Assembly (NCBI GenBank): GCA_030248195.1
Contig: JASAND010021507.1
Location: 1-64,000 of the forward strand
From: Trissonchulus latispiculum
Taxonomy: Eukaryota; Nematoda; Enoplea; Enoplida; Ironidae
Direction: 5' to 3'
Length of the DNA stretch: 64,000 nt
The notes below the pieces were generated by a model. The model saw nothing but the letters and a program-made list of their open reading frames with translations, was not told the origin of the DNA and searched no databases. The position numbers and the translations under genes were made by a program. This document shows, piece by piece, positions 1 through 64,000 of this stretch (position 1 is the first letter of the stretch; every line of letters begins with the position of its first letter).

Positions 1-1820
1 TACCAAAGAGGTCTTTGCTGAAATCATACAGGAATAATGCTAGATTCTGCAACTATTAAAATATTGGAGTGGAGCCATTTGAACTGCAAACTATCGCCTA
101 AGATCCCTTACATACGTGATAATGGACGATCATGGTGTGAACTATTAATCACCTATCTATATTCTTTCAGTTAATACCAAAATCTGAATATTGCATTAAT
201 CTACGTTCTTTGTATGACACGGTATAAAGGTACTTAGAATTATGTAACCTAATATTCGTCCTCGGAAACCTTTGCTTACTGTACAATTAGCAGCTATATA
301 TGTATATGCACTATATACGAAATGCAGATGATTAAGTGGGGCGCCTATCTAACCGCTATTAAATAAGGTTACTCGCTGGTGCAATTAGGAATTCTTTAAG
401 CATTATTGCTTCATCTACATAGTGACCATCTGCAGGACCCTGGCTACGGTTACTGCAAGAATGAAGTTTAATTATACAATAGTGAGCCGTAAAGCATAGC
501 ATAATAAAAGATATGGTTAATAATTTTGTGTATATTAAGGCTAGTTGTTCGACAGTGTGCTATTAATAGGATTTGGGCTATTTATCGTTGCTGCCTGCGA
601 ATGCACGCAACGGCTGTATAATTTAACGTTCCTCAAGTGAGGATCATCTGTCCTTCAATCATGGGCTAGACGGTGACCATGGCCTAATTCAGATTTTCAA
701 GACCTTGAGGTACATACAATAGACATTTAGGTACATGCAAACGTCATTAAACAATACACACATACTCACACTTAAACACATCCACACCCTACTGTTCTTC
801 AAGCACCTACTAACTTCTTTTGGTTCTTTTTAACTGAACGAGGGATTACACACTAAGCTTCTTGAGTAAATATTGGACTTGCACATTAATGGTTTCTGTC
901 TGGCTTACTAGATCTAAGATAAACTAAAGCTACTTACTCCTAAGGTTTAAATGTGTGCACTTTTGTACCTAACGCTCGAAATTTGCGAACTTTGATTGAA
1001 ATTTTATATTTGCTTTTGCGAACTTTGGGTTTTGCTGAAAATTTGCAGAGATCTGTAGAATTTTATTATTAATTTGAAAAGCCACAGCGAGTAATAATTG
1101 CTAGGGCAATTATTACTAGAAGCAATACTAAAACAACGAGACCCGCTAAGGACAGCATACTACATTTTAAGACGTTTACAGAAACAATTAATGTTTTAAT
1201 CTGGAGTGCCTCTTTTGCAACAATGGTCGGCAATCTCGAGTTGCCGGCTGTGGGGAATATAGTCCCTAGTAATTAACTCAATAATCTATTAGGGTCGTGT
1301 TTCAAGGACCCTCTAGCTCAAGCTCAGGGAGGGGTCCCCTCTCAGATTCCCATTTAGTGTAAAACGCCGAAATTGGGCACGAGGCCCCTGTTACATGAAT
1401 TGGCCTCTTGGCCTTAAAAAAGAAACTAAGAAAAAGCCCGAGGGCCGCAAAAAGGGAAAAATTAGGCCACAAGGGCCTCCCTAAAATCCTGAAAATGCGT
1501 GCTTATAGTGTGAATCTGGCCGAGCATAATGCGCTCATATGGCCCTAAATCGTGTGGTGTTCGCCGTGTAGACTCAGTTCATCTCTTCTGACCTGTGTGG
1601 GTCAGAAGAGGCCCTAACTCGTGTCCTAAGTGCGCTTTTGTTCCCGGCCAAATCGCTGGCACAACGGGAAAACGCACTGCATGGGAGAGAAAACGCGGCC
1701 GCTCTCGGCCAAGACTCAGGCGAACACTGATTAGAATTTTCAAATTTCCAAAGAGCTGACAGGTGACAGCTCACTCAGACAGCTTGACCTCTGGCGGAGC
1801 CTCTTTGATTCGAGACAAAG
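1..1820. other. Non-coding stretch with a repeat-family hairpin
   Basis: I see no convincing gene here; the open frames are short and lack recognisable domains. Around 1216-1254 is a hairpin-like segment (CGGCAA...TTGCCG followed by GGCTGTGGGGAA). It closely resembles 24078-24115, so both are probably copies of one dispersed repeat, perhaps LTR-derived. Weaker shared stretches of CACA-rich sequence precede both copies. Confidence 0.45.
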
Positions 1821-1821
1821 C

Positions 1822-1849
1822 TTCTGGAAGTTTCTAGAAACTTCCAGAA
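1822..1849. promoter_or_regulatory. Perfect six-unit heat-shock element (28-bp palindrome)
   Basis: Six units alternate TTC and GAA with exactly two bases between them: TTC at 1822, GAA 1827, TTC 1832, GAA 1837, TTC 1842, GAA 1847. The whole 28 bp is a perfect palindrome. Heat-shock factor trimers bind inverted nGAAn units with this spacing; three units suffice in most animals, so six is an unusually strong site. A TATAAA lies about 260 bp downstream at 2106-2111. No gene is recognised within the next kilobase on either strand, so the target is unknown; it may drive a decayed mobile element. Confidence 0.75.
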
Positions 1850-2105
1850 ATTGGCTATCTTTAACATTGCCGAAGTCATAACATTTTAACCTGGTGCTCA
1901 GTTGGAGGCCATGATTAATGATAATACTGAAATATTGCCCCCAACTGGCCACATTTTTGATGAATACCCCAAGCGGTTTTGGGACGAATTTTATAAAGTT
2001 TTTGGTTTACACGTAAGGATAACCAAAGGGGAACTTCCGTAATTAAATTTTCAACTTTGCTCATAATTTTTGAAAATAGGTTTAAAAATAGGTCATATCC
2101 AGACC

Positions 2106-2111
2106 TATAAA
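2106..2111 (+). promoter_or_regulatory. Possible TATA box downstream of the heat-shock element
   Basis: TATAAAGGGA context on the plus strand, about 260 bp after the heat-shock palindrome. The assignment rests only on the motif and on the nearby site. No coding region follows it. Confidence 0.25.
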
Positions 2112-3120
2112 GGGAACTTTATTTTAAGTTTCATGTTTAATGTTTCCTCTAACTCCTTTGTTTTATTGTCTTTCTTTTCAAGAACTCTCAGTTCCTGGGC
2201 CCCTACTTCAACTTCTGAAGTACCGACACGTGGGCCATAGCGGAGAAGTACGCACATTTGTGCACCTATAGTGTAAAGAAACATGTAGAAGAGGTATGTA
2301 CTAACTCGTCCCTCAGCTGAGTAGCCTTGGCGGGCCTGAGTTGAGAAGAGTGTCTGGAGAAAATCAAAAGAGGCCGCAAATCCAAAAATTAGCACTAACC
2401 TTTTGAGTGAGGGAATTGTGCAACTTTAACATAACTTTCATAAAAACATTTTCGCGTGCAGGAAACTCATTTTTGGGAGTTAGAAGCTGGGAATTGCGTT
2501 TTTAGAATCAGAGTAAAATTGCGCAACGTTTGGAGCTTGACTTGTATTTTTACCAAATTTGGTGCACACACTTATTTCACACATAAAATCAGTATATTTC
2601 GTACCTACGTACCTACATACCCCATTTAAACATCTAGAAGGGACGACAATTAATGCGGGACGTAATTTTAAAGTCTTTCCTTCCGCACGGCTATTACTGC
2701 CGTTAGTTTGTTTGCCTGCTTTAAATTGCCGGAGTTTTCTCAGTTTAATCGGCAATTAACTACTAAAGTCTAATAAGAAGAGTACTGACTCTTCAACAAG
2801 TGTTTTACCACACTGTGCATACTATTTGCTAGTTAGGAAACATTATTGTTCATTGGATTATTTTGAAGGCGGCGGTTACATTGTTTCCATTAAGGTCATA
2901 ACTTGAGTCTAAGGTCTTGCCCCTTTAGTTAAACGTAGAAACGTTGATCGGCCTAGCAACTCTGGCCAAAAACAGCTAAAAACGACAATTATTTGCTAAT
3001 AATTCCGTGAACTTAACGAATAAAAGCATCTATTTGGCAAAATGTGTCTGAAATCAATTAAAGCCAATTTTTTGACTATTTTTCTTTACTTTTAATTTCA
3101 AATTAAACCTTTCCCATTAC
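2112..3120. other. Non-coding stretch, nothing recognised
   Basis: AT-rich sequence without a supported gene. It ends at the breakpoint of the duplicated GPCR segment at 3121. Confidence 0.4.
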
Positions 3121-3175
3121 ACATGTTAATCAATTCCAACCATCCAAGTGCTTTATGATACAACATACTCGGTTG
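3121..3175 (-). pseudogene. Truncated relic of the GPCR second exon
   Basis: On the minus strand this repeats the first 55 bases of the GPCR exon at 4974-5825, including the acceptor (TTTTATGTTTTAG followed by CAACCGAG). Homology stops abruptly at 3121, which matches 5771 in the intact gene, so only the exon start (through about the Asn-Met of the first helix) remains. The upstream intron is also duplicated (3176 to about 4140 matches 5826 to about 6850). This is a non-functional remnant of a tandem duplication. Confidence 0.8.
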
Positions 3176-4140
3176 CTAAAACATAAAAGAGTTAAACCAC
3201 CGAGAGCCATACTATTGTAGAGATTTCAAGATCGCTGAAGACAAACAATTTAGTCTGACTAAAACTATAAGACTCATTAGAGAGTGCGCAAATTCCAACC
3301 GAAAAAACCCTAGCCAACTGCAATGTAAAAGGTGCGAAAACTAGAGTTACGCGAGTTACGCGAGTTAGAACAGAAATCAAGAAACAAACCGGAAGGCAAA
3401 TCTTAAAAGCGAGACAAAGATCCAAAGAGGAGGACAAAACAAATGAACCTTAAGGAAATGCCCCCTCCCAGAAGCCACTCACTAGTGAACTCCCGACAAC
3501 ACTGCCTGTTTTCGCTGAAAATTGAAGGAGAAGCGCCAATTAGCTAAGTCCGGGAAGTGTCTTATACAAGGGGACAAGTTTAGACTGACCGTTTATGAAG
3601 TTACTTTTGAATATTTTTCCAAGCAGAAACATTGGAAATAAACGACATATAAATACTAATATGTTAAACATGACAATAAATCTGATACAAATCTGTTAAA
3701 CAGCAAATAACAACGAGTGATTTTTGAGATATCGTATCATATTGTTTTTAACCAGTGAGCCAATTTAACACTTAAATAGTGTATGATGGTGCTGGGCCTA
3801 TTTTTTTGGTGTATCCTCACAGCTTTTGGCCTCTTTGTCTGGCAAAAACAGGTATAATTTTTCCAAATTTGCGAAGCAGTTGCGAATGAACCTTTGCTTT
3901 CGATCTAACAAAACAGGTATCCGTCTTTGTCGGACAAAAAAGAATTTGCTCAAAACTGCGCGACTATTATTCTAAACGTTTCCATTAAGGATGTTCTTCA
4001 ACTTAGATACAGTTAGATACAGTTAGATACAGTCTACAATTTAGACTTTCCAAAATATACAGAAATCCGTCCTCTTAAAACTTTATGCTTCTGGGCTCTG
4101 CCTAAACACTTGCAATTTACATCAGAGTTGGAAGTGTGTA
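3121..4140. repeat. Copy 1 of a tandem segmental duplication (exon fragment plus intron)
   Basis: Matches 5771 to about 6850 in the same order and orientation, with substitutions and small indels. Good anchors are the exon/acceptor start, the ACAACACTGCCTG block, TTTTTGAGATATCGTATCA, and CCAATTTAACA-TTAAATAGTGTATGAT. Divergence is clearly visible, so the duplication is not recent. Confidence 0.75.
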
Positions 4141-4225
4141 GCGGGTACCCGCGGGTGATAAAAATTTTTCTACCCACAGGCTACCCGCGCGGGTAGTTGC
4201 GGGTATCTCTTGTTGATCTAGTCAC
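4133..4225. repeat. Small GC-rich self-complementary cluster (GCGGGTACCCGC type)
   Basis: A run built from CGGGTA/TACCCG units in AT-rich surroundings. It resembles the GC clusters near 16.8, 18.6 and 55.2 kb in form, but its core motif differs. Its flanks resemble theirs only weakly. Confidence 0.35.
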
Positions 4226-4973
4226 TAAAATTCAGGGAATTTTATTGAAAAATGATCGAAAAAATAGGTTTAGTGTTTGGTGATTTAAAAAATCACTGAT
4301 TTTCGCTGACTGTTCTTCACGATTACTAATCTCAGTTAAAATGGTCGTTTGACTAAACTTGTTCTATTAGGTTATATCCAGAAAAGTAATCATAAGTCTT
4401 TTTCTCTTTTTGTAGAGCTTTCTACTTGTATTTCTCGCTTTCAGTAAGCAGACGTACTAAATAGCTCAGCATACAGACTGCTGTTCGTGCCGTTTTTGCA
4501 AAGTTTAAATGCCTTGATTGTGTGTTCCTTTAGTGAATGGTACATAAGGTCAACCATTGTTCGAAACTGGAAATGTTTGCTCAAGAAATTCTTCAATTCG
4601 AAATTGGAATGTTTGCTCAAAAACTTTGACAAACTAATATTATATAGGTAGGTATTCTAGAAAAATCCTGATGACTAAACTATTATCATAATCCGTTAGG
4701 TAGTAACAAACAGTATTTTAGTTGGGGTGTTCGCGTAAAACGTTTAAATACAAAACTTCTAACTTTCGTAACGCCTATCGACGAAACGTCTAACGACAAA
4801 ACGTCTACTGACACCAGACGATGGGTGATGCCAATTAAGTATCATTTTTTCGATACCAGGATGATTTTTCCCAGTGATTTTGGGTCCTGATTTGTGACAA
4901 AGCCCGCATTTGCTTTTTTGTCTCGCAGCAGAATACTACTTACATGGTAATGTTTTGGGTAGCCAGATCGGAT
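4226..4973. other. 3' flank of GPCR gene 1, nothing recognised
   Basis: AT-rich sequence downstream of the minus-strand GPCR. I could not pick out the poly(A) site with confidence. Confidence 0.35.
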
Positions 4974-5825
4974 TTATTCTACCAGCTTAATTGGTAGTAT
5001 AGCCAGAAAATCACGTCGCATCCGGGCAGAAAAGAGTACATAAAGATAGAAGTTACTGCAGTGTGTTGCGCCCATGGCTATTCCATTTAGGACGTAGGAA
5101 ACCATTAGGAACCGCTTATTTTCCAGAATCTGATAAGCGTCGTTCAATGACAGGGTAGCTAATTCTTTGATATTTGAAGTTCCTTGACTACTCACTAGGA
5201 ATTGATATACATGAATATTTACAACACTCAGCAGGAGTGGAATTGCCAGGGATATCTGGAGAATACAAAGCTGTTTATCCTGTTTCCAGTTATTCGTAGC
5301 TGCTGTGTTTCGAATTTTATCCAATTTTTTGTTCTTCCTTATAAATCCCCAAACTACCAGAACAGTGGCAACACCTGTAATTCCTGCAATACTGCAGCCT
5401 AGCAAGAAGACTATTGATTTGTAGATAGAGTATAACAGACTTTGTACAAATAGGCTTTCCCTTATGACGTAGTGGTCGGGATATTTTTGTATTTCGTATG
5501 CAAAGTTTTCAGCAGCAATGCAGCTGCCCAGAACAGTGGAAATCACCACTGCAACTCGACAAAAAGATTTCGTATTAATCCTTTCAAACCATTTAGGCAT
5601 GTTTAACGCGATACAGCGTTCAATGCTTACGACCATTGTTAAGCACGCGGCTGTATTAGAGATACCGTCATTAAGGGGCACTGTTACAAATACTAACGAG
5701 AAGCACCAAACATAGTTTTTCAGATACGCTGATGCGAACATTTCAGATATGAAAAGGTGCAACATGAAAAACATGTTTATCAATTCCAGCCATCCAAGTG
5801 CTTTATGATACAACATACTCGGTTG
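4974..5825 (-). CDS. Orphan class-A GPCR, exon 2 (TM2-TM7)
   Basis: Carries most of a rhodopsin-like seven-helix receptor. The acceptor (TTTTATGTTTTAG) precedes CAACCGAGT, giving Gln-Pro-Ser and then MLYHKALG. Hydrophobic helices follow. A DRY-like SIERCIALN motif ends TM3, with Cys instead of the usual Tyr/Phe. A basic intracellular loop (KKLDKIRN) precedes TM6. The last helix ends SNFYLYVLFSARMRR rather than canonical NPxxY, which is like peptide/FMRFamide-type receptors. The stop is TAA at 4974-4976. Exon 1 at 7403-7627 supplies TM1; both junctions are phase 0, and together they encode 358 residues. Role inferred: plasma-membrane receptor for an unknown, perhaps peptide, ligand. The paralogue at 9271-10152 shares the exon structure. 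Confidence 0.8.
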   Translation of the reverse strand, partial: QPSMLYHKALGWLELINMFFMLHLFISEMFASAYLKNYVWCFSLVFVTVPLNDGISNTAACLTMVVSIERCIALNMPKWFERINTKSFCRVAVVISTVLGSCIAAENFAYEIQKYPDHYVIRESLFVQSLLYSIYKSIVFLLGCSIAGITGVATVLVVWGFIRKNKKLDKIRNTAATNNWKQDKQLCILQISLAIPLLLSVVNIHVYQFLVSSQGTSNIKELATLSLNDAYQILENKRFLMVSYVLNGIAMGATHCSNFYLYVLFSARMRRDFLAILPIKLVE

Positions 5826-7402
5826 CTAAAACATAAAAGCGTTAAAACATTTAGAGCCCTACTATTTATCATTTAGATTTAGGCCAACGGTCTCAATTCA
5901 AGCAATTTAAATTGACTAAACTAGAAGATTGCAAAATTCGCTAGAGTATGCCCGTATCAGATTCCAACCGTGGAATTACCCTAGCCAGCTACAAAGTAAA
6001 AGAGGTGAAAACTGAAAAGTTGCGCGAGTTCATTAATTAATATAGCAAAATATGCTCAGCTGACAACTAAATTTCACATACAAATACAGAGCCAGGCATC
6101 AGAATCAAATTTCAAATCAGAACAGAAAACGAGAAACAAACAGGACGACAAATCCCAAAAACGAGACAAAAATCCAAAGACGACGATGAAACAAATGAAC
6201 CGTAAGGAAATGCTCGCTTCCAACCGCTGCTCACTAGAAAACTGCCGACAACACTGCCTGTGTGCGATCAAAATGGAAGGAGAAGTGTCAGTTATGTATG
6301 TCCGGCCAGTGTCTTTATACAAGAGGACAATTTTAGATTGACTGTTCATGACGTTAACATGACCTGTCGAATATTTTTCAAAATAGGAACATCGGAAATT
6401 GTCGAAATATGTGTACTATTCATAATTTAAAAGCAGATGGCAACGAGTGATTTTTGAGATATCGTATCACAGAGAGCTTGTTTTTGACCAGTAGGCCAAT
6501 TTAACAGTTAAATAGTGTATGATGCTGCTGGGCCTATTCTTTCGATGTATCCTCACAGCTTTCTGCCCCTTTGCCTGGCAAGAACAAGTATAATTTTTCC
6601 AAATTTGCGAAGCAGTTGCGAAGGGACCCACTGCTTTTGATCTGATAAAGCAGGCACCCGTTTTTGTCGGGCAAAAATGAATTTGCTCAAGACTGCGCCA
6701 CTATTGTTCTAAACGTTTTCATTACGAATTTTCTACAATTTATAAAATTTCCGCGCCTGTTTCACCGCTGGATTTTCCAAATGTGCAGAAATCCGTCCAC
6801 TTAAACCTTTCTGCTTCTGGGTTCTACCTAAACACTTGCAATTGACATTAGACCTTCAAAATCCCTCTAAATGTGGTAAGATAGCATTGGTTGTAATGCT
6901 GGTATCATAAACTACCATAAAACAAAAGTCGAACTGTATCTACCAGACTGCAGTCAGGTGTGTAGCCATTAAACACCGCGAACGCGGAGACGAGCGCATA
7001 CCTTCTCATTGATGCTCTTGTACTAACGAAATCTCTTAATTTTCGAGTTGGAAGCTAACAGTAATTGGATAACGATGAAACTACGAAAGTAGAATATACA
7101 CTTGATAAAACTAGTCCTCCAATTGAATGATATAAATGAATTTTCTAATGAAATTTGCCTTATACTTTACGGAAAATGGCAAGAAAATAGAAAATAGAAT
7201 AAAGAACCATCTTTATAACACTCAATCTTGTCAGCTGTTTTAGATTGCATTAAAACTTTGGCAAATCACGCCTGCTGCTTCAGCTATTTGACAGTATCTG
7301 ATACTGATTGAAATTAATGCAACAACTTGTGATTGTAAGCATTGCTGCTCTAGCTGTAGGGATTGTGTCATAAGCATAGGAAACTCACAGTGTGCATTTT
7401 AC
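5826..7402 (-). other. Intron of GPCR gene 1, including duplication copy 2
   Basis: A 1577-bp intron between a GTAAAA donor and a TTTTAG acceptor, read on the minus strand. The part to about 6850 is duplicated at 3176-4140. The short open frame at 6074-6349 shows no domain and is probably chance. Confidence 0.65.
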
Positions 7403-7627
7403 CTGGTTTTCGTTTCCTTGACTCAAGGTTGCAAGCAGACAAACATAGCCCACTATGCCAGCAATGGAGAAGCAGACCGCGATAATGTTGCCAAAGCTGT
7501 ATACGTTATCGAGTAATAAAGACTCCAAATTATCCAGGTCACGCTGGAAGTCACAGATTTCTTTTCTAGTCATTGTAGTGTTGGATAGATTGGCTGTATT
7601 CAAAGCATGCCAAAGTGAGCAGTTCAT
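7403..7627 (-). CDS. Orphan class-A GPCR, exon 1 (N-terminus and TM1)
   Basis: Starts at the ATG at 7627, the first ATG in the frame (MNCSLWHALN). The extracellular N-terminus has several Asn-x-Ser/Thr glycosylation sites, including NCS, NLS and NTT. A 22-25 residue hydrophobic helix (NIIAVCFSIAGIVGYVCLL) serves as TM1. The exon ends GAAAACCAG before a GTAAAA donor. It is exactly 75 codons, so it joins the exon at 5825 in phase 0. Some of the paralogue's mRNAs could in principle use the same exon, but its order on the minus strand suits only the 4974-5825 exon. Confidence 0.7.
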
Positions 7628-9270
7628 GTCTACTGCTTGACGTGACAACAAAAATGTTTCAGTGAACAAATTTTATACGGGAACTACGACCGTTCAATTG
7701 AACCACCTGATAGCTTTCGCAGGAATACCAACTTAATGGTACAGTATCAAGTAAGCTTTTCTATTGCGACTATCAAAGGTGCGTGGGCTCTGACGAATCC
7801 CTTTCAAACGCCTTAAAGATAAACGTTTCTATCTCTAGACAAAAGTAGTGAATATGAACAGAACGACTGCATTATTTTACTAAATTTCAATCAGCATAAT
7901 GCATGGTTAACATGCATCAGAATTAATTTGTTTCGTTCTTTTTGGCATAAGTGTGCAAATAAACTCTATTTGTTATTGCAAGGTCGCCGAAGGGTATCGG
8001 ACCTTTCTGGAGTCCAGATGGCGTGCCCGGAAATGTAACGATCACAATCGGCCTTTCCGTATGTGGTGGTTGTGGCTCACATAGCTGGCACTAGGGATCA
8101 ATTGCATAAGAATCAGCTGATTTACTAGTGCGGATTTGCAAGTAATTGCATACTATTACTAGTGCGGATTTCAAGCGTTGCATAAATGTTCCAACCATAT
8201 AGACTCACAATGTTAGTGTGAGTACTAGTATTGCCAGTGAGTAATACAGTGGATTAACCAGAAACCTTCAAAACAGCACAACAATTTTACTCAGAATTAG
8301 GAACGAAAACTGAAGCAAATAATTGCACGAGAAACGAAAAACAAAAAACCTTTACTGCAGCAAATGAAATTACATAATGGTGCAAAGGTGGAGTTGAACG
8401 AATATTTGGATATAAAATTCAACAAGTATCAGGACATACACACATACAAATAATTACCTAGACAATCCTAAGCCATAACGGCTGGCTATAGGAACCTTTG
8501 ATAAATAATGAAAAACAAGGGAAAGACTCTACATGTCTAATAAATAAGTAACGGAGGCTTAACCAGATCACAGTAAATACAGTGAAGAGATAGGCCTTAA
8601 ACTTGAGATAACGTTGGAAAATCTATGAAGATAGGTCGGAAGGAGAGTAAGTCAAAGCACAGAGCGAGGGCAAAAAGGTAATTGCGCATTATAGCAAGTC
8701 AGCCAAAAATTAAATGATGAAACTTATAGTGCATTGATTGCCGTTGGAGCTGCAAAAGTTCTTTCTGGTCTAACTTTGGATAGAAAACAGAGTCTGAATT
8801 TTTACTGCTCAGAATAGAGATTAGGAGAGCTAACAGGAAATTAGTTATTTTCAATATAGAAAATTGAAAATAGAAAGAGAACTTACGGACAATAAATCTA
8901 CGCACACATTATTCACAAATAACCATTTAAACAAAGTATCTGCAAATATACCCCAATTGTGCAAAGCCCACCCCCACATTAAGACGAGACGTAAACCCTC
9001 CTCATTACAATAGTGTGGCTGTACATTATTGGTGTTGCATATGTATGTTTGTGCATGGGTGGGTGAGTGAATGTGTCATGGGCATTTAATCAGGCCGGTG
9101 TGCTTATTAGTGCTAAATTTGGTACACAGAACTCGTTCAAACTTTGCCACCAAGTGGATCGGTCAGATCCGGAGTCAATCTGTTGATTTGCGAATTCGGC
9201 TCGCTGAAATTGTTTCTGTGTTTCTGTCCAGTGGTTTGTTGGGATCTACATTCGTCATACTTGGTCTGTC
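7628..9270. other. Upstream and intergenic region between the two GPCR genes
   Basis: No gene recognised. A short direct repeat, TTACTAGTGCGGATTT, occurs near 8120 and 8155. The promoter of GPCR gene 1 should lie just above 7627, but no clear TATA box is seen. Confidence 0.35.
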
Positions 9271-10152
9271 TTAGGGATTAGCCTTAACTTCACTCTTTTT
9301 GGTAGTCGTAAAGTCAGACTTTTTATTCGATTCAGATCCGCCGACTTTATTCTTTCCAAATGGCAGTATGGCCAAAAACTCCCGTCGAGTACGAGGAGAA
9401 AAGCATACATAGAGATAGAAATTGCTGGAATGGATGGAGCCCACAATAACGCATTTGACGAGTTCTGTGAGATCTAGGCTTTGTTTCTGACGAAGAATCC
9501 GGTCAGCCTCTACGGCTGTCATGCTGGCTATGGTTTTGATGTCCAACAAAAATACTTGTTTCTCAACGAATAACGTCGCAAGATGATTTGCAATGCTCAG
9601 CAAAAGTGGAATCGCCAAAGATATTTGGAGCATGCAAAGTTGCTTATCCTGTTTCCAATTATTGGCTGCTGTCGAAGTACCCAGTTTATTCATCTTAGCA
9701 TTCTTCTTCACAAATCCCCAAACTACCAGTGCCGTTGCTGCGCCAGTAATTACGATTAAAGCATAAGTAATGAAAGTTCGCACTGAACTGTAGACGGAGG
9801 ATATGTACGGATTAAACCGCAATTCATTTACATGGATGTCGACAATAAGGGATGCACCAATTATTGTACTGATCAACACAACAAGGCGACTAACCACTCT
9901 GGTATTGATCTTTTGAAACAGTCCAGGTATATTCAGTGCAATGCATCGCTCAACGCTTATGATCATTGCTAAGATTATGGCAACATAACTCACGTGTGAA
10001 TGAATAGGATAGGCTACATACTGCAATAGAGGATACCAAGTGTAAACTTCAAGCAATGACGGAACCACTTTAGTTATAGATACGTAGAGGATCGAAAACA
10101 TGTTTAGCAATTCAGAAAATCCAAGCGCTTTATGATACAACAAACTCGGCTG
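9271..10152 (-). CDS. Paralogous orphan class-A GPCR, large exon (TM2-TM7)
   Basis: A close relative of the exon at 4974-5825. It has the same acceptor layout (TTTATGTTCTAG before CAGCCGAGT), the same Gln-Pro-Ser start and then LLYHKALG. The codon at the aligned Met is TTG, so translation must begin in an upstream exon. The TM3 end reads SVERCIALNIP, and the last helix reads SSNFYLYVCFSPRTRRE. A Lys/Ser-rich cytoplasmic tail follows, with the stop at 9271. The exon encodes 293 residues. I found no matching TM1 exon up to 13 kb; it may lie beyond the repeat block or be lost. The gene could therefore be intact or a partial copy. Confidence 0.7.
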   Translation of the reverse strand, partial: QPSLLYHKALGFSELLNMFSILYVSITKVVPSLLEVYTWYPLLQYVAYPIHSHVSYVAIILAMIISVERCIALNIPGLFQKINTRVVSRLVVLISTIIGASLIVDIHVNELRFNPYISSVYSSVRTFITYALIVITGAATALVVWGFVKKNAKMNKLGTSTAANNWKQDKQLCMLQISLAIPLLLSIANHLATLFVEKQVFLLDIKTIASMTAVEADRILRQKQSLDLTELVKCVIVGSIHSSNFYLYVCFSPRTRREFLAILPFGKNKVGGSESNKKSDFTTTKKSEVKANP

Positions 10153-11229
10153 CTAGAACATAAAGCAACATGACCCTAAAAAGCAGTATTTGAAAATGTC
10201 TGCTAGACCAACGACTGTCAGTCCTTAATTTGATTGATTTTTGTATGACAATTATATACAACATGTCTCAAACTATTGTATAGCTGTTGAAACTAAGTTA
10301 CTTTGGGGATAGAGGTCATCCGGAATTTGATAGGACCTGTCCGTGCACATGTGTCATATTGTAAAACCACTACGCCACTCTGGTAGTGTGCAGTTACATT
10401 CGTGTTGTTACTTTACTTTACATTACTTTTAACTTTACTTTACTAAAAAACTTTAGCCAGACAGACGTATCATTTTTATTAAAACCTTTAAACGTTTGGA
10501 TTTTTGAGAACGTTCCTATATCAATTAACCTCTAGTATGCATCCACACAACATTTTAAAGGGATTCCTAGAAAAATGAAATGTTAGGGCTGGGAAAAAGG
10601 CGTCAAACATCCCAGCTCACCCCTATTGCATTTTGCATTCTTCCAGGAGCATATTTGTTCTTGTATAAATAATATAGACCGATATTTCCCAAAATGAATT
10701 TTTATAATCAACCAAACACAAAGTTCAAGTTTAATAGTTTCATGTGCTGGCAACATTTATAATTCACAGTTCAGAAAGATCACAGATTTAACACGGCGAC
10801 AGCAATGTATATCAGCATAATGTGTGAAAACTAATTTCGTTCAACAAGTTTAGAGCACTTGAGTTATTCTGGGATCAGCACAACAAGCACACAAAATACC
10901 TTCAAACAAGTATTTGGGAAGGACTTGCTGTGTTTTTGAAAAATTTTCTTTTCAACTGAAACATGAAATTACAATGGCGATGACCCGTTCTTTATGAGGT
11001 TCAGCTTACAGGATTTTCTCTTGGTCTGATGTCTTTTGAGCTTTACAAAGCACTTAAAAGCTTGCGTTTTCCTTGATCACAAATCTTTTAGCTGTTAAGG
11101 TAGTAGTATCCTTTTGTGCGTTCTTTTTGAAACGCTATAACTTATACAATTTTGAGAGTTGGAAAGACCGTAATGCATCTTTTTAAAGCATATAATGAGT
11201 ATATTCACACGAAAATTGATTAAAAAAGA
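10153..11229. other. Non-coding; end segment shared with the 20.8-kb repeat
   Basis: No exon recognised. About 11098-11185 matches the reverse complement of about 20755-20870 (shared blocks ATCCTTTTGTGC, AAACGC-ATAACTT and GAGTTGGAAAG), so this tail belongs to a dispersed repeat family. Confidence 0.45.
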
Positions 11230-11711
<482 letters not shown>

Positions 11712-11712
11712 A

Positions 11713-12107
11713 TGTTAAAAACCTACCTTACTAACCGTAATCCGCCCCAAAATACTCTACTTGTATTTCATGAATGATCAATGTATCAGTCTCAAACAGC
11801 AACCATCTAGCTTATATAAGGTAGCTTAATTGCTTATGTAATCAGTCTTGTTTGTTCTTCCGTATGTGCTGCGGCCGGTAGTGCCCATTTATGATCATTT
11901 ATTGCCTTATATATTTGTCTACATTAAATCCAACGTAAGTTCTAGTAAACGCCATGACTTATTTCTTCTTTTATTAGGGAAGGTTAGATAGGGTTTCTCT
12001 TTCTTTCTTTGCGAGGTGCACCCTAGGTAGGACTAGCCAGAGAACCTGCATTCGATTTGCCATCTAAGTGCCGGTTTAGTTACCGGACAGTAAACCGGTA
12101 GTTAACA
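11713..12107 (+). mobile_element. 5' LTR of a degenerate LTR retroelement
   Basis: A 395-bp segment bounded by TGTTAA and TTAACA (6-bp inverted ends). It holds a TATA-like GCTTATATAAGG near 11812 and an ATTAAA poly(A) signal near 11925. A primer-site-like TGGCGACCGTGACAGG begins two bases after it, and gag-like frames follow about 1.4 kb downstream. No 3' LTR was found before 17 kb, so the element looks truncated. Confidence 0.65.
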
Positions 12108-12109
12108 TT

Positions 12110-12127
12110 TGGCGACCGTGACAGGAC
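12110..12127 (+). promoter_or_regulatory. tRNA primer-binding site
   Basis: TGGCGACCGTGACAGG starts two bases after the LTR end. The TGG start and the position are those of a reverse-transcription primer site. I do not assign the tRNA. Confidence 0.6.
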
Positions 12128-13541
12128 CACTGTCCGGTTTGCTAAATTGAAAAAGTTTCAAATTTCGTGATTTTTCAAAAACGATTTTTGAACTTAATTT
12201 TGCGATTTATTGACAAAGGTTTGTATTTTTAGAATCGCAAAAATTAGGAGAATCTTTTAAAACACTTTTTGTTTAAGTTTGAAGACTTTTAAATTCTCCT
12301 ATTGTGTAGGGTGCAACTCTGAAAAATGTCAATTTTAGAAAGTTGGGAAAGTCCGTTGGGGGACTTGTCTTACCCCCACCCGCACCCCCCCCCCCAGAAG
12401 TTCTGAGGCGGGGGACGGCAAAATAACCTATACAGAGTTATTGGGGCAGCCCAATAACCCATTTTGCAGTAAATTTTAGGTAGATTCAAGGTAGGATCCC
12501 AACCCCCCCCCCCACCCCCCCAACCCCAAGACGGGAAAAATTTTGAAAATTTTTGTAGTTAGGAAAAATTTTTTGTGGGTTGTTCCATCACCTTTGTGCC
12601 GAACTTTCTCGATACTGAGAAACCTTACACGAAGGAAAGCAACAGAAGCTGAACTTGCAGCATTATTTGTAAATATTTGCAAAAATTGCCAAATTTTGGT
12701 AAATTTTTGTACCCCCCCCCAAGGGAAAATTTTGTCAAATTTTTGTAAATTTTTGCCTAAATAAAATTTGGGGGTACTCCCCAAGCGTGGTATAATTTTG
12801 GGGACCCGTAATTGCTAGAATTTTGCAATTTAGGCACTTTTTGGGCAAAGTTTTGACCCCCCCCCAAAACTTTCCAAAGGTCAAATTTCGTCGAATTTTG
12901 GCAAAGTTTTGGCTGAATACTTCTTCTGGGAAGCCCCCAAGCTTAGTATAATTTTTGGGGACCCATAATCGCCAAAATTTTGAAGTTTCGGAAATTTTAA
13001 GATAAAATTTCGAAACCCCCCAAACGACCAAAAAATCGATTTTTGAACGATTTTTAGGCCGAATTGCTTCAAATAACGACCGTCCTAGGCGCAAAACGTC
13101 GTTCTAGGAGGATTTTCGACTGATTTTCGTGTCAGCAACGTAATTTTGACTTGATTTTGTACCTCCCCCAACCCCCAAATTACCAATTTTTGGACATATT
13201 TTGTTGAAAATTTTTCAATTATCAACGCAAATGTCCTCCATAACAATATTCCCAACTCCCCCTACGTGTGATTTAGTCAGGAACGTTTATTTTGTCTTTT
13301 GAAGCAATTTTGCCGACGATTTTTGCAATTTTTTTGTATACGTATATAACTTTTTCATATTTTTGGTAAAAATTTTCTCGCCATTGAAGTGATTCCAGAG
13401 GAAGATTATTTTGATACGAGCTTTGGCAGAATTTGGGAGATTTTTGACCAAGTTTCTGATACAATCGAGCAAATTTACGTGGTAAACAGAAATCTGGAAA
13501 CGCTATTACAAGCTCGTTTACGTGAAGAAAGAGAGCAAAAA
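12128..13541 (+). other. Retroelement leader with poly-C tracts
   Basis: Untranslated stretch between primer site and gag. Several runs of 7-11 C residues occur (about 12388, 12505, 12712, 12857). Repeats of CCCCAAGC-T-GTATAATTTTGGGGACCC occur near 12780 and 12945. No supported coding sequence. Confidence 0.5.
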
Positions 13542-14927
13542 ATGGCCGAATTGAAGAATTTAATAACTCTTTTTAAGGGTTTGAGTAATTATAACGGGAG
13601 GGAAAACTCTCTAGCTCCCGACGAATGGATAATCAGTTTTGAGGCCATTGCGAAGGCAAATGATATCGGCGAAGATAAATTTTACTCAATTTTATTGGCA
13701 AAATTGGGTGAAAAAGTCATCCATAAACTTTCTTCTCAGGGAATGCCAGGTACGTACAAGGAGATGGTTGAACTCCTAAAAACACTTTTTGAGCCAGTTC
13801 AGAAAACTGCCGTGGAACATTCTAGGCAATTTTATGTACGTACTCAAAAATCTAATGAAAATGTTCAGGATTTTGTGTCAGATTTGGAAATTTTGGCTAG
13901 AAAGGCATTTCCCAAGGCCACTGATGATGAAAGAGCGGTGTATATTTTCGAGCAACTCAGAAAAGGTCTCAAAAGCAGTTTAAAAAACGTTGGAGTTTCG
14001 CTACTTTCTGATCTGGAAAGTTGGGGACATACAATGGTAAAACTGCGAAAGAATTGTGGTCCAACTTTCGCGTGTCGAAGAAGAATGTGACTCTGACTCA
14101 GCCGAGTCGGATAAATCGGAAAAGTCCGAAAAACCTGAAAAGGCAGAAAAAATCCGGAAAAGATCAAAACGGGGAAAATCTAAGGTGAAAGTTTGTACGG
14201 TTTCTTCGGACGAAACGGAAAAGTTAGACCCTATGGACTTGAAACTTAAGGAATTGGAAGAGGTGTTGAAAAAGGTCAAAATTCGAAATGCTCAGAGGGA
14301 TTTGGTTCTCGAAGCTACGAAAGGTGAGCCAGCGGCCTCAGAAAAACCCTTTACGAGCTCAGCTTCTGGTGCGGTAAATGCCGTACAGGCATCTACAGAA
14401 TTGAAGGAAAAACCTACTGACGAAAAGGCCGAAGATCAGAGGATTTGCTACAAATGTGGAGAAATCCTGGCCATATCTCGCCGCAATGCGCTCTAAATCG
14501 CCAACAGAGTTCGGGATTTAGAGGCAGCGGTAATCCAAATCGGCGTGGATTTGGAAATCGTGGTAATTCCCGAGGGAATTACAGTAACAACCGGAATTAT
14601 GATAATTCAGACTATTCCAATCAAAATTCTGGCCGAAATTGGAATAGAGGAAACCGAGGAAACTATAACGGTCGAGGAGGCCGACGGGGAGGAAATTCCA
14701 ACAACCGGAATCAAAATGCGAACGTTTTTGTGAACCCTAGTGGTCGGGTTTATCACACAAATCGTCAAAATGGCGTAAATTTCCTCACTCCAGTCCAACA
14801 GGAGATGGACCCCACTAGTCAGTTGGTGAATTTTCTGCAGAATGTTCAGCAAGCAGGGAGCACAGCAAATTCCGGGGGTGCCCCTCCGCAGTGGAATCCC
14901 CACCCGGAAAGCCAAGTACGTATATAA
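13542..14927 (+). pseudogene. gag: Frameshifted gag of an LTR retroelement
   Basis: The first part, from ATG 13542 to about 14050, encodes a capsid-like helical region, with the retrotransposon gag pattern around RQFYVRTQKSNENVQDFVSDL. The frame then moves for an acidic Ser/Glu/Lys-rich linker (14056-14450). It moves again inside a CCHC zinc knuckle: CYKCG is in one frame and NPGHISPQC in the next, near 14460. A Gly/Asn/Arg-rich nucleic-acid-binding tail follows. At least two frameshifts make this non-functional unless they are sequencing errors. No protease, reverse transcriptase or integrase is seen downstream. Confidence 0.7.
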
Positions 14928-16237
14928 CGCAGAAAAATCTGCAAGTCAATCTAGTGTCGGAAAAACCCCCAAATTTTTTGGAGGGTCTTTCGAAACCTTT
15001 TCCGGACGAAAAGGTTTTAAATGCTAATCAGATTTGTACAGTTTTTACACCTACGTATGCGAATGTTACTCGGGGTTCTGGATCTCAAAATTCTAAGGAA
15101 AACCCCAGAAATTTGTTACAGTCAGAATTGCAAAGATTTTTGCAAAATTTGGATATACGTACTTTGGTGGAGGCTTTAAATAGCCTTAACCCCCCCCCCC
15201 CTCCCTTTTTCTTCGCTTTCCTCAGAATGGCCATAATGTACAGCAGAATCAACAGCAACGTGTACAGAATGTTTTATCTCAGCCGTTGATTCCACTTTTT
15301 CCTGTAAATTCTGGGAGATTTCAGAATAGAACGTTTAGAAGAGGTTTTTCTACATTTCCTCGAAATACGTACAATGGAAATGCAACTTATCAGAATAATT
15401 CCCGCTACTACGCCTATAGTCGGGAGAATTATCCTAGAAATCAGCATTCTGCTCCACGTGTACCAAATTTTCGTGGAGGGCCACGAAATTTAAGGAATTG
15501 GAACGTGCGCCCCCATTCCCAAAACAGGTACAGTACGGGTTCAGGTACTACCCGAACTCCAGCTAGTGGCAATAATGGAAATGCCAATGTGCAACAGTAT
15601 CTTGCAGTGCCACAACCGTTGAATTTGCTTTTGGGAGCAAATCAAGCTCAAAGTGCGCGTATTTGGGAAACAGCAGGTTTTCAAGGGGAAACTCTGCCGC
15701 TCTCCCAAGTACAAATTGGCGCCATTACATGTGACACAGCAAGGGGCAACAGCACGTCAGCAAGTATCTAGTGCTAGGGTAGCTGGGGTAGGTAGTCAGG
15801 AATCATCTGTAGGTAAGAATTCGACGGTTCACGTCACTGATACTGGTGACCTAGTTCTGACGAATTCAAATAAGAAAGATGAAACCTGTACAACTAATGC
15901 TGCAAAATTGTCAGATGCCTCAAAATACAAAAAGTCGGAGACGAAAAATGCAAATACAGCAAATGGAACGGAAACAACGCTGAATATGTCTCAAGACCAA
16001 TTAGTTACACGATTGAATCGACTCAGAACAATTGATGAGGCACCTGATTCCGAGGAAAGTGAAACAAAAGATTCATTTTCGAATGTGGAGAGGGAGACTA
16101 ATGACGATAACAGACGAAAAGACGAACCTAGCTCATCATCAGGTAGAATTAGTTCAAATAAAAAAGTGAAATCCGATCAGAAGCGACGTTCTCATAAGAT
16201 TCCAGACCCAGATTTTCCTTGGAAGATTTCTTTTTGA
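14928..16237 (+). pseudogene. Broken Asn/Arg-rich ORFs following gag
   Basis: Overlapping frames at 14891-15289, 15286-15771 and 15653-16237 read on in order. The middle one is Asn/Arg/Tyr-rich with RGG-like pieces, resembling the tail of the preceding gag; the last is charged and Ser-rich. They may be the decayed remainder of the same gag-like gene or a second ORF of the element. No enzyme motifs are seen. Confidence 0.45.
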
Positions 16238-16584
16238 GTATGATTCTTCAGAAAATTCACAGTCAGACCAAAGTCAGTCTGAAACGTCAGATTCGCAAAA
16301 TGACGCTTTTGAAGTAAATCATGCGAATTCTGCTCATCAGCCAGAAAAGGCACCTAAAGGTGACCTTGTGACGAATAATCGAAACTATTTAGCGGCTTTT
16401 GTGCATCAGGATCAGTATTTTTTCGGTGCTCAGACGAAAATTCCACCGATTCGATAGCAACATACAATGATTTCTGAGCTTAGGCAAGCCGAACGTCGAA
16501 GGTATCCACCTTGGATTAGGAATTTCCGTTCGAATAGCTGGATTTCGACGACTCCTGTATCGAGCTTGCATAAAAGCAGTTTTT

Positions 16585-16712
16585 GTTAATTATACAACAA
16601 CCTTTTAGTTTTTGTTAATTATACAACCTTTTAGTTTTTGTTAATTATACAACAACCTTTTAGGCTTTGTTAATTTTTATACAACATCCTTTTAGTTTTT
16701 GTTAAAATATAG
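16585..16712 (+). repeat. Tandem repeat of about 30 bp
   Basis: About four imperfect copies of GTTTTTGTTAATTATACAAC followed by A-ACCTTTTA. They lie just after the retroelement ORFs and could be part of its 3' untranslated region. Confidence 0.75.
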
Positions 16713-16796
16713 ACCTCGCTCTTTCTCGTCCGTTCCTAGGTTATTCCGTCCGTTCACATCCTTTAGTACAGGCTGTATTGTGAGTATAAGAAGTAG

Positions 16797-17185
16797 AGTT
16801 GTTGGCCGGCCGAGGAAAACCCGGCCGGCCTGGGGCCGGCCGCCGGCCAGTCGGCCGGTCGGCCGGCCGGCCCACTATGCCGACAATCCGGCCGGCCGGC
16901 TGGCCTGCCGGCCGCCGGCCAACACCCGGTCGGCCGGATCAGATGCAGCCGGCCGGCCGGCCGGTCTTCAGAAAAAGGATACTACTTGATTTTATCTGTT
17001 ATACATAACCAGGAGTAACTGTATGCATCAATCAATGCTAAATATTTTACAAAATACACGAAAAATATGGCAAAACTGGTACCGGCCGGCTTTTTTTGAC
17101 CGGCCGGCCGGCCGGCCGGCCGGTTTGCGGTTCCGGCCGGGCGGCAGGGTTCACAAGCTCGGCCGGCCGGGCAACAACACTAATA
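16797..17185. mobile_element. Composite element with GGCCGG clusters at both ends
   Basis: Starts AGTAGAGTTGTTGG and ends CAACAACACTAAT, an imperfect inverted repeat. A GGCCGG cluster (about 16803-16967) and a second one (about 17083-17171) enclose a roughly 110-bp AT-rich core. The same plan, with a different GC motif, recurs at 18599-19490. It probably represents an unclassified non-autonomous element. The frames through it are simple-repeat artefacts. Confidence 0.5.
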
Positions 17186-17299
17186 AGAAGGTTATCAGTG
17201 AACTTTGGAAGGTCTGATCAAGGTATCAATGAACGAGTATAGGTCAAAGGAATCTTATATTTGTCAGAAAACTTTAATGAAGCTCTTAGCGGAAGGTTA

Positions 17300-17988
17300 A
17301 GTCAGCTTACACTACCAATCTTTCGCTAAACCAAACCATGGCCCAACTCAAAAAGTTAAAATGAAACACACCTTGGTGTGATAAGTTTGCCAATTTTGTG
17401 TTTACACTACCAAACCCCGGAAAACTTCCTCAAAACATTCATCAAACCTTAGAAAGGTTTCAATTAATTTAAAGACAACATGCGCGCCAGTTTAAACATA
17501 GTGTATAGTAATGCCTTACTGTCATTTTTATTTTATCATTTAAAAAGTTGCCTCATCAAAAATAATATGAGTTTAAGTATCTCGTTTTAGTCTAAAGTCT
17601 TTTTATAAGTCATAATTTGTAGTTGAAATTGTCAATTTTATGTAATAGTCAATGTTTAGTTATGATTGCACGAAGATAGAGCATACATCTACATAGTTAC
17701 GCCCAAAACTCTGCTTCAAAACTCTTCTAAAACTTGATTGGCTGGAGGCCTGTCACGTGATTGCGTAATCACTATGGCGGCCTCCAGCATTCTTGTTGTC
17801 AGTCTGTGTTTTTTACGCTGGTTAGTCGAGCGCCTTGAAGTTAGTTTCACCAAAATTTCATGCTCTACTTTGTCTTGGGGGTTCACGAGCGTTTTCGAAA
17901 TCCGTTCCGTGGACCTATATGAAATCTTCACCAAACTTGAATTTGGCCAAGGTATGGTTTGGCGAAAGTTTGGTAGTGTAAACTGCCT
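17300..17988. mobile_element. MITE with about 45-bp terminal inverted repeats and TTA duplication
   Basis: The left end AGTCAGCTTACACTACCA matches the reverse complement of the right end, AGGCAGTTTACACTACCA, and the similarity runs on through CTTTCGC-AAACCA. TTA flanks both sides (17297-17299 and 17989-17991). A 3-bp TTA duplication is typical of PIF/Harbinger elements. At 689 bp with no transposase it is non-autonomous. An internal hairpin (CTGGAGGCC...GGCCTCCAG) spans about 17741-17788. Confidence 0.7.
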
Positions 17989-18119
17989 TTAGATAACAGA
18001 CATTGGACATAATGGAGGAACACGAGATATATTTTAACTTCGTATTTATACTTAAATAAGAGAGTAGCTGTACCTTTGTGTTCTACCGCTCGCAACAGGC
18101 GCACGAACCAAGTGAGTAG

Positions 18120-18243
18120 TTGTGTTTCCATGCTTTAGCATGCAAACGTAGCGCTTAAATTTCTTTGACGTGATGGGTGCAATTTGCGGGAGGGTCAGCC
18201 GTTAGCGAACAGAGCGTAGTTTTTGCTCTGAAAACAAAGTAGG
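18120..18243. repeat. Partial copy of the 53.9-kb MITE family
   Basis: The stretch CTTTAGCATGCAAACGTAGC...GATGGGTGCAATTTGCGGG and the terminal CGTTAGCGAACAGAGCGTAG match, in reverse complement, the left part of the element at 53856-54176. Only one end is present. Confidence 0.6.
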
Positions 18244-18598
18244 CTTAGTATCATACTTTTATCACTATGTACTCTTGATAAAGTATATTCTAAAAACATA
18301 AGGCTTAGGAGTACGGTTGTTTTGATTTTGGATTCTTATCGAATCAAAAGTGTTTTGATGCTACTTTTGATTTTTGATTAATCGAACTGAATCAAATCAT
18401 TTAATAATTCACAGCAAAAAATCGAACTGAATCAAATCAAAACTTTTGTCCATGAATCAGTAATTTTGATTTTGATTTGATTTTGATTCACGCTTCGATT
18501 CAACAGAATATATTATGCTAAAAGTCTTCACTTACTCTTATATGCACTATGAAAAATGCTTTTTCGCTTATGCATCTTTTCGAGTACAGTTGAACCTA

Positions 18599-19490
18599 TT
18601 AGTAGAGTTGTTCGGGGGCTGAACTTCGGGCCGGCCCCCGGAGGGCTGGTCCCGGGGGCCGGCCCCCAACCGGCCCAGCCCCCTTCCCAAAATTGGGGGC
18701 CAGCACGTGGCCCAGCTCCCAATTTTGGGGGCCGGCCCCCACAACGGCCCCGGGGGCCGTCCGCAACGGCGGCCCCCGCAGCGGCCCCCGGCCCCCAAAC
18801 CATTCTAAGCTTGACATTTCTGTATAAACTATTTGTATTTTACCACTTAAAACATGCATTTAATGCATAGCTATAGCTGCTTTTCCTCCAGTACGAATAC
18901 ATTGTGTATCTGCCTGCACGTCTTCTTTCGGTTTACTCCAACACATAATAACGATGTATACACCAAGTTTTTAATGTTTCTGCAACTTCCCTCTATAAGT
19001 ATGGTTTAAATTGCTGACGTCTACAGCTTACCAAGCCGTCCTGTCTTAAATAGCTGAGTCGAAACAAAGGACGATCACATAGGAGACAAACATGGTTTAG
19101 TTGCGAAAGCTGCTTCTCTGAGTCATCCTTTTGCAACTGCAGGTTAACGACTTGGTTCCGTTTCGCGATCGCAATGAATTTTTGTTTAACCTACAATGGC
19201 AAGAATATTAACCGAGTTGCGTGTTTGCACTACACTATTTTTGTTTGTAATTTGTCGTTTTCTTTAGGATAGGAAAGAAAAACAATGTCGTAATGGTTCT
19301 TCCTAAGAAAGCACCCGTTCATAGTGCCGGGGGCCGTCTGGGGGCCATCCACTCGGACAGCCCCGGGGGCCGGGCCCCCAGGGCTGGCCCCCAAAGTAGT
19401 GGTCCAGCCCCTGGCCCAGCCCCCAAAATTTGGGGGGGGCCGGGGGCCAACCCAGCCCCCTTTTTAACGAATCGAGGACAACTCTACGTA
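18599..19490. mobile_element. Composite element with GGGGGCCGGCCCCC clusters, nested
   Basis: Begins ATTAGTAGAGTTGTTC and ends GACAACTCTACGTATTAG, an imperfect inverted repeat like that at 16797. Two clusters of G5-CC/GG-C5 palindromes (18611-18800 and 19323-19463) flank an AT-rich core of about 500 bp. It lies inside the 18312-21105 transposon. The Pro/Ala/Gly-rich frames across it are not genes. Confidence 0.5.
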
Positions 19491-20160
19491 TTAGTATGTA
19501 GTTCTAAGTTTGTGCTCTTCGCAAGGGCAGTACTCACGGCAGAGATACCAGCTAAATCTTAACAAGGGATTTTTAGTTTGGAAGGCTATATTGGCAGGCA
19601 TTTACTGGAAGGTGGTTTATTGCTTTATGTAGCTTTTTGCGTTTCGAGAGACTGTTAGATTTTTACGTTAGCTCTAAGTTTGATTAAGATTAGCATGCAA
19701 AGATTTCATTAAAGCCAAGAAGTCTAAATTATATTAAGAATCTCTTCAGCAGCAATGGGCATTTAATATTATGAAAAATGAAAATTTTATGTTCTCAAAA
19801 CAAGTCCTTAAATTTTTTATGTTATCACAATAAAAACCTCTGGAGATTATGAATTAGGTTGGTTTAAGGTGCTGGTATCGCTTTGTGTAAATTTCACCCT
19901 ACAAGCTTCAATTCTTTATGAAAGTGGATGAAACTTCCAAATACATTATTTTCGTGCTCTTTAACAGTCTGGGCCAGTCCAGGATTTTTAGGTGTAAAGA
20001 TAAGAAACTTTTGGTTTTTGCCCTTATTCTCTATGTTCATGGTCGCTACACCGGACTGGTTGTTATGGCTGGAAAGAGGGAACCAAAATAAACATTTTTG
20101 CTGTATTACAACTTTTTAACTACCTCTAGTATTCCAGAAGCCTCCTTAAGGCAGTATAAG
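19491..20160. other. Interior of the 2.8-kb transposon, nothing coding
   Basis: AT-rich interior sequence without recognisable domains. Confidence 0.4.
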
Positions 20161-20890
20161 CCAAAAACGATTTTTGGGGTCAAAAATGGCTATTTTTGAA
20201 GAAATCAGTTTTTTAAAATTACTGCCAAATCTTACAGACAATTTCGGCGTATTTATACTACCAAGTGCGCATTTTATCAATACCTATTCGCTAGAGTTTG
20301 TTGCTTTAAGCTAGAGAATTCGCCGAAAAACCATTTTACAAAATTGCGATTATTTTGTTTTGAACATTGATTTCTCAAAAACTACCCAATGGATTCGCGT
20401 GATTTTTGGCTTGATGAAAATTCGCCCTATTGCGGAGGGACACTTTTCTTGGTTTTAGCTAAAACATCTCCAGCTGTGAGAAAACTCAATAGAAAGTTGG
20501 GAAATTTCGTGTCATCGCGCATTTGCGGGATTTTCTGGAGTACTGAGACTTGCTGAGCCAAATCCAAAAACTGTCCCTCTGCCCACATGTCCTTCATATC
20601 ATGGCACAACAAGAAATGTTGGTCGTTTCTACAGTTTTGAGAAATCGATGTTCGAAAATTTTTGGTCTATATTCAGTCTGTCAGGTGTCAGCATGGCGGA
20701 AATTTTTTGCTATTTTTTGCCAATTTTGCTAGTTTCGTAATCTCATGTTAATGTACAGATTACGAGCTTTAAAACGATGTATGTATAAAGCTCTTTCCAA
20801 CTCCCAGAATTGCGAAAGTTATGGCGTTTCGAAAAATCTCCACAAAAGAACTGCACAAAAGGATACCTGCACCTTAAATTATATAAAATT
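20161..20890 (-). repeat. Dispersed repeat segment inside the transposon
   Basis: About 20755-20870 is the reverse complement of about 11098-11185. The rest has no visible coding potential. Confidence 0.45.
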
Positions 20891-23800
20891 TCAAAAACGC
20901 AAATCTGAAAATCAAAAGTCGCATCAAAATTCAGTTTTGGTAAAAACTGCGTCAAAATCAAAGCTCATTCAAATTGAAAAAATCGAACTGAATCAAATCA
21001 ATTCATTTCTCGGATGCAGAAAATCGAACTGAATCAAATCTGATGATTTTTCAGAGGCGAAAATCGAACTGAATCAAATCAAAACATTTGATCAATACAA
21101 CCGTACTTAGGAGGTGTAGAGATTTGTACTAAATAATCTCAAAACAAACGAATTAAATTAAATAAACTCGAAGATTGCAAGACTCGTTAGTGTGCGCATG
21201 ATGACTTAAGTTATTAGGATGAGTTTATTGAGAAATTTAACAGAATTATTACAGAGCAAAAAGATGGAAATAAATTTTAATCTACAGGCACCAGAACAAT
21301 CTTCACAAAACAAGAAAAACCATAGTAGGACAAAATCCGAATTGAACACAATACACCGAACCCGCCCAAAATTACTGAGGGGTGAAAGATAACATTCGAT
21401 ATTAGACAATATAACACTTGACAGATAACCACAGACAACTAAACTCATTTTCAGACAGGTCACAATTAGCGATGTGTAATAGACTCTGTCAGATCTTTGC
21501 TGAATTTCTCTGTATTGGAGGGGGTTGTGTTGGTTCGGGGTCGTATGTAGTTGGCTAGGGCTAGAATAGACTAGGCTAGACTAGACTAGATCTGATCAGG
21601 ATCCAAGACACGAGTCAAGGTCGGCACGCAAAGATGAATCTTCGCTTAGATTGATGCTCCGGATGTAGTGGTGTGCTGACAACCAGGGCTCAATAGCTGA
21701 CCTAAAGTGGGGTGTAACGGGGTGAGTTCGTTTTAGGCAGGGGATTCGGGATTTATAGTCTCAATGGGCGACTGTCGTTTCAACTCTAACCTCAATACGG
21801 ATAGAGCTGGGGATCTCTGAAACGTACGCGAAAGCCGAAGCAGCTGAAAGGATAATTATTTATTATTACCAAATGAACACACAGAGTTACTAAATTCCAG
21901 CAGACAATGGTTCACTGCAGTTATAGGTTTACAAAACAGTAACACACAATACCGTCTGCCAGAATTGCCTTTTTGCTTTGGTTTGACTGGTACTTTCGCG
22001 ATTAGGGCTGGTTGTCCGGTTTCGGGGTCGTTACAGTGTTCTCGCTTCAGGTATAATACACTCTAGTGCTGCTACGGACTAACTATTAACCGGTATCCTA
22101 TGTGCTTTGACTCAACTCAACTCTTAGGCTCTGTGCTAGCCTCTACTGTGACTCTGTCCCTTACAATAACTCTTGGGACCACACACACACACACACACAC
22201 ACAAGTTACACTAATTAACAACTGTTTATGATCCGAATCGAGTGGGAGCGAGGTTGGCTTTGCTCTGGCGTCTCCGTATAATTGACTGCCCAGAATAACT
22301 GAATTTTGAGAAGAGTTCCGTCTCTAGAAGGGATAAAGACAGTTACAGGCTGAAAGAGTGTTGGTTATTGTCGGAAAGGTCGGATCGGCTTTCTCAGATA
22401 ATTATCTCAAGATTAAGTTACGATACAGTGATTATGACGTTAATTGTTCTACAAAGAAGCTTCGGTGGTAAGGATCAGGACGTACGCGGTACCACTTTCG
22501 CTGAACATGTCGTTTTAGGTGGATAACAAGAAAGTAGGCTTTTAGATATTAAACGCTAACGGTTTTCCCAACAGGCTTGACCAACGGACGCTGCTGCACG
22601 GTGCGCTGATTATCTGCACCCAATTCTCGACTACTGGCAGTACCTTAGACTGATAGTTCCGAACTGAACAGATTCACTGGAGGGCAACGAAACTGGGCAG
22701 GGCGGTGACTGGATCTACTTCCGGATCCTCGGCACAACTGATACGACTACTGACTGACTGAACTGACGGGACACCGCTCCACGTGAATTCCACACTGATC
22801 TGGCTCAAGCAGGATCAGTACCAAACAGAATCGATCTTCGCAGCAATAGAGGACTCAGTTAGCGATGAGCAAGCGTCGATCGGCTACCTGAATCAAATGG
22901 GTTAAAACCCATTAGAAACAGAGGTGGTGGGGATTAGAATCCCAGCAACTATTGTCCGGACCGATTGGCTTTCACGTGCGGGTGCGAGACCCGAAATGTG
23001 TGTTGCGTAACGTGTAATGTGTTATTTTTATAGTTTTAGGTGGAAAACAGACGAAAACTGACGTTTTTGAAGATCAAACGGATGAAGAGGACCAAGCTTG
23101 GGGCCGTTCCGGCCTACTTGGTTGAATATGCAAATGAGGCTCTGACCGAGCCTCTCACGGGCATGGAGTCACGTAGGCACTACTCAGTATTTACTACAGA
23201 CCTAGAGCTACAGTTAAACTGACCAAACCTAATTACTACGTATTACCCAGCATATGAAGCGTAACCTAGTTGCTATAGTTGACGAATAATACTAACTTAA
23301 GGCCCAAATCTGGCCACTGAACAGGATAATGTTAAATACTACCGATTACTACTGACCATTACTTGCTAGAGACTACCTGATACTAACTGAGGCCTATTTC
23401 ATACCCTACAGGCCTAACTAGACTTAATGGTAACAATTATAACCCTAACCTGGGTTGGTAACCTACTATTGGGGTTCCTAAACCATATTATCGCAATTAT
23501 GCAAATGAGGTTACCACCACTCCTAACCTGGGCCTAGGAATCTAACTGGATAATGGTAGATTGCCCCTTTTTTGCAGAGGGCCCGCACCCTGGATCGGTC
23601 GACTTACGCAGGCCTCTGGGGGGGTCAATCTATAACCGGACAGCACATACTAATGACACTAACAGTTACTAACAATCCTAACTAACATTACGATACTAAC
23701 CGTTATTACTAACTAACTAGTGCTAACTATAATTACTAAACTGACTAATATAGAACTAAACTGTTACTTCTAACCTAACCTAACTGTTAGTGATGTATGT

Positions 23801-24077
23801 TCCAATTATTATACCTAACTACTGCTTAGTATTACCGTCTAACTAATTGTTTCCCTACAGACTACACTCAAGACCTCCGCGAGGGGTTTACATGAGCAGT
23901 CCCATTCACACAGGTATGAACACACAGTAAACGTAATCTCATTCATACAGACTCACACATACTACTTTCACACACGCATTTAAACAGTAGACACACGCAT
24001 ACCTCATGTTTTTATCCGGCAACGATTAAAACAATACAACGTCATAACAGTGGCTTTTTGAATTGCGGTGTAAAACC

Positions 24078-24115
24078 ATGGCCGGCAACTCTGGTTGCCG
24101 GCTGTGGGGAAAAGG
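24078..24115. repeat. Hairpin repeat, copy 2
   Basis: GCCGGCAAC-TCTG-GTTGCCGGC is a perfect 9-bp-arm hairpin followed by TGTGGGGAA. It matches the segment at about 1216-1254. Confidence 0.6.
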
Positions 24116-24673
24116 GGGGTCCAAACCTTAAAGACCTACTCCCGGGAAGTGGCCTAACTCCCCTTCTTCAAGATGGGTAGGTGAGGGTCCTCCCTTAAAA
24201 CTAACTACCCAAATTTGCGTCGCTTTTGGGACTTGAAATTGGCTTTTATAGTGATAAACGGAAGGTTAGAAAAAGGTAAAAAATGATGGGTAAAATTGGG
24301 CTTTTTGAGTAAAAATAACCCGTGACAATTTTAATGGTGAGTTGGGCCAAAGGGGGCCTTTTGGGAAAAATACAACTAGAGAAAATGACGATTTTAAAAC
24401 CTTTTTAGTGAGAGTGATTTGCGAGGTTCGGCTGCTCGCAAATCACCAAGAAAAACGCATGAAAAGAAAAAAAGGATCACAAACAATACCCCAGAGGGTG
24501 GGGCGAAAGGCCCACACCCTCACAATTACAACTATGTAAAACAATGGGCGCTGGGCCCGAAAAATGCTACAAAAATGGTCTTCCGGGGTCCGAAGACCCC
24601 GGGTAAATCGTGAGAGTGGAGGGACCGGGGGACCGCCTTTCAGGCATAAGGGTCCCCGGGCCAGAAGCAGTGC

Positions 24674-24710
24674 ACCCCGTGAGCCGTCCGAAGACATATG
24701 GCTCACGGGG
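24674..24710. repeat. Hairpin with 11-bp perfect arms
   Basis: CCCCGTGAGCC and GGCTCACGGGG enclose about 15 bases. It is not followed by a T-run, so it is not a bacterial-type terminator. It is probably part of a decayed repeat. Confidence 0.6.
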
Positions 24711-25002
24711 GCGGCCAGATCGTGAGTGCCTGGTTGGCAGAACCTGAAAGAAAAACCCTAAGGGGAAATGGGGGAAGGGGAAAGGTGCTCTAGTCCAGGC
24801 CTCCGTATAATTGGCGCAGGACACACCTCTCCCGGAGACATACGGACAATAAAAAGGGGGAGAAAAGCAATGCTAATGTTATTGGGGGAGAGACACCAAC
24901 CTCTCTCCCCGACTGCCAGCCAAGCACTGACTGAAAGTTGCTGGTTGGTCTTAAGCTTCCTAGCTTCTGATTGGACGGTTTTGGTGATCACGCGTTTGCT
25001 AT

Positions 25003-25032
25003 TGGGCTACCGAGTCGTGACCTACGGTAGCC
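25003..25032. repeat. Hairpin with 9-bp perfect arms
   Basis: GGGCTACCG and CGGTAGCCC surround 12 bases. It follows a CCAAT-type motif (ATTGG) at about 24999. Confidence 0.5.
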
Positions 25033-25523
25033 CACAGGCGCGTCTGGCGGCTGGAGGACCCCCAAATTAATGGGAACAGATGACCCCTAAATCAGACAGA
25101 AAGGCGGCCAAAGGCCGGATTTTAAGTATCAAGTTTTAGGGGTCTCTGCTGGGGCCCATAAATCTGGAGTAAACAGAAACTCCTATATTTTCAAGAATTG
25201 GTCCTCCAGCGGCCAACACAAAAGGGCTCCCTTTGCTTAGTAGAAAGCAAAGGGGCCTCACCTGTTTGGTCCATCAAGGACCCAAAAGACGAAAAGAACG
25301 AAAACAAATTTCGTAAGAACTAAGAGCTAGGTACCTAAGTTAGGATTAATAAAATATAAAACTACCTAGAATTATTAACTACCTAAGTACCTATTGTTAT
25401 TGTATATAATTGTATGTATGTATTATTGTCTACCTAAGTTTATACCGAGTAGTGCAAAGGCTGGATTCAGCCTTTTGTGGGTGGGAGGTCAGCGGTGACC
25501 CTTATAAGGTCACTATTGTGTGA

Positions 25524-25562
25524 CTTACGTGAATGAATGCATGAATGGCATTCGTTCACGTA
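25524..25562. repeat. Hairpin with 16-bp arms
   Basis: TTACGTGAATGAATGC pairs with GCATTCGTTCACGTAA with one mismatch around a 7-base loop. Confidence 0.55.
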
Positions 25563-26360
25563 AGGTCAGGGAGCTTTCCACGGTCTCCAGACAAACAGGC
25601 GGGCGGTCAAAGATAAAAGGCCGAACCGTGAAAGGAGAAGAGAAAAGGGAGGAGTTAGAAAAACTCCCTAGATAATGGAATTAAAAATAGTATGTAGGAT
25701 TTAAAAAAATGTGTACTTGATTTGTACTTTTTGTTGTTTCAGGGATTAACGAAGAAGAAATGTTAATATTGTGTAAATGTTCTTATGTGTTGTGTAAATG
25801 TACTAATAAGATGGATAATAATGTGTTTTCTTGCTATTTAAGGGGATTTATGCCGATATTGGCCATTGCGCAACGCTGACATGACGAGGGCGAAGACAGG
25901 GGAGTTAAAGGGGGTCTCAATTACGACCGCCCTTGCGCAAGACTGACGTAATAGGGGTTCAAGTAATTGTGGGAGGCCTCAATACGGCCGTCCCACACAC
26001 GTACAAAAGGGCAAAAGGTCAAAGGTTCGAATCCTTGCACTAAGAGTTGAGGTAACCTAGTTAATTATGCATATTTTAAACGATTCTAACACCTATGAAG
26101 TCCACTAATTAGTGTAGTTCAAGGGCCTCAATACGGCCGCAGGAACACAGTTAATATACCTTAGTTAAGCCCTGTTAATTAATTGAATTGTGGAGATTTT
26201 AAGGCAATTTTGGCAGTTCTGACAGACACAGGATACAAGGACAGGCTATAATTGACAATATCAAATATTAATCCTTTTTATATACAATTACCTGGCATAG
26301 ATAACTGGGCAGGCCATGAGATCTTCGGTAGAACCAATTAATAACTCGCTGAATTATATA

Positions 26361-27301
26361 TGTGAAGGGTAGGGTTGAGTTTAGTTTGAAGCTTAGTTGA
26401 GATACCTGATCGGGAGGTCTAGAACTAACAATCGAAACCGCACTGTTCATTGACTTTTTGCACTGTTCGTCATTTTACTTCATTTTACTACACTGTTCGT
26501 TGACTGATCGATATTTTGCACTGTTCGTCATTTGTTGCACTGTTCGTCGCTGAATGGCTGTATATTTTGGCTGGTTCCCTAACCGCAATGAGTGACTGAT
26601 CGATAGATTGCTGTACATTTTTGTCTGGTTGTCTAACACATTTTTGTCTTGTTTTCTAACTTTTGTCTTGTTGTCTAACACATTTTCGTCTTGTTTTCTA
26701 ACTGCAATTTCCTAACTGCAATGTCTAAGCTGCAATGAATATTTTGTGTACTAACTTGCTTCCTAACCGCGATGACCATTGTTCCTGTAAACTGTTTACA
26801 AATTGCTATGAACATTTCTTTTTGTAATTCTGCATGGCTGATTAAAAACGGTGAATCTTGACTACTTCTTTGTTTGCATGTTTGTGGGTAATTTTCTCTA
26901 CCTGGTGATATGATTCTGAACAATTGTGCTTTGTATTGGGAAACCTATTATGTACTAATGGAAAGTTGTTTGTCAGTGGTATTTGAACTGCCATGAGTTC
27001 GTGGACCTAAGTGAATTAGATGATGCAAGGAATATTTTCGTAACTCTGGAAAACAAGCAAATTAATCCTGATTTATGAAAATGGTTTAGGAGTTTCTTTG
27101 TCCAGAAAGGATTGAACTATTTATGTATGCTCAATTTCTTAACTTAATGGGTTTGTTTTCGTCAAAATCGGGACTCTAGGGGACCACCTGAAACTCCAGG
27201 TAACCCCATCAGTCAAAAACAGGGCTACTGTTTCAAAAGGATCAAAAGAACTTCTAGGGAGACCGCTGATTCAGAGGGGGAATGACGTGAACTACCGTAG
27301 G

Positions 27302-27340
<39 letters not shown>

Positions 27341-28429
27341 TTACACATCACACGAGGCGGGGCTTATCTTCTACGTCATGAGTTGATTGACAGGAAGGGA
27401 GTTTCCAACCTGATGTCATAGCAGAGCCAGTCTTGGTCCGTCAGTCAAGGAGTTTGGTTGTGTTATTCGTTTTGTGGCCGTTTGGGCAGTTATTAGTACT
27501 TTGTGGCCGTTGTGCCTGCAGATTCTGCTTGTGTCCGGAAGGGACTGATATTGACATATCTACTTCAGTAAAGCCAGACTCAACCCACTGTTATTGCCAT
27601 ATTTGCGTCGACCCGCTTATACCACAGTTCAGATTTCACGGTAGTCACGTCATCTTCCCGTCCAGCTTCATCGGTCACTCTGTGGATATAAGGTAACTTT
27701 GAAACCAAAAGGTTCGGCTGCAGTCGTAAGAATTTTCCTATGCACAGTTGAGAGATCTAATTTGACAAATCTTCCTACCTTGTTTCTTGTCACCTGTAAA
27801 ATATTGTTACTAATTGTTGAGTGAACTGACAAAGCCTGTAGTTGTGGAACAGTCTGACTTAAATCTAATTGACAGTTTAACCGATATCTAATTAATGTTG
27901 ATGTTGTTTGTTGTTATTTTAATTTGTAAAAAACCAATAAATATACAATTTGCACAGTTTGAAGCAAACCTTCTGGCGTTGTGCCATTGAGACGAGATTG
28001 CATAACAGAATCAGGGACGATTTTGAGAACTGGGTGGACCACTGTTTAGATTACGGAAGCCCAGTTTAGGTAGAATTCAAGAACGGACGACCTCAAAGTT
28101 CAGTAAGCGGTCCATTCTTGATTAGGTAGTTAGGATCTGGATTGCATGATAATCTGCGAGGCCCCTGAAGACTCGCTTCAAAACGTTAAAACCGGATATC
28201 ACTATAATATTTATTGTGTGCATTAGTTAGAATTGGTGTCTATTATTGAGTCCCATTGGTGCTAGTCTGACTCTAGGAAATATTGCTGTCCTTGAGACCC
28301 CGATTGTTTTCAGGTAAAGTCGAACTGTTGAAAGAGGAGGCACAGATTCTTGAAATTTGAAAGGCGTGATTTGTGAAGAAGAACTTTAAACAGAAATTAA
28401 CCAGTGCTAACAAAACATTTTTCTTCACA
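26361..28429 (+). repeat. 5' LTR (2069 bp)
   Basis: Starts TGTGAAGGGTAGGGTTGAG and ends TTTTTCTTCACA. It carries an U3-like part with repeated GCACTGTTCGTCATTT units (26450-26550), a (CA)n run at about 27304-27338, a GC box GAGGCGGGGC (27354-27363), a decayed CRE (TGATGTCA, 27411), and AATAAA at 27936-27941. It aligns well with the 3' LTR from about 27120 onward but only poorly in the first 600 bp. A donor-like AAG-GTAACT lies at about 27690. Confidence 0.8.
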
Positions 28430-28867
28430 CTTGGAGCTCCCTCAGGCGAGGATAAAACTTGGGTGACTCTTTTCAAACAGAGCTCTGCAGTTCACACTAA
28501 CGAATTTGCCTTTTCGTTTGAAAGTTTAACCCTTTTCCTCGATTAAAAGAACTCTCACGACCGAGAAACATTACCACTTCCCCCTGGTTTACGATATCGT
28601 GATAATTGTATGCATTGTGACACTGTATGTGTAACTGTTAGTTAATTTTAATTAATTATCATCTACCTAGGCCTTAAAATCTTGTTAATTTCTTACGTAC
28701 GAATACTATCTATCCACACTTACTATGATAACTAACATTAGTTCCACTCTCAACCCGAGTAATATCATTCTTGCGTAACTTCTGAGTTTTTTGAGAGGAC
28801 GAGTTTTCTTTTTTGAGGAGAATTTTAAATAAGTACGAGAGATTATTACTCCTGCAAGCATAGTACG
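28430..28867 (+). promoter_or_regulatory. Retroelement leader with putative primer-binding site
   Basis: Two bases after the LTR comes TGGAGCTCCCTCAGGCGAGG (from 28432), in the position and with the TGG start expected of a primer-binding site. I could not match it to a particular tRNA. The rest, up to the gag ATG at 28868, is untranslated; a TAG lies in frame just upstream. Confidence 0.55.
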
Positions 28868-30400
28868 ATGCCGAATGATTTAGCCGAGTTAGGGTTGCCT
28901 GCGCAACCAGGACCCAAAGGGGCCAATGCCAATCCGCCAAGTGTAGAATCGCAAGTTCTCGCTAAGTTAAACGATACGTTAACTGAATTCAATTCTGCCA
29001 TTAGGGCTCAGGGTGTAGCCACTGCCTACAGTTCGGTTCCAATTTATCATGGGCTACCTTCCGAGTCGTTTGAGGAGCATTTAGAAAAGTATGACCGTTT
29101 CTGTCAGGTCATGGATTTTGAGGAAGGACAAAAAGTCCTTACCTTTTCCAGTTCCTTAGAGGGACGGGCTTTAGAATTATTTCGATCAGTGCCAAAACCC
29201 AGCCGAGGCACGTGGGCCGAGATGGTAGAGGCCACGAAAAAAGTTATGATCCCTCCTCACACAGCACTTCATGCATCATCACTCATGTTTCAAGTGAAAC
29301 AAGAGAAAGGTGAACCAGTTATGGATTACCTTATGAGATTAAATAGGTACGCACGACTCAGTTTTACCGAAAAGGATGGGTTTACTGAGGAGCAATTAGA
29401 ATTATTGAAATTGAGGCTATTTCTCTTTGGACTACGAAGTGATTTGAAAGCGCGTGTACCACCTGGGTGCAAAACCATGGAGCGCGCTGTCGAAAAAGCT
29501 CTTCAGGCTGAGGGTGAATATCCTGGGGAGGCCTACCCCTCGTTTATTGAACCAAATTTTCGAAATGATAGGGACACTCCTGCTGCCCTTGCAGAGGCTG
29601 AGAAGGCAGTTAAGGAACTGAAGGCCAAGTTCGAACAGTTCGAGTTAGATTCTAGACAGAAGGGAAATCCAAGTAGGAATGGTAAGGGACGCGATCTACC
29701 TCCGGGAACGACTTGCTTTAATTGCAATAAACCCGGACACGTTCGTCGTGAATGCCGTCAACCCGGCGGAGGAGCATACCGACCCAACAATCAGGGGTCT
29801 GACCGGAATTTTCAACGTAGGTCGGATGGGAATCAAAACTTTCGGACTAATTCAAATTTTCAGAATCAGAGAGAGAGAAATTACGACCAGAATGGTCGAG
29901 GAAACCGGTATGATAGGGATAACCGAAATTACCAGAATAATCGTCGGGATGACTACGCCCCGAGACGCGATCGGTACGAGAGAAACGATCGCTATGATAG
30001 GAAACCAAATCAGGGTAGGGACTTTCCCCCAGAAATGAAAAGAGAATATGGGCCTAAATTTGCTGTTTCTCGGACCCAAAATGAGGGGCAATGCTATGAA
30101 GGGAACAGCCGACGTCGCCAATATTCTGGAACGTCTGACTCGGCTGGCAGCGGATATAGAGACGGGTATTCGTCACGAGAACAATATCGTTCTCCCAGAC
30201 GTAGGGATGACTCGCGCTCAGATTCCTCGGGACAGTACACTGTCCGCACGACCCGTAGAGTTTCCAAAGATTGCATGATGCATGCAAAACGCTGTTTGGC
30301 CTCGCCACACTTTCAGCATAAAGTTCTAGCGTGTCGCCGGCCGTTGGTCTGCACCTGTCACGCGCCAGCGGCATACAGTCTCGTGAGGGAACCTGCCTAA
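28868..30400 (+). CDS. gag: Gag polyprotein of the giant retroelement
   Basis: A 510-residue intact Gag. The N-terminal half is a helical capsid-like region of the retrotransposon-gag kind (around residues 55-240, with VMDYLMRLNRYARLSF as a landmark). A charged linker follows, and at residue 283 a CCHC zinc knuckle, CFNCNKPGHVRREC (C-x2-C-x4-H-x4-C), which binds RNA. The C-terminal 200 residues are Asn/Arg/Asp/Tyr-rich and basic. The ATG at 28868 is the first after an in-frame stop. The ORF ends with TAA at 30398-30400 in the same frame as the Env-Pol ORF, 75 bases before its ATG. It packages the genomic RNA into particles. Confidence 0.9.
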   Translation: MPNDLAELGLPAQPGPKGANANPPSVESQVLAKLNDTLTEFNSAIRAQGVATAYSSVPIYHGLPSESFEEHLEKYDRFCQVMDFEEGQKVLTFSSSLEGRALELFRSVPKPSRGTWAEMVEATKKVMIPPHTALHASSLMFQVKQEKGEPVMDYLMRLNRYARLSFTEKDGFTEEQLELLKLRLFLFGLRSDLKARVPPGCKTMERAVEKALQAEGEYPGEAYPSFIEPNFRNDRDTPAALAEAEKAVKELKAKFEQFELDSRQKGNPSRNGKGRDLPPGTTCFNCNKPGHVRRECRQPGGGAYRPNNQGSDRNFQRRSDGNQNFRTNSNFQNQRERNYDQNGRGNRYDRDNRNYQNNRRDDYAPRRDRYERNDRYDRKPNQGRDFPPEMKREYGPKFAVSRTQNEGQCYEGNSRRRQYSGTSDSAGSGYRDGYSSREQYRSPRRRDDSRSDSSGQYTVRTTRRVSKDCMMHAKRCLASPHFQHKVLACRRPLVCTCHAPAAYSLVREPA

Positions 30401-30475
30401 CGGCCACATAGCGCTAGCTCTTTTACATCCACCAAGGAGGAACTTTTCGTACCTGTCCCACGACATTCCAGTCGT
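30401..30475 (+). promoter_or_regulatory. Stop-codon junction and splice-acceptor-like site between gag and env-pol
   Basis: The TAA that ends gag is followed by CGG. Reading continues in the same frame for 25 codons without another stop until the ATG at 30476, so readthrough would give a Gag-Env-Pol fusion. CGG after a stop favours readthrough in several RNA viruses (mostly shown for UGA). Alternatively, CGACATTCCAG ends at 30471, five bases before the ATG, and could be a splice acceptor for an env-pol mRNA. The sequence alone does not decide between them. Confidence 0.5.
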
Positions 30476-32640
30476 ATGCCTAATCTGAGGCGAGACCGGA
30501 CGACATCCGAGCCAATTGTTGACACCAACACGGTGGCAACCCAATGTAATCTTGAGGCTTATGGGGGACTAGGAACCGGTTCGAGCCCAGGAGAAGATAC
30601 ACAGTCGAACGAACCGGACACTTTTTCCTACTTGTTTATGCTTTTTATGTGGACCTTGGCTGTCACTGTCAGGACCGTTAGAAAAGTAGCCGTACCCGCG
30701 GCATGGGTTCTATTGGCTTTCCTTGTGTCAAAGGCTAATGCCCAGACACAAGCTGACACCGATTCTTCCCGCTTTCTGGCGGACGAAATTGCGAAAATTG
30801 GTACCTTGGTTCTGCCCCGTTGGGGAGCAGTATTAAGTCCTGCAGGGATTGGGGTAATCTCACAGAAAACGGAATATCTTGCACTAATTGTGCAGCTAGC
30901 GGTACCGCCTATGTCACCTCAGTGGAAGCCCCCTGAATGGGCCAATGAGGAAGACTGCATTGATCTTTCAACAGGAAAGGCTAAGACCGACCAGTACTGT
31001 GTTCGTATGATAAATCAAAGTTGCCCGCAATTCGATTTTCTAGAACGCGAAATCGACTCGATTAAATTAGAATATCGGAAATTATATTCGGGAGTGTTAA
31101 ACACTCACTTTTATTCTAAGTTACTCTCAAGTTTGTGTCGTTCGACGCCTGGAGTCTGTACTTCCTACCCGGTACCGGAACAAACTCACAGCCGACCCAA
31201 GCGTTTTATCGAATTTTTGCTAGCAGGAGCATTGGGATTAGGAGGGCTCGCTAACAGTCTAGCTAACTCTTATCATTTAGGCGAATTAGATAACAGAGTA
31301 ATGGCTGTCGAACATGGGTTTAACGTTTTGAGGGAAGACCAACTTAAAATTACGGACTCTATTAAACGAATTGTCCATGCCAATGAACAGGTGTATGCCT
31401 TTTTGCATCACACTGTTCAGGATCTGACAACCTTGATTATTAGAGCGCGTTGTTCAAACTTTTCCTACATGCGGCAGATTTACATGCAACTGCTTGCTCA
31501 TATCTTTACTTCGTCTTTACGAGATGGTCTAAACTCTGTTATGCGCGCTGGTCTACATTCGGAAATTAATCCGAACTTGGTAAACTTACAGACTCTCAAA
31601 GGGATCATCCGTACACACCCTTCTCTGAGAAATTCATTACTTAGTCAGGAGCCAAGCCTAATTTATCAGTTTGGGAAGGTCTATCCCATTAAGATTGACT
31701 TCAACACCTTACGTTTTGGTTTTATGTTGGAAATTCCTGTGCCTTTGGAACAGGAGGTAAGGCCCTTGTATGCCATTCAGAACGTAGGATATAATTCCCG
31801 GAAAAACGGAATTACATCTCTAGCACCACTGCCGGATTACGCGCAACGGTTGGATACTGGCGAGGTGAGGGAGATAGATGTCTCTGCGTGCAAAACAGCA
31901 CCGGGACTCTGGTTTTGTCCTCCCAATGCGATAGTGATGAGTTTAAGGGCAAAATGTTTACAGATTCTTATAAGTTATCCACCCGAACGCGTAGGCGAGG
32001 AATTTGAACACTGCCGCGAATACATACAGGTCAAAGTACTGGATAATTCTACTATCTATCGTACGACGCCCGCCGGCGTACTGGTTAGGACGAACTATAC
32101 CGAGGTCATTGTTGCAAGATCACCCTCGCTAAATCACGTGGCCGAAGGTGAAAGAGTACCCGTTCCAGAAACAGGAACCCTCTGGTTCGAGCACGGTAGA
32201 TACCTACATTTGATCATCGGTAACACCATTTTAACTAGCACGTTAGGCATTGCTAAGACTACTGTGACCACCTCCGATTTGAGAGAAACGATTGTTCCTG
32301 CCCCCTTGGGGCGGATCCCATTACATTTTACGGAACTTTCCACGGCAGAATATGAGAACGAGCAAGCAAAAAATTTAATTCAGAATCAAGTTAAAAATTA
32401 CGTGCATTTACCTCTAATTCCGTTAGAGCTCAAACACGGCTTGATGGTAGTTATTGTCATAGTACTATTGGGATGTTTGATTATCTGGTGGATTACCCCT
32501 TGTGGTAGAAAATTTAGGGCCAAAATTAGAAATCGTAAATCTCCATCCCCCCGACCCAATAGGCCCGCTATTTCAGCGCCCATTGAGAATCAGAAATTGC
32601 AAGAGAATCTGTTTAGTGATGATGAAGAAGAGGTACCGAT
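30476..32640 (+). other. env: Envelope-like domain within the polyprotein
   Basis: Class-I-like fusion glycoprotein region, placed at the N-terminus of Pol rather than downstream in its own ORF. Evidence: signal segment, Cys-rich ectodomain, R-x-K-R cleavage site, then FIEFLLAGALGLGGLANS with Gly/Ala/Leu character of a fusion peptide, an amphipathic coiled region (GELDNRVMAVEHGFNVLRED), several Asn-x-Ser/Thr sites, and a single anchor followed by a basic cytoplasmic start (GRKFRAKIRNRK). The family assignment to baculovirus-F/errantivirus envelopes rests on this architecture and remains to be tested. Confidence 0.7.
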
Positions 32641-35600
32641 TGAACTAGGTAATCTCTCCGTCAAGAGTGACCCGATGCCTTATCGACCACGAGAGAGTCT
32701 CGAGACTACATTCGCTGAGCGCAATCGTAAGTCTATGGCAAACCGATGCCACGCAACCACTCATTATAAGCCGATTTCTAGAGATACTTCATACGCCTCA
32801 TCTATGTCCGATTACGGACAGGATCCTCTAGATATCAGCTCTCGACCGCTGACCGATGATAGTCGAGAGAGTCAACCCTCACCGCTTATAGACCTAGGGT
32901 GTGATCTCAAAGGCAAAGGGAACCGGATTGTGCGGTTCTCGCGACAGGTAGCTATCGAAGGATCTGAGGAAGAGGATCCTACAGTGTCCCCTCATGCACA
33001 CGCAGATGCTGCCACTAGTCCTTTTAAACGAAACGTGAGACCTGTCAGTCCGGAGTCTGATGGATCGGGACCACAGACACGACTGTCCACCCGCGGTTCC
33101 GGGAGAATGGTAAATGCCCACTCAGTCTTGATGGTTAGGACTATACCGCTTATGATCAGTTTACTGCTCGTAGGACAGCCCGTTAATGCTCTTTTCGACA
33201 CCGGATCTCTGCTGTCAATAATGTCTCAGAGCTTGGTTGATAGATTAGGCTTGACTACTACACCCGTTGAAACCTTGGGGTCCTTACGCACCGCAAATGG
33301 GGGAAAGTGTCAAATTTTGGGCTATGTAAAAATACCTATAATCTTTGCCGGGGCTGAAAAACGTTTACCCGTTCGTAACTGGAAATTTTTGGTGGTGGAA
33401 AAATTGACTACTGACTGCATTCTAGGATCTGATTTTATGGTAACTTTTCCGGGAGAAATCTCTTTAGATTTCGGCCAACATACAATTACCTGGCCTGCCT
33501 CTGACGGTACACGTGTAACCCTACCACTTATGATACCAACCAAGCCTAAGAAGGTCGAGATTTTTCATATAGGTATGACCCAACGAAACTCGTGTACCTG
33601 TTGCATGGAGGAAGTGAGTACCACACCGCCGAGACCACTTCCTATGATTTATGTGAATTTGAAGGGACAACCGGTGCAAACCTTATTGGATACTGGCGCA
33701 AATTTGAGTCTAATGAATGAAAGTTTAGTTAAATTTCTAAATTTGAAAATACTACCAATGGATAGACCTTTGCGAGCCGAAGGGGTTAACGGACAAGCTT
33801 TAAAATTTAGAGGAGCCGTTAAGGTACCTGTTGAATTCTACGACACTCCTGGGATAACCGTCGAGCATACTTTTCTGGTCCCTAAGGGACTAGCTGAGGA
33901 TTGCCTCATAGGAACCGATTTCTTACACGAGCACGGTGGGGATCTCACTCTAAGTTTCGCACAGGGTGAACTGAGACTGTGTAAGCCCGAGCGTCCCCCA
34001 ATGGTTGCTAAACTAATACATCAGGTACCCGTCACGCATACCACTTATCGAGTTTCCGCTATACAAAAAGTTACGATTCCGGCCTACTCTGAAGTAGCCG
34101 TGCCCGCATTAGTTGAGAGTATGGAAAAATTGAAGTATGATGGTCTTTTTGAGCCCACTGAGGTGAAATTTGCTGCGGAAAATTCCAGTGTTCAAGTGAT
34201 GCCAGCCATGGTAAATCTGAGGCAAAGGTTAATTCCTGTTCTTATGAAAAACAAGACAGGACAGGCGATAACTATCTACGAAAATTCTACACTAGGTAAT
34301 GTGACGCCTCAGAATGAACTTCGGCGAGGTGGTGACATTCGTAACTATCGACCACTGGTCAATGAAAATGGTGAACCGGTACGACTGAGAAATCCTCCGA
34401 AGCTCGGTGTAAATCCTAGTCAGAGAACTGGGTATAGCGTTAACGCTTGCTTCACCGACCAACAGTGTACTTTAAACGACTTGCCGGAACCAATGCGCGA
34501 GATTTCATTCGATCAGGAAAATTTGTCGAAAACGGAAATTGGACAGTTTCTAGGGCTCCTAAACACAAATCGAAACTGTTTCTCTCAGCATCCTTTCGAT
34601 ATTGGCAAATGCACTATTTTTAAAGCGCACATTAACACCGGGGATGCTAAGCCTCTGTACGCCACACCTTATAGGCTCCCTGTACACCTGAGACAGCCGT
34701 TGCTGGAGGAACTCACGGAGATGTTGAAGTACGGACTAATTAGGCCGTCCACTAGTCCTTGGAGTTCACCTATGATCTACGTACCTAAGCCAGGAGGTAA
34801 ACTGCGACTATGCGTTGACTTTAGGCGGGTCAACAAAATTAGTGATCCGGATGTATACCCAATCCCGCGCATTGATGACATAATGACATCATTGAAAGGG
34901 TCAAAGTTCTTCTCTACAATCGACTTGAGTAAAGGATTCAATCAGATTGAACTTGACGAGGAATCTAAAGCTAAAGCGAGTTTCAATACTTTTCATGGTC
35001 AGTTTGAATATAATGTTTTGCCTTTCGGATTAAAATGCGCACCCGGTAACTTTCAGCGCTGCATGGAAAGAATTTTGGGCGACTTACAGTGGAAAAAGTG
35101 CATTATCTACATAGATGATATTTTGATCTTTTCGAAAAGTTTTGAGGAGCATTTGAAAATTATGCAAGAAGTTTTTGATCGTCTGCGCGCCGCTGATTTG
35201 AAAATGAATCCAGGAAAATGTCATTTTTTGAAAAAATCCGTCACCTACCTGGGACACATTATTTCAGAGCAAGGGGTCGAACCCCTAAAGGAGCGCATCC
35301 AAGCCATACATGACTTAGCCGTACCAAGAAATATTAAGGACGTGGAAAGCTTTTTAGGGATGTGTGCTTATTACGCAAAGTTCATCAAAGGTTTTGCGCA
35401 TTTGGCTGCCCCACTCTACTCTCTCAAAAAGAAAGGTGTGCGTTTTGTTTGGAATAATACGCACCAGCAATCTTTTGTCCTCCTTAAAAAGAGTTTGGTC
35501 GAAGCACCAGTACTCGCGCATCCCGATCTCACAAAAGGTTTTATTCTTCATACTGACGCCTCTGATTTGGGATTGGGTGCTGTTCTATCACAGGAACAGG

Positions 35601-38600
35601 ATGATGGTAAATATCACCCTGTTGCATACGCTGCCCGATCATTAAAAAAGTACGAGCGAAACTATTCCACTCATGATAAGGAGTGTCTAGCTATGAAATT
35701 TGGAATTGAGCATTTTCGTCATTACCTTTACGGTGGCCCCCCTTTTACTTTGTTTACTGACCACTCTGCTTTGCGTTGGCTAATGAAACATCCCCCTCGG
35801 AATTCTCGGTTAGCTCGCTGGCAAATGACATTCTCGGAATATGATTTTGAAATCAAGCACCGAAATAATCCTCAGCTTAGGAACGCGGATGGACTCTCTA
35901 GGAATCCTTTATTTGCTGATATTGCCAGGGGTCTGTTAGGTGATGAACAGGAAAATGACAGAAAATTTGTGCAAATTTATCAGGACGAGAGTGAGGAACT
36001 GGTCGCTCACATAAATTTGGTTATTATTCGTGGACAGGCCCGACGGGCCCGAAATCCTAATGTCGCTGTTGTTAACAAATTAAGAGCAAAAAAGGGACCG
36101 CCAGCCGTAAGATCCAAAGTTTCGAAGATCTCGCAACCCTCTAGCTCCAGTGATTCTGATGAGGAACAAGGTCAACCATCCCCTGAAAAACAACCGAAAT
36201 TGAGGAGTACGCGGAAAATTTCTAGCTCCGAAACAAGCGAAGATGAGCCTGACAGTAAATCAAGCTTGCGACCACGCATACTAGATTTAGATTATCCTAG
36301 TAAGGTTTATGAAAAATCCGTCGATGCCTCTCCGGAAGCTGGCCGTTCGAAACGAATTGATCCGGTCACGGCTGTCTTTAGTGACGTTTTTCACCATGCC
36401 GTTCGGGACAATTCCAACGTCTCCCTAAACCCTAAATCTTGGGCTAAATTGCAAACTTTACAACGCGAGGACTTACTTTTGAAAGGCATTATCGACTATA
36501 AAACACTGGGAAACTTACCTAGTAATTTTAACTTGGCTGTCAAAATTACGTCTCTGTCCGAGCAGTGCGACATGCGCGACGACGTCTTAGTTCATCTCGA
36601 AAAAATGAGAGATACCACGTTAGAAGTTTTAGCTGTCCCTGAAAGTTTGCGCGACGAAGCTTTAGCCGCGTGTCATGACAGTCCTTACGCCGCACACGGT
36701 GGTAGAAATAAGACCAGCTTCAGATTGTCCCAACATTTCTGGTGGCCTGGAATGTATGCTGACGTTAAGCGATGGGTGGAGTCCTGTCCTCGTTGTCAGA
36801 GACGAAAAGGACCTCCGAAAAACCCTAAGGCCATGCTTCGACATGCTCCTATAGCCGTCGAGCCTTTTGAGCGCGTTCACTGTGATTTGATGGACGTTAG
36901 TAAAACTTCTAAAAGCGGAATGAAGCATATCTTGAGCTTCATTGATGCCTTTTCGAAATATGTGATTGCCATACCTATTAAGAATAAAACTGCCTATTCT
37001 GTTGCGCAAAGTTTTCTCGAATTTGTCATTCTGCAGTATGGCTCGCCAAAATTGCTAATTTCAGATCAGGGCAAAGAATTTGTTGCACAGCTCAATAAGG
37101 AAATTTGTTCGCAGGTTCAGACACGGAAACTTGAGACTACTAGATATCATCCTGCTGCAAACGGGCAGGTTGAACGCTGGCATAGAACACTGTTGGACAT
37201 GCTTGCTACAGTTACCGAGAACCATTTAGAATGGGACAACATGGTTCCCTATTGCCAGTTTGCATACAACACTTCCATCAATTCTACCACTGGAGAAACA
37301 CCCCATTATCTGTTACATGCCTGGGATCCTGTTCTTCCCAGTGCCACGAACGTCTCCATACCCACTGACCGAAAGTATTCTGGTTTCGACTACGTTAGGG
37401 AAGCGACGGAAGCGCTTCAACTTGCTTGGTCATTAGCTCGCGAAAAAATTGGCGCTGCGCGGAAAATTAACGATGAAAGTTACAACAAAAATGCCGTAGA
37501 ACCGAAGTTTCAGGTCGGTGACTTGGTCATGATTAAGGCCTCGAATGTCGCCAAGCGTGACCAAGTTTATAAATTGTTAGATAAGAAAATTGGCCCATAC
37601 CGTGTTGAGAAGATCGTTGGCTGTGTTGCAGAGGTCTACCCTGCAGGCAACCGCCGTGCCAAGAGGGTCAAAGTACAGTTCAATAACATGTACCCATGTG
37701 TTGAACCTCGTGTGATTACTGCTCCCGTTCACGATCATGACGGCGAAGGTTCAGACAGTGCTGAATCCCCTGCGCCTGACTCACAACCAGCTAAGAGTGT
37801 TGCAAAGTTACAGAAAGCTAACCTACCCAGTACACCGCCTCCAGCCGCTCCTCCTTCCGAAAATGAAACCCCCAAGCCTTTCATTCGCAAGCAATCTACT
37901 CGAAGATCTAAGGCCAATCGTTCTGACACGAGTCCCGAGAAACCTCCCTTCCAGCCTAGGAAACGTGTACCTCTCTCTCCTAAGCAGAAAAGTGTTGCTC
38001 CGCCTAAGGTTGTGGTTTCATCACAAGACTCTACTTCCGAAACTGACAGTATTCCCCAGTTCGTAGGAGAAGAATCACTCTCCCCCGAAAACGATCCAAT
38101 AGCTTTTAATCGTAGAAACTTTTTTAATCCGGTAGATGCACGTTGGCAAGGACATATGGCCATACTACGTGGTCTTCCGGTAGAACACCGTCTCCCAGAA
38201 ATGATGAGACATACCCCCCTACATGAACCATACGAGGTGATCAATGTAGTGGGTGACGGAAATTGCTTCTATCGAGCCATCTCTCTGGCTATTACCGGAT
38301 CGGAAGATCATTGGAAAACTGTAAAGCGTGGGTTATTAGAATTTTTCTCTACTTACGAGCATAAACGCCGGTTTCGGACACTTTTTACTGACCCAGAAGC
38401 GGTTAGAAATAGACTGACTAAAACTGCAGAATACGCAACTGATGATGAATTATTTTTGACCGCTGCCTGGTTGCGCACTCCGATTCAATCTTACTCAAAG
38501 TTTGGCAAGGTCTGGGCATGGCAACAATTTCTGCCGGATGCACTATTAGGCTCTAGCCAAAGTTATGAACGAAATGCACTGTACTTGTATAACGAAAACA

Positions 38601-38899
38601 GTGATCATTTCATGGTAGTGCTTTCAGTACAAACACCTGCCGATTGGAAATGGCCTACCAGTAACAACCCCAAAATTTCGATTATGGAGTTGGTATCTTC
38701 TTCCTCCTCCAACCAATCATCTCCTGCCGACAATGCCAATAAAGGCGGCAGATCCTCTGCACCAAACGTGGAGAAACTGTTCTCCGAAAGCCCATTGCTT
38801 TCTGGTGCTAGCCCCATCTTTAGAAACCCCTTCAGGAAGTCCCAACGCGGGAAATCTTCCTCTGGCCCTATGTCGGGTCGACATTCGTCTGAGCAGTAA
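30476..38899 (+). CDS. env-pol: Env-protease-RT-RNaseH-integrase-OTU polyprotein (2807 aa)
   Basis: One uninterrupted ORF. Residues 1-90: a hydrophobic signal near 63-90. About 91-243: surface-type ectodomain ending in a furin-like RPKR (240-243). 244 onward: fusion-peptide-like hydrophobic stretch and heptad region, then a membrane anchor at about 656-676, resembling F-type/errantivirus envelopes. About 890-1160: two retropepsin domains (DTGS at 908, DTGA at 1072). About 1380-1810: reverse transcriptase (YIDD at 1545) and RNase H (first Asp 1694). About 2060-2380: integrase with an HHCC zinc site, D2137, D2197, E2233 (DD35E) and a GPY motif. About 2580-2720: OTU cysteine protease (DGNC with Cys2597; His2711). 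Low-complexity Ser/Pro-rich linkers separate RNase H from integrase and integrase from OTU. All visible catalytic residues are present, so the enzymes could be active. How the envelope is freed from Pol is unclear; the proteases are the obvious candidates. Confidence 0.9.
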   Translation: MPNLRRDRTTSEPIVDTNTVATQCNLEAYGGLGTGSSPGEDTQSNEPDTFSYLFMLFMWTLAVTVRTVRKVAVPAAWVLLAFLVSKANAQTQADTDSSRFLADEIAKIGTLVLPRWGAVLSPAGIGVISQKTEYLALIVQLAVPPMSPQWKPPEWANEEDCIDLSTGKAKTDQYCVRMINQSCPQFDFLEREIDSIKLEYRKLYSGVLNTHFYSKLLSSLCRSTPGVCTSYPVPEQTHSRPKRFIEFLLAGALGLGGLANSLANSYHLGELDNRVMAVEHGFNVLREDQLKITDSIKRIVHANEQVYAFLHHTVQDLTTLIIRARCSNFSYMRQIYMQLLAHIFTSSLRDGLNSVMRAGLHSEINPNLVNLQTLKGIIRTHPSLRNSLLSQEPSLIYQFGKVYPIKIDFNTLRFGFMLEIPVPLEQEVRPLYAIQNVGYNSRKNGITSLAPLPDYAQRLDTGEVREIDVSACKTAPGLWFCPPNAIVMSLRAKCLQILISYPPERVGEEFEHCREYIQVKVLDNSTIYRTTPAGVLVRTNYTEVIVARSPSLNHVAEGERVPVPETGTLWFEHGRYLHLIIGNTILTSTLGIAKTTVTTSDLRETIVPAPLGRIPLHFTELSTAEYENEQAKNLIQNQVKNYVHLPLIPLELKHGLMVVIVIVLLGCLIIWWITPCGRKFRAKIRNRKSPSPRPNRPAISAPIENQKLQENLFSDDEEEVPIELGNLSVKSDPMPYRPRESLETTFAERNRKSMANRCHATTHYKPISRDTSYASSMSDYGQDPLDISSRPLTDDSRESQPSPLIDLGCDLKGKGNRIVRFSRQVAIEGSEEEDPTVSPHAHADAATSPFKRNVRPVSPESDGSGPQTRLSTRGSGRMVNAHSVLMVRTIPLMISLLLVGQPVNALFDTGSLLSIMSQSLVDRLGLTTTPVETLGSLRTANGGKCQILGYVKIPIIFAGAEKRLPVRNWKFLVVEKLTTDCILGSDFMVTFPGEISLDFGQHTITWPASDGTRVTLPLMIPTKPKKVEIFHIGMTQRNSCTCCMEEVSTTPPRPLPMIYVNLKGQPVQTLLDTGANLSLMNESLVKFLNLKILPMDRPLRAEGVNGQALKFRGAVKVPVEFYDTPGITVEHTFLVPKGLAEDCLIGTDFLHEHGGDLTLSFAQGELRLCKPERPPMVAKLIHQVPVTHTTYRVSAIQKVTIPAYSEVAVPALVESMEKLKYDGLFEPTEVKFAAENSSVQVMPAMVNLRQRLIPVLMKNKTGQAITIYENSTLGNVTPQNELRRGGDIRNYRPLVNENGEPVRLRNPPKLGVNPSQRTGYSVNACFTDQQCTLNDLPEPMREISFDQENLSKTEIGQFLGLLNTNRNCFSQHPFDIGKCTIFKAHINTGDAKPLYATPYRLPVHLRQPLLEELTEMLKYGLIRPSTSPWSSPMIYVPKPGGKLRLCVDFRRVNKISDPDVYPIPRIDDIMTSLKGSKFFSTIDLSKGFNQIELDEESKAKASFNTFHGQFEYNVLPFGLKCAPGNFQRCMERILGDLQWKKCIIYIDDILIFSKSFEEHLKIMQEVFDRLRAADLKMNPGKCHFLKKSVTYLGHIISEQGVEPLKERIQAIHDLAVPRNIKDVESFLGMCAYYAKFIKGFAHLAAPLYSLKKKGVRFVWNNTHQQSFVLLKKSLVEAPVLAHPDLTKGFILHTDASDLGLGAVLSQEQDDGKYHPVAYAARSLKKYERNYSTHDKECLAMKFGIEHFRHYLYGGPPFTLFTDHSALRWLMKHPPRNSRLARWQMTFSEYDFEIKHRNNPQLRNADGLSRNPLFADIARGLLGDEQENDRKFVQIYQDESEELVAHINLVIIRGQARRARNPNVAVVNKLRAKKGPPAVRSKVSKISQPSSSSDSDEEQGQPSPEKQPKLRSTRKISSSETSEDEPDSKSSLRPRILDLDYPSKVYEKSVDASPEAGRSKRIDPVTAVFSDVFHHAVRDNSNVSLNPKSWAKLQTLQREDLLLKGIIDYKTLGNLPSNFNLAVKITSLSEQCDMRDDVLVHLEKMRDTTLEVLAVPESLRDEALAACHDSPYAAHGGRNKTSFRLSQHFWWPGMYADVKRWVESCPRCQRRKGPPKNPKAMLRHAPIAVEPFERVHCDLMDVSKTSKSGMKHILSFIDAFSKYVIAIPIKNKTAYSVAQSFLEFVILQYGSPKLLISDQGKEFVAQLNKEICSQVQTRKLETTRYHPAANGQVERWHRTLLDMLATVTENHLEWDNMVPYCQFAYNTSINSTTGETPHYLLHAWDPVLPSATNVSIPTDRKYSGFDYVREATEALQLAWSLAREKIGAARKINDESYNKNAVEPKFQVGDLVMIKASNVAKRDQVYKLLDKKIGPYRVEKIVGCVAEVYPAGNRRAKRVKVQFNNMYPCVEPRVITAPVHDHDGEGSDSAESPAPDSQPAKSVAKLQKANLPSTPPPAAPPSENETPKPFIRKQSTRRSKANRSDTSPEKPPFQPRKRVPLSPKQKSVAPPKVVVSSQDSTSETDSIPQFVGEESLSPENDPIAFNRRNFFNPVDARWQGHMAILRGLPVEHRLPEMMRHTPLHEPYEVINVVGDGNCFYRAISLAITGSEDHWKTVKRGLLEFFSTYEHKRRFRTLFTDPEAVRNRLTKTAEYATDDELFLTAAWLRTPIQSYSKFGKVWAWQQFLPDALLGSSQSYERNALYLYNENSDHFMVVLSVQTPADWKWPTSNNPKISIMELVSSSSSNQSSPADNANKGGRSSAPNVEKLFSESPLLSGASPIFRNPFRKSQRGKSSSGPMSGRHSSEQ
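33140..34010 (+). other. Tandem retropepsin domains
   Basis: Two homologous aspartic-protease units lie side by side: FDTGS with a later DCILGSDF, and LDTGA with DCLIGTDF. Retroviral proteases normally have one active-site triad per chain and must dimerise. Two intact triads in one chain suggest a self-contained single-chain enzyme, like cellular pepsins, or a duplication with divided tasks. Confidence 0.75.
38210..38640 (+). other. OTU-type cysteine protease domain
   Basis: The segment VVGDGNCFYRAIS (Asp2594, Cys2597) and a distal NSDHFMVVLS (His2711) are the hallmark motifs of OTU deubiquitinases, with an intervening region of normal length (about 120 residues). OTU proteases cleave ubiquitin conjugates; those of nairoviruses and arteriviruses blunt host responses or process polyproteins. 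Here it could do either. It ends the ORF, with only a Ser-rich tail beyond. Confidence 0.8.
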
Positions 38900-39896
38900 A
38901 CTTGGACGCTAAACAACCCTGTGATCTGTAACATAGAATTTCTTATAAAGATTGTAAATGTACCTATCTGCCAAATACCTTGTATAGTAACATAACTAGT
39001 GCCTTGCACTCTAACTCTGTAGAACTTTCTTTTAGTAACTTTTCTGCATTAATCTGTCTGACCAACTTCTCCATTGCGAATTTCGAATAGTATTGTTATT
39101 TGTTTAAGAGGTCTCGGATGCTACATCTAAACCGACGATCTAGAACTTTGAAGTGTATGATAAAGTTGCTCCATGTTGGGCATTGCCTCAGTACATAACA
39201 TCGGTACTAGAGGAGGAAATGTATTAAGATTGCCGTCTGCTCCATGATGGGCACTGTACCTCGACTCTAACATCTGTCGAAGGTAGAGGCACGTATTCGC
39301 AGAAGTTCTGGTCTTCGGGCTATAAGCCCATGTGAAGTGCGCGGAATGCAGCTTCCGTAGTGGCTTCGATAACAAATGCTGCATAAAAGCTTTAGTTTAA
39401 CTTATAACTAGGCAACAAAAACAGTAGAAAAACTTCCGTTAATATAAACCAAAAAATATGCAGTAAATTGTTGTAACATAGATTTTCATCTACTTGTAGT
39501 ATAGGTTTCACCTTACTGTAACATAATTATATTCCTTATTATAATCTTGTATAGTGATATAGAAAATACAAAATCCTCCTATAAAAATAGACAAAATACA
39601 TAAAAATCTTAAAAAATACACAAAACCATTCTTTCTCTCTTATAATTACGTTGTTGTGTGAATAGTTTGTTGGTAATAATTTGTGCTCATGTCTAACCAT
39701 TTAGTTATAAGCCATCTTATGTGTGCGGTGCATAATCTTAGGTAAATAGATCACCAGTTAAACATAGAAGTATGAAAGCTAATTCATGATTAAGAGAAAA
39801 TAAAAGATTTACTTAGTTTCTTCTGATTGGATATTGCTTGGATATCTTTAGGACAAGTTGTTTGGGTGAATATAAACCTGTGTGTGTGTTGTTCAG
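38900..39896 (+). other. Spacer between env-pol and the accessory genes
   Basis: AT-rich with no plus-strand ORF of note. A GC-richer patch at about 39105-39385 may be structured. It ends in a pyrimidine-rich TGTGTGTGTTGTTCAG acceptor-like site at 39896. Confidence 0.45.
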
Positions 39897-40624
39897 ATCC
39901 TAGAGGAGTTCGTCATGCCGCCGACTGATTTGCCCATCCGTGATGAGTGTATAGAGGAGTACCCGCCGTCTCTCCCGCCGCCCAATCCTGCATTGATGAA
40001 TCCTGTACCAGCTCCGCCTGATCCGACCGCCTTGTTCTATCGACTGATGACTTGTGAGATTGGACCACTTCGAGACTCCGGATCCCTGCCCCCAGGATTG
40101 ATTGAGATCACCAAAGGATCGCAGAAGTTTGTTGTCACCAGTCCCTTTAGGCCCCAGTTGTTCCCGCCTAACCATAGAGTTCATCTTCTGAAGGAAGGTA
40201 TTCATATTGCTCAGGTGTGCAGCTCCTCTGTTGTAATTGTTTTTGGAGAGTTGGTTTGTCATACCATGGTGTTCCTTTCGTGTTTTACCCTTTAGAGGAC
40301 AAGTTCCGCGAGAAGTCTAACATCATTAAGCGTTGTCTTCTTCGTGCGCTCCCATCGGTCCAAAATCCCATTTGCCGCTGTCCTAACATTAATTGCTTGT
40401 CCGATAAGACTGTGTCGTTGCTTGAACATAGAAGTTGGCCGCATGCCATGCGTGTACGGTGGGATGACTATCAGAATAGTTTGTTTGCTAAGATTGGCTT
40501 GATCCATCCCGATTTGCCTGATACTATCGGTGATCCGTGCATGCCTATGTTGGAGGATGCTATTATGTATTTGCCCAATTTCCTAGGTTATCAATATGAT
40601 CGTTTGTTGAGCATGACTGAATGA
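39896..40624 (+). pseudogene. Accessory gene 1 (zinc-ribbon-like), frameshifted copy
   Basis: The ATG is at 39915, 18 bases after an acceptor-like AG. The N-terminal half is acidic and Pro-rich (IEEYPPSLPPPNPAL). The reading frame shifts by one base between about 40215 and 40230. The downstream frame carries LCCNCFW, SYHGVPF and CRCPNINC and runs to the stop at 40624. The four Cys follow C-x2-C-x46-C-x4-C, exactly as in the next two genes. The lost base lies immediately before the first Cys pair; no slippery heptamer is seen, so a deletion or sequencing error is likelier than programmed shifting. Its function is unknown. Confidence 0.65.
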
Positions 40625-40734
40625 TATAATGTGTGTGGAATGGTGCTAGATGTGTATGTCTCTGTGTCCTAATCTGCTACAATGTAGTTGAGACTCTTTC
40701 CCTGTGATTAGCCGTTCAGAATCCCCTTATCTTG

Positions 40735-40755
40735 TCTTTAGGAATACCTAATTAG
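40735..40755 (+). promoter_or_regulatory. Splice-acceptor-like site before accessory gene 2
   Basis: CCCCTTATCTTGTCTTTAG ends at 40741, 14 bases before the ATG. Similar tracts end at 39896 and 41470 before genes 1 and 3. Confidence 0.5.
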
Positions 40756-41385
40756 ATGGCTCCGAAGCTTCCCCCCGTCATTGAATCTGATCCCGATCCT
40801 GCACAGGAAGATCCTGCTTTGACTGTTCCCTTTAGCCTAGCTTGCCCGCTTGAGTTTCAAGGTCCCCTGCGCGTGCCTAGTGAAATGCCCAATGGTCTGG
40901 TGATGCTTCCTGGTATGTTAGATGTCTACACTGATCCCCGCCATCAGGAATTGTTTAAGGAAAATAACAGGGTTCATTTAGTCGATCCGCAAATTGCGCA
41001 GGTTAGCACTTTCCTATGCCTTAACTGTTTTTGGAGAATAGGTTTGAGTTTTCATGGAGTACCAGTTCATGTTTTTCCCGTGTCTGATGAAGCCCGCCGA
41101 TCCACCCATCCTGCCAAGGCTTACCTGCATGAACATGTCCCTTCGTCTGGTGGAGGTATTTTCCGTTGTCCAAACGTCCGTTGTCAATCTGTTTGCGTGC
41201 TTGTTTTGCATGAATTGCAAGAATGGATGCATGGCCGTGGCATGCAAGTTTTAAGTGCTGATGTGCGTGAAGTTTTGTTTAACCTGCCTTCTTTCCTTTA
41301 TCCATATATTCCGCGTGATGTTCTGAGTTACTGTATGCGCATGAATGGTGAACTGAATCCCTATTTCCCTAATACCTTAGGTTAA
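40756..41385 (+). CDS. Accessory gene 2, zinc-ribbon-like protein (209 aa)
   Basis: Intact ORF from ATG 40756. Acidic/Pro-rich N-terminus, then a conserved core: RVHLVDPQIAQV, LCLNCFWRIGLSFHGVP, and FRCPNVRC. The cysteines are C88, C91, C138 and C143, a C-x2-C-x46-C-x4-C arrangement suited to one zinc ion. No signal peptide or membrane helix, so cytoplasmic or nuclear. Paralogous to its two neighbours and on the same strand as gag-pol, inside the LTRs, so it belongs to the retroelement. I do not recognise the family; a regulatory or host-antagonist role is a guess by analogy with complex retroviruses. Confidence 0.75.
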   Translation: MAPKLPPVIESDPDPAQEDPALTVPFSLACPLEFQGPLRVPSEMPNGLVMLPGMLDVYTDPRHQELFKENNRVHLVDPQIAQVSTFLCLNCFWRIGLSFHGVPVHVFPVSDEARRSTHPAKAYLHEHVPSSGGGIFRCPNVRCQSVCVLVLHELQEWMHGRGMQVLSADVREVLFNLPSFLYPYIPRDVLSYCMRMNGELNPYFPNTLG

Positions 41386-41460
41386 GTCTCCTCTACACTT
41401 CCTCTAGTTAAGATTATCAAATAACGTCCTTGTAAGAATCTCACATTAAGTTTTTTGCTA

Positions 41461-41476
41461 CTTTTTGCAGTTCAAT
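41461..41476 (+). promoter_or_regulatory. Splice-acceptor-like site before accessory gene 3
   Basis: TTTTTTGCTACTTTTTGCAG ends at 41470, six bases before the ATG at 41477. It is the strongest of the three acceptor-like sites. Confidence 0.55.
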
Positions 41477-42151
41477 ATGCCCGTCCCGATCCTAGCTTGG
41501 TTGAATGGTCAGGAGAAGTTTGCAGCCAATGAGACCAATGATGACCTGACCTACCTCCTCCCCAAACTCACCCCACGTCAGCGGGTGATGCGTGTGTTTG
41601 CGGATGAAGGCATTCATACGCTTCGGTACAATCCTGGTCCTGACCCCCTCATGTGGATCACCCCTCAACAGCGAGGACCCCCTCGAGATTTGTTCCCGCC
41701 GATTCCGGAGCTGAGGAGATGCCTGCGCACCCAACGGATCTACGTCGCTCCCGGAACTTCTGAGTTGTTTGCTCCAGGCAAAACTGTCCGTCTGCTTGAT
41801 CCAGAGGTATTGGAGGTTTGCACGTTGCTGTGCACGGACTGTTTTTGGAAGTATTCCATTTCCTACTATGGAATACCATTTAAGTTTCGCACGCTGCCCA
41901 ATTCTGTTCTGTTTGAGTCGTTTCCGACTAAGGTTAACCTGCAATCCTATGTTGAGCCCGCTGTCGATGTTCAGTTCCATTGTCCTAACCGCATCTGCAT
42001 GTCCCCTAAGGTTATTATTTTGCATGTGAACGGCAGCTGGGGCACCATTCCGTTTCCGTACAAACTGCCTGCCTGCATTGCCCTTACTCTTCCGTACTTG
42101 CATCACATGCATCGTCATTTTCCAGAGGATCTCGTCGATCCTAAGTTTTAG
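41477..42151 (+). CDS. Accessory gene 3, zinc-ribbon-like protein (224 aa)
   Basis: The ATG at 41477 is chosen because an upstream TTG (41465) would place the start before the acceptor. The longer, distinct N-terminal half is followed by the shared core: TVRLLDPEVLEVCTLLCTDCFWKYSISYYGIP and FHCPNRICMS in separate blocks. Cysteines C119, C122, C169 and C174 keep the same x2/x46/x4 spacing as genes 1 and 2, although the surrounding sequence has diverged widely. That spacing argues for selection on a folded zinc site. Family unknown. Confidence 0.75.
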   Translation: MPVPILAWLNGQEKFAANETNDDLTYLLPKLTPRQRVMRVFADEGIHTLRYNPGPDPLMWITPQQRGPPRDLFPPIPELRRCLRTQRIYVAPGTSELFAPGKTVRLLDPEVLEVCTLLCTDCFWKYSISYYGIPFKFRTLPNSVLFESFPTKVNLQSYVEPAVDVQFHCPNRICMSPKVIILHVNGSWGTIPFPYKLPACIALTLPYLHHMHRHFPEDLVDPKF

Positions 42152-43804
42152 TGTGTTGGTTTTATTTTAGTATGCGTTTATTTTATGTTCGGCGAACTTT
42201 TAGTTTAGCGGCAGAAGTTTAATGATCTGAATTGATGATTATGCATCAGAATTTCGGAGAAAGATTGTTTGTATCGCGTTAAAGTTAAGAATCAAAGGTC
42301 TCGAAACATAATTCACCTTCTGCCGGTTTGAGAGCATGACTTTTAATTTCTGTATATTACTGTTTTCTGTTTGGCATGACATTTCTGTATTGTTTCGGTT
42401 GCACTGCATGATCGCATGATTTCTGTTTATATTGCCTGTTCTGTGTACTGACTCTGTTTTGTTCTGTCCGCTTGCTTTGGAGGTTCTTAGTTTAACCGGA
42501 CTTTAAGATTCCGGGAGGTCAGAGATAAACGGAGCGGTTAGTTAAAACACAAATGAACCCGGTCCTATCTATGCTCTAAACGAATCTCAACACTCAGGAA
42601 TTATTTCAACGAAGCCGTCCTACACATTAGTTTCCCCACTGCAAGAATAAACTTGGGAGTAGTATTTATTGTCCGCCGTGTGCTTGTCTGTACTAATTTT
42701 AGCTTCACTGCATTGGATGCCTACTTACCACAAAGCCGCCGCTCACTTCACGCAGATATCTAGTCCCACACTAACCTACTACCCTATGATTTGGTTGTTT
42801 GCCGCTTTAGTTGTTTACTTTTTATTAGTTGTTGGATAATTTGCCTAAAAGGGTTTAGAAGATGTCATAAGGCACCACTTTGAAAAACCATAGTTGATTG
42901 AAAACGCTAGTTTCGTGAAACGTTCATCTTACAACTGCACACCCTTACAAGGTTTCATACATCGAAATTTCAAGCTATGTGGTAATGTGCCTGAAAAGGA
43001 TAAGAGAGCATACAACTTGTTTGAACCTAAAACAGTAAAAGATAAAGAACCACAACGGATAAGAAGCTAGAGGGCTTAGTGGACAATAGTGACCAGTTAT
43101 TTTGGTAGAGAATAATAGTTTGGAGATAGTTGGAGAGACACCAGCTATCTGTGTAACCGGTATTCATTTTGTTGTTCAAATGTTATAGGCTGTTTCCTAA
43201 CAGTGGCTAGTATTCTATTTTTTTCTCGTCCACCTCTACACGCTGATCGATGAGTGATGATCGATGATGGCTTGGTCCTGGCCTCACTTGCCACCGTGTG
43301 CACCGCCACCACCACCGCTGCCAGTTTTGGAACTTCATTGCTGTCGGCCACCCCTGTGCCGGCCGCCTCTGTACCGTCTCCTCGTATAGACTGAATGGAA
43401 TGTTTCCACAGCCAAAACTTCACCCCTCCCCCCGGTCACCATCCGCTCCTCCAAGATAGACTGCGTGGATTTTGCCACAGCCATTTAGCCCTACGTCTGC
43501 CATCTCACCTCTAACAGACTGCTTGGTTCATGCCTCAGCTACTCCCCACTACCGCTACACTGCTCCTGCGATTAAGCTACCCGGAAATAGAACCGGATGC
43601 CTTTATCCTGACAGGTACTTGACTTGCTGCTGACATCATCATCATCATCAACGATCAACTGTATAAATTGATAAACTGTACAGCTGTTTAATTTCACTTG
43701 TCTGTCCTGCATGCTTGTTTCTCTTGGTATACTGCGCTGTTAACGTATTTCACAATTATTGTCACCGGGTAGTCGAACTCTACCCCATTTTTTATTGTGG
43801 AGAA
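42152..43804 (+). other. 3' untranslated region with triple repeat and polypurine tract
   Basis: No ORF. Three imperfect repeats of about 65 bp begin near 43386, 43453 and 43515, each reading roughly AGACTGC-TGG-TT-TGCCACAGC. A (CAT)n run lies at about 43634-43649. TTGTGGAGAA (43795-43804) directly precedes the 3' LTR and is the likely, though short, polypurine tract for plus-strand priming. Confidence 0.6.
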
Positions 43805-45946
43805 TGTGAAGGGTAGGGTAGAGTTCAGTCGAGATTTTGGATTAATTTTGAGATATTCGGTTGATTCTAGGTTGATTTTATCGGTCTTGAGTAGGATTTT
43901 GAACATTGATTCGTATGAGAATTACTTGAGAATTACTTGCACCTGCACCTGTCTGGTTTGCTTGTTTTTACTTGTTCATTGCTTTGCACCTGTCTGTCTT
44001 TTTTTATTTTTGCACACTTATTTTTGCTTTTTTGCTTTGCACATACGATTTTCAATCTATTTTTGCTTTGCTTTGCTTTACACTTACGAATTTCAACTGT
44101 ATTACCTACGAATTTTAACTGTGTTGCATGATTTTTGCTTCTTTTAAGCCACTATGTTTACTGCACTGCAATGATTTGTACCTCTACCTGTGACTCTAAC
44201 CAGCAATGCATAACTGTAATGAATTTAATGTTTTATTTGTACTTTGTTTGTGACTGCAATGAAATATGCTTTGTGTTTTGACTAATTGCTTGTTGTTTTG
44301 ACTAATTGAGATGTGCTTGTTTAGCTGCCACAACTAACCTAAACGTGCTTGTGATTGTTTTTAACTGTACTTTTGTGTTAATCGTTTCTTGTTTGTAACT
44401 GTACAGCTGTTTAATGCTAAATCAATAACCTGTTTGTTTGGGTGGACAATGGTCTTTGTGTTTTGTTCGGTCTAAATTGTGAACTCAATGAAGATGTTTT
44501 GTCTCCTAATCCATAAGGTGTTTGAATTGTTCCTAGTTTGTGGACCTAAGGATTATTAGGCAATTTGATGAATCTTTTCAAGAATCTGGAAAACAAGGAA
44601 ATTAATTTTGATTAATGAAAATGGGTCTTTGTTAGAAGGGATTTGAGCGATTTTTGTATGCATAATTTCCTAACTTAATGGGTTTGTTTTCGTCGAAATC
44701 GGGACTCTAGGGGACCACCTGAAACCCCAGGTAACCCCATCAATCAAGAACAAGGCTACTGTTTGAATAAGATCAAAGAAATTCCAGGGAGGCCGCTGAG
44801 TCAGAGGGGGAATGACGTGAAGTACCGTAAGACACATTCACACACACATAGACTACACGTAACACGAGGCGGGGCTTGCCTTCTACGTCACACTTTGATT
44901 GACAGGAAGGGAGTTCCCGGCCTGACGTCACAACGCAATCAGTCTTGGTCTTGAAGCGAACCAGGTTGGTCGGTTGTCTATTTTGCCGGGTTGGCAGTTC
45001 TGTTCTGTGGCCGTGGTGCCTTGACTTGTTTGTTAGTCCAGGAAGGACATATTCTTGTTGTTGTTGTACGCCAGCATATGACCAGACTCCCAATCTACTT
45101 GTCAAACCCATCTTAGCTCCCATTATTGCTTATCCGTCCGCGGCTATTTCACGGTACTTCACGTCTTTCTCCATTCTAGTCCAGCGGATCCTTTCCAGGA
45201 GGTAAAGAGTTTCGAAATAGACACGGGTATACTTTGAGCTACCAAAAGGTTGGTTCAATTGAGCAAAATTCAACTTGAGTCTCGTGATATTCAGATTGTT
45301 TTATTTAGTCCCTCGCATACTTGTATCTCGGGTTCTTGTATATGTTGTTAAATGACCTTTTCATGTTTGATCTGTTTGGAAACTGTGTAATTGTTGATTA
45401 ATTTTGTAAACCATTGTTCTGTAAATTGTGATTAAAAAAATTAAAAACAAATTGTGACTTTTATTCATTTTGGGCTTAACGCTGCGTCACACTTTTGATA
45501 CATTAGCGAGATCTTATATTTTAGACTAGGGATTGATTTGAGAACTGGGTGGACCATTGTTTACTTACGGAAGCCCAGTTTAGGTAGGAATCAAGAAGCA
45601 GATCTCAAAGTTTAGTGAGTGATCTGTTCTTGATTAGGTAAATTAGGTTCTGGATTGATTGATAAACTGCGAGGCCCCTGAAGACTCGCTCCAAAACGTG
45701 AGAAACCGGAAAACCGGCTGCTCTGTCATTTACTGTGTATACTAGCTAAGCCTGTATCTATTGCTGGGATTGTTTGGGAGGTGTTGGACTGAAAGTGCTT
45801 ATCGTTGATATACGGACCCCTGTAACCCAAAAGTGAAACCTAATCGTTAGAAAGGAGGCACGAATTTGTGAAGACAAAAAGGTGTAGTTTCTAGAGAAGC
45901 ATCTCAAACCCAAATTTACCAGTGCTAGCAAACCATTTTCTTCACA
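43805..45946 (+). repeat. 3' LTR (2142 bp)
   Basis: Starts TGTGAAGGGTAGGGTAGAG and ends TTTTCTTCACA. Promoter-like motifs include a GC box GAGGCGGGGC (44866-44875) and a perfect cAMP-response element TGACGTCA (44923-44930). A donor-like GAGGTAAAG lies at about 45200, matching the donor-like site in the 5' LTR. Blocks at 44655-44800 and 45540-45700 are close to the 5' LTR, while the first 600 bp hardly aligns. Confidence 0.8.
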
Positions 45947-45984
45947 TACGCGTGCTGAGACGCGGGTTAAAATTCAATGTAAAA

Positions 45985-46206
45985 TGTCGTGAGCGAGTTA
46001 AAAGAGTTAAATTTAACCCATTCATGAAAAGGGTAGAGTTAAATTTAACTCTGCCCGTTTTTAACTCCACGTCTCATTCACGAAAAGAGTTGAGTTAAAA
46101 GAGTTAATTTTTAACTCTTTTTGCGAATGAGCGTAGAGTTAAAAATTTTAACTCTGCTTAACTCGGCGAGTTAATTTTAACTCGTTTAACCCATTCGCGA
46201 AAAGGC
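45985..46206. repeat. Palindromic GAGTTAA repeat cluster
   Basis: Dense inverted GAGTTAA/TTAACTC units (for example AGAGTTAAATTTAACTCT). It also has two related GCGAATGAG/CATTCGCGAA-type blocks. It sits just past the 3' LTR and can fold into several hairpins. It is probably a foldback element or satellite. Confidence 0.65.
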
Positions 46207-49200
46207 CCTAAGTCTATTGAAATGCATTGCTCAGGTTTCTGCTCAGCTTACTGCCTCCAGTTCATGACTCTTCGAGCACATTTTCTGTCCAAGGCACCGA
46301 CCGACGAAACCAGTAGACAACATGCCGCCACAACAACAATGCACTGAAACGGTCCCATGCCGGTTAGGGTGTGATTGCCTAAAAATATAGGATAACAAAC
46401 AAGTGAGTGTATTAGACGCAGCATTTCAAAGATTTCGAATCGAAAGGTCCCTAATAGGTGGGGGTTTACGCTTAAGTTACATTAAGTCACGCTGCGACGA
46501 GGGCTAGTTTTCGATACCCTTTGAAAATATATAGTTGATACAGGTAATCCACTACCACTACTCCATTTGATTGGCTACTTATTGTTTCTTGAGCTATGCT
46601 AACTGTATAAATACAGCAAGGTCGTCAGTTTGAAGGTCTCAAACATGCCAATCATCTGAGGCATGGTCATCTCCAACTGCTATCCCATAGGCCGCTATCA
46701 TAAAAAATGTAGTTTTTGCCTAAACACCACCAAATTACTTCCACCGATTCTGAAACATTTATTTAGTATGCACGCTAAACGATTGCCACTTTAGCAGATG
46801 TGTTTTAGACAAAAATACCCCGGGACCTTTTTTAGTTGCTCCGATTGCTGCTTTCTAGCTAAAGTGGTCGCTTGCCAAAGTTGGCGAAAGTACGCAAGAA
46901 CGCGAAAGTCGCGTACACATTTTAGCTAATTTCTTCATTACAAGGAGCGATTTCATAACAACTAAACGGGGTCCCCAGGAATTGGATAGGGGTAGAGAAT
47001 GATATAATCAATGTCTCTGGGAAATTTACTTCAGTCTGCAAGAAATCTGAAAAATTATGTTTCTTCAAAAATCCGTTAAAATTTTTTCAAAATCCAAAAT
47101 TAGTTTCATTGGATTCGTTGGAAGGAGAAAATATTAAACTTTATTTTGATATGAAGATGGCTTCATAATTCCATCAATTAATTAAGATGAATGTGTAATA
47201 ATGGTTCAAAGTTGATGTCTCCAAAAGGAGTCACCCACCACCAAGTGTTAGTCAACTCTTAACCTGATTCATGCTTACTTTATCCGTCAACAAGACTCGA
47301 CAGAAATTCTTCCAGTGATCCGAAAGTCGTCTGCTCAATCTAGCTACGAAGCCTGTGTCTGCGGCAAGCAGAACTTATGCCAAAGCCGTCCCAAAATGTC
47401 CATTTTAAACTCCTCCTTTCTAATCAGTAAATGTCAGGAATTTCTCCCGTTAATTGTTAATAAATTTGACATGTCATTTGGAATTTCATGCCCACACTTC
47501 TTTATTGGTGCCAATTGAACCTGGATTCTATTGATAGTGTTAATAACATACAAATGAATGAAAACAGTGATTCAAACGCAGAATTTTGTATAATAACCAA
47601 ATTAGCTAATGGGTAGAAATTGACTTAATTTCAAAGAACTGGCAGAAATAGCAGCTCAGAACAGAAATAGCATCTCAATAGTGATACGATTGAGTTCGAA
47701 AGATAGGTTCGGCATTGCTTAAGATGAGTTTGCTGTCATAGCAGCGAGATCGGAAAATGATAGTGTGCTTGGAGGGGTTTCAAGGGACGTCGTTCAATCA
47801 CCCCTTAGCGATTCCTCTCATGGGAAAACACACGATTCATGTTCTCCGACTGAGCCCTATTCGCAAACTGAGAACAGTGTGAAGTTAGCACCGGCAGGAA
47901 AGATATAAATTATTATCGAGTTGCTAAGCCTAAGTGCATTTAGTGTTACATTTCGATAACGTTCAATGATTTCTCGTTACTCTTGTCTAATTTCATAGGT
48001 CTGGTGGCTAATGGTTGGCATTCGCCATATTGGGGTAGATTCAGTTCAGTTGTGGTTGGGTGTTAGATGCGTAAGGTTGGGTTCGAATATCGGGGGAAAT
48101 ATCCTTGATAATTTTGGGTAGGCCTATTCGTTCTTGTCGGCAGCTGCCGGGTTTTGGTGTCTGCTCTAGTTTTGGCAAAGTTTAATTGGTTGTTTGGAGT
48201 TCTTGTATTTTGTACTAATTTTGTCGTTGAGTTTGCTGAAATTATTAAATAAACCGTTGTAATCGCTAAATTGAATTTCAGTTGGTCAGGGCCGTTCTCT
48301 CCTCCGATATCACACACCACGGTATTTCACCTGTAATCTAGGACTTAATCTAATTAATCAAAAGGAAGGCAACAATAGTTTACTATATATCTATCATAGA
48401 CTCAAACTTCACAACAGTGATAAAGTCGATACTCTAAACTAGAGCTTCAACCCTGTCTTTCCTTCTCAATTTCTCTCTCATCTCTTTCTGCCTGAACTTC
48501 CGTCTTCGTATCCTTTCCTCCGTGCTTGTGGGTTGAGCCTCAACTCCAGTGATTTCTGTTTTCATCACATTTTTCTCATGAAACATGTCCTGACAGAAAG
48601 GAGCACATGTTAGCGTTTGAAATGAATTTTCATGACAAAATGTCCCCAGTTTGATCCCGCCAACCAGATGCTAGACGTAGGTGTTCAAATAAATATAAAA
48701 GTATCTGTATCAGATGAGAGCCCTCTAGTCATACTTCTTCTACGAGACACCTTTTGGAATCGTGCCTTTGAGGCAGTGAAGTGAGGTCTGCGATTTTTTA
48801 CTTGCTAACAAATTGATGCCCAAGAACTGCAAAGTTTAAAATATGCAGGTGCGACCTTTCTCTGTTGAGTGAGACGCCAGTGAGGAAAAGTGGCGAATCC
48901 TCGCGACTCGCGACCCAAAGTTTAACACTTTCCGTGGCAAGAAAAGCATGCATGCCAAACCATACAGAGGCGTAAAACTGATTCATAAAACCTTTGGTTG
49001 TTTGTTCAAAGTTTCATGCCACCGGTACTACAGACAGTAAAGATTGAATTAATTGAGGTAGACTGAAGCAGAAATTCCAGACTATATACCAATATAGTCC
49101 AGTGGTAGAGTGTACTGAAGTATACAGTAAATGAACTGTTTCAAACTTCTTCTTTCCTACAAGTGCGTCAGCGTCACCACTCACCAGCCACTACATGCAT

Positions 49201-49539
49201 CCTGTCCTCACCTTATGTCACACTAATTTCTCTGAAACTTCTGCACAGCAGTTCTTCCTCCAAAGTTTTGACAACTGGTTGAACAAATGCAGCCTTAGTC
49301 GATTGTGGTATATTTTGTTTTTCTTCATATTTTCTTAATCTAACTACTTTTATGTCCACTGAACTCCGCTTGCTTCATTCGACCGCAGTTTGCATACAAC
49401 TCGTGGCCCACAGTTCTGGTCCAGCACAATTCCTACTTCTTATCCCTCGTCTTGTGCATTCTCTTCACTCTCTTCGTTCTCATTTTTTTCATTCTCTTCG
49501 AATCAAGCAGAGAAAATGTAGTGTAACACTTCTACAAGG
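46207..49539. other. Intergenic; no gene recognised
   Basis: A TATAAATA at 46606 followed by CGTCAGTTTGA at about 46623-46633 resembles a core promoter, but only a four-codon frame follows. 48060-48315 contains AAATAAA and could be an LTR remnant. No supported coding region. Confidence 0.35.
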
Positions 49540-49755
49540 GCTGGTGGACCAAGAAAAAACTGAGGACAAGCCCAAACGGGAGGCGTCAGGCACCCTCATA
49601 CCCACGAAACCAGGACCCAGGAGAGAGAAGGGAAGAGGGAGGTTCAGCTTTTCACTCACCATTGAAAGTAAAGAATTGGCCCAGCCGGGTTTCGAACCAC
49701 CGCCCTTCTGAATCCGGAGCAGACATGCTAACCAACTACACCCTTTCCTATGTCT
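49540..49755 (-). mobile_element. tRNA-derived SINE
   Basis: On the minus strand a tRNA-like head reads GGGTGTAGTTGGTTAGCATG (A box, 49722-49738) and GGTTCGAAACC (B box, 49688-49698), 34 bases closer together than the edges of a normal tRNA need but in the right order and spacing for Pol III. The T stem is broken, so it is not a working tRNA. About 140 bp of unrelated body follows to 49540. Confidence 0.55.
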
Positions 49756-49793
49756 GCTTTCCTTACAGTAGCAGTCCAGACATGTGCAGGAGG

Positions 49794-49972
49794 GGAAGTT
49801 CTGGGGGGGGGGTGAAGGGCGGCAGAAGGCCGCCGAAAAACCGGATTTTTCCGGTTTTTTACCGGAAAAATCCGGATTCTGGGAAGGTGAGGGACCCCTC
49901 TGGGGGGGGGGGGGTGAGCTCAGGTCTGGGGGGGGTGAAGCCCCCCCTCAAACCCCCCCCCCCCGCACACGT
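49794..49972. repeat. Poly-G/poly-C and CCGGAAAAATCCGG cluster
   Basis: G and C runs of 7-13 bases surround ACCGGATTTTTCCGGT-type palindromes. This is another GC-rich foldback cluster; the frames across it are low-complexity. Confidence 0.6.
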
Positions 49973-50234
49973 ATGAGTAGCACTGTCACCAACGTATGCA
50001 CCCTTAGCACACCCATTGCTTGAATCAGACCCAAAATCTTTTGAGTCATGATTCTTGGGTGGAGTGCTTCTTGATCCACCCCATACTTTTCTTTGATCCG
50101 CTCTGGATTTTTTCCAAAATCCAATTTTAAAGTGGTGTGCGGGGGGGGGGTACCGCTGCACACCAATGTTAGAGTCATGGAGCGACATTTTGCAGAAAGT
50201 TTGAAAATTTATTCGTCTTAATGATCCATTCATC
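49973..50234. other. Intergenic spacer
   Basis: No gene seen. A further run of ten G residues occurs near 50140. Confidence 0.35.
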
Positions 50235-51842
50235 AAAAACAATTCAAATTCCTTCTATTGCTAGAAATTTTGAAAATAAAAATTAGAAAATTAACCTGAA
50301 TTTTACTCAACCTGTAAAAGGCTTGTAATGGCTAGACTGCTTCCCGTAGCTAAGCAGAGTCTAGTACAAGTAAGAACCAATTTTCTTGCGTCAACTACAT
50401 TATGATTTAAGCAAAACACTAACAATTAGTCGTGTTAGAAGATTTTTACAGAAAATTATCAAAAATGCGACTTACGCCCGTTTGCACCAACATCTAGATT
50501 ATCTCTAGCTTAAGCTAGAGATAATCTTCAAGTTCAAGATTGACTTAGCTGTAGCTAATCTCTAAGTCTGAGTTACAGATTATCTGCTGCACCAAACAAA
50601 ATTTGTTCGAGATTATCCAATCTACAGCTTAAGCTCGAGATTGTCTCGAGTTAAGGATTAACCAATCAAACTGTGTTTTTATGTCATGTGATGACCACTT
50701 TCTCCAATCAAATTGGGAACATTTTGAAGGCTAATCTGTTGATTACAAAATAATATTTACTTGAGCTACATATGCTTGAGCGGCATCAGCCGGGAATATG
50801 TGCTTCACCATATTATCCAGTTTAAGCATTTTAGATAAAAAGGATTGTTTGAAGAATCAAGTACAAGATATTATTGATTTAGACTTAAATGTTTTTAGAT
50901 AAGGGTACATAATAAATTATTGCGTATGTTTTCTGTATAAACAATTTTTGGTGGTATTAAGGTATTTAGAAAACTAAAATGTTTTTGAATATATCGATAA
51001 AGGCCTCTGTAATCAAGTCTAGTGAGCTATGGTGTTTACAAAGTAAAACAATGCTGAAAACTTGTTGCCAAAATAGATGAACTTTACACCAACGGCTCAA
51101 ATTCAGGCATCTCTAATGGAAACCTCGAGATTATCCTGACTTAATCCTACTCAGGGGTAGGATTGAAATTTCAGTACTTGGAGATTATCTCGAGCTCACG
51201 ATTATCTTTAGCTTTAGTTGGTGCAAAGCTCGGTGAAGATAATCTCCAGTTAATCTTGAGTTAATCTCGAGATAATCGGAAGCTTCGAGATTATCTCTTT
51301 TGGTGCAATCCAGTGTTAATTTTTAAATTTTTACACATATAGGATTCCAAGTTCACTGCGTCCCGTCCGCTCACTCAGAATGGGCAGGTGTTAGCGTAAA
51401 AAACTCAAAGTCGTTAAAATTTTTTCGAATGAAATACTTCATCTAGGATAAACAGCGCCATTCTAAAACTCGGAAAATTTAAAAAATTGAAGCCAAACTT
51501 TTCTCAAAATTCTATTCTAACACCTGCCCATTCTGGGTGAGGGACAGGACGCAGTGAACTTGGAATCCTATATGTGTAAAAATTCAAAAATTAAGTCACA
51601 TTTTTGATAATTTTTCGTAAAAATCTTCTAACACGACTAATTGTTAGTGTTTTGCTTAAATCATAATGTAGTTGACGCTAGAAAATTGGTTCTTACTTGT
51701 ACTAGACTCTGCTTAGCTTCGGTGAGCGGACGGGAAGCAGACTAGCCCTTACAAACCTTTTACAGATTGAGTAAAATTCAGGTTAATTTTTTATTTTTTA
51801 TTTTCAAAATTTCTTGCAATAGAAGGAATTTGAATTGTTTTT
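50235..51842. mobile_element. Foldback element, long palindrome split by a nested MITE
   Basis: The left arm (50235-50474 continuing at 51316-51400) is the inverted copy of the right arm (about 51516-51842), each about 325 bp. Landmarks are AACAATTCAAATTCCTTCTATTG, GTCGTGTTAGAAGATTTTTAC and CACATATAGGATTCCAAGTTC, each found in both orientations. Removing 50475-51315 and one TTA restores a continuous left arm. No coding capacity. Confidence 0.8.
50475..51315. mobile_element. Nested MITE with TTA target duplication
   Basis: 841 bp flanked by TTA (50472-50474 and 51316-51318). Its ends, CGCCCGTTTGCACCAA and the inverted CACTGGATTGCACCAA, share TTGCACCAA. The interior is full of GAGATTATCTC-like palindromes. 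TTA duplications and short inverted ends fit PIF/Harbinger-type MITEs. The insertion site is confirmed because the host palindrome closes up without it. Confidence 0.75.
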
Positions 51843-53855
51843 CTGTCAGAAACATTAGATAACTCTTTTGCACTTTCACTATGTAAAGACTGTGTGTAGA
51901 TCAGATGCAGTACACAGTGCAGCATGGGTATATCCAAATACCTCATACTCCTGCTGAAGCAGTCTGAAAATCGCCTCGTCATATCCGTGGAATAGTAAAT
52001 GCACCATTTATGGCACTACATACTCTATGTTTGAGAGTGTGCTGAAACTACCGTAAATCCCTTTTAACGGGATCTGATTTGCGACTCCTCTCAAATCTGT
52101 CAGTTAGCATTACCCCGACGCTATACTACGGGATAACCCTAAAATGAGCAAACATTCTCAGACTGTCAGCCTAACAAAACGTTATTTTTCTAGAAAAACT
52201 GGGCAAAGTGTCTAATGATTTATGATTTATTTAGAACTATGTTGGGGTGCTAGCATACTTCACCTCTCGCTCATGGGATCTACCCTTTTCTAGGTTGATC
52301 CATGCAGGGTTTGTAGCTCAAGCTACCGGCCGACTCCGAGAGATCGGTTGACAGACCTGTTCGGCTTGACCTCACAAATCTGCTCGAACGTTCTTCTTTC
52401 TCCCAGTCAGCGTTAACCTTCAATTTCAAAACAAGGAATAGGGTTTCCTTCAGTGAAACTCGATTTGCTATTCCTACCCGACTCCGATAAAGGATTTGCA
52501 GGTTCGATTGCCCCCATAGATTCAAAGGCTTCATCTGGAGAAAAGCTACAAAAAGTTATTGCTAAACGTTATTGCAATTAGACATAACATAACGCAAATA
52601 GGAGCTGACTTGTCGCTACGTTGCAGAAAATCCCGCACCGAAAAACTGTCACAGGTGAAATGTTCCCCCCCCCCATAAAAATGTCGCCAGTGACATTTTT
52701 CCGGACGGGTGGGGGCGGGGTAGAATTTTCTAGGTTGAAAATTTTCATCGTGCCACGAGCAGTCAAGTCAGCCCCCACCAGAAATTTCCTAATTTCTCCC
52801 TACATTATTTGACATGAATGCCGCACTCCATAACCAACTTCCATGGTCTGAACTTGTTTTTAGTACGATAGGGTAAGCCAATGACTTCCACACTGACACT
52901 CAAAATATTCCACTCAAACAAGCTGAATTTTATGCATTTGTAGGGGGCCACAGGAAGACTTCATTTGCATTGATTTGGTTAATTTATTGCTTTCTGTTCA
53001 GTCATGTTTTATTTGCTTTGGTGAAACTGGTCTCCACCAAACACTTAGAAATGCTGCAGTGAAAACTACAGGATAAATACAAAAGCTTTAATTTCTACAG
53101 GAAATCGTTGGTAATTTTTACCAGATATACTTTGGTAGAATGGATTAGAGCTTAGACTAGTATTCATACAAATGAAACCTGTAGTTTTCACTGGTTTACA
53201 GGTTTACCCTACAGGAAAGTATACTCGATAAGCTGATAACGCAAACTGAGTATGTTGGGCGACAATGACCATAATGTTTGAAAATGATATTTTTTGAATA
53301 TTTTCCAATTATCCATCTTTCATCCGTGTATGATTTTTGTAACGGCCGCTGCCTGCCGAAAATATTCTGGGAGCGAGGAGGATTTTTGTAATAACAGGTC
53401 GCTCCAGTATATATACTTATATATTCTTAGAGGTTTTGTCTTGTAAAAACTACAGGTTTCCTTAGTATTTTGTACAGGTAACATTACTGACTCAAAAGAT
53501 GTCTTAAGTAAACGCTATCCTTTAATCAGCATATCAAATGTGATTATAATTATGTTTTTAACTCGTAATCAAAGTTATCATCAAAGCTTTCTATAGTGTC
53601 AGAACGGAAACCCTTTTAACAATCCTTTTTTGAAGTTTATGCACTACAAAACTCCTGTAATTTTCACTATTCAAGAGGTCGGTAAAAATACAAAAGTTAC
53701 TTTTGTAGAAAATACAGGAAGTTCCGGTAGTGAGTGACTGACCGCACTTTTGTAGAAAACTACAGGAATTTCTGTAATATCTACAGGAGTCTTATTAAGA
53801 GTGAAGATGTCAGCTGCGTATAGGCAAGAGTACATAATATAAGAGTGTGCCACTA
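51843..53855. other. Intergenic, nothing certain
   Basis: No gene supported. A perfect AAAAATGTC...GACATTTTT hairpin occurs at 52677-52700 beside a poly-C run. Repeated CTACAGG/CCTGTAG motifs occur between 53060 and 53790, some inverted, suggesting another decayed foldback repeat. Confidence 0.35.
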
Positions 53856-54176
53856 GGCACACTTTCTGTTATCAGAGCAAAAACTATGCTCTGCTCGCTA
53901 ACGGCCCACTTCCCCCCCTCCCGCAAATTAGACCCATCGCTTCAAAGAATTTTGTGTTGCTATGTTTGGGTTCTAAAGCTCGAAGCGGGCACAAAATTCA
54001 CGCACACACTGCTTGTGTTGCGGAACTAAATCGCACGTGAACATAGAGCGAGTGAGCGGACCCCCGTTTCGACTAGGTACTGATTTGCGGGGGGGGGTCC
54101 CTAGGGTCTGATTTGCGGGGGGGGGGGGCGTTAGCGAGCAGAGCATAGTTTTTGCTCTGACAACATAGAGTGTGCC
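53856..54176. mobile_element. MITE with about 50-bp terminal inverted repeats
   Basis: The left end GGCACACTTTCTGTTATCAG...GCTCGCTAACG matches the reverse complement of the right end CGTTAGCGAGCAGAGC...AGTGTGCC with few mismatches. Poly-C/poly-G runs lie inside. A partial copy exists at 18120-18243. I could not define a target duplication. Confidence 0.7.
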
Positions 54177-55160
54177 ACCACTCTTGGTATAGGTAATTAC
54201 GTTGCGATTTAGTTCCGCAACATATGATCACCGAAAATCAAATAGAACAAGCAAACTGTAAAGTAAAAAGCCATCCCAGCGATTTTAATCATTTCTGTCC
54301 TTTGTTGCTGATTCTTAAAATAGATTTTAAATTTTTCATTCTATAGAAAAACTGTCACCGATCATTGTGTTTTATTAATTGTTAAAGATATAATGTGATT
54401 GGGATGGATGGGAAGGGAGACTGTTTGATATGGTTACAATCAAATAACACACCCTTTCAGCTAGAGTATATTCGTTTGTACTCGGTGAATATCAGCTTCG
54501 TATTCGTACAACTCAATTTGATCAAACTGAAAACAAATGTTTGCGAATTTTGCCTGTTATTGCCGCCTTAAGCGGTGTTACAGTTACCCTATTCCCTTTT
54601 AATTAATTAATTTTATCAGTGTGGGTTGGCACATGCCCTTTAGAGCATCGTTTTCAAACGAAGTAGTTCCTCAAATTTCAGAATTGGAAAGAGATCAAGT
54701 TATTTGACCATTAGACGAAATTGGAAAATGTGGCTTGAACTTTGCTTGATTTCGGTCATCTAGTCATAGATAAATAAGTAAAAAGGAAACATAGGTACAT
54801 AAAATCTTTTCCTAATTGACCACGGGGCTCTACTAGTTAGAAGAAGTTTAGGCATATCCTCTGTGTAACTGTAATTCGTTTTGGGCTAGGGCTTTCAGTA
54901 GTTTAGGATAGTACACCAAAATTTAGAAAATCCCAAAAATTAGCTGATTAGCAGCGGAAGGCCACAATAATACAGTCGCTAGTCCAAAATTTTTACAGTA
55001 CAAATTATTAAAAGTCAATAAAAATCCTAAAAACGCAGGACTGCAGCGATGTGCAGCTGAAAACAGCTTTTTTATGAAAAAATCTACGAATAAACATTAA
55101 AATTTGCAATTACTTTTATAGCAATTAGCACTAACTTTAAGCTGCTATGATGCTTGCATA
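54177..55160. other. Intergenic, nothing recognised
   Basis: AT-rich; no supported gene or clear repeat. Confidence 0.35.
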
Positions 55161-55169
55161 AGCTAAATT

Positions 55170-55285
55170 TAGTTGCGGGTCGCCGCGGGCCAAATTTTAT
55201 TGGTGCGAGCCGCGGGCCGGCCCTGTGCGGGCCAAAAATCTGCAGGTGCGGGCCGCAAATTTTGGTCCGCGACCAACACTGCTGC
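55170..55285. repeat. GC-rich GCGGGCC cluster
   Basis: Degenerate GCGGGCC/GGCCCGC units between TTTAGTTGCGGG and CGACCAACACTG. The short flanks resemble those of the composites at 16797 and 18599, so this may be a decayed member of that family. Confidence 0.4.
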
Positions 55286-55644
55286 GCACTATGCTTTCAT
55301 ATGCAATACTCTGAAGACTATACAACTCAAATTCGGTTAAGGTAGTCTACAGTTTCATCAATCCAAGCTTGCGTGCGAGTACCTTCGCTTTGGCGTTGGA
55401 TTGTCGTAAACTGGGTTTAAATGTTTCTCAGTATCCTATTATGTGCGACAAATTCGAAAAGCATAAATTATTGCCCTTCATGAAGAACCAGTCGTCAGAA
55501 CGTTTCTACGTCAATCTTAATATTTAGGTATTTCTTATTCTATTCCACTTGTGACCAGTTTTGTAATTATGTCCATCACTTTTTCAGAGTATATATTAAC
55601 GGGTCGGCAATTTAACGTCCCAGTCCAATAAATTCTGATTCGTC

Positions 55645-55878
55645 ATGCTGTGGGATAGTCCTGGACTGCACTCCGTTTGCCTGATCCTGATTGTGACTCA
55701 ACTCGTTGCGGTTGCGGGGACTTCTCCGAGAGAGCGACCGCGACGCCAGTCCCCCGTCTGTCCGCCTCTGATCTGCTCCTCCGGGCGACAGAAACTGTGG
55801 GCCCTCTGGCGGCAGAATCCTCGGTATGCGGACATTCCCGACCAGTTGTCCAATCTCAAACGATACATCATGGGATAA
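55645..55878 (+). CDS. Putative small secreted peptide precursor (77 aa)
   Basis: Starts with a signal-peptide-like segment (hydrophobic LHSVCLILIVTQLVAVAG, cleavage after about residue 25). RPRR then offers a dibasic cleavage before Gln, which could cyclise. A short Cys-P-P-L-I-Cys pair and a Gly-Arg amidation-type site follow. The C-terminal part, NPRYADIPDQLSNLKRYIMG, ends in Gly before the stop, as amidated peptides do, and has a helix reminiscent of NPY/NPF peptides. Codons are GC-rich at third positions, unlike the AT-rich surroundings. No family is claimed; the minus-strand frame over it is a shadow. Chance ORF remains possible. Confidence 0.4.
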   Translation: MLWDSPGLHSVCLILIVTQLVAVAGTSPRERPRRQSPVCPPLICSSGRQKLWALWRQNPRYADIPDQLSNLKRYIMG

Positions 55879-55884
55879 TGACAA

Positions 55885-56350
55885 TTTCCTTCCGATATCA
55901 GTGCTAGTTTAATATAAAATGAAATGAAATGATAAATGATAAATGATAAATCCGGAAACGAGCTTTGTGAATATCATAACATTACTGTAGTGTAACAGGC
56001 CGTAACTGATTCTTCAGTAAAACACGTTGACCTTCTACTTTCTGTCATTAACGGAACACGAAAACGTTCAAAATGTTAGCATTCCATTAACATTCAGTTG
56101 ACCAAAAATTAACAAATCCATTTCCCACATTTTTAACCGATTTCACGAAAACCGAAAGAGCAGCACTAATTATATGAATAGCAATCTTCAACAGTATACA
56201 GTATGTAGGTCAATTCCGGGTAGATTTCACTTTGCCTAGATTGTAGAAGCAAATTTCAATTGGCAGCAAAGCATTTGCTGTTCCAAATGCAGGTGATAAC
56301 TGAAGAGGAATTGCCGGACATGCATTAGGAGCAGGACGAGAGTACTGAAA
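55885..56350. other. Intergenic, nothing recognised
   Basis: Contains a few AAATGATAAATGATAAATGATAAAT repeat units near 55922-55951, given here as the AATGATAA unit; otherwise featureless. Confidence 0.35.
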
Positions 56351-57500
56351 TGGAATAAGAGTATAAAACTCTTACACTATCATGTAACTAGCGACATGCA
56401 CTGAACTGCACTGAACATGCATGCAGCAACTCATGCACTGAACAACTTTAGAGTTTCAAACCGAGGTCCCAAGTTGGCAAATCGAGCATGCCTACCACGT
56501 TCAGTATATGATGTCGAACCCAAACAGACAAATCTGCCGGATCTAGCATAAAATTAGTTTAGAAAATTAATTATAAAGTTTGATGTCTAAGCACTCATAG
56601 AAATTACACTTCAATTATGTTCTTATTGCATAACACCATTTGTCATTTTTGACATTTAAATGGAATTTGTTCTCTGTGCTAGCATTTTGCTATCTGGCGC
56701 AAATTTCAAGGCATTTGTCTATCTGGCAATTTTACGTTATGCCAGATAGACAAATGCCTTGAAATTTACGCCAGATAACTATCTGGCAAGCCAGATAAGT
56801 ATACTTTATAGCACGGCTCTGCGTGCATTCAGAGATTTATACGCACGCCGTGCGGGAAGCTCCGAGTGTGTGGCACGAGTGCGCGAAGCGCACGAGTGCC
56901 ACGCACGAGGGTTTCCCGTGCGACGCTGCATTAATCTCTGAATGCAAGCAATGTCGTGTTGTAAAGTACTTATACAACGAAACAAGCTACAAATGAAGCT
57001 TGCCACTAAACGAATGAAACTTGATTCTCTGATGCTGCAGCTGAGAGCATAAAATCAAGCAATTTTAAAGATCATCTGGCAGTTAATTGCCGAGGCTGGG
57101 AGGCCTTTTTTTGGTGTGCAGCTGAGCTGTCTAGGTTGGAGCTCAGCTGCACACACACACTGCTGCGCTATGCATTTCTCTGCATGGCGCAGCAAATTAG
57201 TTTTGGTCCAGGCCTCCCAGCGTGCACCGTGCGAATAAGTAACTTATCCGCACGGTGCACGATACAGAAAAGCAACAAAGCTCTCTGTAGCGTGCACTCA
57301 GCTATATATACGCACGCAATTAACATAGGAAAAGAGAGAGTGAGTTGTATAATCAAATATAGATGCTTGAATCTTATTCTGCTATCTGGCATGCCAGATA
57401 AATCTGGCAAAAATTTTATGTCAGATAGCTATCTGGTAAATTTGTCAATTTCGCTTCGACATATTACATGATAGTGCAAGACTGAAACTCTTATTCTATT
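56351..57500. mobile_element. Hairpin-array element with terminal inverted repeats
   Basis: The left end GGAATAAGAGT...CTTACACTATCATGTAA pairs with the right end TTACATGATAGTGCAAG...CTCTTATTC. Between them at least five separate hairpins follow one another: about 56690-56780 (CTATCTGGC arms), 56826-56942 (GCATTCAGAGAT arms), 57118-57152 (GCAGCTGAGCT), 57158-57192 (TGCTGCGC) and 57219-57261 (GTGCACCGTGCG). CTATCTGG motifs recur at both ends. No ORF with a domain. Probably a non-autonomous foldback transposon, or several nested ones. Confidence 0.65.
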
Positions 57501-57621
57501 ATGTACACACTCTTGAATACCAAAGAGACAAAAAGCTTGCGATGGCCTCCACGCGAGGTCAGCGAATTACTGACCTGTGCAATGTCAGAAACAAAATGGT
57601 CATTGAAAATTCAGACTCAAG

Positions 57622-58281
57622 TTGGAGCCCCGGATCTTTTCCACAATCCCCCCCCCCCTCAAAACAAAGTGGTTGGATTGGGGTTATTGGATGATCCAAA
57701 TGCGTTCATACTTTGGTAGGGTGGTATATACCTGAGGCTCAGTGATTTCAAAAACGTGAAAAATTTCAAATTTTTAAAAAATTTTAAAATTTTTAAAATT
57801 TCAAAATTTTAACATTTTTTAAAATTTTCCGGTATTATCGATGATGCTGAGTATTTTCCCTTCTTGCACCAACATTTGAAAATGCTTCCTGCGATCTCTA
57901 CAGCGGATCTAACTGCAAAGATCAAAGGAAATTGCCGCTCAAACTGGGAACACGATTACTGTTGTATACAGGCGGCGTTTTCCTTTGATCTTTACAGTTA
58001 GAACCGCTGTAGATATCGCAGGAAGCATTTTCAGATGTTGGTGCAAGAAGGGAAAATATTCAGCATCATCGATTCTACCGAAAAATTTTAAAAAATTTCA
58101 AAATTTTAAAATTTTAAAAAATTTTAAATTTTTAAAAAATTTGAAATTTTTTACATTTTTGAAATCACTGAGCCTCAGGTAGCACCCTACCAAAATATGA
58201 ACGTATCTGGATCACCCAATAACCTCCAATCCAACCAGTTTGTTTTGAGGGGGGGATTGTGTAAAAGATCCGGAGCCCCGA
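57622..58281. mobile_element. Long near-perfect palindrome (foldback MITE)
   Basis: Two arms of about 320 bp meet near 57945-57965. Arm landmarks: CGGATCTTTT-CACAATCCCC, CAAAGTATGAACG-type sequence, CTGAGGCTCA, ATCGATGATGCTGA and CCTGCGAT-TCTACAGCGG, all present in both orientations. The arms include long TTTAAAATTT runs. No coding sequence. Confidence 0.8.
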
Positions 58282-58512
58282 CCTTCAAATTAGCGCTTCA
58301 GGCGAAATGTTCGCGTCCTTTTTTAAGTACAAAGTACACTGTGAAAGGAGGAAATCAGGATTGACAGATGTGAAGAAAAGTGTCCAGGAGGGGGGTCCAA
58401 CCGTCAAGCTTAGGATCTTGAGTAGAGCGCCCTACTACAGTGCCGGACGGAGAGACTAGATTATTATATCAACCTTTCAAACCGGCTCACATTTAACACC
58501 AAAACTTAACCG
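58282..58512. other. Spacer downstream of the broken GPCR
   Basis: No feature seen. Confidence 0.3.
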
Positions 58513-59474
58513 TCAGTACAGCGGCGGACCTTCTAGCCGTTGAGAGAGAGCTTCTTTGCGAAAATCCTTCAGGAGGCAAATGTAGATGATGATGTTGATG
58601 CCGGAGCTCAGACCGGAGAGATAGAATGTGGGGAGGAGGCACCGGTAGAAGTTGGTCTCTCCGATCAGGTTCCAGCTGTAGAGGCCGACCAGGATGTGCG
58701 GAATCAGAAAGCAGACGGCTGAGCTGAGACAAACGGCGAGGACCGCGTAGAAGCGACGCAACTCCCCCCTCCAGTTGAAGTGGCGCAGGAGAGCGTGCTG
58801 TCTCCGGCGACGCGGATACATGGTCATTGTGCTCACATTCAGGACAATGAAGGCAATCGTTGTCAGCATCAGAAGTATGTTGGTGAACTGACTGAAGATG
58901 AGTCCCCAAGCGTGGACCACTCGACAGATCGGTTCCACAGTAATGCGTCCACGACTTGTGGACAGTACTGGCATCAGCAGGCACGAGATCGCAACGGACA
59001 CAAACCAGCACAGTTGCTACAGACCTTTGAAACGCCGTCTGTCCACTTCTCCGAACACCAGAGCGCTTTCAGGACAGCTATAAACCGCTGACATGACAGT
59101 ATCAGCATGGTAAGACTCGGCAACTGTAGTCCAACGACATACAGTAACGAGAATGGTTTTAGGGCACAGGCTAATGGAGATAGTCCACGGTAGACACCAG
59201 GCGGGTAGTGACTCAGTCGATAAATTGCACTCCACAGATGGCCCAAGCCGAAACTGAGATCACCCACTGCCAAAACTAAGTACAGTAGATAGGTTCTTCG
59301 AAGCTGCTCTTTGTTTAGAATCAGCGAAATCAGCAGAACGTTGGCCGTCAGCGAAAACAGTGCAGTAACTATGAAACCGATGTAGTGATTAAGTTCTATA
59401 TAGGACTCTGTGTAGTTGAAATACCAAAAATGATTGGTGCATACAGCAACGCAATTAGACATGGCTCTAAACAT
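58513..59474 (-). pseudogene. Broken class-A GPCR (single exon)
   Basis: From ATG 59474 the minus strand encodes TM1 (GFIVTALFSLTANVLLISLIL), TM2 with the conserved LAVGD, TM3 and SCQRFIAVLK. The frame then shifts near 59075, and in the continuing frame a TAG interrupts at 59017-59019. TM4 to TM7 continue to 58513, with the last helix SSGINIIIYICLLKDFR. It resembles nematode-type and other orphan rhodopsin-like receptors and is not close to the 5-10 kb pair. One frameshift and one stop make it a probable recent pseudogene, or two sequence errors in a real gene. Confidence 0.65.
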
Positions 59475-61587
59475 GATAAAGAATTTGTGATGCTTAGAAA
59501 ATCAAAATCCAGGTTTTGCGCAAAATTTAGTTTTATTCCAGCAAACTCTATGAGAGGAAAACTTTTCCACCATCTCCGATCTTTGATTCCTAAAGCTCAA
59601 AGTCTTTCCTATTCCATCAGAATGGAATGTATTCCATACGAGAAAATTTATTTCCAATATCCTATCAGCAGTATCAATATTTCTTACAGAGAACCAAAAC
59701 TGTCAAACTCTACAACCTAAACTTTGCAAATCCGATTTAGAATGCTTAGCCAATTTCTTTAATTGCTTCCATAAATTAAATTAATCCTATAGCTGTTGCT
59801 TTCTGCTTCTGCTTCTGCTGCACATTGCTAGAGTTCTATAAATAGAAATTAAGCATAACATTGTAACAGGATTGAATTAACTAATGGCAGTTTCCCCGTA
59901 TTAAGGGCTTTTAAACACAAGTATAATGCTGTAGTACCAAGGATACGTAAAAGATACAACAACATACAAGCGTAGATCTCTACCAACTGTTTGTGATACA
60001 CCTTCTGCAGACTGATGGTGCTAACCTTTTACAGATTTTCCGTAAAACATTTCCCCCAAAAAATGTCAATGAAATTTGCCCCCCGGAAATATTCAACCAA
60101 GGGAGACTCAATGGGAAAAATCGCACCGTTACAATGGCTGACTTCCTCAAATCAGTAACCAGTGCACACATTTCGCGGTCGAGTGTACACCAAGTTGATT
60201 ACCTCGATATGAACAGTTTCAGAAAATAGAAAAATAGGTAATAGAGAATCAAGTGAAAAATTAAGTTTTCACAGTTAGCGCCCACGACAATGCCTTGCTC
60301 TGCTGTCCTAAATGTATCGACATTTTCAGAGCAGCACATTTCATTTGGAAAGATGAATTGAAATTTCATTTGAAGATGAAAGTGCAATCAGATATGTCAA
60401 GCCGGAGTAACGGTGCAAATCTTCGTCCGTGCAAATCTTCCTCCCGGAAGTTTAGCACCAACGTTCAACGTTCGTGAAGTTAGCAACACCTGATCTGAAA
60501 GTTTTGGGTACTAATTAAGAATGACTCAAACAATTCTACTTTTTATTTTTGTTGCTTTTTATAGCTGAATCGACGTCATTCGTCCTCAAACCTGTCGTTT
60601 TTATAGTTTTAATTCATAAAATTAAATTGATTGTAATAAGACTTAAACTGCCTTGAATCAATGAATGGAATTCCTCAAATTCAACAAATGCAGTAAATCG
60701 AAATAATCAGTAGCTTGCTTTTGAAATTACCGAAACCTGGTTAGAATCAATTGAGCGATATCCCTCTCTACCTCTTTGGGGGATAAAGCTCAATTTGGTG
60801 CATTTGTAAATCATAGACGTGTTGGGTTTATCAAATCAGGTTGTTGCTGGCTTAAAGGAGTTTTCACAGTTCTAAAAATGAAAAACAAACTTTTAAAGAT
60901 ATTTTAAATTTAAGCTGGAGGCGAAACGTCAACAAAAAGCTGTTTGGTTATCGATTTTGTTAGATCATATAATTCTAGGAGCACGCGTAATTTGACGCAC
61001 AATACCAGCGCGGTGATTGAACCCATATTTGAGTACTGTTTAAATGTTTATACGCGAAGCCTGTGCAGTGATTGGTTAGCTCAAGCCATGACGAAACATT
61101 TATTTGGTGACATTTTTGTAAGTCAGAATTGTGCAAAATCCTACTTCATTCAACTTTGAAAATTTCTAGAAAGTCGCTCAGCTAAAGCAAAAACACAGAA
61201 TAGCACAAGCACCTTGTTCCCTGTACCTTGCTCGATATTAAAACTACCTAAAGTCTGACACAAAAATGTGTGTACTAAAATCTGTAAGTCCTCCAGTGAA
61301 GTCAATATACGTCGTAAGCCCATAAAACCATATATTTTCGGAATCCTTGCAGCGAGACAAACATTTTTATAAAATTTAAAATTTTTTAACATTTCTAAAA
61401 TTTTAAAATATCGGTTTTTCTGGGAATTTTTTCGGACCGTTCAAGCTATCCAGCTCATTCTTTCAGAAAAATTTTCCCGTCCCAAGACGCATCGATTGGC
61501 ACAACAACGAAAACATTCGGTTGACAAATAAGCATTTTATTCTAAAATTTCGTTTTTCTATTTCCTTGTTTGCTTGCTTTGATGTTT
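59475..61587. other. Intergenic, no gene recognised
   Basis: Only short unsupported frames. A small CTTCTG repeat lies at about 59803-59820. Confidence 0.35.
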
Positions 61588-62201
61588 GCCGCTTTTTGCA
61601 ACTTTGACTGGTTATTACTCGCGACTCGCTTAACGGAAAATTTTTTCGATTAGATTTTCAGGACTGCCTATGCGCCCGCTTTCACCTGTTACATGTGGTA
61701 TTTCAAATTTTGAAAGTAGATTTTTTGAAAAATACCACTTTTTGACCAAAAATTTCGGCAAAGCAGAAGTGAGTAAAAATAACATAATCATAAAATTCAA
61801 GCTGAGCTGAATCCAACGATATAAGGCTTTTGTTGCTACTTTACACTGCTGCAGTCAATCACAGCGGCAATATCAAAGAGAGCCAAAAACCAGCGGAAAT
61901 AAGCGATATTGTTTGAAAATTCGTTGCTGGCGCAAAATAAGTCTTAGCAACAAAAGCTTTATATCGTTGGATTCAGCTCAGCTTGAATTTTATGATTATG
62001 TTATTTTTAGTCACTTCTGTTAAATGTGTTTTGCCGAAATACTTGGTCAAAAAGTGGTATTTTTCAAACTCTACTTTCAAAATTTCAAATACCACATACA
62101 TCAGGTGAAGTGGGCGCCTAGGCGGCCCTGAAAATCTAATCGAAAAAATCTTCCGTTGAGCGAATCGCGAGTAATAACCAGTCAAAGTTGCAAAAAGCGG
62201 C
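61588..62201. mobile_element. Foldback palindrome with about 245-bp arms
   Basis: GCCGCTTTTTGCAACTTTGAC at the left reappears inverted at 62181-62201. GGTTATTACTCGCGA, GATTAGATTTTCAGG, AAGTGGTATTTTTCAAA and CAAGCTGAGCTGAATCCAACG also occur in both orientations. A unique centre of about 120 bp (61836-61955) separates the arms. No coding capacity. Confidence 0.75.
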
Positions 62202-62860
62202 AAAAGTAGTATAGTGTGCACGTTTCGACCAACACTCCGGGAGGGAAAATCGGGCGCAAAGTCTTTGGCCGCGTCCCCTCTTGGGAATCCGTCAAGGTCA
62301 TTTTAAATAAATTGTCCCCTGGGGTTTCGAGTTTTAAAGTCTTGTTCCAACCACCTGTTCTCCAATTTTTACCTTTTTGACGGGGTTCCTTGACGATCCA
62401 ATAATTGATGAAATTCTGACCAAGCAAATAGAGTATGAGGCAAAGTATTCCACTGAAGAAGCCCCCAAACGAGCCATAGAAAAGAACTCTAATTTGAGCA
62501 CTTTGGTACTACCTGAGAAAATGGTGGACTAATTTGACGAACAGGATGAGGAAGAATAAGTGGAATTATCAGGTAGTGTGAAGTACGCTCAGTGTATACT
62601 CGGTGTTAGCTCGGAGTAGGTTTGGAATGACTCAGGGACTAAAATTCAGATAGGTTGAAGCTTAAGGCAAGGCATGAAAGGACAGGGCTAGACTATAAAA
62701 TATAAGGGAACAGTATGCTCGGAATAAAGTAGGAGTGACCCAGAGCTTCGGTGGGTTGAATAAAAAGTTAAGAAAGATGTAGGATTGGAAATAGCAAAAT
62801 TTATGCAAACAGTCAATGTAAACTGCAAGCCAAGCAACTATTAGCTAACTCAAAAAGCTA
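62202..62860. other. Upstream region of the zinc-finger gene
   Basis: No gene recognised. Short tandem-like stretches of GGAATGACTC/GGAGTGACCC occur at 62625-62735. Confidence 0.35.
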
Positions 62861-62895
62861 TATAAAGGGGTGAATTCTTGGTAGAGCGTCAGTTT
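62861..62895 (+). promoter_or_regulatory. TATA box and initiator of the zinc-finger gene
   Basis: TATAAAGGGG starts at 62861, and the arthropod-type initiator TCAGTT has its A at 62891, 30 bases downstream. That is the normal TATA-to-start spacing. The ATG is 61 bases further on. Confidence 0.7.
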
Positions 62896-62951
62896 GACTT
62901 GTTCTGTCGTAGAGGAGGGTCGGTTCTAATAAGCTCTCTAATATCTTAAGA

Positions 62952-63761
62952 ATGGCGAATTTTCTGTGCGATGTATGTGGGGAAACTTTTACCCGCAAAT
63001 ATGATCTTAACCGGCATACAAAAGCGAAGCATGAGCAGGAAAAGTTCATATGTGAGAAGTGTGGGAAAAGCTATCCTAGGAAAGACGCAAAAGCTAATCA
63101 CGTGTGTAAACCGGTTACCACTAATCAGACTAGTTCACTTCCCCAAGAGCCTCAAGAATATCCCTGCACACGTTGTAATAGCAAATTTAAAACTAAGAAG
63201 GGATTAGATGGCCACATTCGGTGTCATGAAAGTTCCGATAGAATACTTATGCAAAGAAAGTGCCCGTGGTTGCTCTTACCTAAGGAATACCCAACTGAAC
63301 CACCTGCAAACTTTTTGGAGACCCTACCTGAGCCGATTAGAAATGTCTACATTCGAAATTGGGGAAACATTAGGACAAAATTTAAACTCGGGCCGGGTAT
63401 CTATTCAACCTACAACTTTCGTTTGGAAGACGCTAGGGAATCTAACCTTAAGAAGCTCCTCTACACAGTTTTCAATGCTCAATTCTACTCTATCAAAATT
63501 AATTTCTCGTTTGATTTCATTCTTCAAAATGTTTTGGACCATGAGTTGGCTTTCTATTATCCTTCAAATAAAAACCACTACTTAGAAGAACCTGAATTTA
63601 TTGGAAATAGGGAAGGCTTGGATGAACTTAATCTAGAGTTTGATAGGATGGATGTACTGGGGTGGGCCCGGCTGCAGAGACCTACCACAAAATGGATGGT
63701 TGCAGGGGTTACCAGTATTTGTTTCTTTGTATATAGATTGACTGGGTATACTATGCACTAG
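62952..63761 (+). CDS. C2H2 zinc-finger protein with a conserved C-terminal domain (269 aa)
   Basis: The N-terminus has three zinc-finger units: CDVCGETFTRKYDLNRH (residues 6-28, C-x2-C-x12-H-x4-H), a degenerate CEKCGKSY...NHVC (34-52), and CTRCNSKFKTKKGLDGH (about 71-91). Residues 105-269 form a separate domain with YIRNWGNIRTKF, FNAQFYSIKINFSFDFIL and a late RPTTKWMVAGVTSI. I associate this layout with ORFs of large DNA mobile elements and their viral relatives, but I cannot confirm it without a search. Single exon, close to a strong promoter. It may therefore be a gene of a mobile element extending past the window rather than a host gene. Confidence 0.6.
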   Translation: MANFLCDVCGETFTRKYDLNRHTKAKHEQEKFICEKCGKSYPRKDAKANHVCKPVTTNQTSSLPQEPQEYPCTRCNSKFKTKKGLDGHIRCHESSDRILMQRKCPWLLLPKEYPTEPPANFLETLPEPIRNVYIRNWGNIRTKFKLGPGIYSTYNFRLEDARESNLKKLLYTVFNAQFYSIKINFSFDFILQNVLDHELAFYYPSNKNHYLEEPEFIGNREGLDELNLEFDRMDVLGWARLQRPTTKWMVAGVTSICFFVYRLTGYTMH

Positions 63762-63804
63762 AAAAATTATAAAACAACAAAAACATTAGCTGGTGATGGA
63801 CCGG

Positions 63805-63960
63805 ATTTAGGTAGGTAGATAAGTTAAGTAGTTAGGATAGGATTAGGTTAGGTAGGTAGGTACGTAGGTGAGTATAGGTATGTAAGTGGTTAGGTACGCA
63901 GGAAGTAGGTAGCTTTGGTAGGTAGGTAGGAAGTAAGTTAGTTAGGTAGGTAGATAGTCC
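63805..63960. repeat. Degenerate (GGTA)n repeat
   Basis: GTAGGTAGG-like units with frequent AAG and TTAGG variants. It is not a uniform telomeric array. Confidence 0.75.
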
Positions 63961-64000
63961 GGTAATGGGCCGACGCCGGGTCCCAAGCCCCGGGGGAAGA

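Follow-up and report, generated by a model that had tools for sequence, protein, structure and literature searches.

In retroviral logic Env comes at the end and has an RNA to itself, which allows the doses of enzymes and envelope to be set separately. Insect errantiviruses carry Env as a third ORF, which the extract of PMC12992720 consulted describes as expressed from a spliced subgenomic RNA, and in C. elegans the CERV product of the Cer1 element likewise comes from a spliced RNA, according to the extract of PMC10309623. In nematodes, Atlas virus and its hookworm belpaovirus relatives have a single-ORF Gag-Pol-Env of 2828 residues (extract of PMC9094657). Ginger1 transposases end in an OTU domain placed after an integrase of gypsy type (extract of PMC2836005). 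In planarians, the giant gypsy-like Burro/GYPSM1 elements have an Env-like region between Gag and PR-RT-RH-IN (Arkhipova and Yushenova 2019, PMC6431247). A Burro element encodes Gag within a single reading frame of about 4,900-5,100 aa, exceeds 30 kb in total and carries BCL2, BIR, ankyrin and dUTPase-like parts (PMC6431247).

Here we describe a locus within a 64,000-nucleotide stretch of contig JASAND010021507.1 from the nematode Trissonchulus latispiculum (assembly GCA_030248195.1), the whole of which is referred to below as the window. We consider it likely that this locus is a Ty3/gypsy-type (metavirus-like) endogenous element with the order Gag, Env, Pol, whose Env-Pol precursor would be anchored in the membrane with its enzymes in the cytosol. 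A preliminary description of the locus held that no described element has such an arrangement. This does not stand, since Burro elements have gag, env and pol in that order in a shared frame (PMC6431247); an Env placed before Pol is uncommon, yet the arrangement has been published and is not in itself new. An Env-first Pol ORF accompanied by a separate Gag ORF was not found described in the literature searched, and the survey of Chary and Hayashi (2025) may contain such elements.

Layout of the locus and its Pol enzymes

The Gag stop codon, TAA at 30398-30400, is followed by CGG, and the 25 codons upstream of the Env-Pol ATG (30476) are stop-free back to the Gag stop. Because this spacer stays open, the locus reads as Gag-stop-Env-Pol in a single frame. 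Within the Env-Pol ORF (ORF2), a signal, an Env-like ectodomain, RPKR, a fusion-peptide-like stretch, a heptad repeat and an anchor come first, and are followed by two retropepsins, RT, RNase H, integrase and a C-terminal OTU protease. The 2807-codon ORF, its Pfam domains and its motifs confirm the earlier account of an Env-like part placed ahead of PR-RT-RH-IN in one uninterrupted frame. Whereas errantiviruses have env downstream of pol as an ORF of its own, the Env-like part here lies upstream and in frame.

Table 1 Features of the candidate element, in order of position in the window (residue numbers refer to ORF2)
Feature	Position	Strand	Details
5' LTR-like repeat, TGTG...CACA	26925..28429	+	1505 bp; ends chosen by eye
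Gag ORF	28868..30400	+	510 aa; Retrotrans_gag, CCHC knuckle; ends in TAA
Open spacer, 25 codons	30401..30475	+	frame shared with Gag and Env-Pol
Env-Pol ORF (ORF2)	30476..38899	+	ATG start, 2807 aa, uninterrupted
Signal-peptide-like hydrophobic stretch	30686..30742	+	residues 71-89; ends ANA before Q90
RPKR furin-like site	31193..31204	+	residues 240-243; motif
Fusion-peptide-like stretch	31205..31273	+	residues 244-266; hydrophobic and Gly-rich over 244-262; 11/23 identical in P0013
Heptad repeat	31268..31372	+	residues 265-299; score vs composition shuffles
Membrane anchor	32429..32497	+	residues about 652-674; hydrophobic stretch
Linker, anchor to proteases	32543..33130	+	without Pfam match
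Retropepsin 1	33131..33475	+	Pfam; DTGS at residue 908
Retropepsin 2	33620..33985	+	Pfam; DTGA at residue 1072
Reverse transcriptase	34781..35263	+	RVT_1, E 4.2e-39; YIDD at residue 1545
RNase H	35525..35842	+	RT_RNaseH, E 6.4e-39
Integrase, H2C2 zinc-binding domain and rve core	36635..37150	+	Pfam Integrase_H2C2, rve
SH3_Tf2-1-like C-terminal integrase domain	37517..37630	+	E 7.9e-4, below Pfam cut-off
OTU-like cysteine protease, C-terminal	38252..38512	+	PF02338, E 2.7e-6, above cut-off
Small ORF 1, interrupted	39915..40238	+	similarity continues in another frame at 40223-40588
Small ORF 2	40756..41385	+	209 aa; without Pfam match, open
Small ORF 3	41477..42151	+	about 224 aa from first ATG; open; 33% identical to ORF 2 over 101 aa
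3' LTR-like repeat, TGTG...CACA	44457..45946	+	paired with 5' repeat

Pfam was run on five separate pieces. A Gag with a CCHC motif and a Pol in the order PR-RT-RH-IN, as expected of the Ty3/gypsy type, were both found. The best solved matches of the RT were 4ol8 (E 5.1e-76), which we take to be the Ty3 RT, and the Ty3-G Gag-Pol 7q5b (E 8e-76), both ahead of retroviral RTs; by these comparisons the RT is nearest to Ty3-type RTs, as expected of Metaviridae. The integrase has its HHCC motif from residue 2067 and D-D-E from residue 2137. The two retropepsins are 36% identical over 113 aa. In the OTU domain, DGNC at residues 2594-2597 is followed downstream by SDHF, the His of which is presumably the catalytic C-terminal His; the domain had one solved match, 6dx5 (E 2.8e-4), a chain labelled RNA-dependent RNA polymerase that we take to be a viral OTU domain. 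By homology, the OTU domain may serve in the removal of ubiquitin. An OTU domain at the end of a gypsy Pol was not found described in the literature searched. The preliminary description of ORF2 included neither the second retropepsin nor the OTU domain. A search of the five pieces for BCL2, BIR, ankyrin or dUTPase-like domains gave none at E up to 0.1, an Rfam scan gave no match and a tRNA scan found no gene.

Several other features were seen elsewhere in the window. At 13389-16237, a further Gag-like region, degraded and with a weak match to Retrotrans_gag (E 0.032), lies with adjoining ORFs and is probably another retroelement. Minus-strand ORFs resembling seven-transmembrane receptors occur within 4974-10143 and at 58974-59474; those at 4974-5816 and 9271-10143 share DNA similarity, and those at 9271-10143 and 58974-59474 gave only weak, below-cut-off matches to 7TM_GPCR_Srbc and 7tm_1, in keeping with an animal genome and perhaps with that of a nematode. 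An AC microsatellite of 455 bp occupies 11230-11684.

The Env-like region and related elements

Re-examination of ORF2 residues 1-700 recovered the signal, the RPKR site at 240-243, the fusion-peptide-like stretch and the anchor that had been noted previously. Ahead of the signal-like stretch come a hydrophilic N-tail and, from residue 50, another hydrophobic patch. RPKR is the sole R-x-K/R-R site within residues 1-700. The same residues contain 13 cysteines, 10 of them in the ectodomain. The heptad score following the fusion-peptide-like stretch was reached in 2 of 500 composition shuffles; for the relative P0013, described below, the figure was 1 of 500. A membrane-proximal segment was weaker, with 27 of 500 shuffles reaching its score. 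A cleavage site, hydrophobic fusion peptide, heptad repeat and anchor, the plan of a class I envelope, are thus present in both the window and P0013, and by this architecture and its conservation in one relative the N-terminal region of ORF2 is best described as Env-like, and probably class I-like.

Other elements of the same order were found in the protein set when it was queried with the RT region (7964 candidates scored, 5190 at E 1e-10, 120 matches listed). A YxDD-type motif was present in 118 of the 120 matches listed, 51 of which had more than 600 residues upstream of the motif. Among the matches listed, a strong transmembrane segment upstream of YxDD was found only in P0013 and P0049, with P0035 and P0037 having a weaker segment at the very N-terminus, and BLASTP similarity to the window Env was found only in P0013.

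P0013 is a partial protein of 1705 aa from a 7465-bp contig, named at NCBI as the pol polyprotein of a Nitrospirales MAG; in our view the contig is eukaryotic and was placed in that bin in error. It has the order Env-PR-RT seen in the window, with an RT that is 69% identical, and its front aligns with the window Env at 209 identical positions out of 659 (32%, E 2e-100). The P0013 Env region has a signal-like stretch at one end and an anchor-like stretch at the other, polybasic sites (RARR at 244, RRRR at 255) ahead of the conserved fusion-peptide-like stretch, and two N-x-S/T sites as against the four in the Env-like segment of the window. Eight of the 10 ectodomain cysteines of the window have a Cys partner in P0013; the other three cysteines, in the N-tail and anchor, are partnerless. 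That the class I plan is kept in so diverged a pair suggests that it is under selection in these Envs. P0013 has one retropepsin, 36% identical to retropepsin 2 of the window and 29% to retropepsin 1, so the protease duplication of the window is not common to the two.

P0049 is a protein of 2294 aa from a public contig (lgn/ena), and is in one frame throughout. Its CCHC motif stands at 335 and its signal-like stretch near 414-436; a match to Monjiviricetes_fusion follows at 737-892 (PF24664, E 1.6e-17), then an anchor near 995-1020, and after these PR, RT, RNase H and integrase in the same frame. No Gag profile matched P0049 at E up to 1, and BLASTP found no similarity between its Env and that of the window (best E 1.1). 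The envelope-before-Pol topology is therefore found again with an Env of unrelated type. From the window and 60 or 43 of the 120 matches listed, RT trees of 61 and 44 rows, respectively, were built. In both, the window, P0013 and P0016 formed a clade with 100/100 support, inside a 10-row clade with 100/99 support. P0016 comes from a 3032-bp contig that starts just upstream of RT, so its Env region is not covered. The P0049 RT fell outside the window's clade in the 44-row tree, in which the bootstrap had not fully settled.

Expression, repeats and alternative readings

The Env-Pol frame could be reached by readthrough of the Gag stop, from a spliced mRNA or by reinitiation, as alternatives. RNA structure at the Gag stop was no stronger than that of shuffles (z -0.13 to -0.54), and the Env ATG has an unremarkable acceptor ahead of it, sites of equal quality lying within 40 nt of 33% of the ATGs in the window when scored with approximate splice weight matrices. 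As the stop structure is at shuffle level and the acceptor at background, neither readthrough nor splicing is supported. A different possibility is that Env and Pol share a frame and are made separately, with splicing to give one mRNA for Env and another, for Gag-Pol or Pol, from which Env has been removed, leaving the Env-Pol protein minor or absent. The spliced envelope RNAs reported for insect errantiviruses and Cer1, in the extracts cited above, provide a model for this, and donor-like sites are present at 28314 (in the leader) and 29682 (within Gag). The ordinary acceptor counts against separate products, as do the single ORF in which Burro has Gag, Env and Pol, the single frame that P0049 has for its Env, Pol and CCHC motif, and the open Env-Pol frame of two elements with Envs just 32% identical. 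We consider separate production unlikely, though a serious competitor, and retain the anchored Env-Pol precursor as the preferred reading.

The two LTR-like repeats flanking the ORFs may represent the LTRs of an element 19 kb long. Their identity depends on gap costs: with ordinary costs it was 77% (942/1224) or 76% (1061/1397), figures that are adopted here, with cheap gaps 82% over a longer stretch, and with the cheapest gaps 87%. Under cheap gaps the similarity runs past the named ends, so the repeat borders are uncertain. Along the pair, identities ranged from 49 to 91 per 100 alignment columns, and none of 2000 shuffles was as uneven. A convincing target-site duplication was not found, just a 5-bp flank match at shifted ends. 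TGG was seen by eye at 28432, where comparison with tRNA ends suggested no match beyond a few bases. Between Env-Pol and the 3' repeat, three small ORFs without a family-level Pfam match form tandem diverged paralogues; acceptor-like sites as good as those upstream of them were found before 14%, 3% and 6% of window ATGs, respectively, with the approximate matrix.

A recent simple insertion is unlikely, as the repeats are about 76% identical and vary in identity along their length. In a neutral simulation run at the lowest estimate of divergence, a mean of 4.1 stops arose in Gag, and of 10.4 and 11.0 stops in the two halves of ORF2, along with many frameshifts. As the divergence is uneven and Gag and ORF2 are still open, a single old pair decaying neutrally is also disfavoured, and the locus is either a mosaic of two element lineages or has parts under selection. 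If the repeats come from two lineages, the LTR clock is uninformative. Open ORFs beside an LTR-like pair of about 76-77% identity, where the neutral simulation predicts many stops in Gag and ORF2, would also be expected of an immobile, domesticated locus held by host selection, its ORFs intact and its LTRs drifted apart. The uneven repeat divergence, unmatched in 2000 shuffles, fits two lineages or selected control blocks, and for this reason domestication is held only as a rival, not as the lead; moreover, P0013 shows the same type of element elsewhere. We consider domestication improbable, and continue to read the locus as an endogenous Ty3/gypsy-type element.

A likeness to F-type or retroviral envelopes, which the preliminary description proposed to look for, did not emerge from the profile and sequence searches run. 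Pfam gave nothing above cut-off for these residues, with one match below it (DUF7546, E 0.012) and no Baculo_F or gypsy Env profile at E up to 0.1; for residues 91-690, no envelope family was returned at E up to 10, a setting at which HMMER filters drop most weak matches. Searches of the PDB with Env gave chance-level matches only (best E 0.5 with one sequence, 0.55 with a two-sequence profile), as did PHROGs (one match, E 0.35), and NCBIfam had no match for Env or Gag. An Env-alone query of a large protein set yielded no relatives among the 7997 and 7998 candidates scored. No relative was confirmed in IMG/VR contigs (Env, RT and Gag queries plus alignments) or GTDB contigs (two alignments), and none was found in phage records. 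AlphaFold models of the ectodomain from two runs had a mean pLDDT of 36.5 and 35.8, and were unusable for fold. These results leave room for the N-terminal 690 residues of ORF2 to be a membrane-anchored non-fusogen, a matrix-like or receptor-like anchor for Pol. Such a role is improbable given the signal, polybasic site, conserved hydrophobic Gly-rich stretch, heptad repeat and anchor, which make up a class I plan that is present in P0013 too, though the polybasic letters differ; a class I-like envelope is the reading we keep. Finally, the joining of Env to Pol by assembly error or one-off recombination, an artefact the preliminary description had allowed for, is extremely improbable and is answered in the main by P0013, an independent record with the same Env-PR-RT order and a diverged Env and RT, and by the frame that is open across the Env/Pol join, even though the differing LTR-like repeats mean that the locus may be a mosaic.

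Proposed topology and comparison with known systems

Under the preferred reading, the Env signal would send the nascent chain into the ER, placing the ectodomain in the lumen, where it would be matured by signal peptidase and furin. The anchor would leave PR, RT, IN and OTU on the cytosolic side, where Gag assembles, and the element's retropepsin would then free the Pol enzymes. The tandem retropepsins may act as a single-chain (tethered) dimer, which would be useful if Gag-Pol dimerisation is absent, and Pol would enter particles tied to Env, not as a plain Gag-Pol fusion. We infer the topology, furin use, fusogenicity, membrane-tethered Pol and single-chain protease from sequence, and on this footing the earlier proposal that the enzymes face the cytoplasm is supported. 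For P0049 the same topology would be expected, with its Gag-like part first in the chain.

By placing Env ahead of Pol in one frame, such an element ties the envelope to the enzymes, which would force a different packaging of Pol. Taken together, Burro, the window element and the unrelated Env of P0049 suggest repeated origins, or repeated refilling, of this order. We tentatively raise the possibility that, in a wider set of animal metaviruses, the place between Gag and Pol serves as an envelope slot with exchangeable contents, which unrelated fusogens have entered, and that it defines a replication strategy whereby Pol is both synthesised and packaged as a cytosolic tail on Env. The occupants of such a slot would be class I-like in the window and P0013, and of Monjiviricetes type in P0049. 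If this is true, the protease duplication would suit a Pol that is no longer brought together by Gag-Pol fusion.

Several known systems share parts of this organisation. The Ginger1 transposases, with their integrase and OTU domain, differ in being DNA transposons, for which the extract of PMC2836005 mentions no RT, Gag or Env. Atlas virus, as presented in the extract of PMC9094657, likewise has an envelope within one long retroelement ORF, but there Env comes last, is a class II phlebovirus-like protein and belongs to a BEL/Pao-type element. The insect errantiviruses gypsy and ZAM resemble the window element in their Ty3/gypsy-type Pol and in an Env with signal, furin site, fusion peptide, cysteines and anchor; their Env is F-type, whereas no Baculo_F profile match was found here. 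P0049 has its Env between a CCHC-bearing N-terminus and PR-RT-RH-IN, with signal and anchor flanking Env, but its Env is of a Monjiviricetes family, all its parts are in one frame and its RT lies outside the window's clade. The window element is set apart from Burro, as the latter has been described, by a separate Gag ORF, a 2807-aa Env-Pol and a candidate length of about 19 kb, and also by its two retropepsins and C-terminal OTU domain; like Burro, it is long, has accessory ORFs and keeps an Env-like region in frame after Gag and ahead of Pol.
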